A DNA stretch of 64,000 nucleotides from Haliotis asinina. Lineage: Eukaryota > Mollusca > Gastropoda > Lepetellida > Haliotidae. Below are positions 1 to 64,000 of the stretch, piece after piece (within the stretch, counting starts at the first letter, position 1; the number at the start of each line of letters is the position of its first letter). A program made the translations under genes and the position numbers. The stretch spans positions 58,460,004 through 58,524,003 of the forward strand of contig NC_090280.1 of assembly GCF_037392515.1 (NCBI RefSeq). Reading direction: 5' to 3'. The notes beneath the pieces are model-generated. The model was not told the origin of the DNA, searched no databases, and saw only the letters and a list, made by a program, of their open reading frames with translations.

Positions 1-423
1 CAAAGGGATGGAATCAGTCTTGGCAGATTTCGAAACAGCATTTGAAAAGACAGTGCAAAGACGGATTTTATGAACTTAAATGCAGTTTGATATTGTATAT
101 TTGTAAAAGCACCAAGTTGACCCCAACCATTGAATACTAAAGGCAATTTTGATATTGTCAATTACGTAATATGAACGACTCGCATGGCTACGTGTATCGA
201 GCTTGGTTACGTGAAATACTACTTCAAGCCAAATGCAGGCCGTGTATGATTACTAATTCATGATAAAGTGTCAGTTTTGAAGCAGGTTTTCAGTCAAGCT
301 CAGCGTCACATTTTACGTAAACACCATTTCAGGCAATGAGAAACAATACGTGATCAATATTCGACCTAACACAACCGACTGCGCCCGTGACATCAACAGA
401 TCCCGTTAGATGTAATGATCAAG
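1..423. other. Non-coding flank, nothing recognised
   Basis: Moderately AT-rich sequence without a convincing open frame, repeat unit or RNA-like fold. I see nothing in it that I can name. Confidence 0.5.
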
Positions 424-640
424 GTATAGATTTTAGAGGCTCTCGTGGCGCTAAGATCGTCGTACGATGCTAATGTATGACACTTACGACTATCTTAGCG
501 CTAAGAGACCTTCGTAAATCTAGGCCCAGGGTATAGATTTTACAAGCTCTCTTAGCGCTAAGATAGTCGTAAGTGTCATACATTAGCATTAACTTACGAC
601 TATCTTACCGTTACGACAGCTTCGAAAATCTAGTCCCAGG
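424..640. repeat. Foldback/MITE-like palindrome array
   Basis: A perfect 41-bp inverted repeat is visible: 468-508 is the reverse complement of 548-588, separated by 39 bp. Each arm contains the palindrome TTAGCGCTAA. Related monomers beginning GTATAGATTTTA occur at 424 and 531, and a diverged inverted monomer ends near 640 with AATCTAGTCCCAGG. The structure fits a non-autonomous foldback or MITE that inserted in or duplicated against another copy. No transposase is present and the superfamily is unknown. Confidence 0.65.
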
Positions 641-1164
641 GGCATGTGGTGGGCGAGCTGTCCAGCCAGGCTAGTTATCCAGCCATCGAGCCCACCCGTT
701 AGTCATCCTTTACTCAGCTTCTTGTGCAGTCTCCTTCAGTGAGTGTTGTCACAACCGCTAGTGAACAGTACACAACCTTGTGCATGTAAAAAAACACACG
801 AATAAGTTGGTAAATGACTAGATGGTGGACACATAAATACGTGTGAACGCCTAGTTGTGTGCAGCGTATCCGAGTCCTCCCAGTTGTGAATGAATGCCTC
901 GTAAGGAAGGGAAAACACACTGTGACAGTAACTCGGTTGCGCCCAGTGGCTACACAGGCTGTATGATACCCAAGGAGTTCAGACTGAACATACGATGTGC
1001 CATAAGCATGCACATAGATGGGATGGACTACAGCGCTATATAAATACCTATATAAGCAACACATGGCATTGGGGGACAACCGAGGGGTGGTCAGGGTCAG
1101 TGACTCGGTTGATTTGTGATATTGGTTACGATCTGTGTTCATGACATCAGTCACTTGGCTCTTG
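641..1164. other. Non-coding stretch
   Basis: Only chance open frames on the minus strand, rich in His, Tyr and Cys without domain signatures. No gene, repeat or RNA recognised. Confidence 0.45.
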
Positions 1165-1400
1165 AGACCTGTGAAGATGCGGTTAGAATTGGTCTTCAGT
1201 AACCCTGGCTTGTCTCCATCCGTGAAGATCTGGTTTCGAATTGGTCTTCAGGAACCATGCATGCCGCAAGAGGGTGGTCAGACTCATTGACACATGCCAT
1301 CACATGTGTAGATCGATGCTCATATCTTGATCATTGGATTGTCTGTTCCAGGCTTGATTACGTACAGTCCGCCACCATATACCTAGAATATTGCTGAGTG
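1165..1400 (+). repeat. SINE family A copy (diverged)
   Basis: Matches the repeated core seen elsewhere in the window: GTGAAGAT..., GGGTGGTCAGACTCATTGACA, ...GATCGATGCTCAT..., GATTGTCTG...CCA, ...CGCCACCATATA...GGAATATTGCTGAGTG-like tail. The first segment (GTGAAGATGCGGTTAGAATTGGTCTTCAG) is repeated at about 1,225, suggesting an internal duplication or nested insertion. Family A copies are also at 2,371, 9,519, 21,310, 43,484, 57,927 and, inverted, at 15,330, 45,830 and 63,160. Confidence 0.7.
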
Positions 1401-2217
1401 CAAAGTAACAAGCACGATCACAAAATAAAATGAAAATAATGATAATATAAAAAAAAATAATAATAAAAATAAAAAACCTCAAAACTGAGACTGCAAACAG
1501 ACAATCAAACTAAGGTGGCAATAGGTTTAATACAACCGGTTTCCATTTCAGGTCCCTCTGCTTTCAGTCAGTTCCCAGAGTAATATCAATATTCACATTA
1601 ATATTTACTGAGAAGGCAAAGTTCCTCTTGGCGGTTTCGTTACCCGGATATGATATTTCTGTGTGTATTTCCATCTATATTCATGTGTAGACATTTTAAG
1701 TTGGCTGGTATCAGTTTCATGAAAAGACGAATTTCCTTGGGGACTAAAACCTGCTTAACAAAGTCTGCGTACAAAGATGTAGCTTACAGAATCATGTTAG
1801 CTCAGTCAGTTTCTTTGAGTTCATGATAAACAAAGGAACGTGTTCCTTTGGTATTTTCATAATTTTGATCTCCAGCTTTCAATATCGGGAAGAATATGAA
1901 AAGGAATAAAGGATAATTTCCATGAACACTTCCTTATTTGTTTCCCTCAGTATATATTGAAAGTGTTGCCTATCTGTTTGTTTGGTAAATTCTGCACCCA
2001 CCATATTCCAATTATATGGTAGCGACCTGTAATAGCTGAGTCCATGCTGCCCAGTGATTGATGTTGTGAGCAACGAACCACGCCACCGGGGTACAGTGGC
2101 ACCTAGTCAACCAGACAAATGAACCCGTCCATCCAATCCCAATGGCCGGCTCTTGCGTGGAGCATCGGTATTTGGGCATCAATTCCAAATCAACATTACC
2201 CAAATTAGTGTTACCTT
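1401..2217. other. Non-coding, A-rich tract near 1,425-1,475
   Basis: Contains an A/T-only tract (AAAATAATGATAATATAAAAAAAA type) directly after the SINE and otherwise unremarkable sequence. No gene recognised. Confidence 0.45.
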
Positions 2218-2344
2218 CTGTGCCGCTATTCCACATGGGTACAATGTGTGAAGTCCATTTTCTGGTGTCCCCCGCCGTGATATCGCTGAAATACTGCTAA
2301 AAGCGGCGTAAAACCAAACTTACTCACTCACTGTGCCGCTATTC
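2218..2344 (+). repeat. 5'-truncated SINE family B with 14-bp target duplication
   Basis: The direct repeat CTGTGCCGCTATTC occurs at 2,218-2,231 and 2,331-2,344 and brackets a 99-bp insert that carries the family B 3' end (TCTGGTGTCCCCCGCCGTGA, then GCGGCGTAAAACCAAACTTACTCACTCA). Perfect 14-bp target duplication plus 5' truncation is the signature of LINE-mediated retrotransposition and indicates a relatively young insertion. Confidence 0.85.
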
Positions 2345-2370
2345 ACTGCTTAGCATATTCCTACTGAAGC

Positions 2371-2560
2371 GTGAAGGTCCCGGGGTAGAGTAGTCTTTTA
2401 GTAACCCATGCTTGCCTCCAAAGGTGACTATGCTTGTCGTAAGAGGCGACTAACGGGATCGGGTGGTCAGGCTCGCTGACTTGGTTGACACATGTCATCG
2501 GTTCCCAGTTGCCCCGATCGATGCTCATGCTGCTGACCACTGGACCACTTATAAAGATCA
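2371..2560 (+). repeat. SINE family A copy
   Basis: Clear family A core on the plus strand: GTGAAGGTCCCGGGGTAGA, CTTGTCGTAAGAGGCGACTA, ACGGGATCGGGTGGTCAGGC, CTTGGTTGACACATGTCATC and GATCGATGCTCATGCTGCTG. A CCATGCTTG segment is duplicated with a short insert. The 3' tail is missing. Confidence 0.8.
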
Positions 2561-3240
2561 CATGCTCGACCTAACTAGAAAGCGCAATGTCTTACACTCC
2601 AATGTGTCCGCAAACCTTTATTTATATATTACGTGTACATATGTCATCTCTGTTCTTGGAAGTAGAACATGTGCGATAGGTTTGTACAACTCCGATATAT
2701 TCTTTGAAATTAATCTGGACCAGACAATCCCGTGAGTGACACCATGAGCATCCAACTTGACAACTGAGCCAACTATGATATGCATCAACGAAACCAGAGA
2801 AACTGGGCCACTCCATATCGCTACTCGCACACCAAATTCAAGCTGCATCTTTACGGGGTCTTGCTGCAAGTGGACATCCAAAGATCCATCTGCTAGTCTA
2901 GAATTAGTGTTTATCCTAGTCACACTGTAAATGTTCAGGGGGACAGGTTTTTCAGTTTGTACAAGTTTTGTCACCCCTGTTTAACTGATGAGCTGACCCA
3001 GAGTCACCACAGAATACAGAAATACAGGAAAACACTCTTGGTATTTCAGTATTTCCTTTACTACACACTTTAAATTTGGAACGTGTTCTCTTATCTTCTG
3101 TGTACATATTACTTGCTTCACAAGACATTCGACGTTTACAACATTATTATGTTTCAATGCAAATGAAAGTAAGATGTTGTCTGGCGTAAAATCATTGTTG
3201 CCACACTGTAACTGAAGTTCAGTTACAGTCACTAGCCACC
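2561..3240. other. Non-coding stretch
   Basis: Open frames here lack any recognisable domain or splice logic. Nothing supported. Confidence 0.4.
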
Positions 3241-4100
3241 AGGTCAAACTCTCCCAAATCTTTTAAACATGACAACAATAACAGTATAGATGAAAAATTG
3301 TTTATAGTTCTTTTGAACAAAATGTACAAATATGCGTATCACTGACACCGATTTTATAAAAGAAAATGTAGGCATAATATCGTATGGTATCTCCATCTGT
3401 AACCATTTCAAATTACTACTCTTTGTATATCGCCCTGTCATCATATATACGTTTTGTAACATCATATTGTCATACTGTATTCCAAAGACTCTTTCCCCTT
3501 TTTATGCACACACCATTTATTGTAAAGTGGGTTTAATGAGGAAAGAAAGGGTTTAGAACCTTTAACATTTAGATTAAGTTTTGATATATTGATGTATTGA
3601 ACGGTAGTATTGGGGAAAATGGTAGTGTTTTGGGGAAAATATTTGTCTTCTCTTTGACCAGGCAATTATGGAAGATCTAATACTGATCTGATGCTATTTG
3701 TTTTCACTTGATATATTTCTTGCAGTATTTTATGACTATAGAATTCCCCAGTGGTATGATTCATTAGATCATATACTAAGCGTATACCAACATTGTACCA
3801 ATAATTTATAAATATTGCCTCGTTACCTATGTCAAACATGCAATTAAACCAAATAAACTGGTTTAACGTGTTTATTTTAAGTTTAATGTATGGCTTTTGT
3901 AAATATGATCCCAATGCAGAGATTTCATCTCTGCTAAAAGGGTTTCTTACATACGGTTTTATGTGTTTTTTCTACATATTCAGGATCAGCTATCCAAAGT
4001 ATTCTGTAGTTAGGAAACTAATGTTTTCCATTTGCAGTTACTGGAATATATTCTCTTAATCCATGATATGTGCATAAATGATATTGGTGGGGCACTAAAT
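3240..4100 (-). pseudogene. LINE (L1/Tx1-like) ORF2 C-terminal relic
   Basis: Read on the minus strand, 3,666-3,914 encodes a segment with an NYWYNVGIRLVYDLMN motif followed by GEFYSHKILQEIYQV. This resembles the 'NWx-x-G(I/V)xxVxDLxxxxGxFxSxxExxxxY' region downstream of the reverse-transcriptase domain in L1/Tx1-type non-LTR retrotransposons. The adjacent frame 3,462-3,665 (minus) continues with a plausible C-terminal tail, but the parts are in different frames and stops interrupt them, so this is a dead copy. The polymerase core (YADD box) is not visible. The family assignment is from pattern recognition only. Confidence 0.45.
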
Positions 4101-4809
4101 CCCCCCTATTGGGGTGGCATAGAGAACACACCTCATTTGATTTTACCTCACTTGTCTTTCCAAACAAATCTGAAACAAGTTTGATAAAATATATTTAAGG
4201 AGTGTATTTTCATTTCTACCGATTGTTTCTATTGAACATAACTTCATTTCATTGTCTATGTGTTTAGAGAATTCATTAGAATCCATATGGTAATTCAGTT
4301 TCACTACCATTTCGTTAAAGTCAGCATCAAATAAAATACCCAGTCTACATCCCATTTTCGAATCGATTCAAATCAGTCTTGTCTTGTCAGAAAACCAGAA
4401 AATCTTGCAAAAACATAAAGTCATTGAATTGTACAGGAACATATAAAACATAAACGTAATGTTTCCACCAGTGATGTTAGCTGTGTGGTGCAACTGCAAA
4501 CCAAGAAACGGGATGCGACGAAGCAGTTTACTGTGGAAGCCTGTACGAGGCGATGGCAACTGACATCCATCGTGACGTCGGTTACATTGTGACATAATGC
4601 GAAAAAGTTCGATTACGAGGGGGCAGACTGGAACGGCGCATTGACGTCAACACATTGTGACGTAATGCAAAAAGTGCATATTATCGTCTGACAAAGTATT
4701 GTCGGCGCCATTGATCTTTCACCGAAGCATCTTAGAATTTCCATGTATATGCCTTTCATACACCAATTTAGAGTCTGACATCATAGGCATGATCTACGCA
4801 TTCGAAACA
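4101..4809. other. Non-coding; possible further LINE debris
   Basis: A minus-strand frame at 4,143-4,355 may be further eroded LINE sequence, but I see no diagnostic motif. The rest is unrecognised. Confidence 0.3.
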
Positions 4810-4925
4810 CAGTGACATATATCAATCAAGTCAACGAGCCTAACCACCCGCTCCAGTTAGTTTAAGCATGGTTTGCTGAAGTTAAGTTGTGACCACGATC
4901 CTCACGGATTTCATGCATCAGGAAT
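4810..4925 (-). repeat. SINE family A fragment
   Basis: Minus-strand remnant with the order GACATATATCAATCAAGTCA, CGAGCCTAACCACCCG and ...GATCCTCACGG, equivalent to the reverse complement of the family A core and its GTGAAGATC head. Confidence 0.6.
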
Positions 4926-5149
4926 GAGTATTGTTTTTGATTGTTTGATTGTTTATTGAGCATTCCATCACACTACGGTAGTGTTGGGGGACGCGAATAA
5001 AAATTACTTAAAACAGTGCCTTCATGTCGTTTAATACGAAAGGCCAACATCGGCCCCCATTATGACAACATTAAATTTTTATACATTAATGGCTCACAAG
5101 TCATTATGTTAAGTCGGTACGGCAGTATTTCATTGCCTAAATAATGCAT

Positions 5150-5262
5150 GTGGACTAGACAATCCAGTATTGGGCAGCATGGGGGTCGATCAGCACAGGA
5201 ATGACATATGTCGATCAAGTCAGCGAGCCTGACCACCCAATCCTAGTGATACAATATGACTG
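5150..5262 (-). repeat. SINE family A fragment
   Basis: Contains GACTAGACAATCCAGT, GGGTCGATCAG, TGACATATGTCGATCAAGTC and AGCGAGCCTGACCACCCAAT in the order expected for the family A reverse complement. Both ends are truncated. Confidence 0.65.
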
Positions 5263-5845
5263 TGGTAGAGTCCAGCTCGCTGCTTGTCATTGTGCCCGAC
5301 GGAAAAAGTCATTGTTCACAATATCAATCACTGGCTTGTCCAGACGCACTTAATTACACGTGGAGGTAGCAACAATATGCATATTTTATAGTCTGTTTTT
5401 CAGTAGCTACCCAAATATATCCTCATCCATTTGTTATAATGGAAATGATAAATCGATTTTACCCTAGACCATGTAGAGGTGTTCACCGTCTTGCATGCTC
5501 TTATTTGGAAATTCAACATTTATTAATTATTCACAGTTTATCAGGTAAAAAACCGAAGTATTTTGCTCAGAAAGTCTTATAGTGGAATGCACACTGTGGA
5601 AATGTGTTTATGTACATAATATACACAGACGCTGTACGCCAGGTTTGTTCTTTCAGGGTTGGTGTGAGGTTCATGGTTCTTGATACTTGGTGCACTATGC
5701 ATGATGTTTTGTGCCTGGTTCTTGCCCCTTTGTGGGTGGTGTCTCTCTGTGTGTGGTGGCTGGTGCTTGGCTCTCGGCATAGCGTGTGTGATGCCCGTTG
5801 CGGTGTACGTGTTGCTGCGTTGTGTGTGCGTATGTGTGTGGCTAG
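5263..5845. other. Non-coding stretch
   Basis: No gene recognised. From about 5,640 the sequence grades into the GT-rich minisatellite that follows. Confidence 0.4.
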
Positions 5846-6186
5846 TGCATGGTGCCTGATGCCTGGTCTTGTTTCATGTTACCTGGTGCATGGTGCTTTT
5901 TTCGTGGTGCTTGGTGCCTGGTGCTTGATGCTTCCTTCGTGTTGCTTGGTGCCTGATGCTTGATGCTTGGTGCTTCTTTCGTGCTGCTTGGTACCTAGTG
6001 CTTGGTTCGTATTGGTGCTTGGTGTCTGGTGATTGGTGCTTGTTTCGTGTTGCTTGGTGTCTGGTGCTTGGTGTTTGGCGTCTGGTGCCTAGTGCTTGGT
6101 TCGTGTTGGTGCTTGGTGTCTGGTGCTTGATGCTTGTTTCGTGTTGCTTGGTGCCTGGTGCTTGGTGCTTGGTACCTAGTACTTCG
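5846..6186. repeat. Degenerate GGTGC(C/T)TGGTGCTT minisatellite
   Basis: Reiterations of GCTTGGTGCCTGGTGCTT and TTTCGTGTTGCTTGGTG with a higher-order period of roughly 40-50 bp. Long open frames on both strands (Leu/Val/Trp-rich on plus, His/Gln/Thr-rich on minus) are products of the repeat and are not genes. Confidence 0.8.
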
Positions 6187-6909
6187 CTCTGCAAATGCTA
6201 AACATTAACTCCAATGTCCTTTTCAGTCATTTTCATTGCGGCTGCCCCGCGTGATCTTGCTGGAATATTACCTGTCACTCACATGTATATGTACATGTGT
6301 ATGCTATCAACGCATGCATGCACCTTCAAAGTAAAGATGTTGAAGGTAAAGAAACAGCCGTTTCCGACCATCCATGCGGCACGGATGCCCACGAGTTACG
6401 TCCCATGGGTACACCGAACAGGCTTCTTGAAAGGTCGTTGTTGCGAAAGAGATATCTATTTGTGATCAAGGTATCATGATTTACTCAGAAAACAAATGGA
6501 AAAGTGTCAGCACACCTATAATCAATTATGTACAAACCACTCAAGTTTTCCTACTAAAAGCGGCAAATCTTTTCCATTGCATTACCATCGCGATTTTCAT
6601 CTATGGAACGCTATCCTCTACCTGCTTTCTGAGATACTTTCTAATGTGTGCTGGCTTAGTTGGAGAGATGTAGAGATGCATAATATGTGACTAACGCGCA
6701 CGTTATGCTCTCCTTTGCACTTCTGGCAAGAAAACAGAGATACGTATCAACAAACATGCAATGCACAGTCTGTTTAATCCTTTAATTTTAAAATTGATAT
6801 GATAATCGGCAAACACCTGAACAGAAAATAGTATAAGAAGTATAGTATAATAGCATATTAGAAAGTCCTAACGCTATTGCCATATCACTGTATACATAGC
6901 CGGTAGGGA

Positions 6910-6910
<1 letters not shown>
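6187..6910. other. Non-coding stretch
   Basis: Short overlapping open frames only. No domain, repeat or RNA identified. Confidence 0.4.
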
Positions 6911-6959
<49 letters not shown>

Positions 6960-6964
6960 TGTGT
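6911..6964. repeat. (CT)n(GT)n microsatellite
   Basis: An uninterrupted CT run switches directly to a GT run. A compound dinucleotide repeat, likely length-polymorphic. Confidence 0.95.
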
Positions 6965-7099
6965 ACATAAACGTACAACAGTAGACACTGAACAGTAGAA
7001 GATACGCAATTCTGTCTTAGTTACGTTCTTAAATAGGAGATATAAATATTTAGGAGATTTCATTTTTTCGAAACTTGCTTCTCCTGTCAAGTTACCGCA

Positions 7100-7320
7100 A
7101 TAGCTGTGAAGATGCAGCAGTAGTTGTCAGGTCACGATAACTGTGAAGCTGCAACAATGGTTGTCAAGTCACGATAACTGCGAAGCTGCAACAGCGGTTG
7201 TCAAGTCACGATAACTGTGAAGCTGCAACAACGGTTGTCAAGTCACGATAACTGTGAAGCTGCAACAATGGTTGTCAAGTCACGATAATTGTGAAGCTGC
7301 AACAATGGTTGTCAAGTTGG
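7100..7320. repeat. 37-bp tandem repeat, about six copies
   Basis: Unit TGTCAAGTCACGATAACTGT + GAAGCTGCAACAATGGT (37 bp) repeated with single-base variants (AATGG, AGCGG, AACGG). It ends where the sequence switches to TTGGCACAATGGTTGCC. Because 37 is not a multiple of three, reading frames do not stay open. Confidence 0.85.
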
Positions 7321-9518
7321 CACAATGGTTGCCTCGAAAGCAATGGATGTCAATATGTGAGAATACCGGTGATCTGGTTTTCATGTTACCACAATTGATG
7401 CCAAGTTCCACAATTGCAGCCCGGTAGCGTATTATTGAACCATCACCTACTATCCGTCATGTAAAATGCCTATTTGTGTCTGAAAGGTGGAAGTAGATGT
7501 CAAGGGTGATAGGATTGGCACAACACACACACACACATATACTGTCAGTTCCGTGGCGATATGGTAGCCATTATTCATAAGCCACTCTGAGAAAGGTCAC
7601 CGGTGTTCGAGAACTCGTATTCAGCATCAAGGATGCCAAGAAGTACGAACAGAAAATGTCACTCTCCTACTGAAATAGTGAAATGTTATGCCGTAGCCAT
7701 TCACGTAACGTCATCATTGTTCAGTTCTGCCAATAATTATCTGTTAAAAGCAACATATTGTACGATCCTTTTGTATCATGGTCATGTTTTACTAGTCACA
7801 ACCAGTGATGATGTTAGATGGTCATTGAAGTAAGGTATTGTGTTTGAATGATATCAAGGCAAATCACTTGGTAGCTTCTCAGTTCTCAGTTTTCAAACAC
7901 CTTGATGTAGCACTCACAGCTGTTGTGGGACGGAGATCGATCTTTTCTTTTGGTAAAAATACTTTGTCAATATTCGCGTCTGCCTAGTTTCATTGGCGCC
8001 TAGGTTCGTGGATTTATAGTATACCTGTGGAAACCAATACATGCGGTCTATATACACTGGTAGACTTTGTCAACATTCTCCTTCACCCCGTTTACTGTTT
8101 GCAGACGTTTGTCGCTAATACATATGTTTTGCATATAGTGATATTCACCACCAAGCACCACTCGAATATGTAACAGCTCGTTGCCATGTTTGAAGTACTT
8201 TGAATTGTCTCTACTGGAAAAGCTTGCAATTCTGTTTATGTATCTAGGATTATTTACGTTGTCAAGAATATGCTAGTGTGTTTGCTCTCACGAAAATGTA
8301 ATCAGGTACAAATATGCCTGTTGATGGAAACACATGCAACAATCTTTCTCGAACACATTCTCCACTAAAAGGATTGCATACTTGCACAATGTGTATGCTT
8401 GTTCTATTAGATAACCCTTGTCAGATGGGACTGGAATGTGTCTGCTTGGTCTGTTAGATAACCTTTGTAAAATGGGACTAGAATAGAGGCTAGTGGTGGT
8501 TTATGAACCTTAGCGCTGAAAGAAACATGACATATACGTTACTTACATATTTTACTTGATTTGTATTGAAAATACCATAAGCTATCGATAGTATAGAAAG
8601 GTAATCGCCTCGGCAACCCTTCTACGTGTTTTCCTAAGTGTAAGTTGAGTTTTATAGTCCCCGTCTCTCCAGGTGAGACATTTTGTAACTGACTTACCTA
8701 TGCATGTGTTTGTGATGGGTACCACTGGTTGAGCAGGATACGCTTACCTTTTCACATATACCTTGTGAAAGTATTGTTTTATAGTAATTCATGAAAAAAA
8801 AACAACAACATCATGATATAGAACTGCACCCTTCTTTCAAAGGGAGTTCTGTTTAATGAAGTCATTTCACGAATTCATTGTAATGCCAGTTTTGTCAAGG
8901 TTGCATTTCGAAGTTTGTCATTGCTATGGTCTTGGGCTCACATATCATGCATCGTGCTCCAAGACAGATTACGTTGGTGCATTACGCTTCGTTATATCTG
9001 CTTTTACAGTGTACAGGAGTCTACCATCTGTTTTTAACAAATGCGATGATACTGAAACCAGGGGCACTTGCTGGCAGAACTTCCAGGTGATCTACAAGAG
9101 TGTGTACTGAAATTTCTATTTCACACGTGCAACTTGGACACCTGGCTGTCCCAGCAATACATCGGTCTCAAATGAAATCAAATAGACTATAAAAGTTACA
9201 TAACGTTATTGTTCATCTCAAATTATGTTCCATTATTGGTTTGTCTATTCCAGCTATATACCAGTTTGTTAGTTGAGTGTCGATATTTTAAACTTACTGA
9301 AAACTGACCTAACTGATTTGCCTAGCTGCCAGTAGGACCGAGTCTAGTCTTTCTGGAATATTTGGACATTTTAAACTTCTAACTCGCTTGCTTTGTATTT
9401 TTTCGGGTTCTCTGTACGGAACATTCAATGTCAAACAGTGTTATCATGGACAAGTTTGTTAACAGCATGGCGAATTTCCGGTTTCACGCGGAACTGAACA
9501 TATGTTTTATGTAACTTA
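7321..9518. other. Long non-coding stretch
   Basis: About 2.2 kb without a gene I can support. It contains a short CA run at about 7,522-7,537, and a local duplication of TCTATTAGATAACC(C/T)TTG around 8,402 and 8,447. Open frames at 7,603-7,833 and 8,856-9,110 have no recognisable features. Confidence 0.45.
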
Positions 9519-9632
9519 AAGTGATCGGGTGGTCGGTCTCGCTTACGTGGTTGACACATGTCATTGGATCCCCACTGCGCAGATTGATGCTCGTGTTGTT
9601 GGTCACTGGCTTGTCAGGTTCAAAAGTTTCCT
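9519..9632 (+). repeat. SINE family A fragment
   Basis: GATCGGGTGGTCGGTCTCGC, TTGACACATGTCATTGGATC, GCGCAGATTGATGCTCGTGT and GTCACTGGCTTGTCAGGTTC follow the family A order on the plus strand. Head and tail are absent. Confidence 0.75.
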
Positions 9633-10375
9633 CAGAGGATATCACGCATCGTGTCAATTAATGAGTAACGGTACCACAAGCGTACTTAATGCACACTGTT
9701 TTTGTGTGTTATATGATATGCTTACATCGTAAAGGTAATTTCTAATGGAATTCAGAAAACACTGTGTATCTTGTTTGTTGTGACAACACACGCATCCAGC
9801 TGATCAGTTTATAGATGTGAAAAATGAGAGACTGTCTTTGTGGAAACGGGATTTCTGTTCGAACAGTTGAAGTCCCGTTTACAAATTTGTGTTAAACCAT
9901 TATGTTACCTTGCGTACTTGTTTCGGAGTTGTTTTTTGTGTGTGTCGTGATTAATGCTACGATTATCGTAAAGTCCAGATTGTCGTAAACGTCACACGGA
10001 TTGTAACCGAAATGTGGCCACAAGTTTGGACTGACTTGATTGGTTAATCATGAAATGACGTGTTTGATGGGGATGATCGATAACTGGGTCGCCATTGGAC
10101 AATGCAGCGTGATCACGTGACAGGAAGTCTTAAGATATAGAATATTTAGTGCATCCGTTGTGTTATAAAACGCAGAACAATACTTGCACAAAACAATCTG
10201 GAAGTGATTAAAAGGTTTGTCCTATTAACAATGGTAAAGGAAATAGATAATCCACACAAACTAGAGTTCAACAAACACATTTCATGAAATTGTGTCTGTA
10301 GGGCAAATCTCAGCGACTCTGTGTCAGACATTTGTTCCGCGACGGAAATGATGTGTTCTGTTGTTCGCTGTTTGA
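9633..10375. other. Non-coding stretch
   Basis: Nothing recognised apart from small imperfect palindromes near 9,955-9,995 (GATTATCGTAAAGTCC / AGATTGTCGTAAACG). Confidence 0.35.
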
Positions 10376-10560
10376 CGTCACACTAGGCGATCTGTTGTTA
10401 GTCGGGTCGCTTGACGATACAGGGATTGAAATCATGACCATCGATTAACGCAGCTGGGCTGAAAATGACCGTATCAACGACCTTTAGTACTCGATCCCGT
10501 TAGTAGCATCTTTCGTCAAGCAGGAGTTGTTGAAGATCAATTTTTCACGGTTGTAGAGCA
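10376..10560 (-). repeat. Highly diverged SINE family A remnant
   Basis: Traces of the family A reverse complement: ATGACCATCGATTAACGCAG, ACTCGATCCCGTTAGTAG and GTTGTTGAAGATCAATTTTT. Very degraded. Confidence 0.4.
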
Positions 10561-10582
10561 ATGTGTCTTTTTCCCTCAGGAT

Positions 10583-10809
10583 CGTCAACCATTGAAGTGA
10601 GTGAGTGAGTGAGTTTGGTTTTACGCCGCTTTTAGCAATATTCCAGCAATATCACGGCGGGGGACACCAGAAAATGGGCCTCACATTTATCCATGTGGGG
10701 AATCGATCCCGGGAATTGTACCCATGTGGGGAATCGAACCCGGGTCTTCGGCGTGACAAACGAACGCTTTAACCACTAGGTTACCCCACCGCCCCCGTCA
10801 GCCATCGAA
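10583..10809 (-). repeat. Full-length tRNA-derived SINE family B with target duplication
   Basis: On the minus strand this begins with a tRNA-like head: GGTAACCTAGTGGTTAAAGC (A-box type), then GGTTCGATTCC (B box), the conserved TCTGGTGTCCCCCGCCGTGA segment and a GCGGCGTAAAACCAAACTCA/CTCACTC tail. CGTCAACCATTGAA (10,583-10,596) and CGTCAGCCATCGAA (10,796-10,809) flank it and match at 12 of 14 bases. A 27-bp segment around the B box (CATGTGGGGAATCGA...CCCGGG) is tandemly duplicated within this copy. Pol III promoter boxes are present, so it could once have been transcribed. Confidence 0.85.
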
Positions 10810-11940
10810 AAGGCTGACACAGTAGTCACCGTGTGTTCAAATTTTCAGCGAGTCATAGCAGGGATCTTTATTTGTTTGTTGCCGTGAAAGAATCTGAAGA
10901 TTAGAAAAAAGGATTTTCACAAGAAAAAATAAAATCAAGATCACTTGGCAATAGTCTATAAAATAATTACCACACTGATCGAGTCCCTTTGTATGTAGGC
11001 AAAGGAAGGTTAAGCTGACCTTGTTTTACATGAGTGGGCAATGATAAGAGTATGTCTTGTATCAAATGAAGGGACAAATTTCCCTAGCGTAATTTCGAGA
11101 GGCAAAGTTTATTGTTTAATTGGAATCAACATTCAGGGAGATCCCCTCGAGCAAGGGTCATCGTCACGGGCGACTAGACGCATAGGGTATTCAGACTTGG
11201 CGACCTCATCGTACTCTGTTAAGCCAGTTGTGAATGGGTACCCAGTGGGATCAGTGATGTGACGATTAGCCTTCGAGCTTTTCTTAACCAGGTACATCAT
11301 GGACATTATGTTGTATTCGCTTTGAGCATGCCCGTACCCAAAGCCATGCCATTGTTTGGTCCAGACTGAGATACTGGTTAACACATATTCTTCCTCTTTG
11401 CTTATTTGACAGCTGGTTATAAAGAGAGCATTTCCCGCCCCAATTCTGGGTTACCAAAGTTCCCAGTAGATCGGTCGTCACATACTGAACAACAACAGAA
11501 ACGCAACTTGTGATTGTGATTTCTTGGCTTTTCAAAATATTTGGTTGTGGTTCATAGCGTATCATTCTTCAGCCTAGTTAGCCTTTGTCTTTGATGGATT
11601 ATTTCTGTAGAATAAAGAAAGAATACACGTTTATAGTAATGCCCGATAGATTAGCAAAGATGAAGAGTGCAGCTATTGTAAGTAGTCGCTTGAGAAGACA
11701 CATATTGGCATTTGCCCAAGGGTTGGGAGGTTTCCAATTGACTGCATGGACATTTTTTCTAGTTCCTGAGAAGATCGAAAATTCATTTGTGCTGCCAACA
11801 CAATCTTTCTCACATTGCAACTCAACCATACCGACTTAATTCTCGTTGGGGATACACAGGTTGTTCGGGATGACCTGATCAAGTGTATACTTATGCATTG
11901 CGTGTAACAACTGGTTGGGTCTATAATTTTGAACGGGTGC
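10810..11940. other. Non-coding stretch
   Basis: Overlapping open frames on both strands around 11,041-11,840 lack recognisable domains. No gene supported. Confidence 0.35.
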
Positions 11941-12138
11941 GCCTTTGTCAAGATGTCGGAACAGCCACGACAAGGTCGCCGTTTGACATCTCACTGTCGA
12001 GAAATCGTCAGGAATGTCCTGACTTTCTTTGACCAATTAATTACAGATGGTTTAATGTTTCCTATTCGGGATTTCAGGCGGCGAGCAGCAGCAGTGTATC
12101 TGAGTGAAAGTAGTAGAGTAACTGACTTAATGTTGTAA
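11941..12138 (+). pseudogene. Possible transposase/HTH-type N-terminal fragment
   Basis: The plus-strand frame reads RQGRRLTSHCREIVRNV, then FFDQLITDG, then RRRAAAVYLSESSRVTDL before a stop. The layout (basic start, 'Lxxxxxxxxxx(V/I)xxFF', then 'RxAAxxxxSxxxV') resembles helix-turn-helix DNA-binding N-termini found on invertebrate DDE transposon proteins. It is only about 65 codons long, there is no downstream catalytic domain, and no splice sites are obvious. It could also be a chance open frame. Confidence 0.3.
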
Positions 12139-13998
12139 AGAAACAATTCAATTAAAACACGAAATGATCGTTTTTTAGACGAGTTGTTTTCCGGGGCAAG
12201 GTCTGTAACAAATTCATGTATGCATCTTTCGCACGAACGCAACAATAATAACATTCTCTGCTCCCCTATTTAATGACGTTAACTCGACTTGTCATTTGTG
12301 CCATTTTTCCTCCCGAGTCATGCATGTGAAGAGTATCTCAGGTCAAGCTGAACAACCCGTAAATTCGTGAAACCGAGTTGTGTGATTTTTCTTTATAGCC
12401 TCTGACTTTGTGTGAAGCTAATTATATAATGCAAGCTAATCAACAAATGGAAGCTCCTCTTTGTGGACGTATAGTATTTGGCACACGGATTCACCTTACA
12501 AGACCTTAACTTTGTTATCAAAAGGGAATTGCATTCTTTGTAAATCGATGTTGTACCGTGTTGTCACTTGGAGTTTCGATCGAAGATACGTGGAAATGCA
12601 ATGAAATTTTACTTATTGTCCTAAAATATAGAAAACAATGACCAGAAACAAAACGATTTTTGTGCTCTGGGGTTGTATTACAGTACAAGGGTGAACAGCG
12701 GGTCAAAATTTGCTGATACAAAACAAGTTACGTATAGCAACGAGAAGAAACGTTTCACTACAATCACACAATTACAATGATCATATGACAATGCTGGGTC
12801 GTATTTTCAGATCATTTGATTATGGAAATGCTTTTGTCGCTTCTACTACCATGGCAACTAGATCCATGTGACGTCACTGATGATAACCACCGATGTACTA
12901 TGAACAAATCGTTTTGTGATAAGTTTTTGTCCGAGGTAACTGTCATAAAGAATGTTGATGTATTTTGGGGTTTTTTTTTTATTAATTATCACTACCGATT
13001 TCTTTGTCTTCTTTTGGCAGACCTTCGGATTAAAAATGAAAAAACAACATTAAATGGACTCGTGACTTTTAGTGGGAGTGATTTACACATGATGCCTACC
13101 TATATAGGCATTAATACCTTAATATCACAAGCATGATCTTCTGGAGAAGTACGTGATCATGAAACATAGATGTTAATATAAAATTTTAGAAAAAAAGTGT
13201 TTACACAAACATATATGCAAGAACGCTAATGTCTATAAAAACTGAAACCACAGCAGCCCTACAGGAGTCTGGACATGGTTTGGACATTTTTAAGAGAGGA
13301 CGAATAATTATACCTGCCAAGTGTATTAAAACTGATGTGGAGATTTACTTATTTTCATCATTGAGATTGCACTGTGACTAGCAAACTCCTCTCCATTTTG
13401 CCGAAGGAAGGAAAACGCCATTTGCGGCCCCGTTTGTAAGGTGTTCGCGTCCATGTTTTCGAGTTTCAGAAAGCGTTGGCCCCATTTAAAGAATTTGTCT
13501 ATAAAATATCTGGGATATGGCAAGGACACTTGTGCGTTAAGGCATAGGTCACCGACTATCGGAACTTGGCCAGGTTCTGCACGAGGAGCGGGACAACAAA
13601 TCGCCATTGGCAGACTAATGCAGTGCTTCCCGCCGTGGGAATAAATAGCTGACAAATAATATCAGCATCATGTACCACTGATCAAGAAACGTTTGAAATT
13701 TCTAATACATGTAATTACTTTTACGGTTGATAATTTGTCGTGACAAAATGTTTAAGAGTTCCCTTTGATGCATAAATCACTGAATAAATCTGAAACAAGG
13801 TTACAAGGAATGGCAGTTCAGATTTCTAACACAATGCAATAGTAAAATTCACTCACTAAGGTGGTAAAACATATATGATCTTCCGCATCAGAAGCAAATA
13901 CACGTTATATTGTGAATAACATAAACGGATATAAACGTTGCCCTAAATGCATATATATACACTTGGGATCTGCTAGTTCAACTCTACCTCGGCCTTTA
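12139..13998. other. Long non-coding stretch
   Basis: About 1.8 kb with AT-rich segments and no recognised gene. Open frames at 12,816-13,136 and 13,326-13,655 are short and featureless. Confidence 0.4.
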
Positions 13999-14099
13999 TT
14001 CTCGAAACGTCCGTAGCCCTAAGAATTCTTAACTTTGATCGTAGCCAATGTGTTAAGAATGGGCTTAAGAACTTTGCAGGGCTACGAACGTTTCGAGAA
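13999..14099. repeat. Foldback MITE-like element
   Basis: The left end (13,999 onward) TTCTCGAAACGTCCGTAGCC is answered at 14,078-14,099 by GGGCTACGAACGTTTCGAGA in inverted orientation. A second inner inverted pair (AAGAATTCTTAAC against GTTAAGAATGGGCTT) lies between them. The whole 101 bp can fold on itself. It has no coding capacity. Confidence 0.65.
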
Positions 14100-14112
14100 C
14101 AGCTAGCCAGTT

Positions 14113-14186
14113 CAGCATAATAAGAGTGAGTGAGCCTCAGCAATAATCCGGCGGTTATATGGCGGCAGTCTGCAGCATAATAAGAG
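14113..14186 (-). repeat. Very short truncated SINE insertion with 14-bp target duplication
   Basis: CAGCATAATAAGAG occurs at 14,113-14,126 and 14,173-14,186. Between them are only 46 bp (TGAGTGAGCC...GGCGGTTATATGGCGGCAGT...), matching the minus-strand 3' end of SINE family A. This is a 5'-truncated retroinsertion. Confidence 0.8.
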
Positions 14187-14815
14187 ATAGCCGTCTAATG
14201 CTGGTGATCACTTCTTCTTCTTCTTGTTTATCGCTGCTCTCAGCATTTGTCAAGCGGAGTTATCACATGTGGTCCTTGGCAGGTATAAAACAGAGGAACG
14301 GGGCCGGTTAGACTGTGATATTTACAAATTCCACCCGCATGTAACGTGAAACCTGTTGCTAAAACTACATTCATTTATCCCATGTCATAACTGGAATATT
14401 ATTCAAAGCACCGCTATACCAAAATCAGTTACTGTACTTATTGACGTTGAAATACCGTCAACCCAAAGGGAAACATTCGTCAAGCAATGTGAACAGTTCA
14501 TATTTGAACTGAAAGCACTAGTTTCACAAGAGGATCTTCTAGTTTTGAGGTTACTTCTAATTTTGAATAGCAACTGTTTCTGTGATTCTGGTGACTCCCT
14601 ATTTCTTTCATGTTATTTCGCTGTCAAATTGACTCTGATACGAATTGTAGAATTTCACAATTTTCGGATGTTTGTTCAGGGTCCAGTAAAATTCCAGCTA
14701 TATGACGGTGGTCTGTATATAACCAATTCTGCTCCAATCAAGTGATCAACAGCATAAACATCGATCTACGCAGTTGGGATATGATGACTTGTCAGTTTGT
14801 TACTTTCTCTGTTTA
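14187..14815. other. Non-coding stretch
   Basis: A 129-codon plus-strand frame (14,356-14,745) has no recognisable domain, signal peptide or splice context. I do not call it a gene. A short CTT run is at about 14,212. Confidence 0.35.
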
Positions 14816-14920
14816 TTATATAACTGTGCACCTGGGATACGATGATCACCCGGTCCCGTTAGTCGCGTGCGTTACTGAAGATCAATTCTAACCTCCGTCT
14901 TCACGGATACCATCAAGTTA
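14816..14920 (-). repeat. SINE family A fragment
   Basis: GGGATACGATGATCACCCGG, TCCCGTTAGTCGCGTGCG, CTGAAGATCAATTCTAACCT and CGTCTTCACGGATA follow the reverse-complement order of family A (core to head). Confidence 0.6.
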
Positions 14921-15329
14921 GGAAAGAACAAGTTAATAATGCTGCGTTGCCGTTTCCATCAGTATCGTTAAGACCACATAAACCCATAATGTGCAATAAA
15001 TAGGAGGATACATGATAAAAACATTCAAAACAGAAAAAGAGAACAGCGATTAGATATCGATGTTCATAATGCCCAAGTACGAGTGGTATGAAGAGGCATG
15101 GCAACCAATTCCTTTGAATAATTAAGGATTCCTGCATAACAATATGATCTTTTCGTCATTCAATCATGCACAAATTCATTGCATTCAATCATACATTTCA
15201 GAGTTAGAATTGGTTCGGTAACCTTTGTCGGCAAAGACGAAGAAAAAGAGTATTGATCATGCTTGGTGGTTGATAATGAAACAAACCATAAATGGTTACG
15301 AAATGTTTCTCGTTTAATGCCGCACGCCA

Positions 15330-15475
15330 TATTCCAGCTATATGGATGCTGTCTGGAAAAAATCGAGTTTGGACCGACCAGACGATATGGTGACCAACAT
15401 TATGAGCATCGACATGGGGTACGATGACATGTTTCAACCACGCCAGCGAGCCTGACCAGCCGATCCCGCAAGTTT
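15330..15475 (-). repeat. SINE family A fragment
   Basis: CCATATTCCAGCTATATGGA, CGAGTTTGGACCGACCAGAC, AACATTATGAGCATCGACAT and CAGCGAGCCTGACCAGCCGA define a minus-strand family A copy lacking its head. Confidence 0.7.
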
Positions 15476-16379
15476 TTGGTCAAGTTTTTAAATAGAAGAC
15501 ATGCATAAACATGAAAGTTTACTTTTATGGAATTTCATTTTTTTTGTTTTGGTGTTCAGTTTATATTCCATTGTATAATACAGATTACAGATTCAGAAGA
15601 AAAGAGAGCATTTACAGAATCCACAGTCCGAATATCTAAACCAATGAACGTGTTTACAAATCACAGTAAAACAATATACCGAAATCAGTAAAGTATGAAC
15701 ACTTATCCTTTGAGTTACACGTTCTAGTTCATTGCAAAAGGGATCACTTAACGAAGTTTCTTGCGATATGCGTATGTATAGAGAAGACAGCTACAGATCA
15801 AAAATACCGTTTACGAAAATCTTAAAGAGCAAACTGGTGTGTACCTATTGCAAAGTTGTAATTTTGAGACACAACGATGTACAATTACAAACAAAGCCCG
15901 ATAAATTAGAACACATCCCATTTATGACTAATCTGTGGGTGTTTTATGATTACATGACGTTTCAACGTTGATTCTTTCCAGAACTCTACATATCCAGAAA
16001 GCTCCCCAAAAAGCCACTAAACCATTATGAGTAGTACATTGTATCTAATCATGTTATTTCGGCATTGCGCAAGACAACCGACATTATTTGCTATTTCCAC
16101 TAATCTGCCAGCATTAACCTGAAGCATGCCCGCACAATTCTCAGTGATTATAAAACCAAGAGAGAGTAAAATTCTTGCAACAAACCCCTTTAGGTCTCAT
16201 GTAACATTTCTTACGATGTGATTTCAGATGTCAGTGAGAACCGGATTGGTAGTCAAGTTATAAGTTATGGTAATACCATACAAGATTACAAATTAAATGT
16301 CACACTGACTAAACATGCGCCCAGATGCTGCATTTTGACTGTGTAGAAGCATGTGGACTTGCAAAAAAATGCTTAAAAC
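15476..16379. other. Non-coding stretch
   Basis: AT-rich. The plus-strand frame 15,732-15,971 has no recognisable features. Nothing else supported. Confidence 0.35.
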
Positions 16380-16990
16380 GTGCATCTTGGAGGTTTTGCA
16401 AAATGCTTGTCGAAAACTGGTATACAAAGGCCATACATCTCAGCTGACAGAAGACCACGGCTTACAAGGCAAGAGAAAGAAAAAGAGGACCATAGGTATG
16501 AGGCAGATGGGCGCCAACAACAGCCATGTTACAAGGGTCCCAGACTGGCATTTGTGGGAATCAACGAACACGACTGGTCATGATACGTGGAAACCGGAAC
16601 GCTCGGACATGCAGAGATGTACATGTCAACCCGTGGCAAACCATTTCTTCCCCGGCAACAGCAGGGAACACTTGTACGATAACGCCAGTCCCCACACAGC
16701 GTGAATTGTCCAGAACTTCTCGAACGCCAAGAATATCCAATTTCTCGCATGGCCAGCACGCTAATCGTACGTAGTTCTCATAGAGCACATGTGGGATCAC
16801 CTGAATCCCCAGGTGAGAAGACAACCACGACCCCCAGCGCACCGACAAAAACTTACAGACGCCCTCAGGAAATGTGGAATAGGATTCCGAAAGACATCAT
16901 TCGTCAGCTGATGACATCGATGAGACGGCGAGTATGGTGGATTGTTTGCTAGAGGTGGTACACTCTTTACTGTTTGGCCAGAGACTTGAT
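16380..16990 (+). pseudogene. Tc1/mariner-type transposase relic
   Basis: Plus-strand translation across frames shows landmarks of a Tc1-like DDE transposase: LYDNASPHTA at about 16,672-16,701 (the second catalytic Asp box, 'DNARPH' in functional relatives), then a QNF...NIQFLAWPA-like segment, then IEHMWDHLNPQ at about 16,780-16,812 (third catalytic acid box). The landmarks fall in different frames separated by at least two breaks and stops, and the N-terminal paired-like domain is only vaguely present. Terminal inverted repeats were not found. This is a dead copy. Confidence 0.7.
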
Positions 16991-17639
16991 ATGACGGAGA
17001 CATTCCATGATTGACTCTTGTTGTACATGTGAAATGTGCTATCCCTACCCATCTGTCAATTACATGACACCTGTTCTTCATCTGTGATGACTTTCTCACA
17101 GACATTTTTGGATATTGTCCCACATGCTGGCTTCTTTAAATGTAGTATAACTTAAAGGCACATCGTATGGTTTGCGTTTGTTTTTATCCATCATTAATAT
17201 GGGTGTTCCCTGTCTTTTGCCCACTAGTTTACAAGCAATGCTCTATAAACATGTTTGGGTGTGCACAGAAATGTCATTTATTGTAACACAGAATGTGTGG
17301 ATCAATCAAACTATCAATATCGTTCATTATTCCAACACTCTCCTTCTGATAAAGAGAAATGGGCTAAATATAAACATTTTAAAGGAAATGTACATTTTGA
17401 AACATTGATTATATTAGCTATGACTTCCGTTTTATCTGAGAATTCTAATTTAATGTTTCTATAAAGATGCAATGCATGTTTTATTGATCTGAATCAAAAA
17501 AGAATTTTCAGATAACAAAGTTAGAAACGTGTTAACATTCAAAGCACTCTGTAATTATATCAAACGCTGAGTTGTAAAGTGAATCTCTATCTTGTGAGCT
17601 TATAGGTAACGATAGTGACTTTGGTATTGAAGGATTAGT
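16991..17639. other. Non-coding stretch
   Basis: Nothing recognised. AT-rich frames only. Confidence 0.35.
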
Positions 17640-18250
17640 GCTGGATTGATTCACATCTTACTTGACAGAACGCCATCAGGCTGTTTTCATATATGGTAGC
17701 TCTTCTGACAAAGTTCATCTGCAATATGGTGTTCCCCAGGAATCGGTACTGGCACCGGTCCTTTTCATCCTATACACAAAAGATCTAGGGACTCCCATTG
17801 ATCATCTTCAAGTCTGGAGCCAGTTGGATGCATATAACAGCTCCAAACTAAATCCATCTGACAGACATTCTGCAAGTCATGGATGTTCACCAACAAGCTG
17901 TTCAAAGCTCAACGAGGCCAAGACGGAATGTCCTCTACACCTCGCCGGGAACATACCAATATCAAGTCGTTTCACTTTGACGAAACCACTGTTCCACTAT
18001 CAAACAGTGTTAAGGACCCAGTCGTGACAGTTGACAATGAGGTTGCCGTTGGACCATAATAATTCTAACCATAGTTATATCTGTGATCTGCGTTTTTCCA
18101 TGACTTCAAACGCAATTCATATCGACTAGAAGGCAACATCCTGGTACTGCATGAGCGAACGGAACAGAAGTGAAAGCGCTGATCTTGAGAGGTCGTTCAC
18201 CGTGGCAACTGAATTCAAGGTAATGTACTACATGATTTATGTATGGGACA
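17640..18250 (+). pseudogene. Non-LTR retrotransposon reverse-transcriptase relic
   Basis: The plus frame (17,662-18,027 and just upstream) reads LDWIHSYLTERHQAVF, then YGVPQESVLAPVLFILYTKD. This matches the 'WixSYLxxRxQ ... GVPQGSVLGPxLFxLYxxDL' block of Jockey/CR1-type LINE reverse transcriptases. The Gly of GVPQGS is replaced by Glu and the YADD box region is lost a few dozen residues later. Downstream sequence contains LNEAKTEC, compatible with 'LNxxKTE' after YADD. A decayed fragment. Confidence 0.75.
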
Positions 18251-18599
18251 CTCAAGGGACACATCGAAGCACATCAGCGATATAACAAACGACTGCACTG
18301 AAAGGACACACATCGACGCCGGCGATTTGTTATCATAGCTATGGGTATTAAATCTTTTACCTGTAATTATCATGATTAACAAAATGTAATGTCTATGCTA
18401 TACGAAAAACAGACATTTACTCAAGAGACGTTCAATACCCAAATGTACCCATAACAAAGGTTCGAAGTATATGGACGCAGAGCGTTCCACTAGCCCTAGC
18501 CTATCTCAAAAAACTTCTTTGAAAACGAGGAACACATTTACACATTGTACTTCATGATCAACAAATGGAAGCGATTCGTAGGCGAGGCTACCCAGACCT

Positions 18600-18812
18600 G
18601 TGTTTTAGACATTGACGTAACGGAAACACTCGTCATTGTGGCAGGGAACACCAATAACCTAACTCGTTAGGAGTTTTTATTAACTCTGTAAACGGTCATT
18701 TCATTGACGAACTTTATGTTCGTAGTGGTATATACCAAGGGTCTGTGTTGTCCCCAACGTTTTTCAATCAACAGTGATATTATAAATGACCTTCCTCGTT
18801 GTCCAAGCCGGT
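18600..18812 (+). pseudogene. Second LINE reverse-transcriptase fragment
   Basis: Plus-strand translation gives FINSVNGHFIDELYVRSG followed by IYQGSVLSPTFFN and, after a frame break, INDLP. This is the 'SGIPQGSVLSPTLFNxxINDLP' motif of LINE polymerases. It is distinct from the 17.6-kb copy, so a different element contributed it. Confidence 0.65.
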
Positions 18813-19535
18813 CATTAATATTTTCATGCAATAAATGCGTTTTAATGAAATAAATAGAGAACCTAAAGTGTTAGTATCAGTGTGACAGGTTTGTCCTGTG
18901 TAGGGACACACGACGTTTGGCATAGATGTGTTCATATGGTTAGGTATGTGTGTTAGGTGGGACAGAGGGCGGAGATGCATGTATTCAGGTAAAGTAGTAC
19001 AAGGATGCATGCATTGGGCGACGACTTGAGCTTGTGTGTGAATACTAGTATATGTGTGTCGATATTTTGTTAAAAGTGTTCGTCTTTAACACATGTTTAA
19101 TTTTGTTAAAAGTGTTAGTCTTTATCACATGTTTAATGCTTCTGAATGACTTAAATGCGTGTTCCGTACCAGATATCGAATATCTATCCAAACTATTTAA
19201 TAGACTATCTTTTACAACGCGAGGCGCGCATATAGAAACTGGCATATTTGGTGACAAAACATTCAGTCTGGTGAACACTAAATTCTGTATTCTTCATTTA
19301 GCGATGACTACATGACTGATTTCGACAAATTTATAGGATGGCGTTCTGGAAGGTGGTTCAGTTGATCACTGTTACAACAGTCGGTCTTAACGACATGTAT
19401 TCACTATGGACAGAAAACCCGCAATTCCCTGGTTCGTTAGATATGATAGTTGAGTCCGCCTTTAAACAGCAAAGAAACAAAACAAAACAAGATATTTTAT
19501 GTCATGAACAGTCACTCATTCCTTGTCTGTTGCAG
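18813..19535. other. Intron/upstream sequence before the Kv exon
   Basis: Contains a direct duplication of GTTAAAAGTGTT(C/A)GTCTTTA...CACATGTTTAAT at about 19,070 and 19,105. The sequence just before 19,536 is a pyrimidine-rich acceptor (CCTTGTCTGTTGCAG). The frame stays open for 66 codons upstream of the acceptor, but that segment has no channel homology and is probably intronic. Confidence 0.5.
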
Positions 19536-20471
19536 ATCTGGAGTACCTTCTACATGTTCTTGGTGTTCATCTCAGTAAGCCTCTTCTGCGCCCAGTCACA
19601 TCCTACATTCCGAGTGGCCAGGACCGATGTCAGCCCCAACATGCGCAACATCACCAACCCAAAGATCCGCATGTATCACGAGACAAACATGCGCCCAGAG
19701 CTGTACTGGTTGGACGTGGCATGTGTGGTGGTCTTCACTATTGAGATTCTCCTCTATCTCATCTGTGTACCCGACAAAGGCAGGTTCTACAAGAGCTTCA
19801 CGAACGTCATCAATTTCATCCTTGTTCTGGTAGCATGGGCTGCATTCGTTATGGAAATGACGATGGGGGATGAGCTTCTGGACGGGGAGGGTTACACCTA
19901 TTGGACATACGGGACATTGAAGCTTCTTCTTGTTCTCAGAATCCTCCGGTTCTTTCGCCTATCACAACGTTACTCGTCTCTCAACGTTATCGTCCTTGCA
20001 ATCAAGGCAAGTCTTAACGAACTGGTTCTGATGGTGATGTCGTTCTTCTTGACTGCCACCATCTACGGTTGCGTCATCTACGTGGTGGAGATTCACAGCA
20101 ACTCTTTCCACGACATCCCTGTTTCAATATGGTGGGCAATCGTTACGATGACTACTGTTGGATACGGTGATTTTTACCCGTTGTCTGGTATCGGGCGCAC
20201 TATAGGGACTTTCTGTGCTATATGCGGTTTGGTAGTGTTGTCAATGCCCATCGCTATCATTGCCGCCAATTTCAACAATTTTCAGTCTCGAAACGAGGAA
20301 CGACAGCAAAGGCAAAGGGGGAACCAAAACACTCCTCTGAAGAAGATAGGATGGATGGCAAACGTTCCTGTTATACACCAGTACACATCCAATCCAATGG
20401 ATCCCAACTCTCTGTCAACAAAGGCCAAGATAAAAATGATAACAACGAAGCCACAGAACCGGAACTATTGA
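19536..20471 (+). CDS. Shaw/Kv3-type voltage-gated K+ channel, terminal exon (S1 to C-terminus)
   Basis: This exon encodes the transmembrane core of a plasma-membrane voltage-gated potassium channel, 311 codons to the stop. Visible in order are S1 (STFYMFLVFISVSLFCAQ), S2 (about residues 60-84), S3 (about 96-114), an S4 sensor with regularly spaced arginines (LRILRFFRLSQRYSS), S5, and the pore with selectivity filter TTVGYGD at about residues 206-212. S6 follows, with a PMPIAIIAANFNNF hinge. A textbook acceptor (TTGTCTGTTGCAG) precedes it in frame. The N-terminal T1 tetramerisation domain is not in the window and must lie upstream. The C-tail is short and ends KPQNRNY. The exon looks intact and functional. 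A GTAAGT donor-like sequence directly follows the stop codon. Subfamily assignment (Shaw/Kv3 against another Kv) is moderately sure, the channel call very sure. Confidence 0.93.
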   Translation: MWSTFYMFLVFISVSLFCAQSHPTFRVARTDVSPNMRNITNPKIRMYHETNMRPELYWLDVACVVVFTIEILLYLICVPDKGRFYKSFTNVINFILVLVAWAAFVMEMTMGDELLDGEGYTYWTYGTLKLLLVLRILRFFRLSQRYSSLNVIVLAIKASLNELVLMVMSFFLTATIYGCVIYVVEIHSNSFHDIPVSIWWAIVTMTTVGYGDFYPLSGIGRTIGTFCAICGLVVLSMPIAIIAANFNNFQSRNEERQQRQRGNQNTPLKKIGWMANVPVIHQYTSNPMDPNSLSTKAKIKMITTKPQNRNY

Positions 20472-21309
20472 GTAAGTTTTGACGGGACGTATACAAAACG
20501 ATACTTTGATGTCTGATCCAGTTCTCTAACTTTTCCCGTGCACAACGGATCAATTGATCTCCCGAAAACATACGTATGAACGCTTTCACCACTAGACTAC
20601 CCTGCCATCCCCGTTTTCACATGAACACGCGGTGTTTCTGTATGTTTCCAGTTGAATAATTGATCAGCCTTTGCATGCGTTTGTGACGACAGCTTATGGT
20701 GGGACATGACATGCTCACCTGTTCGTAAACATCACTGTTTGATAATAATTCATAAACACAGTCATCTTAATTATTAGAGATCATCTGATAATGTAAAGTA
20801 TAAAGGGTTGTATTGCCTTCAGTTACGTCGTCATGAGGACAGATCTGATTTAAATGTCGTCAAAATAGCATATGAAGTGTGCTCTCATATTAGTCAGCGG
20901 GAGAGTGAATGAGTTAAATTATTGCGTCACATCGACAATATTTCATTCATAGCGAGAGGATAATTAGGACTAAATAAAATAGTGTTTAGACTCACTATTG
21001 TAAATGCAGCCACTAACTTGAATCGCTGTTCTAAAGTAGCTTTTTCAAAATATCCTTACCGTTTGAAGGTATTGTGTACGTTCATGAACTGGCGTATGAA
21101 GCTCAGAGAAAACTGGCAAAGTCATAACAAAACAAAACCCAAAATATTTGCACATGATTTTCAGCAATTTGATGCATCACCCTCGAGCTCGTGCAGTTCA
21201 TCTACATGTTTTTTTCAGTTGGTTCCCCCGAATTAGTGGAGAAATTCATCATCGATGTAACAACACAAGCTTCTTTACTCGATGTTTCTGGTAATCAATT
21301 CCGGGTTAG
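20472..21309. other. Downstream/UTR region of the Kv gene
   Basis: Contains a possible poly(A) signal in CTAAATAAAATAG at about 20,973. A minus-strand tRNA-SINE head remnant lies at about 20,550-20,615 (ATGAACGCTTTCACCACTAG, ACTACCCTGCCATCC). No further exon recognised. Confidence 0.45.
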
Positions 21310-21532
21310 AGTTGATCTTCATTAACCCATGCTTGTCGTAAGAGGCGCCTAACGAATCGCGTTGTCAGACTCATTGACTTAGTTGACACATGACATCATA
21401 TCCCAATTGCGTAGATCGATGCTCATGCTGTTCATCACTGGACTGTCGCGTCCAGACTCGAATATATACTGACCGCCGCCATATAACCGCAATATTTAGA
21501 GTGCAGCGTAAAACTAAACTTACTCACTCTTA
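21310..21532 (+). repeat. SINE family A, near full length
   Basis: TTGATCTTCATTAACCCATG, CTTGTCGTAAGAGGCGCCTA, GACTTAGTTGACACATGACA, CGTAGATCGATGCTCATGCT, TCCAGACTCGAATATATACT, CCGCCGCCATATAACCGCAA and AGCGTAAAACTAAACTTACT follow in family order through the CTCACTC tail. Confidence 0.85.
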
Positions 21533-21599
21533 CGACGAACATAGGCTGAAAACGAATTCAAATCACGAATCCCCAGGCGTGGTCTGTGTGGGTCCTTTA

Positions 21600-21735
21600 T
21601 GGTAAAGTGTGTGGTGTGGCGTAACGCGTGTGTATTTTGTGGTGTGGCGTGGTGTGGTGTGTGTGTATAGTGTGATGTGCCGCGGTGTGTGTGTCTGAAT
21701 GGTGTGGCGTGGTATGTGTGTCTGCATGGTGTGGT
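21600..21735. repeat. GT-rich low-complexity (GTGTGGTGTGGCGTG) repeat
   Basis: Irregular reiteration of GTGTG, GGTGTGGCGTG and TGTGTGTCTG(C/A)ATGG. Minus-strand His/Thr-rich frames here are artefacts. Confidence 0.75.
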
Positions 21736-22071
21736 GGAAGTCAAAACATTGATTACAGACCAGTCTCGTTTCCTGTTTACTGGGTTCCGTCCATTTGCGC
21801 CACTTAGTGCGATAACCAGTCCAGATTTTGTAGACTAATTCACTTAACTGGATACATACGTATTAATCAGTATGATTTGGTATATGTAAGCACTTGCATA
21901 TTGCAACAATACGCTCCTTCCAATCCCTGCAAACACGTCGTACAACGTGCACTGTCGTACAGCGACAAACGGAAACCTGGAAATGGACAAAATCTCAAAA
22001 CGAGGCACTGCCGCTTGAAAGGCTTGGCGGTCTGGTACAGAAATAATAATAGAGCAATCGTATTCTGCGTT

Positions 22072-22279
22072 ACATCACATAACTGCCTCAAGCGGAAGCC
22101 ATCTACGGTTTCCAGCGTCTTCGCTACTTCCTCTACGACTGGGTACAGACCCATCCTATAATGTATATTTTGAAAGATATTTTAATTGGGTTTCAGTTAA
22201 AAACCTATCAATGAATTTGAAGTCTATAAGTTCTAAACTACCACTCAGGGTAATAGGTGAGAGGTTAATAGATTTTTCT
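22072..22279. repeat. Perfect 208-bp copy of internal Polinton sequence outside the left TIR
   Basis: 22,072-22,279 matches 23,211-23,418 base for base by eye. The internal original covers the N-terminal coding part of the leftmost element gene and the C-terminal end of the first fibre-like gene. The copy ends one base before the ACTTT that abuts the left terminal repeat. It could be a remnant of another identical element, a repair or gene-conversion filler made during integration, or an assembly chimaera. The 200 bp to its left (21,870-22,071) is not recognised. Confidence 0.9.
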
Positions 22280-22284
22280 ACTTT
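22280..22284. repeat. Left target-site duplication ACTTT
   Basis: ACTTT directly precedes the AGTAGTATATAC terminus and recurs immediately after the other end (36,561-36,565). Counting one shared T, a 6-bp TACTTT duplication (22,279-22,284 and 36,560-36,565) is also possible, which would match the 6 bp usual for Polintons. Confidence 0.7.
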
Positions 22285-22628
22285 AGTAGTATATACAATG
22301 ACAGTTCTGGACCACTTTCAACAAATGTCTCTACAAAGCCTTATTTAGTAAATAAGGCTTTGGTTGGGACCTTAGATCTTGCTACTATTACCCCTACTAC
22401 AAAAAGGTTGGGTGTCTATGAAACAGTTTACCGTGTATTGGTTGGAGGTAACACTGTGCCGTACGGTACGAGCAATAATTCTTCTCTTACAAACCCCCTA
22501 CCCGGCCCATCCCTCAAGTAGTACAAGTTAGGTTCGTCGGCTTTCATATCCACTTTATCTATGTTGTAAGTTTTGACTGACCATATAGGATCGGTGGCCC
22601 GCTTACGGCTATCGCCCTCGTGTTCCCC
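22285..22628. repeat. Polinton left terminal inverted repeat
   Basis: Reverse-complements the right repeat at 36,248-36,560. The outer about 117 bp differ at about four positions and the inner about 190 bp at about three. The left copy has an extra about 30 bp (from about 22,402) that includes ATGAAACAGTTTACCGTG, and a similar GATGAAACAGTTTAACGTG lies just inside the repeat at about 22,665. The inner part is a duplicate of the last about 60 codons of integrase in minus orientation. A 13-bp-arm hairpin (AAAGCCTTATTTA/TAAATAAGGCTTT) sits at 22,335-22,361. Confidence 0.93.
22443..22628 (-). pseudogene. Partial integrase C-terminus carried inside the left TIR
   Basis: The minus strand translates to the same C-terminal region as the integrase at 36,248-36,448 (GEHEGDSRKRATDPIWSV onward through the GRGFVREELL motif) with very few substitutions. 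It has no start, catalytic domain or matching stop. It exists because the terminal repeat extends into the integrase gene, and it may be kept identical by TIR gene conversion or replication. No independent function is inferred. Confidence 0.85.
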
Positions 22629-22676
22629 TACTACTTAACGTCTGTGCCTATGTCACGTTTATATCGATGAAACAGT

Positions 22677-23293
22677 TTAACGTGAACTGCCTACGATCTC
22701 TTTGGTGTTCATAATAAAGGCTTGCTGGGCTTTTTGTATCCCCTGTTCTATGTACTTTTTTTTCTCGTCCTCGCTGATAGCAGACTTACGAGACTTGGAT
22801 CGAATATCTTGTTTCATTCCGTTATATTTTTTGAGTTCAGAGAGGATTGAACGAAACTCCTCTTCTGAGATCTTACTATCAGAGAGTGCCGTGGAAATAC
22901 GCTCACTCACTGTGTTCAGCTTTGCTTCGGCCAGAACCCTGATCTCGTCGTGTTTCAATGCCTTACGATTAAGTCTGCGTGATACTAACTTAAGCGCCAA
23001 TCCTGCTAACCCTGCCACCCCAGCTGTTATTTCAATACCTAGCACTATAGGTGCAGCCACGATGGTAGCTAACAACCCAACGCCTGCCGCCCCTAGTCCC
23101 ATGCTGGTTGCCATAAGGGTAGTGTCAGCCCGTCCACGATATTGAAAGCTCTATTGTACTTTTTACATAGTGCTTTCCGCGTGTCACGGTCTTGTTCTAG
23201 TTGACGTTTCACATCACATAACTGCCTCAAGCGGAAGCCATCTACGGTTTCCAGCGTCTTCGCTACTTCCTCTACGACTGGGTACAGACCCAT
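22677..23293 (-). CDS. Hydrophobic conserved Polinton protein (frameshifted)
   Basis: The leftmost element gene, read leftward. The N-terminal part (23,293 down to about 23,131) starts MGLYPVVEEVAKTLETVDG and contains a charged helix. The second part (22,677-23,114 frame) has a glycine/alanine-rich hydrophobic segment (MGLGAAGVGLLATIVAAPIV), a second small-residue helix, a basic patch (VSRRLNRKALKHDE) and a charged coiled-coil tail. Both frames are open across 23,093-23,131 and clearly belong to one protein of roughly 200 residues. They are joined by a one-base slip at a short CCC run (plus strand) near 23,129. It is membrane-associated, and its function is not known to me. The N-terminal piece is duplicated outside the element at 22,072-22,154. 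It lies 1 bp from the end of the next gene. Confidence 0.75.
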
Positions 23294-23294
23294 C

Positions 23295-23960
23295 CTATAA
23301 TGTATATTTTGAAAGATATTTTAATTGGGTTTCAGTTAAAAACCTATCAATGAATTTGAAGTCTATAAGTTCTAAACTACCACTCAGGGTAATAGGTGAG
23401 AGGTTAATAGATTTTTCTGTTGTAATAAAAACCCCCAGGAGGCTTATTACGTGGTTTATAGGACCCGTGGTATCCTGTTGTATAACAATACGACAATATT
23501 TGCCTTTGTGTATGCTAAACCAGCTCATTAACACCCCGGGTAAAATTTGGTGTACTATTGGGGGGTCTCCATTGTCTGAATACTCAAAGAAGACTTCTAT
23601 GATGAGTGTGAAAGGGGGGAATATTATTTCAGGATTACTAAATGTTAATTTATTTTCGAATGAAGACGTTAACCCATTTTTGTAAGTTTTTCTTAATCCC
23701 CTCTCCGGAATGAAATCCCCGGGCCAGATACCGTTGTTCCTAATCTTAGAGATACGCCCCAATTCGGTTAATGTGATATAAGGTGAGGTGAGTGTTAAGT
23801 TGATCAGCCATTTGGGCTCTTTAAAATCTGATAACAACATCCGTCTGTACACGTTGTCTTTGAATTGCAGGATGTATAATTCATCTTCCTCACCAGGCTG
23901 ATCGAATCCCTCCGTATCTCCTAAGTCGTTAAGCGTAGTGTTGGGACGATGACTGGTCAT
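23295..23960 (-). CDS. Fibre-like protein 1 (candidate attachment protein)
   Basis: 221 residues, intact. The first about 40 residues (LNDLGDTEGFDQPGEEDELY then ILQFKDNVYRR) are paralogous to the N-terminus of the neighbouring 24-kb gene (ISDLGDTRGFDAPGVDGKSY). The C-terminal parts diverge, although both end in a related beta-rich block. A conserved N-terminal anchor with a variable distal domain is the organisation of adenovirus-type fibres. Placement beside the penton gene fits, because fibres dock on pentons. No trimerisation repeats or signal peptide are seen. The function is inferred from layout, and a lectin-like decoration protein is the main alternative. An AT-rich stretch with TATAATAATG lies just before the start. 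Confidence 0.6.
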   Translation of the reverse strand: MTSHRPNTTLNDLGDTEGFDQPGEEDELYILQFKDNVYRRMLLSDFKEPKWLINLTLTSPYITLTELGRISKIRNNGIWPGDFIPERGLRKTYKNGLTSSFENKLTFSNPEIIFPPFTLIIEVFFEYSDNGDPPIVHQILPGVLMSWFSIHKGKYCRIVIQQDTTGPINHVISLLGVFITTEKSINLSPITLSGSLELIDFKFIDRFLTETQLKYLSKYTL

Positions 23961-23970
23961 TATTATACTA

Positions 23971-24884
23971 TTACGATATAATTTCCAACTGGTTTTCTGA
24001 TAATAATTCAGGGGTGAACTTCATACCCATGAAGTGTATGTTGTCAGGCAGGAAGATATTGATTAGTGATATCTTGTTTTCCACGATCACGTTGACCCCC
24101 TGCAGACTGGTGTTGAGCCGACACCCACCCGCACGTAAACGTTGCAAACTTGATACTGGTGTCGTTTCACCCACCCGAGTTTGATCCCCTTCACGATCTC
24201 GACATCATTCCCCGATGGTTCCCCTAGGTAGACTTTGATGATCAGTGTTGAGTTTGCCGGTAGACTCTCTAGTATAGTGACCACACCTTCGAATTCAGAC
24301 ACCAACTGCAATTTCACGTTTTGTATGGCTGGTTTACTCGATAGCATGTGGGCTGCCATAGTGTTGAGTGGGCTGACGACTACGCTACGTCTCTGAGTTG
24401 GGACGTAAGCCATGAGCAGGGTTCCATTGTTCACGACTTTGTTTAGGTGGTTGTCTTTGTTATCAGTAAACACGTAGGGAGAGACGAGTCTAATATTGAG
24501 AAACCAGTCGTCATTATTGGGTAACAACACCCACTTGTCATCTTCGGTGAAGACGAGCATATATGGTTTGTTTTGGACGACGGTAGTGCTCTCAACATCG
24601 TCTAAGTCGAACAGTTTACCCCCGAACGATGGGTATATTATCCAATTATTATTACCGGTGTTGACAAGGGCGTACTTAGTGTTGACTGTTGCTCTTGTGG
24701 TATCTACTATATCACTTAGGGTTCCACCGGAGGGGATTTCAACGCGTTTGTAAATGTTGTTTTTCAGTTGCAAGGCGTACGATTTACCATCTACTCCGGG
24801 AGCGTCGAAACCGCGCGTGTCTCCAAGGTCGGAGATCCCGATATTGACGCATTTTTTCACTCCGGGCCCTTGTGCGCTGGTCAT
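23971..24884 (-). CDS. Fibre-like protein 2 (paralogue, frameshifted near the C-terminus)
   Basis: About 300 residues in two frames. The main frame (24,884 to 24,087) begins MTSAQGPGVKKCVNIGISDL and shares the DLGDT(R/E)GFD N-terminal module with fibre-like protein 1. A longer beta-rich middle follows. The frame breaks around 24,090-24,140, in a G-rich stretch on the coding strand. The other frame (to 23,971) continues with a tail ending FTPELLSENQLEIIS, comparable to the FLTETQLKYLSKYTL end of protein 1. Its start codon overlaps the stop of the upstream penton gene in an ATGA quartet (24,881-24,884), pointing to coupled translation from one message or very tight packing. Likely a virion surface protein, inferred from position and paralogy. 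Confidence 0.65.
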
Positions 24885-25534
24885 TTTACATGAAGCGTTA
24901 AGCTGAGGTATCCTATATTTACAGGATTATGATTTATATCTAACACCGATATTGTCAGCTCAGGTATGTTTCCCTGGATTAATCTCTTATACTGTCGTGG
25001 TGAAAACAACTCGGTTCTACCGTCGTTGTATTTCTCAGTTTTCACCGGCACTGCTCTCAGTATAGTGGAAGGGTGACCTCCTTGAATGTTATACGTTGTG
25101 CTCACCTGATCGAGATGAATGTACAGCTCTCGGTACGGTACTAGGTCGGGTAACTTCGTGCCTGTGACGGTTGTTGTTGGTTTTATCTCGTCAGGAGACA
25201 TACCGAGTATCCTCGCTAATGGTCGGCCGAGCCTCAAGGGGTTTCTTCCGTTGTTGATTAACACCACTGTACCGTTTGAGTCGTTCATCTTGAGTTCGGC
25301 TCCCAGGGGTTTGAAGACCTCGTCGTTTAGAGAGCACACGCTGTAGTAGCCGTCAGTTATCTGGCTGCGAGTTCCACTAACGAACAGCTTATTGTTGCTG
25401 ATATTAATGTTAGTCCATTGCGGTAGGTAGGTGATATCGCAGAGTGCGACTTCGAGTTGACCTGACGTGTTATCGATCGCGTGCGTCAGCTGAACGGCCT
25501 CACCGCTCGTTATTCCTGGAAGTGTTATGTACAT
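24881..25534 (-). CDS. Probable minor capsid (penton) protein
   Basis: 217 residues, intact, transcribed leftward from the 29-bp divergent gap. Penton proteins of Polintons are about 200-250-residue single jelly-rolls occupying capsid vertices. The size, beta-rich composition and C-terminal strand pair (LTISVLDINHNPVNIGYL then SLTLHV, a usual ending of this family: 'x-I-x-V-x-D-x-x-G-x-x-h-x-h-x-L-H') support the call. A PLRLGRPLARILGM segment sits mid-protein. It is followed with ATGA overlap by fibre-like protein 2, the neighbour expected for a vertex protein. The penton call rests on pattern and context. A structural comparison would settle it. Confidence 0.7.
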   Translation of the reverse strand: MYITLPGITSGEAVQLTHAIDNTSGQLEVALCDITYLPQWTNINISNNKLFVSGTRSQITDGYYSVCSLNDEVFKPLGAELKMNDSNGTVVLINNGRNPLRLGRPLARILGMSPDEIKPTTTVTGTKLPDLVPYRELYIHLDQVSTTYNIQGGHPSTILRAVPVKTEKYNDGRTELFSPRQYKRLIQGNIPELTISVLDINHNPVNIGYLSLTLHVK

Positions 25535-25563
25535 ATTATAATATATGAATTATATATTATAAT
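25535..25563. promoter_or_regulatory. Divergent AT-only promoter gap
   Basis: Only 29 bp separate the start codons of the penton gene (minus) and the 390-residue protein (plus). The gap is almost entirely A/T and nearly palindromic, with TATAAT-like boxes facing both ways (ATTATAATATAT ... ATATATTATAAT). Untranslated leaders must be extremely short unless transcription starts within the opposing genes. Confidence 0.6.
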
Positions 25564-26736
25564 ATGGATTTAGCACACTTGAAAATCGTGGTGAATGCAG
25601 ATGGTACGGGGTTTAAAACAACCTTTATTGATATCTTTGAAAAATATATCGTGTCCGTTAATAACGATCAGGCGGTGGTAAACTGGAATCAAAACCCAAT
25701 GCAGTTTTGGCAGAACCAACTCAACTTTGCTGTGTGGTGTGCGACGACAGGGTCGGGTGTGACACCAGACTACGGTATAGACGAACTGAGTAAGGCAGTT
25801 ATTTTGTTTCATATTTATTATCAAACGAGACGAATATTAAAGGAAATAAAGGCTCCTCTTCCCCAAGATATAGGGTGGAGTATGACGAATAACGGCTATG
25901 ATAGACGCGCTTATGAACGTATTTGTGGGGAGTTTGAGATTCCAACGAATAAAGACTTTCGCCTTCCTGGTGTGAACCATGGTCTCGGTATAGTTCTCGT
26001 GTACTTCTACAGGTCCGGAACATATTATGCCGGTTCTAAAGATGGTTCATACAACCCAAACCGTCATACATTTACAGGCCCCACAACGAATGAAAAGATC
26101 CATGTCAGCTGTATAAAGCAAACCAATCCTGATGCAGCCACAGCCTGGACTAAAATGATCTCAAAAACATCGAAAGGATTCACTCGTGCTGGTACAATAC
26201 GCTTGAACGACTCGATTCGAACGTACGTGTGGGCGCTGTTGGGTGCACAGTCGATGACGCGTTCCAACATCCTCGGTAAGGGAACTGCTTACGACGCTCA
26301 GACACAATTCGTTTCCAACGTTGAGGATGCTATCAATTCTCCAGTTGATCTCCCGAGGGCCATCGACCGTTACCAAAACGTGTTAGAATACGCCAGATCG
26401 AAAGTCAATTACGTGTTCGGCGTGGGGTTGTACATGGCTCCGAGTGATATGCAACTGAGAATAAAAAAAGTGGTGGGTTATAACAACAAAATAGTCATAG
26501 CCACGGCGGACCAAAAGTTGGGTATCAACCCCGATATTAACACCCCCTATATCCCACACATCCCACCACGTGAAAAGGGTATAGTGGCGCCACCCCCGGA
26601 GTCTAAAGTTCATGTGCCCCCAACACACCCCCATATACATGTGGGGGTACCCCCCTATCAGCAGCATATTGATAATAAAACGGCCCTGGTGGTTGGTGGG
26701 GTAACTTTGGGACTTATTTGGTTAAAGATTTCTTAG
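25564..26736 (+). CDS. Conserved Polinton protein of unknown function, C-terminal membrane anchor
   Basis: 390 residues, intact. The body is mixed alpha/beta with an FWQNQLNFAVWCATTGSGV segment near residues 48-66, an NHGLGIVLVYFYR segment around 140 and a long helical region (about 255-300). A proline/histidine-rich linker follows (about 335-372), then a single transmembrane segment at the very end (TALVVGGVTLGLIWLKIS). I recognise the general layout as a recurrent Polinton gene usually placed near the capsid genes, without an established role. The tail anchor suggests a membrane- or vertex-linked virion component. The linker DNA contains the GTGGGGGTACCCCCC palindrome found elsewhere in the element. 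Its stop overlaps the convergent gene's end by 23 bp. Confidence 0.8.
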   Translation: MDLAHLKIVVNADGTGFKTTFIDIFEKYIVSVNNDQAVVNWNQNPMQFWQNQLNFAVWCATTGSGVTPDYGIDELSKAVILFHIYYQTRRILKEIKAPLPQDIGWSMTNNGYDRRAYERICGEFEIPTNKDFRLPGVNHGLGIVLVYFYRSGTYYAGSKDGSYNPNRHTFTGPTTNEKIHVSCIKQTNPDAATAWTKMISKTSKGFTRAGTIRLNDSIRTYVWALLGAQSMTRSNILGKGTAYDAQTQFVSNVEDAINSPVDLPRAIDRYQNVLEYARSKVNYVFGVGLYMAPSDMQLRIKKVVGYNNKIVIATADQKLGINPDINTPYIPHIPPREKGIVAPPPESKVHVPPTHPHIHVGVPPYQQHIDNKTALVVGGVTLGLIWLKIS

Positions 26737-27894
26737 CCGCTACGTACACCAGACCCGCCACGGCGACGATGGCTGCCCACAGGTTTTGACTGAGCCACAT
26801 GGCAGTTTTAGACAGAGCGCTCAACAACCACGAGACGATGCTACCCAGGATGCCGGGAAGGGCTTCGGCGGCTTTACCAGCCAGTTTAGCTAGGCCTTCC
26901 CCGAGTTTTTTTATCCAGTCTTTAACACCCCCACCGCCACTTGGAGTTCCCCCGCCGCCGGCAGGCCCCACAGGGGTTCCTCCCACCAGTGACACCACCA
27001 GGGTTGATATGATGAAACCAAAGTCAGAATACTGGCGATGGTGATGCCTTGCTCCCGGAATAATATCCGAATCCTGTCTGCTAACGTGGTGTCTCGGTGG
27101 AGGACTTGATTGATGGTTTCCCGTATACGGCTGACCTGGGATCGAAGCTTTTCTTTGAAGGAGAATGCTGTCTCCAGCCAGACCTTCTTTTCCTCTTCCA
27201 CATCACGTATTCGTTTCTCGATGGGGGCTTTCAGAGCCTCGTCCTCAGTTTCACCGAGTTTTTTCCTTTCATAGGCGATGTGGTCGTCTATCTCACTCAT
27301 TTTGGCCGTGCTTTTCCAGAGATGACCACGAATGGTTTGCATTAACAGGTCCAACCCCCGCAGTTCCCTAAAGGTACTTTTGAGCCCCGGGAAGGGCTCG
27401 TTCTCGTAGTCGGCCAACACCTTTTTAATATCATAAGTCATGTTTTGATCCGATGGGGCGTCCCTGATGCCTTCCAGACTTTGAACTAACTCCGGAGGAA
27501 TCTTAGGTCGCGTGCCACCGTAATATTCTAAGCCTAGTTTATCGCGGATAAAGTCAATCCCATATTTTCTGGCCAATGTTGATAAGGCAAGCGGTTTTCC
27601 CGTGCTTTTATTCCCGAGATCGGCATCCGGGTGAGCCTTCAAACGCAGCGTTTTATTGATGAGGGTAAACTTGGAATGTTCCCTTCCCGGCTGCTTGATG
27701 TTGTCTCTAGTTTCAATTGCGTTGTAATAATCGTCGACGGCGCCCTTAATGAGTTCGGCCCTTTGCTTCGATAATGAGGTCTCAACTGCGTCGACAGCCG
27801 GCTGTAGGCCCGTACTGAATGAGGTCTCCTGGTCATCATCGAATGCCTGGGCACTATCGCCCGACATCTCCGTCATATCTATGTCTTCATCCAT
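26714..27894 (-). CDS. Coiled-coil core protein with amphipathic/transmembrane tail (frameshifted)
   Basis: Read leftward from 27,894. An acidic N-terminus (MDEDIDMTEMSGDSAQAFDD) leads to a basic-helical region and a coiled coil (about residues 190-265, KMSEIDDHIAYERKKLGETE onward). The sequence then runs into a REQGITIASIL segment at about residue 280. There the frame breaks (about 27,005-27,030). The alternative frame to 26,714 supplies a hydrophobic strand, a Gly/Pro-rich linker (GGTPVGPAGGGGTPSGGGG), an amphipathic helix (DWIKKLGEGLAKLAGKAAEA) and a transmembrane helix. The tail resembles membrane-active peptides described for adintovirus and adenovirus virion proteins (melittin-like or pVI-like), and the role is inferred. 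Without the break the product would be about 390 residues. It shares a 32-bp divergent gap with the major capsid gene. Confidence 0.75.
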
Positions 27895-27926
27895 TAGTAT
27901 TAAAAATATATTTCATTTATATAACA
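27895..27926. promoter_or_regulatory. Second divergent AT-rich promoter gap
   Basis: 32 bp between the core-protein start (minus) and the major capsid start (plus), with AAAAATATATTTC and ATTTATATAAC as TATA-like boxes. With the 25.5-kb gap it defines two back-to-back transcription origins for the structural genes. Confidence 0.55.
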
Positions 27927-29168
27927 ATGTACGGTAGAAAATTAGATCCTTTCAGAAGATTGAGAGAGCCATTAGGGGCCAGAGCCGTGCGACAGTCGGT
28001 GACCATCACCAACAATCCCAGCAAGATAGACCAGAATCAAACTCTGCTGGTTAGATTTCCAAACCTTGGTGAGAATGACCTCATTGTACCAGGCACTGTT
28101 CGACTGGCGTTCAATATCACGTTGACCTCCAACAACGACAAATGCGAGCTAGTGCGGAACGTGGGTCGAGCCATCATCAAGAAAACGACCGTCAAGATCA
28201 GCGGTAACGAGGTGCTGAGCATCGACGACAGCGACGTGTTTCACTGCTACAGGGATCTCTGGAAAAGCGAGGGAGAACGAGTCAATGATGTGTACCAGGG
28301 TATCAGCAAATCAACCCGGTCGCGCATAGGGTATGCCTTCACGCAAGACCAGCTAGACAAGCTATCGGACGGTGAAAAGGCCATCGCTCGAGCATACGGG
28401 AATCGATTCTGCGTGCCGCTAGACTTCGAGTTGCTCACGGGACACGCGCCGTTGGGTGATAGGCTCGAATACGAGCTCACGTTTAACGACTATAGCAAAG
28501 TAGTGCGTACGCCGAACGGTGATGAGGCCAGTTATGCCATAGACAACATCTCTCTGGAGTTCGACATGGTCACTAGCCCGGAGCTGGCCAGGCAGGTTCG
28601 AAGCCAGTACTCTGGGAAGATGGCTATCCTGTACGATCGCGTACTGAGGCATAGATCAGTCGTGCGAGATAAGAGCGACACTGTGTGGAATATCAACCTG
28701 AACGTGCCGGCGCGATCGATGAAAGGTATCCTGGTCGTCCCCGTGGAGTATTACGATCCATTCCGGAGGGACAGCGAGAAGTTTTTCAACCCCGAGATTG
28801 AAAAGGTGGAAGTTACCATCGAGGGCGTGCCCAACCAGCTGTTCAGTCATGGTATGAGACCACACCAGCAGTGGGATGAGATAAAAAAGCTACCAGTGGG
28901 GGACTACATAACAAAGGACCTGGACCTAGGCTCCGTGCAGATCGGTGAATACCTGACCACCAAGTACGCCCTATGGTTGGACATGCGATCCACGGATGAT
29001 GATAAACTGCACGGTAGCGGGCGCCGTATAGATAACGGCAGCGAAGGGATAACCATCCAGTTTACTAAGAAGGCTCAACCCGCTGGTAAGTTGAAATTAT
29101 ATCTGTACGTTATTATGGACGCGCAACTTAATATAGACAATGGGAGATTCGTGCAAGCCATCTACTGA
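27927..29168 (+). CDS. Major capsid protein (double jelly-roll hexon-like)
   Basis: 413 residues, intact. It assembles the pseudo-hexagonal capsid shell. The start at MYGRKLDPFRRLREPLGARA is chosen because it follows the AT-rich gap. An upstream ATG at 27,819 would read through the opposing gene. The N-terminal RxxxxPxGARAVRQSVTITN region and the paired beta-rich halves fit the Polinton major capsid. In the second half a VPVEYYDPFRRDSEKFFNPE block precedes VEVTIEGVPNQLFSHGMRPH. The C-terminus is KLKLYLYVIMDAQLNI. Its last 29 bp overlap the ATPase start, as expected for a morphogenesis operon-like cluster. Similarity to Polinton capsids is by recognition. The two-jelly-roll fold is known for the family. 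Confidence 0.9.
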   Translation: MYGRKLDPFRRLREPLGARAVRQSVTITNNPSKIDQNQTLLVRFPNLGENDLIVPGTVRLAFNITLTSNNDKCELVRNVGRAIIKKTTVKISGNEVLSIDDSDVFHCYRDLWKSEGERVNDVYQGISKSTRSRIGYAFTQDQLDKLSDGEKAIARAYGNRFCVPLDFELLTGHAPLGDRLEYELTFNDYSKVVRTPNGDEASYAIDNISLEFDMVTSPELARQVRSQYSGKMAILYDRVLRHRSVVRDKSDTVWNINLNVPARSMKGILVVPVEYYDPFRRDSEKFFNPEIEKVEVTIEGVPNQLFSHGMRPHQQWDEIKKLPVGDYITKDLDLGSVQIGEYLTTKYALWLDMRSTDDDKLHGSGRRIDNGSEGITIQFTKKAQPAGKLKLYLYVIMDAQLNIDNGRFVQAIY

Positions 29169-29799
29169 TGGGGGGTACCCCCCCACACCCCCCAACAATA
29201 AACTGCCACAACTACCCACTGACCCACACTGCGCCATAGTGTGCGGGCAGACTGGCTGTGGGAAGACCGTTTTCGTGTTGGATATGTTGGAGAGTTACTA
29301 CAAGAATGTGTTCGATAACATCGTTATCATGTGCCCTACTCTGAGCATGAATAAAACGTACGCGCGACCTTGGGTGATGACGGACCCGGACGTACACAAA
29401 ATCGACCCTGGAACACGCCTGCAGGACTGGTTGAAAGCTCTTCACGAGAAATTTAAAGGGGAGCCGACGCTGTTCATACTGGACGACTGCAGCGCTAATC
29501 GCGAGATAACAAAAAAGAGAGACATGCTATCGTACCTGGCCTTCTCCGGCCGGCATGCAAATCACAGCGTCTGGGTGCTAACGCAGAAGTTCAACTCGGT
29601 GTTGAAAGACCTCAGGGAGCAGACGCGATGGGTGGCCTTATTTCACTGCAAGGACAGGGATTCGTTCGAGGAGTGTTTGAGAGAGAACGATGTGATGAGT
29701 AAATTAGAACGGGAACGGGTGAAGAAACAACTCGCTGAAACTAAACACGCTAAGCTCGTGCTAAAGACCGACCAACCAGTAGCATATATAGTATGCTAA
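29140..29799 (+). CDS. Packaging ATPase (FtsK/HerA type)
   Basis: 219 residues. It powers translocation of the genome into preformed capsids. Walker A is GQTGCGKT (residues 36-43). Walker B is TLFILDD with the acidic pair at 115-116. A sensor-like WVLTQKFNSV segment follows, with an arginine-containing region near the end (LREQTRWVALF). The N-terminal leader is Pro-rich (GGYPPTPPNNKLPQLP) and is encoded by a G/C-rich palindromic DNA patch. The gene starts within the last codons of the major capsid gene. The stop falls at the beginning of a 10-bp repeat array. The sequence is compact and complete for Polinton ATPases, so the call is firm. Confidence 0.93.
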   Translation: MGDSCKPSTDGGYPPTPPNNKLPQLPTDPHCAIVCGQTGCGKTVFVLDMLESYYKNVFDNIVIMCPTLSMNKTYARPWVMTDPDVHKIDPGTRLQDWLKALHEKFKGEPTLFILDDCSANREITKKRDMLSYLAFSGRHANHSVWVLTQKFNSVLKDLREQTRWVALFHCKDRDSFEECLRENDVMSKLERERVKKQLAETKHAKLVLKTDQPVAYIVC

Positions 29800-29840
29800 G
29801 CAAAGCTAAGCAAAGCTAAGCAAAGCTAAGCAAAGCTAAG
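29795..29840 (+). repeat. 10-bp direct repeat array CAAAGCTAAG
   Basis: Four perfect head-to-tail CAAAGCTAAG units (29,801-29,840) preceded by a partial GCTAAG. The array begins at the ATPase stop codon and is followed by an AT-rich gap (TATATAGC...) before the next gene. It could be a regulatory protein-binding array, a 3' processing or termination element, or a slippage product. Confidence 0.85.
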
Positions 29841-29958
29841 TATATAGCTATGATATTTGAAGTGTTTGTCGTGTGCAACTTAACCTTCATTTCTCTGTGT
29901 TTTTGTCTGCATCGGGTATTATATAGTTAAAACTAAATCTTACTTGTTATATTATAAG
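29841..29958 (+). promoter_or_regulatory. Putative promoter region of the small-protein cluster
   Basis: 118 bp of mostly A/T with ATTATATAGTTAAAAC at about 29,919 and TTGTTATATTATAAG directly before the next start. It is the largest intergenic gap in the right half and probably drives the downstream genes. Inferred from composition only. Confidence 0.4.
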
Positions 29959-30582
29959 ATGGAGTGTGAGGAATTGCTCGAACAATTGTCTGTGGAGGGT
30001 TCCCCCACGCCGCCGGCAGGCCCCACTGATGACAAGCGAGAGAAACTGGTGGCGTTGGCTGTTGGCGGCAAAGCCAAACATTACTTTGGAGACTACACTC
30101 CGGATAAAAGTCACAAAATGTCAGCCGAAGAAATCGATAAGCTGTACGCTAGATACGAGTCCCGGCTCGGAGCAGAAATGACAAAGACAATAGGATCGGC
30201 TATGACCCAGATATACACCGGTATTGTATCATACTTCTTTCCCATTCCACCAGAGCGCCGACTTTACCTGTGGGAAGACCTCGAGAAAGACCCTTTTATC
30301 GAACACGCCGTGAGCTCTATCAGCTGCGGGCTGTACCACAAATATGGTATGTTGTTGGCTCCAGTGACGGCGGCGATTATCACGGCAAAACATTGTCAAT
30401 TTGAGAGAAAAAATAATAATAATAGTATAGATGGATGCTGCTCCCGAGGTGATACCCCCCACAGTGATGGAAGTGACCCCTTCACAGGAACCCCCAACAG
30501 TGAGGGAAACCCCACTGGGGGAAACCCCCACAGTGAGGGAAGTGACCCCTTCACAAACAGTAACCAGACAGAAGAATCCTAA
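29959..30582 (+). CDS. Conserved small Polinton protein, helical, low-complexity tail
   Basis: 207 residues from MECEELLEQLSVEGSPTPPA (preferred over the in-frame ATG five codons upstream because relatives that I recognise begin this way). The body has an AEEIDKLYARYESRLGAEMT helix, then IGSAMTQIYTGIVSYFFPIP and a semi-hydrophobic segment GMLLAPVTAAIITAKHCQF. From about residue 155 the frame runs through an Asn/Ser/Gly/Thr-rich tail. That tail overlaps the next gene in another frame. Function unknown. The hydrophobic patches suggest membrane or virion association. The Pro-rich GSPTPPAGP motif DNA (30,000-30,028) matches, inverted, the linker of the core protein at 26,945-26,973. Confidence 0.7.
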   Translation: MECEELLEQLSVEGSPTPPAGPTDDKREKLVALAVGGKAKHYFGDYTPDKSHKMSAEEIDKLYARYESRLGAEMTKTIGSAMTQIYTGIVSYFFPIPPERRLYLWEDLEKDPFIEHAVSSISCGLYHKYGMLLAPVTAAIITAKHCQFERKNNNNSIDGCCSRGDTPHSDGSDPFTGTPNSEGNPTGGNPHSEGSDPFTNSNQTEES

Positions 30583-30775
30583 GAGAGTAGCTGCCGGTAA
30601 AAAACAGTGGTGTAACCAACATAAAGTGACCAACCCAACCCGACTGTTGTTGGTTGTAGGTGTAACTGCTGCCTTGGCTATCTCGTGGTTATACGTGGGG
30701 GTACCCTCCCACAGTGAGCCCCCACCCAACAGTGAGCCCCCCACCCCCACGGTAGACCCGCATATCATGTTATAA
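30431..30775 (+). CDS. Single-pass membrane protein with Pro/Thr-rich ectodomain-like region
   Basis: 114 residues. The N-terminal about 45 residues are repetitive and rich in Pro, Thr, Val and Glu (EVTPSQEPPTVRETPLGETP), encoded by a GC-rich minisatellite of CCCCACAGTGA-type units. A basic cluster follows (RQKNPKRVAAGKKQW), then one transmembrane helix (RLLLVVGVTAALAISWLYV, about residues 71-90) and a short Pro/Ser/Glu-rich end. It overlaps the preceding gene by 152 bp in a different frame. Recognised as the kind of small anchored protein seen in Polintons. Function unknown. Confidence 0.6.
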   Translation: MDAAPEVIPPTVMEVTPSQEPPTVRETPLGETPTVREVTPSQTVTRQKNPKRVAAGKKQWCNQHKVTNPTRLLLVVGVTAALAISWLYVGVPSHSEPPPNSEPPTPTVDPHIML

Positions 30776-30801
30776 TTTTAATATTTTATATCATATACAT
30801 A

Positions 30802-31029
30802 ATGTCTGAGGGGAAAACGTTCGTCAACGACGCATACCACGCCACAGTGGTAGCCAGTCTAGCTGTAGGGTACGCTCGGTTGACTAAAATGGTGCTTAAA
30901 CAACCAACTATCAAGCTAGATTTCAACCTGCAGGATATGGGTATGCTCATAATGAACCTTGGTATGGCGATGGCCACAAAAGACATCCTAGTAAAACAAG
31001 GGATCATACCTGAAAATATAATGAAATAA
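30802..31029 (+). CDS. Small conserved hydrophobic protein
   Basis: 75 residues. It begins MSEGKTFVNDAYHATVVASL, continues with a hydrophobic-helical segment (MGMLIMNLGMAMATKDILV) and ends IIPENIMK. The AT-rich leader (TATAATTTTAATATTTTATA) upstream suggests its own promoter. It is followed by the next gene after 8 bp. Probably membrane-associated. No function known to me. Confidence 0.65.
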   Translation: MSEGKTFVNDAYHATVVASLAVGYARLTKMVLKQPTIKLDFNLQDMGMLIMNLGMAMATKDILVKQGIIPENIMK

Positions 31030-31037
31030 ATATAGGG

Positions 31038-31463
31038 ATGGCCACGATAGCTATGATGGTCGGTGGGGCGTTAGTGAATGCCCTGGCATTTTCCGGGAGT
31101 AATTTCCTCTTCTCGAAACTACGAGATGATCACGCGGCTGAAATACAGGAAGAAAGGAAGCGGCACGATCTCGCTACTGAGAAATTACAAAGAGCACAGG
31201 CCGATTACGCTAAAAAACGCCTCCAGAGGATCGATTTCATTAATGAACAACTCCAGCGTGAAAACCATGCCGTTCAAACATTCAACGATGTTGATGAAGC
31301 AATGAAAGAATACTACCTACTAACTGGTAAACAATTGGAACCGCTCAATAAACCCACACTCGCTCAGTACTACACACCATCCAAGGGACAAATGAATCGT
31401 GAACTGGGCTTCATAGTGTTGGGTATAGCAGCTACTGCGTTGGTTGCGAAGCAATTAAATTAA
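31038..31463 (+). CDS. Membrane protein with central coiled coil
   Basis: 141 residues. A glycine/alanine-rich hydrophobic N-terminus (MATIAMMVGGALVNALAFSG) leads to a long charged coiled coil (about residues 30-80). A YYLLTGKQLEPL/QYYTPSKGQ region follows, then a C-terminal transmembrane helix (LGFIVLGIAATALVAKQL). Two hydrophobic ends joined by a coiled coil suit a membrane-bridging virion component. Role inferred only. Confidence 0.65.
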   Translation: MATIAMMVGGALVNALAFSGSNFLFSKLRDDHAAEIQEERKRHDLATEKLQRAQADYAKKRLQRIDFINEQLQRENHAVQTFNDVDEAMKEYYLLTGKQLEPLNKPTLAQYYTPSKGQMNRELGFIVLGIAATALVAKQLN

Positions 31464-31482
31464 AATACCTATATAAGTAAAC

Positions 31483-31749
31483 ATGAGACCCGCTCCATAC
31501 CGATGCGAATACATACTTATGGGGAAGACCGAGGCCTGTGGTAGGAAATGCAGGAATCAGGGGTTCTGTTGTTTCCATATGGGAAGTCCTAACTACACGT
31601 GTTCTGTGTGTGGTATCGGGGTTAAAGGGCACTACTGTCTATGTAAAGCTCACGGAGCGAACGTAGTCAGACATCAACTCATCTACGAGAATAAAAAAGG
31701 CTACATAAAAGAACGTAGGCGACTGCTCAAGATAGACTCCAATGCGTGA
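31483..31749 (+). CDS. Small Cys/His-rich (putative zinc-binding) protein
   Basis: 88 residues with regularly spaced cysteines and histidines: RCEYIL...ACGRKCRNQGFCCFH, then TCSVCGIGVKGHYCLCKAH, followed by a basic tail (KKGYIKERRRLLK). Two zinc-knuckle-like CxxC..CxxH modules can be drawn. This suggests a nucleic-acid-binding or regulatory role, possibly a transcription cofactor. TATATAAG lies only about 12 bp before the start, so the transcript leader must be very short or start elsewhere. Confidence 0.65.
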   Translation: MRPAPYRCEYILMGKTEACGRKCRNQGFCCFHMGSPNYTCSVCGIGVKGHYCLCKAHGANVVRHQLIYENKKGYIKERRRLLKIDSNA

Positions 31750-31809
31750 AAGGGTTATCTCCCTTTACTGTGAACCAATTAGACATTGGTTCTCTTAGGT
31801 GTAAACACT

Positions 31810-34800
31810 ATGTCTACTGTACGCGAGCTCAAGCGGGTCGCAAAACAGAGAGGTGTGATCGGGTATTCTCGAATGCGGAAGTCAGCATTGTTGAGATTAC
31901 TAGGTTTAGAAGCCCCTCCTACGGTAACACAATTAAAAGCTCAAGCAAAACAGCTTGGATACACGGGTTATTCAAACCTGGGGAGAGCCGGGTTAACCGC
32001 ATTGTTATCACATGCCCCCGTAGCAAAACCTCCCACTGTAAAACAACTGAAAGCCGAGGCACACGATTTGGGTTTAGGCGGGTATTCCCGTATGAGAAAA
32101 CCACAGCTTGTAGAATTATTACGACAGAATAGAGCTATTGACCTACAGTTCGTGCGCACTGAGCGCGCTGTAGGCAACTATTTGAGAGGTTGGCGCATGC
32201 ACGTTGATAGAAACATAGACATTACAGATATCAAGCCTCTGATAGCTGATAAGGTCAACCAGGAACTAAATAACCTAGGAAGTATCAAGTTTCAGATCAC
32301 AGTGAAAATGTCGCTCGATAAGCAGGTTGGGAGTACCACTGAATATGTTCAGCCTTACTTCCGAGGTCAACAAGAGGTCGTCACACATACAGAGACCATT
32401 GATACATCAATCGATACCAGTTTTCAGCAGATACGAGAATACCTAGAACGCTACACACACTTGGGGTCCGGGTGGGTTGTAGATAAAATCGATAATGTTT
32501 ATCTAGACATAGCTAACTACGTGCCGTTCAGAGGCGGGTCATACCTAGCCTTGCCTCCCTACTATAGGAACAAACATGCCATAGTAAACGTTAAGAATAG
32601 AGGAAACGATTGCCTGAGGTTAGCTATCAGGTCAGCCTTATTTCCAGCTGGCACTCATTCAGATAGGCTTTCTAGCTATCCCCAAGACGATGGGCTCAAC
32701 TGGGATGGTATAGATGAACCCACCCCCATATCCCAGATCACTAAAGTAGAAAAACAGAATAATCTGGCTATAAATGTCTTTGGGCACGAAGGTAACACAA
32801 CAATAGTACACAGGGTCAGCCCGGTGAAGGATCGCCAAGTTATCAATATATTCATGATCCAACGAGGTGAAAAGTATCACTACACGTGGATAAAACATCT
32901 CAGCCGGTTGTTGCACGACCAGTCGAAACACGATGGGGAAAAACACTTTTGTGTACGATGCCTACACGGTTTCAGTCGAGCTGATTTATTAGAATCCCAC
33001 CGGGATGATTGTCAAGGTGTGGGGCAGACGGCCATACGAGTCGACATGCCTAAGGAAGGTGATAATATCCTAAAATTCAGTAACCACAAGAACCAAATGT
33101 CTGTGCCTTATATCATATACGCCGACTTCGAAGCCTTGGTTGTGGGTGGGGATTCCCCCAGTGGTAGCTTCACCCACAAGACACACGAGCATAAAGCCTG
33201 TTCGTTTGGATACATTGTCGTCCGTTGTGACGGGGAAACGAAAGCTCCGGTAGTGTATAGGGGCCCTGACGCGGCTGAAAGGTTTCTAAAGTGTTTGCAG
33301 GAGGAAGAAAAAATTATTAGGAATGTATTGTATAAAATCGCTCCCATGCGTCTGACCCAAGACGACAAGTTAGCTCACGCTAGTAGCACTAACTGTCACG
33401 TGTGTGACTCACCACTTAACGGTGATTCGGTGAGAGATCACTGCCACATAACTGGTAAGTATAGAGGCGCCGCTCACAACGCGTGCAACCTCAAGCTTAA
33501 AATCAACCCTAAGACAATAAACATCCCCGTTGTCTTTCACAACTTGAGAGGGTACGACTCACACTTGATCATGCAGGCCATCGCGAAAATCGATGGTAAT
33601 ATAACGTGCATCCCCAACAACATGGAGAGATACATCTCCTTCAGCTTAAACGGACTTAGGTTCATTGACTCGTTTCAGTTCCTCCTGTCGTCACTCGACA
33701 ATCTGGTCAAGGCCAACAATACCTTCCCTATCACCGATCGATACACAGACGCCGAGACTAGACCCCTGCTTATGAGAAAGGGTGTGTACCCCTATGAGTA
33801 CATGGATAGTTGGACCAAGTTCACCGAGACCAGACTACCCCCTATTGACTGCTTTTATAGCAAGCTGAATGTGGCGTCCGTCTCACGAGATGATTACTCG
33901 CACGCGACTAACGTATGGAATAAACTGGGTTGTAAGAACCTGGGTGATTATCACGACCTGTACTTGAGGACAGATGTACTGCTGTTAGCCGACGTGTTTG
34001 AAACGTTTAGGCGGACGTGTTTCAAGCAGTATAAACTCGACCCCGCATGGTATTACACCAGCCCAGGTCTGTCGTGGGACGCCTTGCTTAAAAAGACCGG
34101 AGTTAATTTGGAATTGCTCACAGATTACGACATGCACCTATTCATTGAGAAAGGCTTGCGAGGTGGGATTTCCATGGCATCCAAACGATACGCGAAAGCA
34201 AATAATCAATACGTGAAAGGTTACGATCCTAACAAACCAACCAATCACATTCTCTACCTCGACGCAAACAACCTGTACGGCTGGGCCATGAGTCAGTATC
34301 TACCTACAGGGGGATTCGAATGGGTACCCCACGTTGATGTTATGGGGGTTGCACCAGATTCGAACAAAGGGTATATCCTCGAGGTTGACTTAGAGTATAC
34401 CAAGGAATTACACACATCACATAACAGCTACCCCCTGGCCCCCGAACGTATGAGGGTTAACCCAGACTGGATGTCTGAGTACCAACATAACTTGTCAGGT
34501 GGGCGTGTGACAGACGTTGAAAAACTCGTGCCTAACTTAATGAATAAGACCAAATACATCGTTCACTATCGCAACCTACAGCTGTACGTGTCGTTGGGTA
34601 TGAGGCTGACCAAAATACACAGGGTGCTCATGTTCGACCAGAGCCCATGGATGGAGCCCTACATCAGAATGAACACAGACCTACGGAAAAAAGCCACCAG
34701 TGATTTTGAGAAAAATCTCTACAAGCTCATGAACAACTCGGTGTTTGGTAAGACTATGGAGAACCTGAGGAAACGCGTGACCGTGAAGCTGGTTTGGTCA

Positions 34801-35499
34801 AGTGAGGAAGACAAGCTCAGGAGATTGATAGCCAGTCCGGCATTCAACCGTAGTAAGATATTCACAGACAACCTGGTTGCCCTACACATGAAGAAAAGCC
34901 ACATAAAATTCAACCGGCCTGTTTACGTGGGGATGAGCATCCTCGATTTATCCAAACACCTGATGTACGACTTTTACTACAACGAGCTCAAGAAACAGTA
35001 CGGTGACAGGTGTGAAGTGCTGTACACTGACACGGATTCCCTGCTGATGGAGATTCGAACCGAGGACGTGTACGAGGACATGAAAAAACACCTCGATTTA
35101 TACGACACCAGCAACTACCCTAAGACCCATGCCATACACAGTACGGTAAATAAAAAGGTCCTAGGTAAGATGAAGGACGAGTGTGCTGGCACGCCCATAG
35201 CCGAGTACATAGGTTTGAGACCTAAGATGTACTCCATACTGAAAGCCGACAATAGTGAGATCCGGAAGGCTAAGGGGGTTAAGAAGTATGTGGTGAAACA
35301 ACACATCAAACACGCCAGATTCAAGGAAGCCCTGTTCAAGACCCGTACCTTTAGACATAAAATGAACACACTTAGAAGTGATGGACATAAGATATACGGA
35401 CTGACTATAAACAAGACGTCCCTGTCGCCTATGGACACGAAACGTTGGATAGCTATTGATGGGATAAACACATACGCGTATGGACATGAAAAAATTTGA
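31810..35499 (+). CDS. PolB: Protein-primed family B DNA polymerase
   Basis: 1,229 residues (start at MSTVRELKRVAKQRGVIGYS; an ATG eight codons upstream is alternative). It replicates the linear element by protein priming. Three tandem SAP/Rho-N-like repeats are at residues 3-32, 38-66 and 76-105. A CxxC...H...C finger is at about 381-402. Exonuclease motifs are YADFEAL (Exo I, Asp 439), NLRGYDSH (Exo II, 578-585) and DVLLLADVFE (Exo III, 722). An endonuclease VII/HNH-like zinc cluster (CHVC ... DHCHITGKYRG ... CN) lies at 529-560 between Exo I and II. Polymerase motifs A (LYLDANNLYGWAMS, Asp 818), B (NNSVFGKTMEN, about 975) and C (YTDTDSLL, 1072) are intact. It overlaps the integrase by 20 bp. 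All key acidic residues are present, so it appears functional. Confidence 0.96.
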   Translation: MSTVRELKRVAKQRGVIGYSRMRKSALLRLLGLEAPPTVTQLKAQAKQLGYTGYSNLGRAGLTALLSHAPVAKPPTVKQLKAEAHDLGLGGYSRMRKPQLVELLRQNRAIDLQFVRTERAVGNYLRGWRMHVDRNIDITDIKPLIADKVNQELNNLGSIKFQITVKMSLDKQVGSTTEYVQPYFRGQQEVVTHTETIDTSIDTSFQQIREYLERYTHLGSGWVVDKIDNVYLDIANYVPFRGGSYLALPPYYRNKHAIVNVKNRGNDCLRLAIRSALFPAGTHSDRLSSYPQDDGLNWDGIDEPTPISQITKVEKQNNLAINVFGHEGNTTIVHRVSPVKDRQVINIFMIQRGEKYHYTWIKHLSRLLHDQSKHDGEKHFCVRCLHGFSRADLLESHRDDCQGVGQTAIRVDMPKEGDNILKFSNHKNQMSVPYIIYADFEALVVGGDSPSGSFTHKTHEHKACSFGYIVVRCDGETKAPVVYRGPDAAERFLKCLQEEEKIIRNVLYKIAPMRLTQDDKLAHASSTNCHVCDSPLNGDSVRDHCHITGKYRGAAHNACNLKLKINPKTINIPVVFHNLRGYDSHLIMQAIAKIDGNITCIPNNMERYISFSLNGLRFIDSFQFLLSSLDNLVKANNTFPITDRYTDAETRPLLMRKGVYPYEYMDSWTKFTETRLPPIDCFYSKLNVASVSRDDYSHATNVWNKLGCKNLGDYHDLYLRTDVLLLADVFETFRRTCFKQYKLDPAWYYTSPGLSWDALLKKTGVNLELLTDYDMHLFIEKGLRGGISMASKRYAKANNQYVKGYDPNKPTNHILYLDANNLYGWAMSQYLPTGGFEWVPHVDVMGVAPDSNKGYILEVDLEYTKELHTSHNSYPLAPERMRVNPDWMSEYQHNLSGGRVTDVEKLVPNLMNKTKYIVHYRNLQLYVSLGMRLTKIHRVLMFDQSPWMEPYIRMNTDLRKKATSDFEKNLYKLMNNSVFGKTMENLRKRVTVKLVWSSEEDKLRRLIASPAFNRSKIFTDNLVALHMKKSHIKFNRPVYVGMSILDLSKHLMYDFYYNELKKQYGDRCEVLYTDTDSLLMEIRTEDVYEDMKKHLDLYDTSNYPKTHAIHSTVNKKVLGKMKDECAGTPIAEYIGLRPKMYSILKADNSEIRKAKGVKKYVVKQHIKHARFKEALFKTRTFRHKMNTLRSDGHKIYGLTINKTSLSPMDTKRWIAIDGINTYAYGHEKI

Positions 35500-36448
35500 G
35501 GCTATTTACTACAGCCCGCGTGGGTACTGGAAAGGAGCTAGCGCAGTAGATAAGCTAGCTAAAATAGCGCGAGTACCCCCGGAGGAAGCCAAAGCGTGGC
35601 TTGAAAAACAAGCCCTGTGGCAGATCTATTTGCCGGCACCACGCTACGTGCCTAGAAGGAGGTTCGGCATTAACACACCTAATAGCGTTCACCAGGCAGA
35701 CCTACTGTTCCTACCCCACGACAAGAGGTACAAGTATGCCTTAACCGTAGTGGACGTAGCCAGTCGTTACAAGGAAGCCGAACCCTTGACCACGAAAGAT
35801 TCGGCCCAGGTAGCCAGAGGATTCGAACGCATATACAAACGCAGTCCGCTGACGTGGCCAACAGAGCTGCAAGTTGACGCCGGACGGGAGTTCATGGGTG
35901 CCGTGTCACAACTGCTAGCCAAACACGATACAAAGGTCAGGCGTGGCATGGCCGGAGCCCATCGCAGCCAAGCCATAGTTGAGAGATTTAATAGGACTTT
36001 GGCTGAGCGCTTGTTCGGCCATCAGTATGCTAGGGAGATGGCCACCCCTGGAAAACGATCGACTGAATGGGTCACGAGGTTACCCAAGGTGGTGTCGGCA
36101 ATCAACCATGAAGTCACCCGTCTCACCGGTAAGAAACCGGCAGACGCTATCAAACTAAAATCAATAGTTGCAGAGTCGGCCGCTCCATTGCGTGGGAAGG
36201 AGAAACAGATACCAGATAGGGCCCTAGTGAGGTATCTATACCAGCCGGGGGAACACGAGGGTGATAGCCGTAAGCGAGCCACCGATCCTATATGGTCAGT
36301 CAAAACTTACAACATAGATAAAGTGGATATGAAAGCCGACGAACCTAACTTATACTACTTGAGGGATGGGCCGGGTAGGGGGTTTGTAAGAGAAGAATTA
36401 TTGATCGTACCGTACGGCACAGTGTTACCTCCAACACACGTTAAGTAG
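35480..36448 (+). CDS. INT: Retroviral-type DDE integrase of the Polinton
   Basis: 322 residues. It inserts the linear element into chromosomal DNA, generating the short target duplication. Catalytic acids are seen as HQADLLFLP (Asp 74), LQVDAGREF (Asp 133) and HRSQAIVERFNRTL (Glu 168). The last two are separated by 34 residues. No N-terminal HHCC zinc finger is apparent. A basic, beta-rich C-terminal region (KRATDPIWSVKTYNIDKVDM, then PGRGFVREELLIVPYG) is the chromo/SH3-like DNA-binding part. It starts within the last codons of the polymerase. Its last about 65 codons fall inside the right TIR, so an almost identical partial copy exists in the left TIR. Confidence 0.96.
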   Translation: MDMKKFEAIYYSPRGYWKGASAVDKLAKIARVPPEEAKAWLEKQALWQIYLPAPRYVPRRRFGINTPNSVHQADLLFLPHDKRYKYALTVVDVASRYKEAEPLTTKDSAQVARGFERIYKRSPLTWPTELQVDAGREFMGAVSQLLAKHDTKVRRGMAGAHRSQAIVERFNRTLAERLFGHQYAREMATPGKRSTEWVTRLPKVVSAINHEVTRLTGKKPADAIKLKSIVAESAAPLRGKEKQIPDRALVRYLYQPGEHEGDSRKRATDPIWSVKTYNIDKVDMKADEPNLYYLRDGPGRGFVREELLIVPYGTVLPPTHVK

Positions 36449-36560
36449 TAGGGGTAATAGTAGCAAGAGCTAATGGCCCAACCAAAGCCTTATTTACTAA
36501 ATAAGGCTTTGTAGAGACATTTCTTGAAAGTGGTCCAGAACTGTCATTGTATATACTACT
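36248..36560. repeat. Polinton right terminal inverted repeat
   Basis: Inverted counterpart of 22,285-22,628. It includes the integrase 3' end (to 36,448) and about 110 bp of non-coding end sequence with the hairpin AAAGCCTTATTTA/TAAATAAGGCTTT at 36,484-36,510. It terminates ...GTATATACTACT. Family knowledge suggests the termini are the protein-primed replication origins. Confidence 0.93.
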
Positions 36561-36565
36561 ACTTT
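36561..36565. repeat. Right target-site duplication ACTTT
   Basis: ACTTT directly follows the CTACT terminus and equals 22,280-22,284. Confidence 0.7.
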
Positions 36566-37615
36566 GAATAAGCGCAAAAACATATAACAGGTGTTACCAG
36601 TATGTCCGATGCATTGTGAATTATTTTATGACTTCCTCAAAAAGGGGCAGTCTGTGATTTCCTAGATAAAGTATGCTGCCTAAACCTCGACATCATATAC
36701 TCTTTAAAAAAAAGTAGGGCATAATGAACTTTCAATATGGATAGGAAGTGTAAACGTTAACAAACATTTCAAGGACAGACATCCTATGAACGCACCACCA
36801 TTTCCCTCTGTTACCACCCCTAAACACAACTCATGATATGCACGTGCACAACGCAGTAGCCCCATACACGTGCATGGGGTCCCATTCTTGATTTTGAAGT
36901 TTTTCAAGAAAGTCGAGAATTCACTTAGAACGTTAATTTTGACACTCATCTTGCACCACACATTTGTTAGTGTTTGTTTCTAGTCGTTTGATTTTAAATG
37001 AAAATCGTATACCTGCAAATTGTATACCGTATACCAATCATCTTTCAAAAGCGACTACATTCCACATAACTATGGTTATGAGGAAGTGCAAATGGTGATG
37101 CACTCTCAAAACATTCAATAATATCATATCAACATTGATTGGCTCCCATAAATCTCTTAAATATTCTTAATTGTAAATATAAAAATGAAGACCTACTACT
37201 TTTTATCTATAGTATATATAGATATACTGCTGAGTTTGAAATCAAAATTCATTTGTAACCATTTGTTTCATAGTTTTCTTATGAAACTAGGAATGGAATT
37301 GTAACCAGAGGTGTTTGTGGTGTCTAGTTTCACTTTCACACGAAACTATTCGGATCGGCTGAAAGGTAGGTCATTGCCTGAATAGGTTAATGAGCCATGA
37401 GCAGACACCAAGTATCTGGAGTTTTGTAGATAAGTAGATAACTAATCTACTGAATTCTTATCATTATTACCACCTATGAAAAGCCTTAATATCACCAGAA
37501 AAACAATTTTGATGCATTTCGTCAAATTCCGCCAAGCTTGTTCAATGTTCATTCGGATCAGTGATAATTAAGTTTATGCGCGGACCAAATCTTAATGTTG
37601 ATAAAACGCCAATGC
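36566..37615. other. Non-coding stretch right of the Polinton
   Basis: AT-rich host sequence with no gene recognised. It does not continue the internal Polinton sequence found left of the element. Confidence 0.5.
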
Positions 37616-37730
37616 CATCTATCTATTTATCTATCTATCTCTCTCTCTCTCACGCACACACATACATACACGATCTCTCTCTCTCACACACACTCTCACA
37701 CATTCTCACACATGCACACACTCACTCTCA

Positions 37731-37769
<39 letters not shown>

Positions 37770-37770
37770 T
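37616..37770. repeat. Compound microsatellite (TCTA)n(CT)n(CA)n
   Basis: TCTA units pass to CT runs, CACACATACATACA, and further CT and CA runs. Open frames across it are artefacts. Confidence 0.9.
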
Positions 37771-38204
37771 ACGCAAGAATTTCCGAGAAAACGTTTATGT
37801 ATGTAAGGAAAATATGTAAGAATTTATTTTAATCCTCAAAGAGACGTAAGTCTTTTCTTCTTAACAGATATCGCAATAATCAAAGTAAAACATCGATACA
37901 TCGTGGTCCATATGAAGTGATATATTGAGATATACAACAATGTAAAACTTATCGATTCACTACTAGTGTGCATACTTCATTTAATGTCATTACTACAAGG
38001 AAATAGTGATTGCCCACGAGAGTGCATCCACGAGAGGTCAGAACCTGGTGTGACCACAGTTATGAGTGTTTAGCTCCTCCATGTTGCAGACTAATAGTGT
38101 CATGTGCTATGGAATTTGCATCCACTGTTCTTGCAACACGCTGGAAAGATGTGAGAGTGTAGACGTTCATGTACACATCCATCGCGTTTAACCGACACAT
38201 TCTT
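37771..38204. other. Non-coding stretch
   Basis: Nothing recognised. Confidence 0.4.
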
Positions 38205-38790
38205 TAGTTAACATCCAAGGATCTGGACTTCCATGACGTTCATGTGCATATCTATAGATCGTAAGCGACAAATGCTCTGGTTCAGATCCGAAGACCTTGA
38301 AGCCTATGACGTTCGTGTACATATATATCGAGTTTATCCCAGATATACTCTGGTTCAGATCCAAAGGTCTTGAAGCCTGTGACATATATATCGAGTTTAT
38401 CCAGGAGATGCTGTTATTCAGATCCGATGACGTTCGTGTACATATATATCGAGTTTATCCCAGAGATGCTGTGGTTCAGATCCGAAGACGTTCGTGTACA
38501 TATATATCGAGTTTATCCCAGAGATGCTCTAGTTCAGATCCGGAGACCTTGAAACCTATGACGTTCGTGTACATATATATCGAGTTTATCCGAGAGATAC
38601 TCTGGGATAAGATCCGAAGGCCTTGAAGCCTATGACGTTCGTGTACATATATATCGAGTTTATCCCAGAGATGCTCTAATTGAGATCCGAAGACGTTCGT
38701 GTACATATATATCGAGTTTATCCCAGAGATGCTCTAGTTTAGATCCGAAGACGTTCGTGTACATATGTATCGAGTTTATCTGTGTGTTTA
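38205..38790. repeat. Tandem repeat with variable unit length (GACGTTCGTGTACATATATA + TCGAGTTTATCCCAGAGATG type)
   Basis: About eight to nine units sharing GACGTTCGTGTACATATATA, TCGAGTTTATCCCAGAGATG and CT(C/G)TGGTTCAGATCCGAAGA. Some carry an extra CCTTGAAGCCTAT segment, so unit length alternates between roughly 57 and 75 bp. The open frames on both strands are by-products. Confidence 0.85.
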
Positions 38791-39340
38791 TACCGTTATG
38801 TCGTCAGTCCCCTTGAACCACGACCAAGTTAGATCACCGCGAGTTGGATTTGGCAAGACCCACAAACACACTTCCGATGCTCAACATGTTGATCAGTTGA
38901 ACATATTTCGACCCCAAACCTTCATTTCGACGTCGGTAACCACCCTTAATCTATCTCGGCGTTTGAAACAGGCGACAGACCCTGATGTAGCGATGCTGTG
39001 CACTGGAGATGGCTCTTGGTCTACCAGTTATTGGCCTGACGCGGGTATACCGAGCTCAGTAACAGGTGTACGTGAAAACGTTAAATGCAGACAGGGATTC
39101 TCCAGCTCATAGACGTCAAATGGTTATACTGTGATTGGAAACATTTTCCAAACTTCCAGTTAGTCAACACTGATTCACGATAGACCTTCACAGACCTTGA
39201 CTATGCTTCCATTATCTTGACATTTTCGAAGAGCGTTGTAAAAATGCGATCTAAAGCTACAAAGGTATAAAACCTAATGACTGAGACAGGACACTTAAAA
39301 GATTTCAATGTCTTGAAAAAACAACTTCAAATTAAATGCT
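38791..39340. other. Non-coding stretch
   Basis: A 115-codon plus frame begins inside the repeat and has no recognisable domain. No gene supported. Confidence 0.35.
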
Positions 39341-39870
39341 AATTTAAGTTCTTATTCCCGATAAAAACTCATCCACCGTATCACACCATCAAAATAATTT
39401 CTTTACAAAATAGGATTGAAAAAGGATAAACTGTGTACAATTTGCCATTTAGAAAGTACAACACTGTTACATTTATTTTTTTCTTGCCGACAAATTAAAA
39501 TTTGTTACGAAAATAGAACGTATAACATATTAGACTTAAATATGAATCATTTCCTCTTGCGACCTAAAGTTAAACATCCATGAAATCCACATTTTTATAA
39601 TAACCAAGCTTTATATTACAATAAGACTATTTCCATACCGCTAATAAAATATAACCACATCAAACTTTGATCTGGAGACAAGACCAAATCTACAGCAAAA
39701 TGGACCCCATTACTAATATGGATGGACGTAAACAAATGTTTGATCACATCTTCCTCTCTAATTTGTTACTTTCCTACATCCCTGTCCCGTTTTCTCCGCA
39801 AATGCTTAAAACGGTTTGCGTTTTTCCCGTACCCTGAGGCAAACATAATCCTTTCTTATTTGACATATCC
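39341..39870 (+). pseudogene. LINE C-terminal (zinc-knuckle) remnant
   Basis: Plus-strand translation near 39,427-39,520 gives DKLCTICHLESTTLLHLFFS followed by C, i.e. a CxxC...HxxxxC array typical of the C-terminal finger of LINE ORF2 proteins, followed by further L/F-rich sequence with stops. No intact frame. Weak but specific pattern. Confidence 0.45.
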
Positions 39871-40070
39871 GGATAGTATGTAGGAAAAGATTATTTAAAG
39901 GTACGGGTTGTCGACAATAAATGTCTGCAGTTAGTGATATTTGTTAAACTGTCTTTTGTGGACCCAGCTATGTAGTCAGTGGGGATTTGAATAGATGATG
40001 TATTCGACTTTTAAATTCTCTTTATCAAGTTTAACTACTACGTCGATCATATCTAACATTTCAGTATACC

Positions 40071-40113
40071 CACGGAAGCTCAGTGCCACGGAAGCTCAGT
40101 GCCACGGAAGCTC
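40071..40113. repeat. 17-bp repeat CACGGAAGCTCAGTGC, about three copies
   Basis: CCCACGGAAGCTCAGTG occurs twice and a third time truncated to CACGGAAGCTCG. Confidence 0.85.
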
Positions 40114-41440
40114 GTTTGCTGTGACAAAAGCTCTGGTTCGTTTGCTATGACAACTGGATTCCATGGCCTTTCCTATCACTCACCCCGTGTTTACAGCAGA
40201 ATAAAGCTTGCTGTAGGATACCTGATGGCAAATGTTTTCAAGACAACAGTTTCAAGAAAGACTGACTGTGCAAATGACGAGTCTGTATATATTCCACAGT
40301 ACGAACTTCGTTCTGCGACTCTCATCGCCTTCAGCAAGCACAACGAAACTGGATGGCAGACGAATGATTGTTCATGGCATGGTAGCAGGTCGACAGAAAC
40401 AACAACTGTCCCTCTGCTGTCATGTGTATGATAGAAACCTGACAATGTGTAAATACGACCTATTCTGACAAGTGGTTTTCTAAGACAGAATCTCTGCAAA
40501 CATGTTGATGCTGATGCCCACGTCCGCGCTCTGATTTTGTAATGATGTTGCTAAAAAAGGAGTAAGTCTCACCTACTCTTGCCGATGAGACGTTGAAGTG
40601 ATATTTATTTCATAACACCTTGATATTTATTGAAAGTTTTGCTATAAAGTTTAGTCAAAGATGTGTAAAGAATTTACACAAGAATTGTGATTGTGTATAA
40701 TCTGTGTATTCTCTTTGCCGTAACACCAAACAAATATTGCTCGCATCGAGTGTAATCTGTTCCGTGGAGAATATGTACTTGTCATGAAAAAAAGACTGAA
40801 ATTGTTCACTCAGTTTACTCTTGTCATACGTTACTTTGTACTTTGTACTTCGTCTCTGCCGCCGTCTTGTTGTATTCATGTGCAGGCTTTTCTACGTTTT
40901 AATGCTTTGTAAAGCCTATCGATCAGACTACACTATTCTGCATAATCCAAACAATGCTTTATTTGCAGACGACTGAATGGTTTCCTAATCGCATGACACG
41001 CGTCGTGATCAGTGTTCATACTGCAGTATGCAGCTGACATGGTTAAACACGACATAGCAAAAAGAAAAGGAAATCAATAAAATATAGACACACTTTACAT
41101 ATGAGAAATTCTTTAACAGGTTTGCTATGACATTTAGACTGTAATTCAACGAACAGAAACTACATATCTCCACTCTCCTGTGATAAAAGTCACAATCACT
41201 GACCACTGGCATACAAACTCTTATCTGTGCAGTCACTTTAGCGTAAAACATGTTCCCATATCAAATATGAGATATTTGCTTTTGACCTCATGACATTTGA
41301 GTTTTTAACGGCATTCGTCTTTTTTATATGAGCACAGAACTGCAGTATATCTTCTTTCGTGCGTCGCGTGATTATCATATATCTACTATGATGGCATTTT
41401 CCTCCTTAATCCAATACATCAACTTCTTTCGTCTATATAT
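40114..41440. other. Non-coding stretch
   Basis: Opposed open frames at 40,099-40,500 lack any domain signature. Otherwise AT-rich and unrecognised. Confidence 0.35.
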
Positions 41441-41985
41441 ATTCTTTTTTAGTTACAATCTTAATCCACACTGATTCCAATATCAATCTTGTCAGCTGCA
41501 TCCGTCTTGATTATAATTTACCAACCTTCTCAGCTGCGTCTATCTTGATTTCAATATATCTCCCTTGTTGGCTGTATCCGTGTTGATTCCAGTATATCTT
41601 CATAGTTGCTTCCGTCTTAATTCTAATATCCCAACCTTGTTAGCTGTATCTATCTTGATTCCAATGTATCTCCCTTGTTGGCTGTATCCCTGTTGATTCC
41701 AGTATATCTTCATAGTTGTTTCCGTCTTGATTCCAATATACCAACTTTGTTAACTGCATCTACTTTCATTTCAATATATTTACCTTGTTGGCTGTATCCG
41801 TGTTGATTCCAGTATATCCTCATAGAACCTTGTTTGCTGCATCTATCTTGATTTCATTATATCTACCTTGTTATCTGCATCTAACTTGATTGCATTATAT
41901 CAACCTTGTTACCTTCACTATCGTGATTCCAATATATCAGCCTTGTTGACTTCATCTATTTTGATTACAATACCGACCTTGTTAG
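41441..41985. repeat. Degenerate about 36-bp tandem repeat (CCTTGTTAGCTGCATCTATC + TTGATTCCAATATATC type)
   Basis: Units alternate between ACCTTGTT(A/G)GCTG(T/C)ATC and TTGATTCCAATATATC. Some are extended by TTCATAGTTG(C/T)TTCCGTC, giving a higher-order period. At least a dozen units with increasing divergence to the right. Confidence 0.8.
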
Positions 41986-43129
41986 TATTTCAATACTAAT
42001 GTATTGTATAATAATTGTATTGTTATTGCATTTCAATACAGCAAACGTGTTAGTGTATGCACTGGTACATATCATACTTGATATGTAAATTATATTTTTA
42101 TATACACACATCATTAGAAACGATACTTGATATGCTGACGCAGTGTGTTTGACCGGAATTGTGATGTTTGTTTCATTTGTGTCAACGTCCACTATCCCTT
42201 TGAAAGCTGTCTTAATGCTTCAGCGAATTCACGTATATCCACAATGTGTCACTCCAATGAAGAAATTCTATATATTTTCCCTTTACAGAGGTGTAAATCC
42301 GGAGTCCACCCTGTCCACCTTCGGGTAGCCAATCTAAACAAAAGCCTCATTTGTCCCCTTTGATTGACATAAAATGGTGAACAGAAGCGACAAAACATTT
42401 TCCACATCCACAAGAAACCTCTGCTAAAAGTAGCGTAGATTACACTGTTACACTGACCATATCATAGGTGTGCATTTATTTTTGAAATAGTCGATGTTGG
42501 ACCACACAATGCAGTGACTGACACAATGCGATACGACGGACGTTGATGAATCACTATGAAATAGTGATGATACTAGGTCAGCGTATCCTACTACAACGGC
42601 AAAATACATTTTGATACCACGATCTTTCAAAACAAATTATTGAAAGACAACACGCACGACACTACTTTTAATGAGATGGGTTTTCAGTATATTTTAGTTA
42701 ACGTAGACGTTAGGGTCTACGAGGAAGGTTTCTTGGAGATATGGCTGTCGTAAGTCTGCGCTAAATATGGAAGTTAGTCCCAACGTAGAACAAGCGTCAT
42801 CAGAAATCAGCCCTTTTGGGATTAAAGCCCAGGTATCAGGCGGAGCAAGTGAACACGTTAACTAAAGGTCTTCACCACGGCCAGTGTATGGAACAGGGAC
42901 CTTTCTTATATTAAGAGACGTTCATTTCTTAACGTCTCTGAAGTACTGTTGCTAATAATAGTGATGACGACCACACTCTAACAGAGATATAAAGGACAGT
43001 GGCATTCAGGAAATGAAGTTTGGTCCGACCTGAATTAGTAAATATTCACTTCAAGATAGGGTTAAATTGTCTTTGGCTGCGTCGATAGTATCGGTTTACT
43101 GACCTATATGAGTGAGCCCATATGCATGT
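41986..43129. other. Non-coding stretch
   Basis: No gene, RNA or repeat I can support. Confidence 0.35.
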
Positions 43130-43280
43130 TAACATGGGTTATGGGTATCATAGTGATTAAAGCGTTCGTTCATCACACCTAAGGTCCTGGTTCGATTCCC
43201 ACATGGGTACAATTTTTGAAACTCATTCCTGGTGGTATTGTTGGAATATTGCTAAAAGTGGTGTAAAACCCATCTCACCT
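43130..43280 (+). repeat. SINE family B copy (tRNA-derived head visible)
   Basis: AGTGATTAAAGCGTTCGTTC (A box), CTGGTTCGATTCCCACATGG (B box), TGGTGGTATTGTTGGAATAT and AAAGTGGTGTAAAACCCATC (tail) occur in order on the plus strand. Confidence 0.75.
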
Positions 43281-43483
43281 TTACAAGAAGGCAATTGGTA
43301 TATAGGTACTACATCATGAATAGAATAGAACCTTGCTTTATAGACACCAGGGCTGACTGAGTGTTAGCCAGTTATGACACGAACTCCACATGGTGAAGCG
43401 TTGTTGTCCTTTTAATATGTATTTTTTGAATAAACAGTTTGAGACACTAATATCCGGGAATTTCGTCTTTATATCTTCATATA

Positions 43484-43732
43484 CCCGTGAAGATACGGAT
43501 TAGAATTCATCTTCAGTAAGCCATGCTTATCGTAAGAGGCTGCTAACGGGATCAGGTTGTCAGATTCGCTGACTTGGTTGACACATGTCATCGTAACAGA
43601 ATTGCGTAGAACGAAGCACATGTTGTTGATCACTGTATTGTCGGATTATTTACTCGATTATTTACAGACTGCCGCCATATAGCTGGAATAAATTTGAGTG
43701 TGGTGTACAACAAAACCCACTTACTCAGTCAT
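43484..43732 (+). repeat. SINE family A, near full length
   Basis: CCGTGAAGATACGGATTAGA, CATGCTTATCGTAAGAGGCT, GACTTGGTTGACACATGTCA, ACTGCCGCCATATAGCTGGA and a TTACTCAGTC end follow in family order. Confidence 0.8.
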
Positions 43733-43880
43733 GGGATATGTTGAAGTTACCCAGTGGTATGTTACAAGAATACATAAGAAAAAGCTTAATGAAATGATCA
43801 TCTATGGTTTGATAGTGCCAACTGGAGTACCGACGGGATAAGTACTTGTGTTAAAGCTTAAATTATGATCAGGTGTATGG

Positions 43881-43945
<65 letters not shown>

Positions 43946-43950
43946 TCATC
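43881..43950. repeat. Compound trinucleotide repeat (CAT)n(CGT)n(CAT)n
   Basis: Eleven or so CAT units pass directly into about ten CGT units. CpG deamination of CGT/ACG to CAT/ATG can interconvert the two. Confidence 0.95.
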
Positions 43951-44159
43951 TCTAAATGAGCTCCTGTTGTAAACATGCATGTACATCAGCGCTATAAGCA
44001 ACTCGTGAAGACTTCCTAACACGGCAGCTTTCTGAAAGTTCAGCGCTAATCACCTGTAAAGTCCTGGCTTCCATTTACCCTATGCCACTCAGGCATCAAC
44101 GCTAGTTAACTGCTGCCTTTCATTGGTTAGAATTCACTTTTTGTTGTCTTATTGCTTTT

Positions 44160-45519
44160 ATTGCTTTTCTTACATGTATATATACATATATATATATATG
44201 CTCTCTGCTTCATACCAATCATTTACCTGATGAAGGAGTAAGGATATACTCCAAATTTGTTGTGCTCCTCATAATATAGTTGACATCCATAAAAACTCTT
44301 TTCCTTATCTGATGCTTGAGGGGGATTTAGAGTGAGTGAGTTAATATTTAACGTCACTTCGGCAATATTCCAGCCATATCGTGACGATGGGCATTTAGAA
44401 TTTTCGGTAAGGCAACATAACAACGCATGGTATGGAAGAGGCAATTAGAAGCCCAGCGTGTTGTAGATACTAAAGACATTGTAAATCCATACCAAACGTT
44501 GTTATGTCTCTTCCTTATGTTCATGTGCATCCCCGATTCAACACCTGATGAACTGGGGCCAGGCTGTTTGATGTGAATTATTTCTACTTTATCAGTAAAC
44601 TGATAATAATTTGCATCTTTAAATTTAATTTCAGACTGACGTTTGCCATAACATTTTTACATTTAGAGAACCATGAACAATTAAAACTGAATAACCCTAT
44701 TTCTACACACACTCGGCGAATCTTACAGACTACATACCGAGACGTCACGTCGAAAGGTCAGGAATTATTTTCCAAGGTTATTCACGACGTTACACGTTGG
44801 TGCTTGTTGTTCCTAGTGTGGGGTCTGGTATAAATGAAATGATTGGGACGGATCGGAGAAAACATATAGTTTCAGCCGGGAATCTAAAGGGTAGCTTTGC
44901 GAGCTGGCTTTATACAACCGACGACAACCAGTCAGAAACACTTACATATGTTACAGCTGAAAACTTTCTAAATGACATTGTGTAGTCATTGCTTTCAGTC
45001 TTTGGGGTGAAAATTTGCACTTATTAGAGGGGTACACACCGTCCGTGCTCTAGACACACAGTTGTAACAACAGATCACAACAATGTTGTAAAACTGCATG
45101 TAGCCTTTCAAAGCCTCTTTTACTTCCTTTTCATGCTTGAGGATTAGTCACCGTATGGGTGAGCAGAAGTTACACTCCTTATGAAATGGATAGCAAGTTT
45201 TCATAGTAAAACAAAAAATACTATGTTAAGTATATTCAGCAATACGTATCTCCCTGGTTGAATAATCGTTTGACAAGCATATTGTAGCTGTGAATATTTA
45301 ACTATTGATAATATATTTGCAATACAATTTCCTGCTCAGAAGATCTTTGGACACCGAGATCTAAGATATATATTTTACCCAGAGCAATTTTCGACAGAAC
45401 ATAATTGTGGAATACATAACCGAGACAGGTGTTTTCATCTAAGCCGTGAATTCAGGTTATCCATTTCCGTTCTCGAGTAAAATATAGCATGTAATTCTTG
45501 ACTTGGCTTAATGAAACAT
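44160..45519. other. Non-coding stretch with a SINE tail fragment
   Basis: A TATATACATATATATATATA tract is at about 44,175. A SINE 3'-end-like fragment on the minus strand (AGTGAGTGAGTTAATATTTA, CGGCAATATTCCAGCCATAT) is at about 44,330-44,390. No gene recognised. Confidence 0.4.
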
Positions 45520-45690
45520 TGGTGTAAGTCAAGGCTGTGCAATCGCCTCCTATTTATTTACCATGCTTATTAATGAGTTGTCAGAAGAAACCCACACGGA
45601 ATTACGTTGCTACAAGCAAATGTGGTACATTAACATAGCGACAGGTTTGCTGGTTCCCAGTTGGAACAATCTCTGCATTAACACAAGACG
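45520..45690 (+). pseudogene. LINE reverse-transcriptase fragment
   Basis: Plus-strand frame reads VSQGCAIASYLFTMLINELS, matching the 'GVxQGCxLSPxLFxxxINDLxxE' motif of RTE/CR1-like polymerases. The YADD box should follow about 30 residues later but is not present. Isolated fragment. Confidence 0.6.
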
Positions 45691-45827
45691 GTATTAAATT
45701 ATTTCAAGATATGAACATAGTACCCTGACAATTGAACATGTTGCTGAGGATAGTACCATTTCAAAACAATTTTCTTTGTATTTTAAATGTGATCTGTACA
45801 CCGAAATTTCACCACAGGTGATTATCC

Positions 45828-46015
45828 GGACCATCTGTATTGAACTTAGTAAAATTCCATCCATATGGCTGCGGATCAACATCAGTCTGGTGACATCAAT
45901 TGGTGTCGATGACATGTGTCACAAAACCTGACCACCCGATCCCGTTAGTCGCTTCCTACAATAAGCATGGGTTGCGGAAGACCAGTTTTAACCCTCATCT
46001 TCTCGTTATATCCAG
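45828..46015 (-). repeat. SINE family A copy
   Basis: CCATCCATATGGCTGCGGAT, GATGACATGTGTCACAAAAC, TGACCACCCGATCCCGTTAG, TCGCTTCCTACAATAAGCAT and GGTTGCGGAAGACCAG are in reverse-complement order. Confidence 0.75.
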
Positions 46016-46059
46016 GCATGTCTGTTTGATGCTAAAGGAAAGCTCGGATGTAGTCAGGT

Positions 46060-46212
46060 CTCAGACTTAGTGAAACCTAGTGGTGCAGAGAATCTCGATC
46101 AAGACACGGGTTCGATTCCTCACATGGTTACAATGTGTCAAACGAATTTCTGGTGTCCTCCGCCGTGGTAATGCTAGAACATAGAGGCAGATAGGTAAAC
46201 TCACTCACTTCT
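46060..46212 (+). repeat. SINE family B copy
   Basis: GGGTTCGATTCCTCACATGG (B box), AATTTCTGGTGTCCTCCGCC and a GGTAAACTCACTCACT tail on the plus strand. It lies about 45 bp beyond a family A copy of opposite orientation. Confidence 0.75.
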
Positions 46213-47099
46213 GACGAATGTACTAGTGACGAGTTTAATTTCTTAAGCTTGACAAGCAGTTACGACCCAGTTCAATCCACGTATCTGCAGTTGGGACTCT
46301 TAAGGCCTTTATACTATTACTGATCCGTAAGAGAAACATTTTTCTTTCATTCTACAGTTCAATTATACACTAAAGGTTTCCAAACAAAACAGACAACAAC
46401 CAATTTGTTTAGATCAATGTGCCTACTGAAATGAACAAAGCGGGACAGAAAATGTTTCTGCTTTTGAAAGGTTATTTCAGGCATGCATTAGTGCTTTTAG
46501 CATTTCGTGTTGGGTATCGAACTCCTTTGCGTCTTACCATTTCCACAGGTCTACAGGCTCGATCGACCTGAACGCTTTCTTTTTTTGTGTTGAAATCGAA
46601 CTCAAAGTTCGCTGCATGCTTTCATCGGGGTAACAGAGTACAAGTCAAAGGATTAGAAATTGTCGACATGCTTCGCATCTCGACCCGGGGCAGTCACATG
46701 GCGTGTCCAACATGTTCGGCACATAAACATCACAGAACAATCATTGGTGCAAAAGTCGAAACCGGGAGAATCATTTGGTATGGTTTTACACGATTCAAGA
46801 ATATCTTTGCACGTTTTCTGAACGAATCCCATACTGTATACGGGAGGGTCACAGGGCTGTACAGTTGGTGTTTGGTGCCATCACTATGACTGAGCGAATC
46901 CCATTGCATATTGTGTAAGTGAGTGGCACAGACCAGTACTGTCGGGAGAGCATTGTGACAATGTCTCGTACGGCCGTTGACCAACATTTTGTTTTTCAGG
47001 ACAACAACGTAGGTACTCAATGTGCACGAGTCTTAATTCTCATCTGAGTCAGCACAACACCAAGGTCTAGGCCAGTGACTGACCTTTCTGTCATCACTC
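46213..47099. other. Non-coding stretch
   Basis: Overlapping open frames at 46,587-47,020 have no confident domain. Nothing supported. Confidence 0.3.
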
Positions 47100-47345
47100 G
47101 CATTTGCCCATTTGTCGCCTGTCGCGTTTTGAATAACATTTTCACTGTTCCTCCAATTTTCAAGGTCAAAACGCGTCGTCGCATTGTCGCCCTATCTAAG
47201 ATGTGTAAAGAAAAAAACTAAACATTTACTAAATCGCGACACGCGACACGCGACAATTCGACATATGGAAATGTCGCAATGTCGCCCTTTTTGATTACCA
47301 GTGCGCATGCGTAGAAAGTCAGTTATAGTACGAATGCGCAGGAAT
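47100..47345 (-). repeat. CGACA-rich dispersed repeat, copy 1
   Basis: Contains GTCGCCTGTCGCGTTTTGAA, CGTCGTCGCATTGTCGCCCT, ATCTAAGATGTGTAAAG and CGCGACACGCGACACGCGAC. Segments match, inverted, those of the 57.0-57.5 kb region (for example CACATCTTAGATAGGGCGAC there). Confidence 0.75.
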
Positions 47346-47519
47346 AGTTATACTCTATTCCACACTTCCAATGGTTTTTAACAATGAAGCAGTGCTCATC
47401 AAACTAAATGTTCTGCACACCAGCATAAGATATGTGATATATGATTATGATTTTGTTTGTATGTTTTCCCACAGTCAGCAATGTATATTATATGTTTCTG
47501 GGCAGCACATATTATTGTT

Positions 47520-48120
47520 CAGTGCCGGGTGTGGCCACCCTTAGCGGGGATGTAGGTCCCAATCCGGCGTCGACCTAAGTAGGTGAGTCTTCTGACGTCT
47601 TGGTTAGGGATCCGACGCCATTTCGTGTACAGGGCAGCTGCCCAAGCGTTCCTCGTCAATGGCCGATTTGGGCGTTTCGGAATAAGACGAGCCGACTATT
47701 CCCAAAGGTGGGGACAAATCTTGAAGAACTGGAACTTGCTTTAGTCACTAAACGACAGTTTCGCTGCTGCCAGTATGGCACAGTCCTGGTTCATCTCAGT
47801 CTGGCACGTCGGTGCTGGTACGTCAACGTCATGCCCTTGAAAGGTCGACCGGCACAGTCGTCTGGTCACACTCTGTCTTCTGACTGGATGCCAAGTGCTG
47901 TTGGCACTTGATGACGTCGCAGTGACGTATCAGTTCGTCAGGTGTAACAACCGTAAATACCGCTCTTCATGTTAGGTAGAGACCTTCAGTCTGGTCCTCT
48001 TTGGCCTGCAGTACTGCCAGTCTGTCGTAGACGTGTGACAAATCTTCGGATGCTCTTAACCACGAGCTCTTGTGTCTGTTCCATCTGTAACATACCGAGT
48101 GCTCTCATCCTCTGCTCTGC
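47520..48120 (-). pseudogene. Tc1-like transposase relic with internal deletion
   Basis: Minus-strand translation in pieces gives MRALGMLQMEQTQE and SIRRFVTRLRQTGSTAGQRG (paired-like HTH, about 48,120-48,010). Next come GRPFKGMTLTYQHRRARL (about 47,855-47,800) and SDESKFQF (first catalytic Asp box). After that RNAWAAALYTKWRRIPNQDV and RRRIGTYIPAKGGHT follow (C-terminus, about 47,670-47,535). The region that should carry the second Asp and the Glu is missing between 'SDESKF' and the C-terminal block, and several frames are needed. An internally deleted, dead copy. Confidence 0.75.
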
Positions 48121-49317
48121 TGTTCACCCGATTAACATGGTGTAAGAGAATAAACCCGTTTAGCTCCCATACCCTAATTTGATACGGCACAGTTTCCATT
48201 TTATCATGTAAATTGTTTTCTCACAAAATACGAAATGCAAGTGCACGTGTTTACTGAAAATAGAAATGTTGTGTTCGAGAGATGGGTATTCAGCTATTTT
48301 CAAACAGACTGACAATTATTTTGACAATTTGCAGTCGTATTTATTTTGGCCACTCATTTATCTATAAAAGAAACATTTTCCAGTTTTAATTCCATATAAT
48401 CAATTTTTTTTTTTGAAAAAAATATCCATAGTGCACTGGTCAACAAATTTAGAGCACTGTCATTCTCAAAACTTCACAGTAAAGTCACTGATTACATGTT
48501 GAACTGTCTGTACGCACAGCCCTAAAGTATAATAAATAATACAAAAAGACTCCATTGCAGAATTTAATCAAACATGTTAACTGCCTAATATTTGTTGATA
48601 TCAAATTATACGAGTATTAACAATCAAGCATCAGATCTATTCTAATATCACCGGGGTTATCATGCTAAAATATTAATATAAATGTGCATCCCGATACAGG
48701 CATCAAGCCATAATGACTACAGTACTCGACTTTTTAGGCCTTGCATGTATTTTTATGGTAGTGTCTTAGCATGCCGATCATGTTGTGCATTTTATATACA
48801 TGTATTTATCTTAGCAAAAGAGTGTGTCAAATCCATTGTATTCAGCAGTATAATTGTGCTCAGACCGTCTGATTCCCAGTGTGAAATATAATCATAAATA
48901 TTTCTGAATAGTACCGGTAAAAGGTTTTCATGGTGTTTTGCAAACCGACTCAGACAACAATCTTTGAAGAAAAGTGTGTACATTGATGAATCTATTAGAT
49001 TTTATTACAAAATTTTGTACCAATGTAACTCAAGGAATATATTTTCTGCATTATGTTACTGAAAGCCGGCTATTTTACAAGTACACCCCAGGTAAAAAAC
49101 AATGGTTTGAATTCTATCAGTTATTTCCTCATAATACACCAAAAAAGAATGAGATGATAATAATAAATGTCCTCTTCAGTGTCGAAGCTTCAGCGCAGCA
49201 GACTCTGGGAACCAGACTGAGCCGTTTTCTGTTTCCGAGTCATTAAAAAAACTCTTGATGTTTATCGAAGAGAGACCAAACAACCCCTGTGGTTATAATA
49301 CACTGCTGTAGTCAATA
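48121..49317. other. Non-coding stretch
   Basis: AT-rich, with a poly-T run at about 48,404. No gene recognised. Confidence 0.35.
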
Positions 49318-49520
49318 TTTTACAAAGCGCGACGCGCGATAATGCGACCCTGCGACATTTCATAAAAAGCGCGGAGTGACGAGTAGCTGAGTGAGAGAGG
49401 GAAATTTGGTTTCTGGCACTGTAAGGGTACACACTCTCCCAAGTGATTTCTTTGTTTCTGATATATTGATTACGGTGCATTTGTATGGCGTTTACCCAAT
49501 ATCCGTTTCAAGGCCGACTT
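49318..49520. repeat. CGACA-type repeat fragment, copy 2
   Basis: AAAGCGCGACGCGCGATAAT, GCGACCCTGCGACATTTCAT and, further right, CATTTGTATGGCGTTTACCC with ATATCCGTTTCAAGGCCGAC. The latter is shared with 56,405-56,447 next to the 57-kb copy, so the repeated unit is larger than the CGACA core. Confidence 0.55.
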
Positions 49521-49779
49521 TAACTGTCGCGCCCAAACATCTGACATAATCATAACTAGGCATATTCATGATGAGTATTTTGCCATTGTGTGGGATACTG
49601 ATGACTTCATCTCCGTGTTTGAAAATGTATGGGCATTTTTAGAGTGTGTCCCATCCATGTCAGGGGCTAAGAGTGAATGGTCAGAAACAATTACATAGTG
49701 AAAAGGAATACTCGAAATGTTCCCACATGCGTTGTTTTATTGTCTATATTTTATCATGATTTATTCGGACCCGTGAGGT

Positions 49780-50930
49780 GTATGATGGGCCAGTAACATT
49801 TTGGATCAATAGCCCCACTGGGACTTGGGACACATACAGTGACCATGTGCTGTTGTCAGGAGTAAGATGTACAAGATGCACAGAGACTTCGAACACATAC
49901 ATAGACTGTGTACGCCCGTAAGGCGTGAGATGTACAAGACACACACAGACTAACGTAACATGCATTGACTGTGTGCTTCTGTAAGGTGTGAGATAAACAA
50001 GGTCCACACAAACTTTCAAACATACGCTCGCTTTCTAGTTCTGTGAGGGGTGAGATGTAAAACATACAGAGAGCCTTGGGACACATACATTGACTACGTG
50101 CATCTGTAAGGTGCAAGATGTACAAGACACACAGACTTAAGTCAATAACATTCAGTGTGAACACACAATGTGATCATGAGATGTACGAGACAAACCCACG
50201 CTTAAGTCACACACACACTGTGTCATTTATACATGAAACACACACATGTTGACACATACATTCACGATGTGTAAGATGTACAATATACACACAGACTGGG
50301 AACACATACCATGACTGTGGACTTCTTCGAGGTGTGAGATGTCCAAAACACACAGACTTTGACTCATACGCTGTGTACTTCATTAAGGTGTGAAATTTAC
50401 AAAATACACACAGACTTGGGACATTCACTGTGTACACCTGTATGGTGTCAGTTATACAAGATACACATAAACTTGGTACATCAACATAGAGTATCTACTT
50501 ATGCAATTTGTAAGATTACAAGATACACACGCACTTTGATACATACATTGACTGTTTACTCCTATAAGGTGTGAGATGTACAGGACACACTGACCTCCAC
50601 AGATACACACATACGTGGGACACATACATTGACTGTGTATTTTGGTAAGGTGTGAGGTGTGCAAGACATACACCGTCTTAAGTCCCATACATTGAGTGTG
50701 TACACAGACTTGTGACACATACATTGACTGCGTCCTTCTCCAAGGTGTCAGATTGCAAGATACACGCAGATGTTGTCAAATACGTAGACCATGTACTTCT
50801 GTAAGATGTCTGAAATACAAGTCACATAAAAACTTCGAAACATGCATTCATGCATTTGTACTTCTGTTCTGTGTAAGATGACGAAGATACACACAGACTA
50901 AGGAATTATACATTGAATTTGTTCTCAAAA
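49780..50930. repeat. About 62-bp satellite-like tandem array, roughly 18 units
   Basis: Units carry GTGTGAGATGTACAAGA(C/T)AC, ACACAGACTTNGGACACATA and CATTGACTGTGTACTTCTGT. Adjacent copies of AGATGTACAAGA lie 61-63 bp apart. Divergence between units is high, so the array is old. Cys/His-rich minus frames are artefacts. Confidence 0.8.
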
Positions 50931-51168
50931 AAAGGTTTTTTTATGTATGGTTTTACGTGACGGGTTTCAGTTACCTTTGACCTTGTTCAAATCTCAAATT
51001 TGAACAAGCTGAAACATTTAGACGGGCATTATGAGGGAACAATGTTGGTTTTATGTTCGAGAATTTGGTTATTGTTCCATGTTGGGAATGGTGACAATAA
51101 AAAACGTAATCCACACAGCTGGTCCAGTTGTACTTGTTTTTGTTTTGTTTTTGAACACGAGAAGAACT

Positions 51169-51426
51169 GTTTTTGTCCATGGAAATCGGATGTGCCGTGT
51201 AGGAGTGCCTGTTTTTGTCCATGGAAATCGGATGTGCCGTGTAGGAGTGCCTGTTTTTGTCCATGGAAATCGGATGTGCCGTGTAGGAGTGCCTGTTTTT
51301 GTCCATAGAAATCGGATGTGCCGTGTAGGAGTGCCTGTTTTTGTCCATGGAAATCGGATGTGCCGTGTAGGAGTGCCTGTTTTTGTCCATGGAAATCGGA
51401 TGTGCCGTGTAGGAGTGCCTGTTTTT
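51169..51426. repeat. 42-bp tandem repeat, six copies, nearly identical
   Basis: Unit TTTTTGTCCATGGAAATCGG + ATGTGCCGTGTAGGAGTGCC + TG repeats six times. One unit has CCATAG for CCATGG. The period is a multiple of three, so several frames on both strands stay open (for example repeats of FCPWKSDVPCRSAC). The array is embedded in otherwise unremarkable DNA. Confidence 0.95.
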
Positions 51427-52867
51427 GCCACACACTGTCATACACTGCTACCCACTGCCAAAACAGCAACACATCCCACGTTTGTTGCAGTATTGTAACC
51501 ATTTAATAATCAAGGTTTTATACAGGGCGGTATATTGTATTTACAGAATACAGAAATTGTACATCCACCGAAAACAGTCTTCATCCTTATTCTATCCAAC
51601 TTCTAGAAGGCGAATTGAAGACGTCAGGTGGGATGACGTACATATATACTGCTGCTAAGTTTAAAATGTTCAACTGGACAATTCCTTCCAACAAAGTTAC
51701 CCACCGACAAAATAGTACAAGTCGAACATTAAAACAAACATACATCAGCACGCGGGCGTATTATACTATCTACAAACTAAAACTTACAATACAAAAGACT
51801 ATCAACATTACCAGATCGCATCGCACAGACTTCTATTATTATGACGATTTCTTACTGCTACGTCCATTAACGCACGTAAACAGATAAGGCGCTCATTTTA
51901 GAAAAGCAGTTGAAAAACAATAAATACTGAACAGCCTTCATTTGTACATTTGGTCGTGAGTGTAAAACATCATCCATTAAAACTATTCAGTCACAGGACA
52001 TTTCCACTGATACACGCTGATCTGAAGTCGAAGGACGCTTGTCCCCTTTGATTTTGGGGAACCACCTCACTCTCAACTGATGTTTATACCTTGTCTGTAC
52101 TGTCTACTTTATACATTGTTCAAACGTCAGATGCCATCAAATCCTGGGAAGGGAGACACTAGAGGGGAGGACGGGGAGGACCTGGTTAGCGCAGTGTTGG
52201 GGCCTACCTTTAGAATACAGCACCACAAACTTTAAAAACACGTCATTATACTCTTGTACGTAATTGCATATGATTTTGTTCAAAAGCACGTTCTCGAAAC
52301 AATGCCCCATGACGCCGGCATAGCAATCAGGTCATCAAGCTCAGCAAATGCGTATAAGCTCCGCTCACTGATGTTTCATCTCTACCAGCCATGTCATTGC
52401 ATAAACCCCGATGCTGCGAGTTTCCAGTAGTCGTTCACCGGCGCATGCGCAATTTTTCGCAAACACCGGTTTTAAATTATTTTGTTTCGTTTTTACACAT
52501 TTCTTTTATTAAGAGGTGCTGAGGTGTTATTTTTTGTGTATTTTTACATTTTGTATTTCTAAAATTTAGTAAGAATTACATACACTGGTCACAGTTTGCC
52601 ATATTCTACTATTCGCAGTTTTGGTCAATTTAAATAATCTAAATATACCGTATTTTATATTTCGGTTTCAAATGTAACAACTTGGATCAAATGAATTATA
52701 AATGTAAACTAATATTTTTTTTCATTCAGTAATTTGCACCATTACACTGAAATGGAGTTTATTCGTATTTATTTAAGTGGTAAGAATGCATTACACTGCC
52801 CACTGAACACGTCAGCCATTTTCGTGCCTGTTCGGTCAATGTATTCTACTTATGAGAATTATTTCAA
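51427..52867. other. Non-coding stretch
   Basis: No gene recognised. GGCGCATGCGCAATTTTTCG near 52,440 resembles segments of the TTAA element to the right. Confidence 0.35.
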
Positions 52868-52901
52868 GGGTTTAGGTTTAGGGTTAGGTTTAGGGTTAGG
52901 G
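52868..52901 (+). repeat. Interstitial telomere-like repeat
   Basis: GGGTTTAGGTTTAGGGTTAG followed by GTTTAGGGTTAGGG, i.e. about five to six TTAGGG/TTTAGG units. TTAGGG is the molluscan telomere repeat. Confidence 0.75.
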
Positions 52902-53000
52902 ATCTAATCCAATTTAGTAGGTAGATGCATGAGTACCATTTGTTTTTCTTTTGCATTGTAATACTTTGTTCACAAAATGGAAGACCAAAAACGGCAAAAG

Positions 53001-54297
53001 TTAAAGGTCACATGCAACCAAAACATCAAACATAATTAAAACACAATTATCACTTATTCATGACATATAATATACATTGCTGCTTTTAAAAAAACAAATA
53101 AACAAAATTATAAGCGTACAATCGCGATTCAAAAGTGCAATATTTTGTACTTGGGCTTACTTCCCCCGAAACGAAGCCCTCGGGAGACCGAACCCAGTCA
53201 TAGCGGGTGGATATGCACTCAAGTGTAACGACGGCTTCCGATTGGCTGTTTCATTTGCTGATATGCTGAGGGTTCATTGTGTGTACAGAAAGATGATCTG
53301 TTTGATGGGCATTTTAGAAGTATAGCCAGTCACAAGAAAGTAAGAACCTTTGCAGATAACAACTTCTTTTTGTGTACTTGATGCGTCGTTTCAGTATGGA
53401 TTCATATACTGTTGTCAAACAAAATCATATACACGAAAAGAAGTCGTTATCCATGAAGAATGTATATAGAGATGTTGGGTTTGGAAAATACATGTTCTCT
53501 GAATTTGCGCTCGATCCAATAAAAAAACATGTCAGTAGAAATGGTAAACTACTACATGGCTGGAATCTGTCATTCGTCAAGTACAAAGCAGGACTTGAAA
53601 CTGACAAGAGTTTGCACCAGTTTCCGTCAGATCCAGTCATCCGAGAAAAATGAATGTACATGTAGTTTGTTTGCAACCCACAGACATAAAAACCTGTCAT
53701 GTGTATCACACGTGCCTAATTACATAATGTGGCAGACACGGGACTCGGGTGCACGAGTCATAAATCAACTCATTTTCTTTATGTCGTATAGTCTGATAGG
53801 TGTTAAGTTCAAATTGCACGTGGTCAATGATTGAAGCTGTGTATTGCATGTTGTCTTTAGCAGACAGGCAGATAGACATATAGGTGTAAATAAACCAGAC
53901 ACTGAGCTTTCTCTGTGACAGAGACTGCTTACCACAATCAACAAGCTGTTTTGCGTAACGAGTAGATTATTTACTTGTTTGTGTACACAACCAAGATTAG
54001 ACTACTGCTCACGACCTTAGACCCTGGGCATGCATACTGTTCCAAGCTCCGCGAAACTATTCACTGCGCATGCGTTATAGACGCAGCGCAGCACAGTTGT
54101 TGAAACCAGTTTCCCCCCCAGCGCTGGGGGGAATTTAGTGAAACGTTTGAACTCCGATTTCGCGGGCTTTTTTTTTCATTGCGTTTTTTTCAACTTTATA
54201 GGTTGAATTGGCATTTTTTATGATTTGTTTCGGTAAGTGCACACCGAAAGGTACCAGAATCTGCAAAGTTGTGTTTTACGTTGCATGTGACCTTTAA
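53001..54297. mobile_element. Non-autonomous TTAA-flanked DNA transposon, about 1.29 kb
   Basis: TTAA + AGGTCACATGCAAC at 53,001-53,018 is mirrored perfectly by GTTGCATGTGACCT + TTAA at 54,280-54,297, giving 14-bp terminal inverted repeats with TTAA target duplications. TTAA duplications are typical of piggyBac and Kolobok superfamilies. The AGG start fits Kolobok better than piggyBac's CCC. The interior has a short open frame (53,372-53,653) without transposase signatures and a CCCCCCAGCGCTGGGGGG palindrome at about 54,112. Probably mobilised in trans. Confidence 0.8.
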
Positions 54298-54847
54298 ATA
54301 AACGATGAAATGTTTTAATGTAGAAATGTTGGGCTAATCGGCCTTGAACTTGCATTCCAGCCACTTTCATATCTAGAGCTACATATTTTCAGTAATGATT
54401 CGAAGTCTTACTCCCCCCATCCACACACACCCGTGCCCTCACCAGATATGCCCATGTCTCACTCATTCCTTAGCGAGATCCACATTATCCTTTCTGTGTT
54501 CCCCACAACACTTCTGTGTTCTGTCACGAAAGCACCTAATGATTTTTATACAAGCACGTCATTCATGCATGCACCGTGAAATCGACGTGTGACGCCTGAC
54601 GTCAACAACCATTTTCAGTTTGAACCATATCGGCTCATTCCACAAAAATGGTATCTTGTAGATTACGGATAAGGACGATTGTGCCAAATGGTATCGGGGC
54701 CATTCGGAAACCGTCAGAAGATTGAAAGCACGAGACACCAAGTCTACACGTAACCTTCGTAATTGTCCGTAACCTATTCGATTCTTTCCGTTCATTTCCG
54801 TGACGTCACAGGAATGACTAGCTAAATTTGCACAATGTGCAACAATA
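54298..54847. other. Non-coding stretch
   Basis: Nothing recognised. Confidence 0.35.
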
Positions 54848-55060
54848 TGGGCGTAGCTCAGTCGGTTAGCTGTCGGACTAACAATCAAAAAGTCGCGGGT
54901 TCGCGTCTGACGGGTTCTCACAAACTGGTTGCCTGTCTCAATGACATGTGACCTACGGCTGAGAAGGTTCTCGCAAGAAATTGTGGTGCTGAATTCTAAA
55001 GATGCTCCAGTGTTAGGCTCGCTAAATACTATGTATGTTCTTCCTACCGCCGAATGTTAA
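54848..55060 (+). repeat. tRNA-derived SINE (third family)
   Basis: Starts with a tRNA-like head GGGCGTAGCTCAGTCGGTTA (A box) and, 45 bp on, GCGGGTTCGCGTC (B box). The acceptor and T stems do not pair properly. A non-tRNA body (GACATGTGACCTACGGCTGA, TTCTCGCAAGAAATTGTGGT) follows, so it is a SINE and not a tRNA gene. Confidence 0.6.
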
Positions 55061-55659
55061 CCATCCAAAAACACTCAGTGATAACCTTCATTAAAGTACC
55101 CCCGTAATCCAAAGTAGTATATTAGAACAACTTGTATACAGAAGTATACAGAAGGGGGCAAAATCTCAACGAGTGTGTCATGTTTTCAGATATCCGTAAT
55201 ATCATAATCATGTTTTGTGATGTCAGTCAAAGTAAACTTATCCTCTGTACTCTTCGTTACATTCCACTACTGAGTCTAACAAAACCTTATGGGAGGTCTC
55301 CTTGAGACTGACCTATCAGAACACAGCTTACCAAATCGCGAAAGTGCACATTCGCACATACCGTTTGAACTTTTTATCTCGAACAAGTACGTACCCGAAC
55401 GATTCCGAATGCTGTTTAGCGTACGCTCGCCTCTGGGTGATGCACACGGCGTACGTACCATGACAACGGTGAGTAAACAGTCGCTGAAAATAGTGTTTTT
55501 GGCAATATTCAAGGATGTTATCTTATGGCTCTTAGCTAATGGTAACCATGTGAACAGAAACCCCAAAGCATATATACTGCAGGTCAAATAACTGTGTTAT
55601 ATGCGGATTTTTGTTTGTGGAGAGATGTGACCTCAGTATTTTGTATATTTCGTACATCA
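55061..55659. other. Non-coding stretch
   Basis: Two antiparallel open frames of about 100 codons at 55,276-55,591 have no domain features. At most one could be real and I support neither. Confidence 0.3.
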
Positions 55660-55885
55660 AAACTCGCCCCGTCAGGAGTCAAGATATCAATCCCATGGAA
55701 TATGTTTGGGACATTACTCCTTGCCGAATACACCTGAGAGGTGTTCCAGTATATGATCATGGCACTGCCCGCAATCAAGAATCAAACGCATTGCCGCAAC
55801 GTCAAATTCAACGTAAAGTCTGTGGACGTTATTACAGTTGAAAGACGTTACACCATGTATTGACATTGTTCTCGGTGTTTGACGC
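55660..55885 (+). pseudogene. Tc1-like transposase C-terminal fragment
   Basis: Plus frame reads SQDINPMEYVWDI, equivalent to the 'SPDLNPIEHVWD' box containing the third catalytic acid. It is followed by RNQESNALPQRQIQRKV, equivalent to the C-terminal '(I)PQ..I..LV.SM..R' region. N-terminal domains are missing. A third, independent Tc1-type relic in the window. Confidence 0.7.
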
Positions 55886-57029
55886 GTATGTTATTTGCTG
55901 AGGAATGTATACCAGAATCTTTAAGATGACCGCACTTGTTGTCATACAACTACACTCATCAGAACCAGAAAGTGAGTCAGTTTATTTGTATTGTATACAG
56001 CTATAAATGAACTAAGGGTTTTCGGCCCTTTTGCGTTTACATTTGCCTTTTTATTATTCCCCTAGTGACAATATATCCGGTAGCTTAAGTTGAGTCTTAG
56101 ACCTATTCCTTTGGTATAGTTATTTCACTATAAAAAAATGAGCATGTTGCGATACTTCTTTCTACGTGTAAATATGGGGCACGGAGGCTCTCCTATCACC
56201 ATCGCGCTCAACGTCTTCGCTATCTAGAAGTACCCTCTTTGCTGTATAGGCATTACCTTCTAAATTCATGCACTCATTACTCATGTAAAATTTCGTGCAT
56301 TAAAGTCTATTTGTGGACAAGTTATACACGTTTGAAACTTTTCGAAACAGATTTCTCGTTTATGCGTTTCTTATTTTGGATAGTATATCATAATGATAAC
56401 TGTCCATTTGTATGGCGTTTTCCAAATATCACTTTCAAAGCCGATCTGTCTTTGAGGTGTTGGATGGTTAAGTGATATCTCATTCTACCTGGTTTCCATC
56501 CACTGCTGGTCGAGAGAGGCAGATCTCGAACAAATTCATCAGCGTTGGACAGGAGTGTACTATGAAACTGTGTCAGTAGCCACATTATCGAACAAAGTGA
56601 CCAGTTCGAGGATATCACCTGATGTTTCTGCCGATGTGGCCTGAATTATAACAATATTTCAGTTTGTTACAGCCTGTCAGCTCAGTATCGACGAAATGTC
56701 CAAAGTGATTAATGTGCCTGGTGCTAGGATGCGAACTTATGATTATAGTCATTTGGAGTGACTAAGAGACATAACTCTGCACAGCAAATCGACCCCGCCT
56801 TCAATGACAGGGGTACAGTGTGCCGTGATTACAATGAATAGTTGCCCTAATAATTTGGGTTGCTGCTAGAACACACTTAAATGTCTAAATACATAAACAA
56901 TAAAGCAACAAAGAAAGATTTGCATTAAGTTCAAGAAGAGCAGCCTCATTGCCATTTCGAGCACTACTTCATTTCAAAAACCAGTGGAAGTACCGAAAGA
57001 TCAGTGAAGTCTGAAATGGAGTATAACAT
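55886..57029. other. Non-coding stretch
   Basis: 56,405-56,447 is shared with 49,477-49,520 (see the CGACA repeat). No gene recognised. Confidence 0.35.
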
Positions 57030-57480
57030 TTTCTGAGCATGCGCAGATTAATTGACTTTCTCGGCATGTGCACCGGTAACAGAAAAGGGCGACAAAATAT
57101 ATGTCGCATTGTCGCGTGCCGCGTTTTAGTTAATGTGTTAATGTACATACTATCCTCAACATTTTGATAAAGCGCGACAATGCGACAACGCAACGTTTTG
57201 ATGAAATGTCGTGTTGTCGCACTGTGGCGTGTCGCGTCTTAGTGAATTTTCACACATCTTAGATAGGGCGACAATGCTACAACGCGTGTCGCGTGTCGCA
57301 CTTAGTGGGAAAATGATTATTCAAAACGCGACAAGCGACACGCGACACGCGACACGCGACACGCGACACGTGACACGCGACAATACGACAAATAGGCGAA
57401 ATGTCGCTTGTCGAATTGTCACGCTTTGGTTAATTTTTCCTTTAAGTTATATTTCAAAGGGAAACAACGCGACAATGTCC
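57030..57480 (+). repeat. CGACA-rich dispersed repeat, copy 3, with (CGACACG)n array
   Basis: Contains GGGCGACAAAATATATGTCG, CACACATCTTAGATAGGGCG and CATTGTCGCGTGCCGCGTTT. At 57,331-57,392 there is a tandem run of GACACGC units. GCATGCGCA-type palindromes occur near its left end and also near copy 1. Confidence 0.75.
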
Positions 57481-57504
57481 CTTCTTGGATTCCGTGGATA
57501 ACGC

Positions 57505-57641
57505 ATGTACTGCATAACAAAAATAAAACAAAACAAAACGAAAAAACGAAAACAAAAAGAAAACACAACAAAACAAACATCCACATCATTTTCCGACAGA
57601 GAGAGAGAGAGAGAGGAGGGAGGGAGAGAGAGAGAGAGAGT

Positions 57642-57689
<48 letters not shown>

Positions 57690-57690
57690 T
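57505..57690. repeat. A-rich tract and (GA)n microsatellite
   Basis: AACAAAAC/GAAAAC-type A-rich sequence is followed by a GA run of about 90 bp with a few G/T interruptions. Confidence 0.9.
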
Positions 57691-57926
57691 TTGTATTGTG
57701 ACATGTTTGTAAAGCAAAAAAAAAAATAAATGTGACAACTGAAAAATGTGTAACGTGAACACCATTACGACTGGACTCTGTCTATCTGGCATACAAATCA
57801 ACCCTGAATACCTGTTTGCATTAGAACACTGTCGATAATGAATACTGTCTACCAAAAAATACTATCAACTCTTGACACACTCTGTCGTAGAACACTATCA
57901 ACACTGAACACAGTCTGCCGCAGACC

Positions 57927-58037
57927 CGTGAAGATGGATACTAATGATGTTGATCATGGGATTGTCTGGTTCAGACTCAATCATTTACAGACCGAAACGA
58001 TATTGCTGACTGTGGCGTAAAACTAAACTCACTCTAA
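57927..58037 (+). repeat. SINE family A, internally deleted
   Basis: CCCGTGAAGATGGATACTAA (head) jumps directly to GTTGATCATGGGATTGTCTG, then TTCAGACTCAATCATTTACA and GGCGTAAAACTAAACTCACT. The middle core is missing. Confidence 0.7.
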
Positions 58038-59618
58038 CGTCTACACAACAACAACGCCGTGCACTTTTTTCACATAGTCTGTTCCATAATGAGGCATATG
58101 TATATATATAGCTAGGTCTGCACGCATAGGTATTGTTAGACATGATTTATAGCTTTCAAATCCCTTCACGGTTGGATGCAGTTGAGACATGTCGGTCAAG
58201 GTATCAAGTTGTAATACCAGCCTCATGCAATCATTGACTTCCGACCTATCTAAGTGACGTCCTATTCCAAGCCAGTATACCTGACAAAGGTACGTTCACC
58301 GGTCTCTGTATTACTGTACGTCAGGGGCGTAAATATATAGTTTTGCAACCTATCGGCCTTACATGCGCAAAATGGCTTGCTACGCTCCTGTGAGTGTGAT
58401 ACACTGTATCTGCACATGTCACCATGCTCCCGAACATTTGTTTGTAATATAATCAGGCAGTGGCCTAATTTAGAGTCCACAGCAGCGGGTGAACATGGGT
58501 ATGAGTGTATGTAGACCATTTGAAAATGTCTACCTTTCACTTAAATGCTTTGATACATGTGCTACTGTGTCAGACGCTTTATCCATTGTGAATAGGGACA
58601 GAAATGTCTTTAGCAGACCTTTTTAAGGAGCAACTAACGGGATCGAGTGATTGGGGAGCTGCTCTGATTCACGCATGAATTGGTATCGTAACTGCGCAGA
58701 TCGCGGCTCATAATGTTAAACATATATTTATAGAGCAGCGTACACATATACGGTTACCTCACAATCCCATGTAAACCTGAAAAGGTTTAGTAACAGGGTA
58801 GTATATTTTGTAGAGGATTGGGTGTTACGTTTCGAGGCATGTACCAATAGTGTCATGACGTAAAGCAGATTTATGGCGTTACAATACTTTCCGACACGTA
58901 CCTATGAGATCAACATAGAATTTACAAGAAATTGTTTGTGGACACTGTATTGTTTCGTCGATACTTGAACTAGAACGAGTATGTGACTAGCCAATAGTCG
59001 ACGCCGTTATGCTGTTACGTCAACAGTGAATCATAAACACACAAATTGATCGACATGTCCCAGGTGCTGTATCTATTGTGATAGTTATGATACCAGCCTC
59101 CACAGAACAGAACAAACTGAATATTACATGTGCTCTTAAACATTGTCAAACTTCCGTATTCTTACCATTTAATATTTTAAAATATCTACCCCTTAAGAAT
59201 ATTCTCAAGGTTGCTCTGTGCCCATGGAAATTTTGTGGCCACTGCAGTGGCGTCTTCTCTCCAATATTTTTTCTGTCCATAGTGTTACTGTGTGATGATT
59301 GTCTTCAGTGTAATATTGCCAATAATGTATGATTATCTATACTACAATACTGCCAACACTGTGTGAGGTTCAGAACAGGCATTATCCACAGGACAACACC
59401 GTTGAAACTACTTTAAGGGCCGATTTCGACACTAGACGTCACCGATTGGTTACAACCCGACCTCTTTCACTCTTGTGTCATAGGAGTCGTTAAATTTTGG
59501 ATTCTGTCACGCAGGTCTACCGTGACGAGACTATGTTACCCACCGCTCAGAAGTTATCCTATTATTAGGACACATAATATACATTTTCGAAAGCTGTAGA
59601 CAGACTTTTTTGTTTCAG
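58038..59618. other. Non-coding stretch / possible intron
   Basis: A degraded family A core is at about 58,635-58,735 (CAACTAACGGGATCGAGTGA, GTAACTGCGCAGATCGCGGC). Nothing else supported. Confidence 0.35.
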
Positions 59619-60081
59619 AAATCTTTTGAGGAGGTATTCAAACACTGATATACAATGGAAAAGACAAACTGCGGTGAAGTTACTGAGCTTGTTAGACTTA
59701 TTCTATGCAACCAGAAACGTATAGCGGACATGATGGATGTTCTTGTGAACAGAATTTCCTCAATGATGGCGAATGTCGTGGCTTCAGATGAACAACAGGT
59801 GGCCTGGAGAAGTCACCAGCGAGACAGTCCAAGCCAACTACATCATCAAATGGAGGAGCTCAGGAGTCAATTAGGTGAACTAGAACAGAGGGTTGCCGCA
59901 CTGGAGATCAGTCAAACACATCCGGATTGGAACAAGACATCCCGGAGAATAGACATGGAAGTAGGGGAGCACCTTGACGGCACCCTTCCTGAAGACTTGT
60001 CAGAAGCAATGTCGAAATGGTGCAGTTTAGATTCCCTCGAGAGGATGGAAAGTCCCACAGAGTCCTTGAATCAGCAAAAAG
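59619..60081 (+). CDS. Probable host exon encoding a coiled-coil protein N-terminus
   Basis: A plausible acceptor (TTTTTTGTTTCAG, ending 59,618) and donor (CAAAAAG|GTATTT at 60,081/60,082) bound an exon. An ATG at 59,655 opens a frame of 142 codons to the donor. The product begins MEKTNCGEVTELVRLILCNQ. It has a strong coiled coil (HHQMEELRSQLGELEQRVAA, about residues 57-80) and an acidic, Ser-rich end. No known domain is recognised. Base composition is less AT-rich than its surroundings, supporting coding. Following exons are uncertain. Candidates at 60,801, 61,268 and 62,206 do not join it in phase. Confidence 0.5.
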
Positions 60082-60399
60082 GTATTTGTACTTTGCAGAC
60101 AGACACACGACGAATCATCATGAATATATATGCATGGATATCTAGTGTAACTTAATACTCACCTATGTGGCTTGTCGATGTAAAGAAGCAGTGTCAGTAC
60201 TTTTTCAGTGAAAAATTAAATTAACGTTTCACGCTACACCGTTTTGACATGTTTAATGTGTGTTTTCTGTTCTATTGAACCAAGAATACCTAGCATCTAG
60301 TATCAAAGATAAACGTTTATTTTCACTTTCAATTGTCTCCATGATGAGAAGCATCTTAGTTAACCCAGATAACATCTGTTTGAAATAAAATCAACAAGT

Positions 60400-60480
60400 G
60401 GGGTCGGGTGGTCGGGTGGTCGGGTGGTCGGGTGGTCGGGTGGTCGGGTCGCTATCATGGTTGATACTTGCAACCATGCC
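60400..60480 (+). repeat. 9-bp repeat GGTCGGGTG inside a SINE family A remnant
   Basis: GGGTCGGGTGGTCGGGTGGT... contains about six GGTCGGGTG units followed by CGGGTCGCTATCATGGTTGA. The unit equals part of the family A core (GATCGGGTGGTCAGGCTCGC), so the array grew out of a SINE. Confidence 0.8.
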
Positions 60481-60639
60481 TAGATTATCCAGATCCATTC
60501 ATGAGGTCTTAGTGGTTCTGTTGTAATATGAAGCTGACCTTCGATACTCAGACATACTTTAACCTTGTCTGATAAAATTATGCTTCTTTAAGTTCCACTG
60601 AATGAGGTTTCGTGGTGCTACATGAGTTTAGGAAACACG

Positions 60640-60775
60640 CTTTGACATACTCCACGCACTGGCCGTTGCTGGTTCGAACCATTACTCCTTACTGAGGGAA
60701 TGAGTTGGGTTTTATGACGCTCTTAGCAAACTTCCAGTACATCACTGCGAGGGACATCAGACATTGTACCCATGT
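60640..60775 (-). repeat. SINE family B copy, diverged
   Basis: GCTGGTTCGAACC (B box region) and, further right, the minus-strand tail GAGTTGGGTTTTATGACGCT, CTTAGCAAACTTCCAGTACA and GAGGGACATCAGACATTGTA. The ordering appears rearranged or the copy is chimaeric. Confidence 0.5.
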
Positions 60776-60800
60776 TTGTTCCTAGAAGAACCAATTTCAG

Positions 60801-60959
60801 ATTTAGCAGAGTGGTAGCACTCATTCTTCTGACATCGTACTGCATGATACTATTCAAACTGGTAAAAGAAAATAATCACTTAAACCTGGACTTGACCGAG
60901 ATTTTACAGACGTTATCGACAAATTACTTCACTGGAAACAATCGCCGACACTCTGCGAG
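60801..60959 (+). CDS. Candidate exon with one transmembrane segment
   Basis: A CAATTTCAG acceptor and GCGAG|GTAAAA donor bound 159 bp (phase-symmetrical). It encodes SRVVALILLTSYCMILFKLV (a hydrophobic helix) followed by a polar tail ending RRHSAR. The phase does not match the preceding coiled-coil exon, so linkage is unproven. It could be a chance ORF beside a SINE tail. Confidence 0.25.
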
Positions 60960-61267
60960 GTAAAACGCAACTGAACGTAACTATTCATATCCGTAAGAAA
61001 TTCATGTCCATTTCTTGTTCTTTCATTCATTTTATACACAATGAGGCCTTGATAAAGATTTTTGTTGCCTGTCTGTTCAGTCAACACAATCTGTATTAGC
61101 CGTCGACCTCGTCCTCCCTGAAAACAATGGAGTTGCTTTGAAAATTAAGCTAAGAAAATTAAGCTCATTCTGTAGCACCGCTCTGGATGCTGTTACATTT
61201 TGAGGCTTCCACATATGTACAACAAGTCAACGCACTAAGTCATATAATTCTTCTCCGGTTGTTTCAG

Positions 61268-61384
61268 GTGTTTGTCATTTTAAGGCTGTCTCTCTTGCCA
61301 TATTGTTTGCTAACCGCCTGGCTGCCTCAGAAACACAATGTAATCGGGAAGAAAGACACGGACATCCTATTGAAGAAAAGCCAG
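61268..61384 (+). CDS. Candidate exon, weak
   Basis: GTTGTTTCAG acceptor and AAGCCAG|GTAACG donor bound 117 bp (39 codons, phase 0) encoding a hydrophobic N-terminal half and a basic tail (KKDTDILLKKSQ). Signals are good but phase joins to neighbours fail. Low confidence. Confidence 0.2.
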
Positions 61385-62205
61385 GTAACGTTTAAATTGA
61401 TATTATTGATATTATCGTGGTATAAACATCATGTCCCGACGATGGTCGTTTCTGAGTTTATAAATTCACGTAGAAACGAAAGTATACATTTGGTGTATGG
61501 GGATTCTGAAAAATACAAATGTTTATAACTGTTTTGGTTGTCACTGACAAGTCACAAAACGTGTGTACAGGTATATATTGGCAAAACGCAATAAATATCG
61601 CGACGTTACCATCGCCTCAGTTCCCCACGGCACGTACCTCAATATCGGTGTGGTGATGTGAATTGTACACCATGCGCTTCTGTCAAGAAGAGGTGAATAT
61701 ATAATATAATTACTCATCAGAAGTTTAGACAAACTTACATAGCACTCGCTATATGTTACATGGAAGATTGATTTCTCCACAAACGTGGGTGAACCAACTG
61801 AAAACCTTTCTCAGAAGAATTGCACGAGTATCATGCATTAAGTTGCTGAAAGGCATATACAAATATCCTGCATGTGAACAGCTGCGTTTTGGTGTAAAGG
61901 TTGGCTAAGAATTCGCCAATGTTCAGTGATTTTTCAATTCATCTATTGAACTCATGATGATGCTCTTTTCAACCTTATAACATTTGTTTTACAATACACC
62001 TGTTCATGTGTAAACGGAATGGAATATTTTGCATGATTTACCTTAGAACAGTTGTCTCTGGTAAGTGGCTACATTTACACAAGTGAGTCTGAACTTTTCA
62101 TGAATTGAATAGTTGAAGACAAATATTGAAATATACTTCGGCATCTCGGTAGTGTTTCGCCATTGCAATATATTTCAGTACTATTCTAACATGTAACATG
62201 TAAAG

Positions 62206-62346
62206 ATGGACGAGCTGTTACAAAAACTGGCTGATATTGTTTCAGGTGGTGATCATTTAAGAGTGACAGCATTGGCCATAGTATTCATGGTCAAGTTGAT
62301 GAAAGCTCTGGATCTGCCTCTTGTGCTGGACATTCAAAGGAAATGA
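62206..62346 (+). CDS. Short open frame, 46 codons, possible last exon
   Basis: Reads MDELLQKLADIVSGGDHLRV then TALAIVFMVKLMKALDLPLV to a TGA. The amphipathic composition looks protein-like. It lies about 30 bp before the foldback element. No homologue recognised. The GTTTCAG inside it could also act as an acceptor. Confidence 0.25.
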   Translation: MDELLQKLADIVSGGDHLRVTALAIVFMVKLMKALDLPLVLDIQRK

Positions 62347-62376
62347 TTACACGATGCCATTTAGAAAGTGGTCAAA

Positions 62377-62653
62377 TGCAACATATGTCATATTTGGGAT
62401 TTCACTTTCTTAGTAAAGTACAAATTCTAGTACTTTTTTCGGTTGAGTCCCATCCGGGATTCGAACCCGCACCCTCAGAGTCAGGCACCTAATCGCCAGC
62501 ACACAAAGTCAGCCGCCTAGCCCGCTCAGCCACCGCGACTTCCACAAAAATGAAAGTCGGACAACTGGTAGTTTAGACTGCGTACTTTGTGTACTTTTTG
62601 TAGAATTTGTACTTTACTAAGAAAGTGAAATCCCAAATATGACATATGTTGCA
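62377..62653. repeat. Foldback: perfect 53-bp inverted repeat around a tRNA-like loop
   Basis: 62,377-62,429 is the exact reverse complement of 62,601-62,653. The 171-bp spacer contains, on the minus strand, GTCGCGGTGGCTGAGCGGGC (A box), ...GTGCGGGTTCGAATCCCGG (B box), i.e. a tRNA-Leu/Ser-like sequence with a long variable region, plus a small hairpin (GACTTCC...GAAAGTC). The acceptor stem mispairs, so it is unlikely to be a working tRNA. Confidence 0.85.
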
Positions 62654-62876
62654 TTCAAAGGGAAGTAACTCCAGGCTCGCACAGGGAGCCGCCCGACCGT
62701 GTGCTGCCATGTCGTTAGATATGCAGAAGCTATGATTTTATGAGAGCTTAGTGGAACTGAATCTGTGGAACAATGAACAATGACCAATGTCTTCTTGAAA
62801 CTTTGTGGCGATGGTTCCATGAAGGACACATAGCACTGTTAAACAATTACTGTGAAGTTACTAATTTTAAAATACT

Positions 62877-63157
62877 GACTGCAAGTGGCAAACTATCCCC
62901 ATGAAGTTGCTACCGGAAAGTATGACTGAATGTGGCAATCAGATGCTATGCAGTTGCTATCTGAAAGACTGACTGCGTGTGGCGATCAGATGCCATAAAG
63001 TTGCTATCTGAAAGTCTGACTGCATGTGGCAATCAGATGCTATGCAGTTGCTATCTGAAAGTCTGACTGCATGTGGCAATCAGATGCTATGCAGTTGCTA
63101 TCTGAAAGACTGACTGCGTGTGGCAATCAGTTGCTATAAAGTTGCTATCTGAAAGCC
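62877..63157. repeat. 47-bp tandem repeat, six units
   Basis: Unit starts GACTGCATGTGGCAATCAGA and continues TGCTATGCAGTTGCTATCTG + AAAGTCT. Units start at 62,877 (degenerate), 62,924, 62,971, 63,018, 63,065 and 63,112. A further partial unit reappears at 63,416-63,450 beyond the inserted SINE. Confidence 0.9.
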
Positions 63158-63159
63158 AG

Positions 63160-63415
63160 GGTGAGTGGTTTTAGTTTTACGCCGCGCCCAGCAATATTCT
63201 ATATAGCGGGGGTCTGTAACTAACCGAGCCTGGAGCAGACAATCCAATGATCAACGGTATGAGCATCGATCTGCACAATTGGGAACTGATTACATGTGCC
63301 AACCAAGTCAGCGAGTCTGACCACCCGATCCCGTCAGTCGCCTCTTACCACAAGCCTTGGGTGGCAAGTATGGGTTGTTGAAGACCTTTTCTACCCCGGA
63401 TCTTCACGGGTAGCT
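63160..63415 (-). repeat. SINE family A, full length, inserted into the 47-bp array
   Basis: Minus-strand full family A: TTTTAGTTTTACGCCGCGCC (tail), GGGGGTCTGTAACTAACCGA, CAATGATCAACGGTATGAGC, CAAGTCAGCGAGTCTGACCA, CCCGATCCCGTCAGTCGCCT, AAGACCTTTTCTACCCCGGA and TCTTCACGGGTA (head). GAAAG flanks it on both sides, consistent with insertion into one repeat unit. The best reference copy of the family in this window. Confidence 0.9.
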
Positions 63416-63450
63416 GAAAGTCCGATTGCATGTGGCAATCCGATGCCAAC

Positions 63451-64000
63451 ATTTCTCTTCTGAGGACACATCATAGCTAATCGCTCTTATTCATCCAATT
63501 GTTCCATGTTCAGAAGAGCCAAGTAGTTTATTTCTATGAAGACCATTGGCCTATATACACATCGTGTAATACAGTTTACATTGAACAGTGTATACGGACG
63601 TAACATATATATTACACATGTGCAACGTTTCAAACAGGCGCTGCTTTTAAGATTCATCTTTGACAAACATATCCACAGAGTTTTAAATTTAATACATCAA
63701 TTAGCTTAACTGAATTAATTAGCTGTCTGAATCTGTGAATTCTTGGATGTGGTGATACCTGTATGGTAGATAAAGTTTTTTTTTACATTCCTATACTATT
63801 TACATGCAATTTACATTACTTAACTTTTAACTTTAACTTTCCATCGCCATAAAAATCGTTGGATTTGCGGGTGAAATATCTTAAGCTTTAGGTAAAGACA
63901 TTTCTCACCCTATATGACAAATCTTGCACACATCATGAAAGATACACGCGGCAAGAAAAAACATTATCGAGATATTTATGCGAATCTACTGTTGTAACAT
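63451..64000. other. Non-coding right edge
   Basis: AT-rich, no gene or repeat recognised. Confidence 0.4.

What the first reader, a model, noticed from the sequence alone, without database searches (positions are those of the whole stretch)
22285..36560. Near-complete Polinton/adintovirus-like element in a molluscan genome
One bounded unit carries replication (PolB), integration (INT), packaging (ATPase) and capsid genes, all open, with low TIR divergence. Such integrated elements with full virion gene sets may still form particles or act as a reservoir. The particular gene order and content (two fibre-like genes, no visible protease) may mark an undescribed lineage.
Basis: partly seen in the sequence, partly recalled or inferred. 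Interest (0 to 1): 0.9.

Follow-up and report, generated by a model that had tools for sequence, protein, structure and literature searches.

The report
Integrated Polinton virus, one gene broken
A 14-kb virus-like element of the well-known Polinton (Maverick) kind sits inside what looks like an animal chromosome, with most genes open but one structural gene broken; it is a good example of a known kind rather than a new one, although it carries two widespread structural-looking proteins that remain unexplained.

Summary
Positions 22285-36560 form one bounded unit: terminal inverted repeats (305 identities, 9 mismatches, 31 gap columns), the Maverick end motif AGTAGT//ACTACT, a 5-6 bp target duplication, 46.9% GC against 40.1% outside, and open PolB, INT, ATPase and MCP genes. 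It is a Polinton/Maverick endogenous virus (confidence 0.93).

Corrections. (1) Not all genes are open: the 327-aa gene has lost its frame; its C-terminal part lies in another frame, whereas 109 of the 120 listed relatives (of 414) hold both halves in one protein. (2) "Adintovirus" is not shown: no chromodomain was found on INT, and the capsid model ranks PBCV-1, ASFV and poxvirus D13-class capsids above mavirus and adenovirus hexon. (3) "Mollusc" is plausible but unproven. (4) A missing protease and a VP54-like capsid are both already reported for Polintons.

New member of a known kind. The 390-aa protein (612 relatives; pLDDT 87; no match in BFVD or PDB) and the 327-aa family are conserved, unexplained partners of the capsid gene. 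Host-genome copies are untested: 13 of 13 genome searches did not complete.

The parts
22279..22284 (.). left target-site duplication TACTTT (last 5 bases ACTTT exact next to the full end motif)
   Evidence: read; right copy 36560-36565 (TACTTT) or 36561-36565 (ACTTT)
22285..22628 (+). left terminal inverted repeat, begins AGTAGT; carries 31 nt more than the right TIR, within about 22401-22440
22677..23114 (-). 145-aa ORF with hydrophobic N-terminal stretch, function unknown
   Evidence: no Pfam match above a curated cut-off
23093..23293 (-). 66-aa ORF, unknown
23295..23960 (-). 221-aa fibre-like protein, paralogue of the next ORF
   Evidence: E 1.6e-10 between the two
24087..24884 (-). 265-aa fibre-like protein
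24881..25534 (-). 217-aa candidate minor capsid (penton) protein; assignment by position and recalled resemblance only
   Evidence: no match in Pfam, PHROGs or NCBIfam and none convincing in PDB sequences
25564..26736 (+). 390-aa conserved protein, mostly helical, predicted C-terminal helix (res. 364-389), no fold match found
   Evidence: 612 relatives; model pLDDT 87; no match
26714..26998 (-). 94-aa ORF that carries the C-terminal part of the 327-aa protein's family in another frame
   Evidence: 52 of 75 identical to P0241
26911..27894 (-). 327-aa ORF, N-terminal part of a family with median length 435 aa (120 listed relatives); frame lost near its end
27927..29168 (+). major capsid protein, double jelly roll (ORF open from 27819; start set by comparison with the consensus of relatives)
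29140..29799 (+). genome-packaging ATPase, A32/HerA type, Walker A GQTGCGKT and Walker B
   Evidence: Pox_A32 1e-8; PHROG terminase large subunit 1.6e-8; motifs
29959..30582 (+). 207-aa ORF, unknown
30431..30775 (+). 114-aa ORF with hydrophobic segment, overlaps the previous ORF in another frame
30802..31029 (+). 75-aa ORF, unknown
31038..31463 (+). 141-aa ORF, unknown, hydrophobic start
31483..31749 (+). 88-aa ORF rich in cysteine (9 Cys)
31810..35499 (+). type B DNA polymerase of the protein-primed kind, 1229 aa: three Rho_N/SAP-like repeats, OTU-like Cys and His motifs, Endonuclease VII-type insert between exonuclease motifs I and II, palm motifs A, B, C (motif names recalled)
35480..36448 (+). 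RVE-family integrase, 322 aa, D74/D133/E168; its 3' end lies inside the right TIR
   Evidence: rve 1.6e-10; motifs; overlap
36248..36560 (-). right terminal inverted repeat, ends ACTACT
36560..36565 (.). right target-site duplication (TACTTT, its first T shared with the end of the TIR; ACTTT without it)

Best explanation
An endogenous Polinton (Maverick): a linear double-stranded DNA virus-like element integrated in a eukaryotic, probably animal, chromosome. Inferred cycle, from the gene families: the RVE integrase joins both TIR ends to a staggered target (giving the 5-6 bp duplication); linear DNA is copied by the protein-primed PolB, whose N-terminal part would prime and whose OTU-like domain would release the primer (the mechanism proposed for Polintons in PMC11071308); the A32/HerA-type ATPase packages the DNA into an icosahedral shell of the double-jelly-roll MCP, with a 217-aa candidate penton, two fibre-like proteins, and two conserved virion-module proteins of unknown role (390-aa and 327-aa families). 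Shown here: boundaries, gene families, MCP fold (model), and conservation and contig-sharing of three structural-module proteins. Inferred: every biochemical step. This copy is probably no longer autonomous, because one conserved gene has lost its frame and the TIRs have diverged.
Against: Whole PolB gave no DNA_pol_B_2 match at E<=1 and its palm fragments (residues 611-1229 and 731-1229) matched no Pfam family even at E<=10, so the polymerase core rests on motifs. The target duplication is 5 bp unless one base is shared with the TIR, while 6 bp is described for intact vertebrate Mavericks. Penton and fibre assignments have no profile support. No named Polinton sequence was available to compare with, and contig-sharing by length is indirect.
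Confidence: 0.93

Rival explanations
1. An adintovirus (Starrett/Buck sense), i.e. with adenovirus-like hexon, OTU-bearing PolB and chromodomain integrase. Overlaps the Polinton reading, since some authors treat the two names as largely synonymous.
For: OTU-like Cys/His motifs in PolB; INT and PolB present; an adintovirus capsid protein is rank 7 in the BFVD search (E 3.3e-14); PMC10120064 passage.
Confidence: 0.15
2. A 'meldvirus' chimera of the kind of Meld23486: beta-adintovirus-like PolB and integrase joined to a poxvirus/Nucleocytoviricota-like capsid module. This would be a subgroup of, or a neighbour to, the Polinton reading.
For: MCP model matches a PBCV-1 capsid chain (23.8), faustovirus (22.2), ASFV p72 (20.5), PBCV-1 VP54 (20.5), Orf virus D13 homologue (19.5) and vaccinia D13 (17.7-18.9) ahead of Sputnik (17.5), mavirus (17.0) and adenovirus (15.2); ATPase best Pfam hit is Pox_A32; such genomes are described in PMC11071296 section 16 and Figure 7 legend.
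Against: VP54 was the first recognised match of Polinton MCPs (PMC4028283 passage), and an A32-type label is used for the ATPase of a polinton-like virus too (PMC12721341 passage), so neither needs a chimera. Meld23486 itself could not be compared.
Confidence: 0.3
3. A still active virus-like element able to make particles on its own.
For: PolB, INT, ATPase, MCP and 390-aa genes open; in the 188-nt TIR block that overlaps INT, 3 of 4 differences are synonymous.
Against: Frame loss in the 327-aa-family gene; TIR mismatches and a 31-column length difference. A sequence error at that spot is possible and not excluded.
Confidence: 0.12

Closest known systems
Polintons / Mavericks (class Polintoviricetes)
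   Same: TIRs with AGTAGT//ACTACT ends, type B polymerase with OTU-like motifs, RVE integrase, packaging ATPase, double-jelly-roll MCP; 14.3 kb lies within the 12.7-24.6 kb of intact vertebrate Mavericks
   Different: No recognisable protease (identifiable in 74% of Polintons in a set of 72); PolB, INT, ATPase and MCP all on one strand with penton/fibre candidates opposite, unlike the usual two inward-facing modules of vertebrate Mavericks, which have exceptions
Meldviruses with poxvirus-like hexon (Meld23486, PMC11071296)
   Same: PolB plus integrase with a capsid protein that resembles large-DNA-virus capsids, D13 included
   Different: Here D13 is among the good matches but not the best; no sequence comparison with Meld23486 was possible
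Adintoviruses
   Same: OTU-like motifs in PolB, RVE integrase
   Different: No chromodomain match on the integrase; adenovirus hexon is not among the better structural matches

Membership tests
Polinton/Maverick | terminal inverted repeats with conserved end motif | tested here: met
   motif described in PMC8097293
Polinton/Maverick | 6-bp target-site duplication | tested here: inconclusive
   ACTTT exact beside the full end motif; TACTTT only if the last T of the right TIR is shared
[quoted passage not shown]
   DNA_pol_B_2 2.6e-6 (27.1 bits, cut-off 25.8) in the exonuclease fragment, palm motifs by pattern; whole protein and palm fragments not matched by this profile; protein priming itself not tested
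Polinton/Maverick | RVE-family integrase | tested here: met
   rve 1.6e-10
Polinton/Maverick | FtsK/HerA-type packaging ATPase | tested here: met
   Pox_A32 1e-8, Walker motifs
Polinton/Maverick | double-jelly-roll major capsid protein | tested here: met
Polinton/Maverick | single-jelly-roll penton | tested here: inconclusive
Polinton/Maverick | adenovirus-like cysteine protease (usual, not universal) | tested here: inconclusive
   none among the 17 element ORFs scanned with Pfam at E<=1; a remote protease would be missed; identifiable in 74% of Polintons
Adintovirus | integrase with C-terminal chromodomain | tested here: inconclusive
   no chromodomain profile listed for INT at E<=10, but HMMER's filters drop most weak matches; feature taken
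Adintovirus | hexon reciprocally recognised by BLASTp | not testable with these tools
Adintovirus | PolB with N-terminal OTU-like domain | tested here: inconclusive
   Cys and His motifs present by pattern only
Meldvirus with poxvirus-like hexon | capsid protein structurally close to poxvirus D13 | tested here: inconclusive
   Orf virus D13 homologue 19.5, vaccinia D13 17.7-18.9, close to VP54 (20.1-20.6) but below the best row (23.8)
Meldvirus with poxvirus-like hexon | beta-adintovirus-class PolB | not testable with these tools
   no reference PolB set

The most novel reading that the evidence does not exclude
This element belongs to a large animal-associated Polinton lineage whose particle is built differently from the adenovirus-like one: a shell of the PBCV-1/poxvirus capsid type, no maturation protease, and two lineage-wide proteins (the 390-aa protein with a C-terminal anchor-like helix and a fold not yet matched, and the 435-aa-class protein encoded divergently from the MCP) that take over scaffolding, membrane or maturation roles. 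Five IMG/VR scans confirmed no member, so such viruses may be overlooked by current virus finders.
Probability: 0.25. Interest if true: 0.5.

Novelty: new member of a known kind. Interest (0 to 1): 0.3.

Why it matters
It gives a near-complete, well-bounded Polinton with named gene families and two conserved unknown virion-module proteins that can be worked on. The broken gene and diverged TIRs argue that this copy is a fossil rather than a live reservoir. Five IMG/VR scans confirmed no relative, while 1282 capsid relatives exist in general protein collections, which suggests, at the sensitivity of those scans, that this branch is under-recorded as viral.

Tried and rejected
Host-genome copies: the genome search on G000 was sent 13 times with the same request and did not complete; copy number, intact copies, and expression or small RNAs are therefore untested.

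Relatives with gene context: five viral-contig scans (MCP alone, MCP alignment, PolB part, 390-aa alignment, INT) and two genome-contig scans (MCP alignment, INT) confirmed no relative, so gene order could not be compared. Three of the five and one of the two used a single sequence with exact short peptides, which finds close relatives only, and the tool may leave out records very near the window's genome. Contig-length matching was used instead; it is indirect.

Phylogeny with named Polintons, adintoviruses and bidnaviruses was not possible: no named references, and the three homologous-protein searches went to the MCP, the 390-aa and the 327-aa proteins.

Host: the flanking 377-aa ORF (19338-20471) is Kv-channel-like, which says animal-like, not mollusc. 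Seven other long flank frames gave no informative Pfam match. Mollusc hints are only relatives' names: Elysia marginata (P0082, also named 'Major capsid protein' by UniRef), and MAGs of Candidatus Thiodiazotropha (P0013, P0030; clam symbionts, recalled).

Papers not held: PMC8502044, msad274, PMC1450207. Two further papers on molluscs (PMC12172486, PMC11067908; passages) mention adintovirus hits only in passing.
Full report
What is there. The unit runs from 22285 to 36560. The inverted repeats found by search are 22284-22400 with 36445-36561 (97% complementary) and 22441-22628 with 36248-36435 (98%). Aligned as a whole they give 305 identities, 9 mismatches and 31 gap columns; the left copy has the extra bases, within about 22401-22440. 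The ends read AGTAGT and ACTACT, the commonest end motif of vertebrate Mavericks (PMC8097293, passages). The target duplication is ACTTT next to the full motif, or TACTTT if one T is shared with the right end. A 24-base TIR end occurs only at the two termini within the window, allowing up to six mismatches. GC is 46.9% inside and 40.1% outside, and the 16 ORFs counted cover 92% of the unit.

The broken gene. After about residue 292 the window's 327-aa protein leaves its family, and the missing C-terminal part lies in another frame at 26714-26998, 52 of 75 residues identical to P0241. In 109 of 120 listed relatives both halves are in one protein at E<=1e-5; all 120 match the N-terminal piece. 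So the claim that all genes are open is wrong for this gene, unless the assembly has an error there. The overlapping 207-aa and 114-aa ORFs (29959-30775) could be a second case, but no relatives were available to test it.

Age and activity. Nine mismatches in 314 aligned TIR positions (2.9%), if the TIRs were identical at insertion and with recalled neutral rates of 1-4e-9 per site and year, would mean about 4 to 14 million years; this is an inference. In the 188-nt TIR block that overlaps INT, 3 of 4 differences are synonymous, too few to conclude from.

Comparison. PRO was identifiable in 74% of Polintons in a set of 72, and the Hydra Polinton MCP retrieved VP54 as its only significant HHpred hit (PMC4028283, passages). 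Cnidarian MCPs were the only animal ones outside the main Maverick-Polinton cluster in PMC10120064, which also calls Polintons and adintoviruses largely synonymous (passages). Genomes joining adintovirus-like PolB and INT with poxvirus-like capsids are described in PMC11071296 (sections 16, 18 and 25 read; further passages). That paper gives a chromodomain on INT as an adintovirus feature; Pfam found none here. Terminal-protein and OTU-like domains of Polinton PolB are described in PMC11071308 (passages). A Mercenaria genome paper tabulates Maverick at 1.69% and 1.93% (PMC8905726, passage; what the two columns stand for was not seen), and a bivalve transposon survey reports Mavericks across the mollusc genomes it analysed (PMC10294476, passage). 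I found no paper describing this gene set in a mollusc in the ten searches made (listings, with passages or sections of ten papers); the library lacks most subscription papers.

Verdict. A real, well-bounded Polinton with a mostly open gene set and at least one broken gene; a new member of a known kind. The interesting residue is the pair of conserved unknown virion-module proteins and the absence of confirmed relatives in five IMG/VR scans.

Noticed in passing
25535-25563 and 27895-27926: Both divergent gene pairs (217-aa/390-aa and 327-aa/MCP) are separated by about 30 A+T-rich bases with TATATA or TTATAA close to the start codons; 6 of 16 ORF starts have TATATA within 60 bases upstream against a mean of 0.54 in 5000 random placements. 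The motif was chosen after looking and some sites are shared by two starts; TATATA is rarer in the element than in the flanks (0.56 vs 1.03 per kb).
   Followed up: partly
36248-36448 and 22441-22628: The 3' end of INT lies inside the right TIR, so the left TIR carries a copy of that coding sequence.
   Followed up: yes
22418-22435 and 22667-22684: The extra bases of the left TIR contain an 18-base sequence that recurs, with one difference, just inside the TIR (read), perhaps the source of the length difference between the TIRs.
   Followed up: no
29959-30775: Overlapping 207-aa and 114-aa ORFs in different frames, the second with a hydrophobic segment; possibly one gene split by a frame loss.
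   Followed up: no
19338-20471: 377-aa open frame of a Kv-type potassium channel (Ion_trans 2.7e-37; PDB Kv1.2 1.8e-39) 1.8 kb left of the element; long and uninterrupted, so perhaps a retrocopy or an intron-poor gene.
   Followed up: partly
62445-62539: ARAGORN reports a tRNA-Thr (TGT) of 95 bases; Rfam at gathering thresholds reports no RNA in the window, so it is doubtful.
   Followed up: partly
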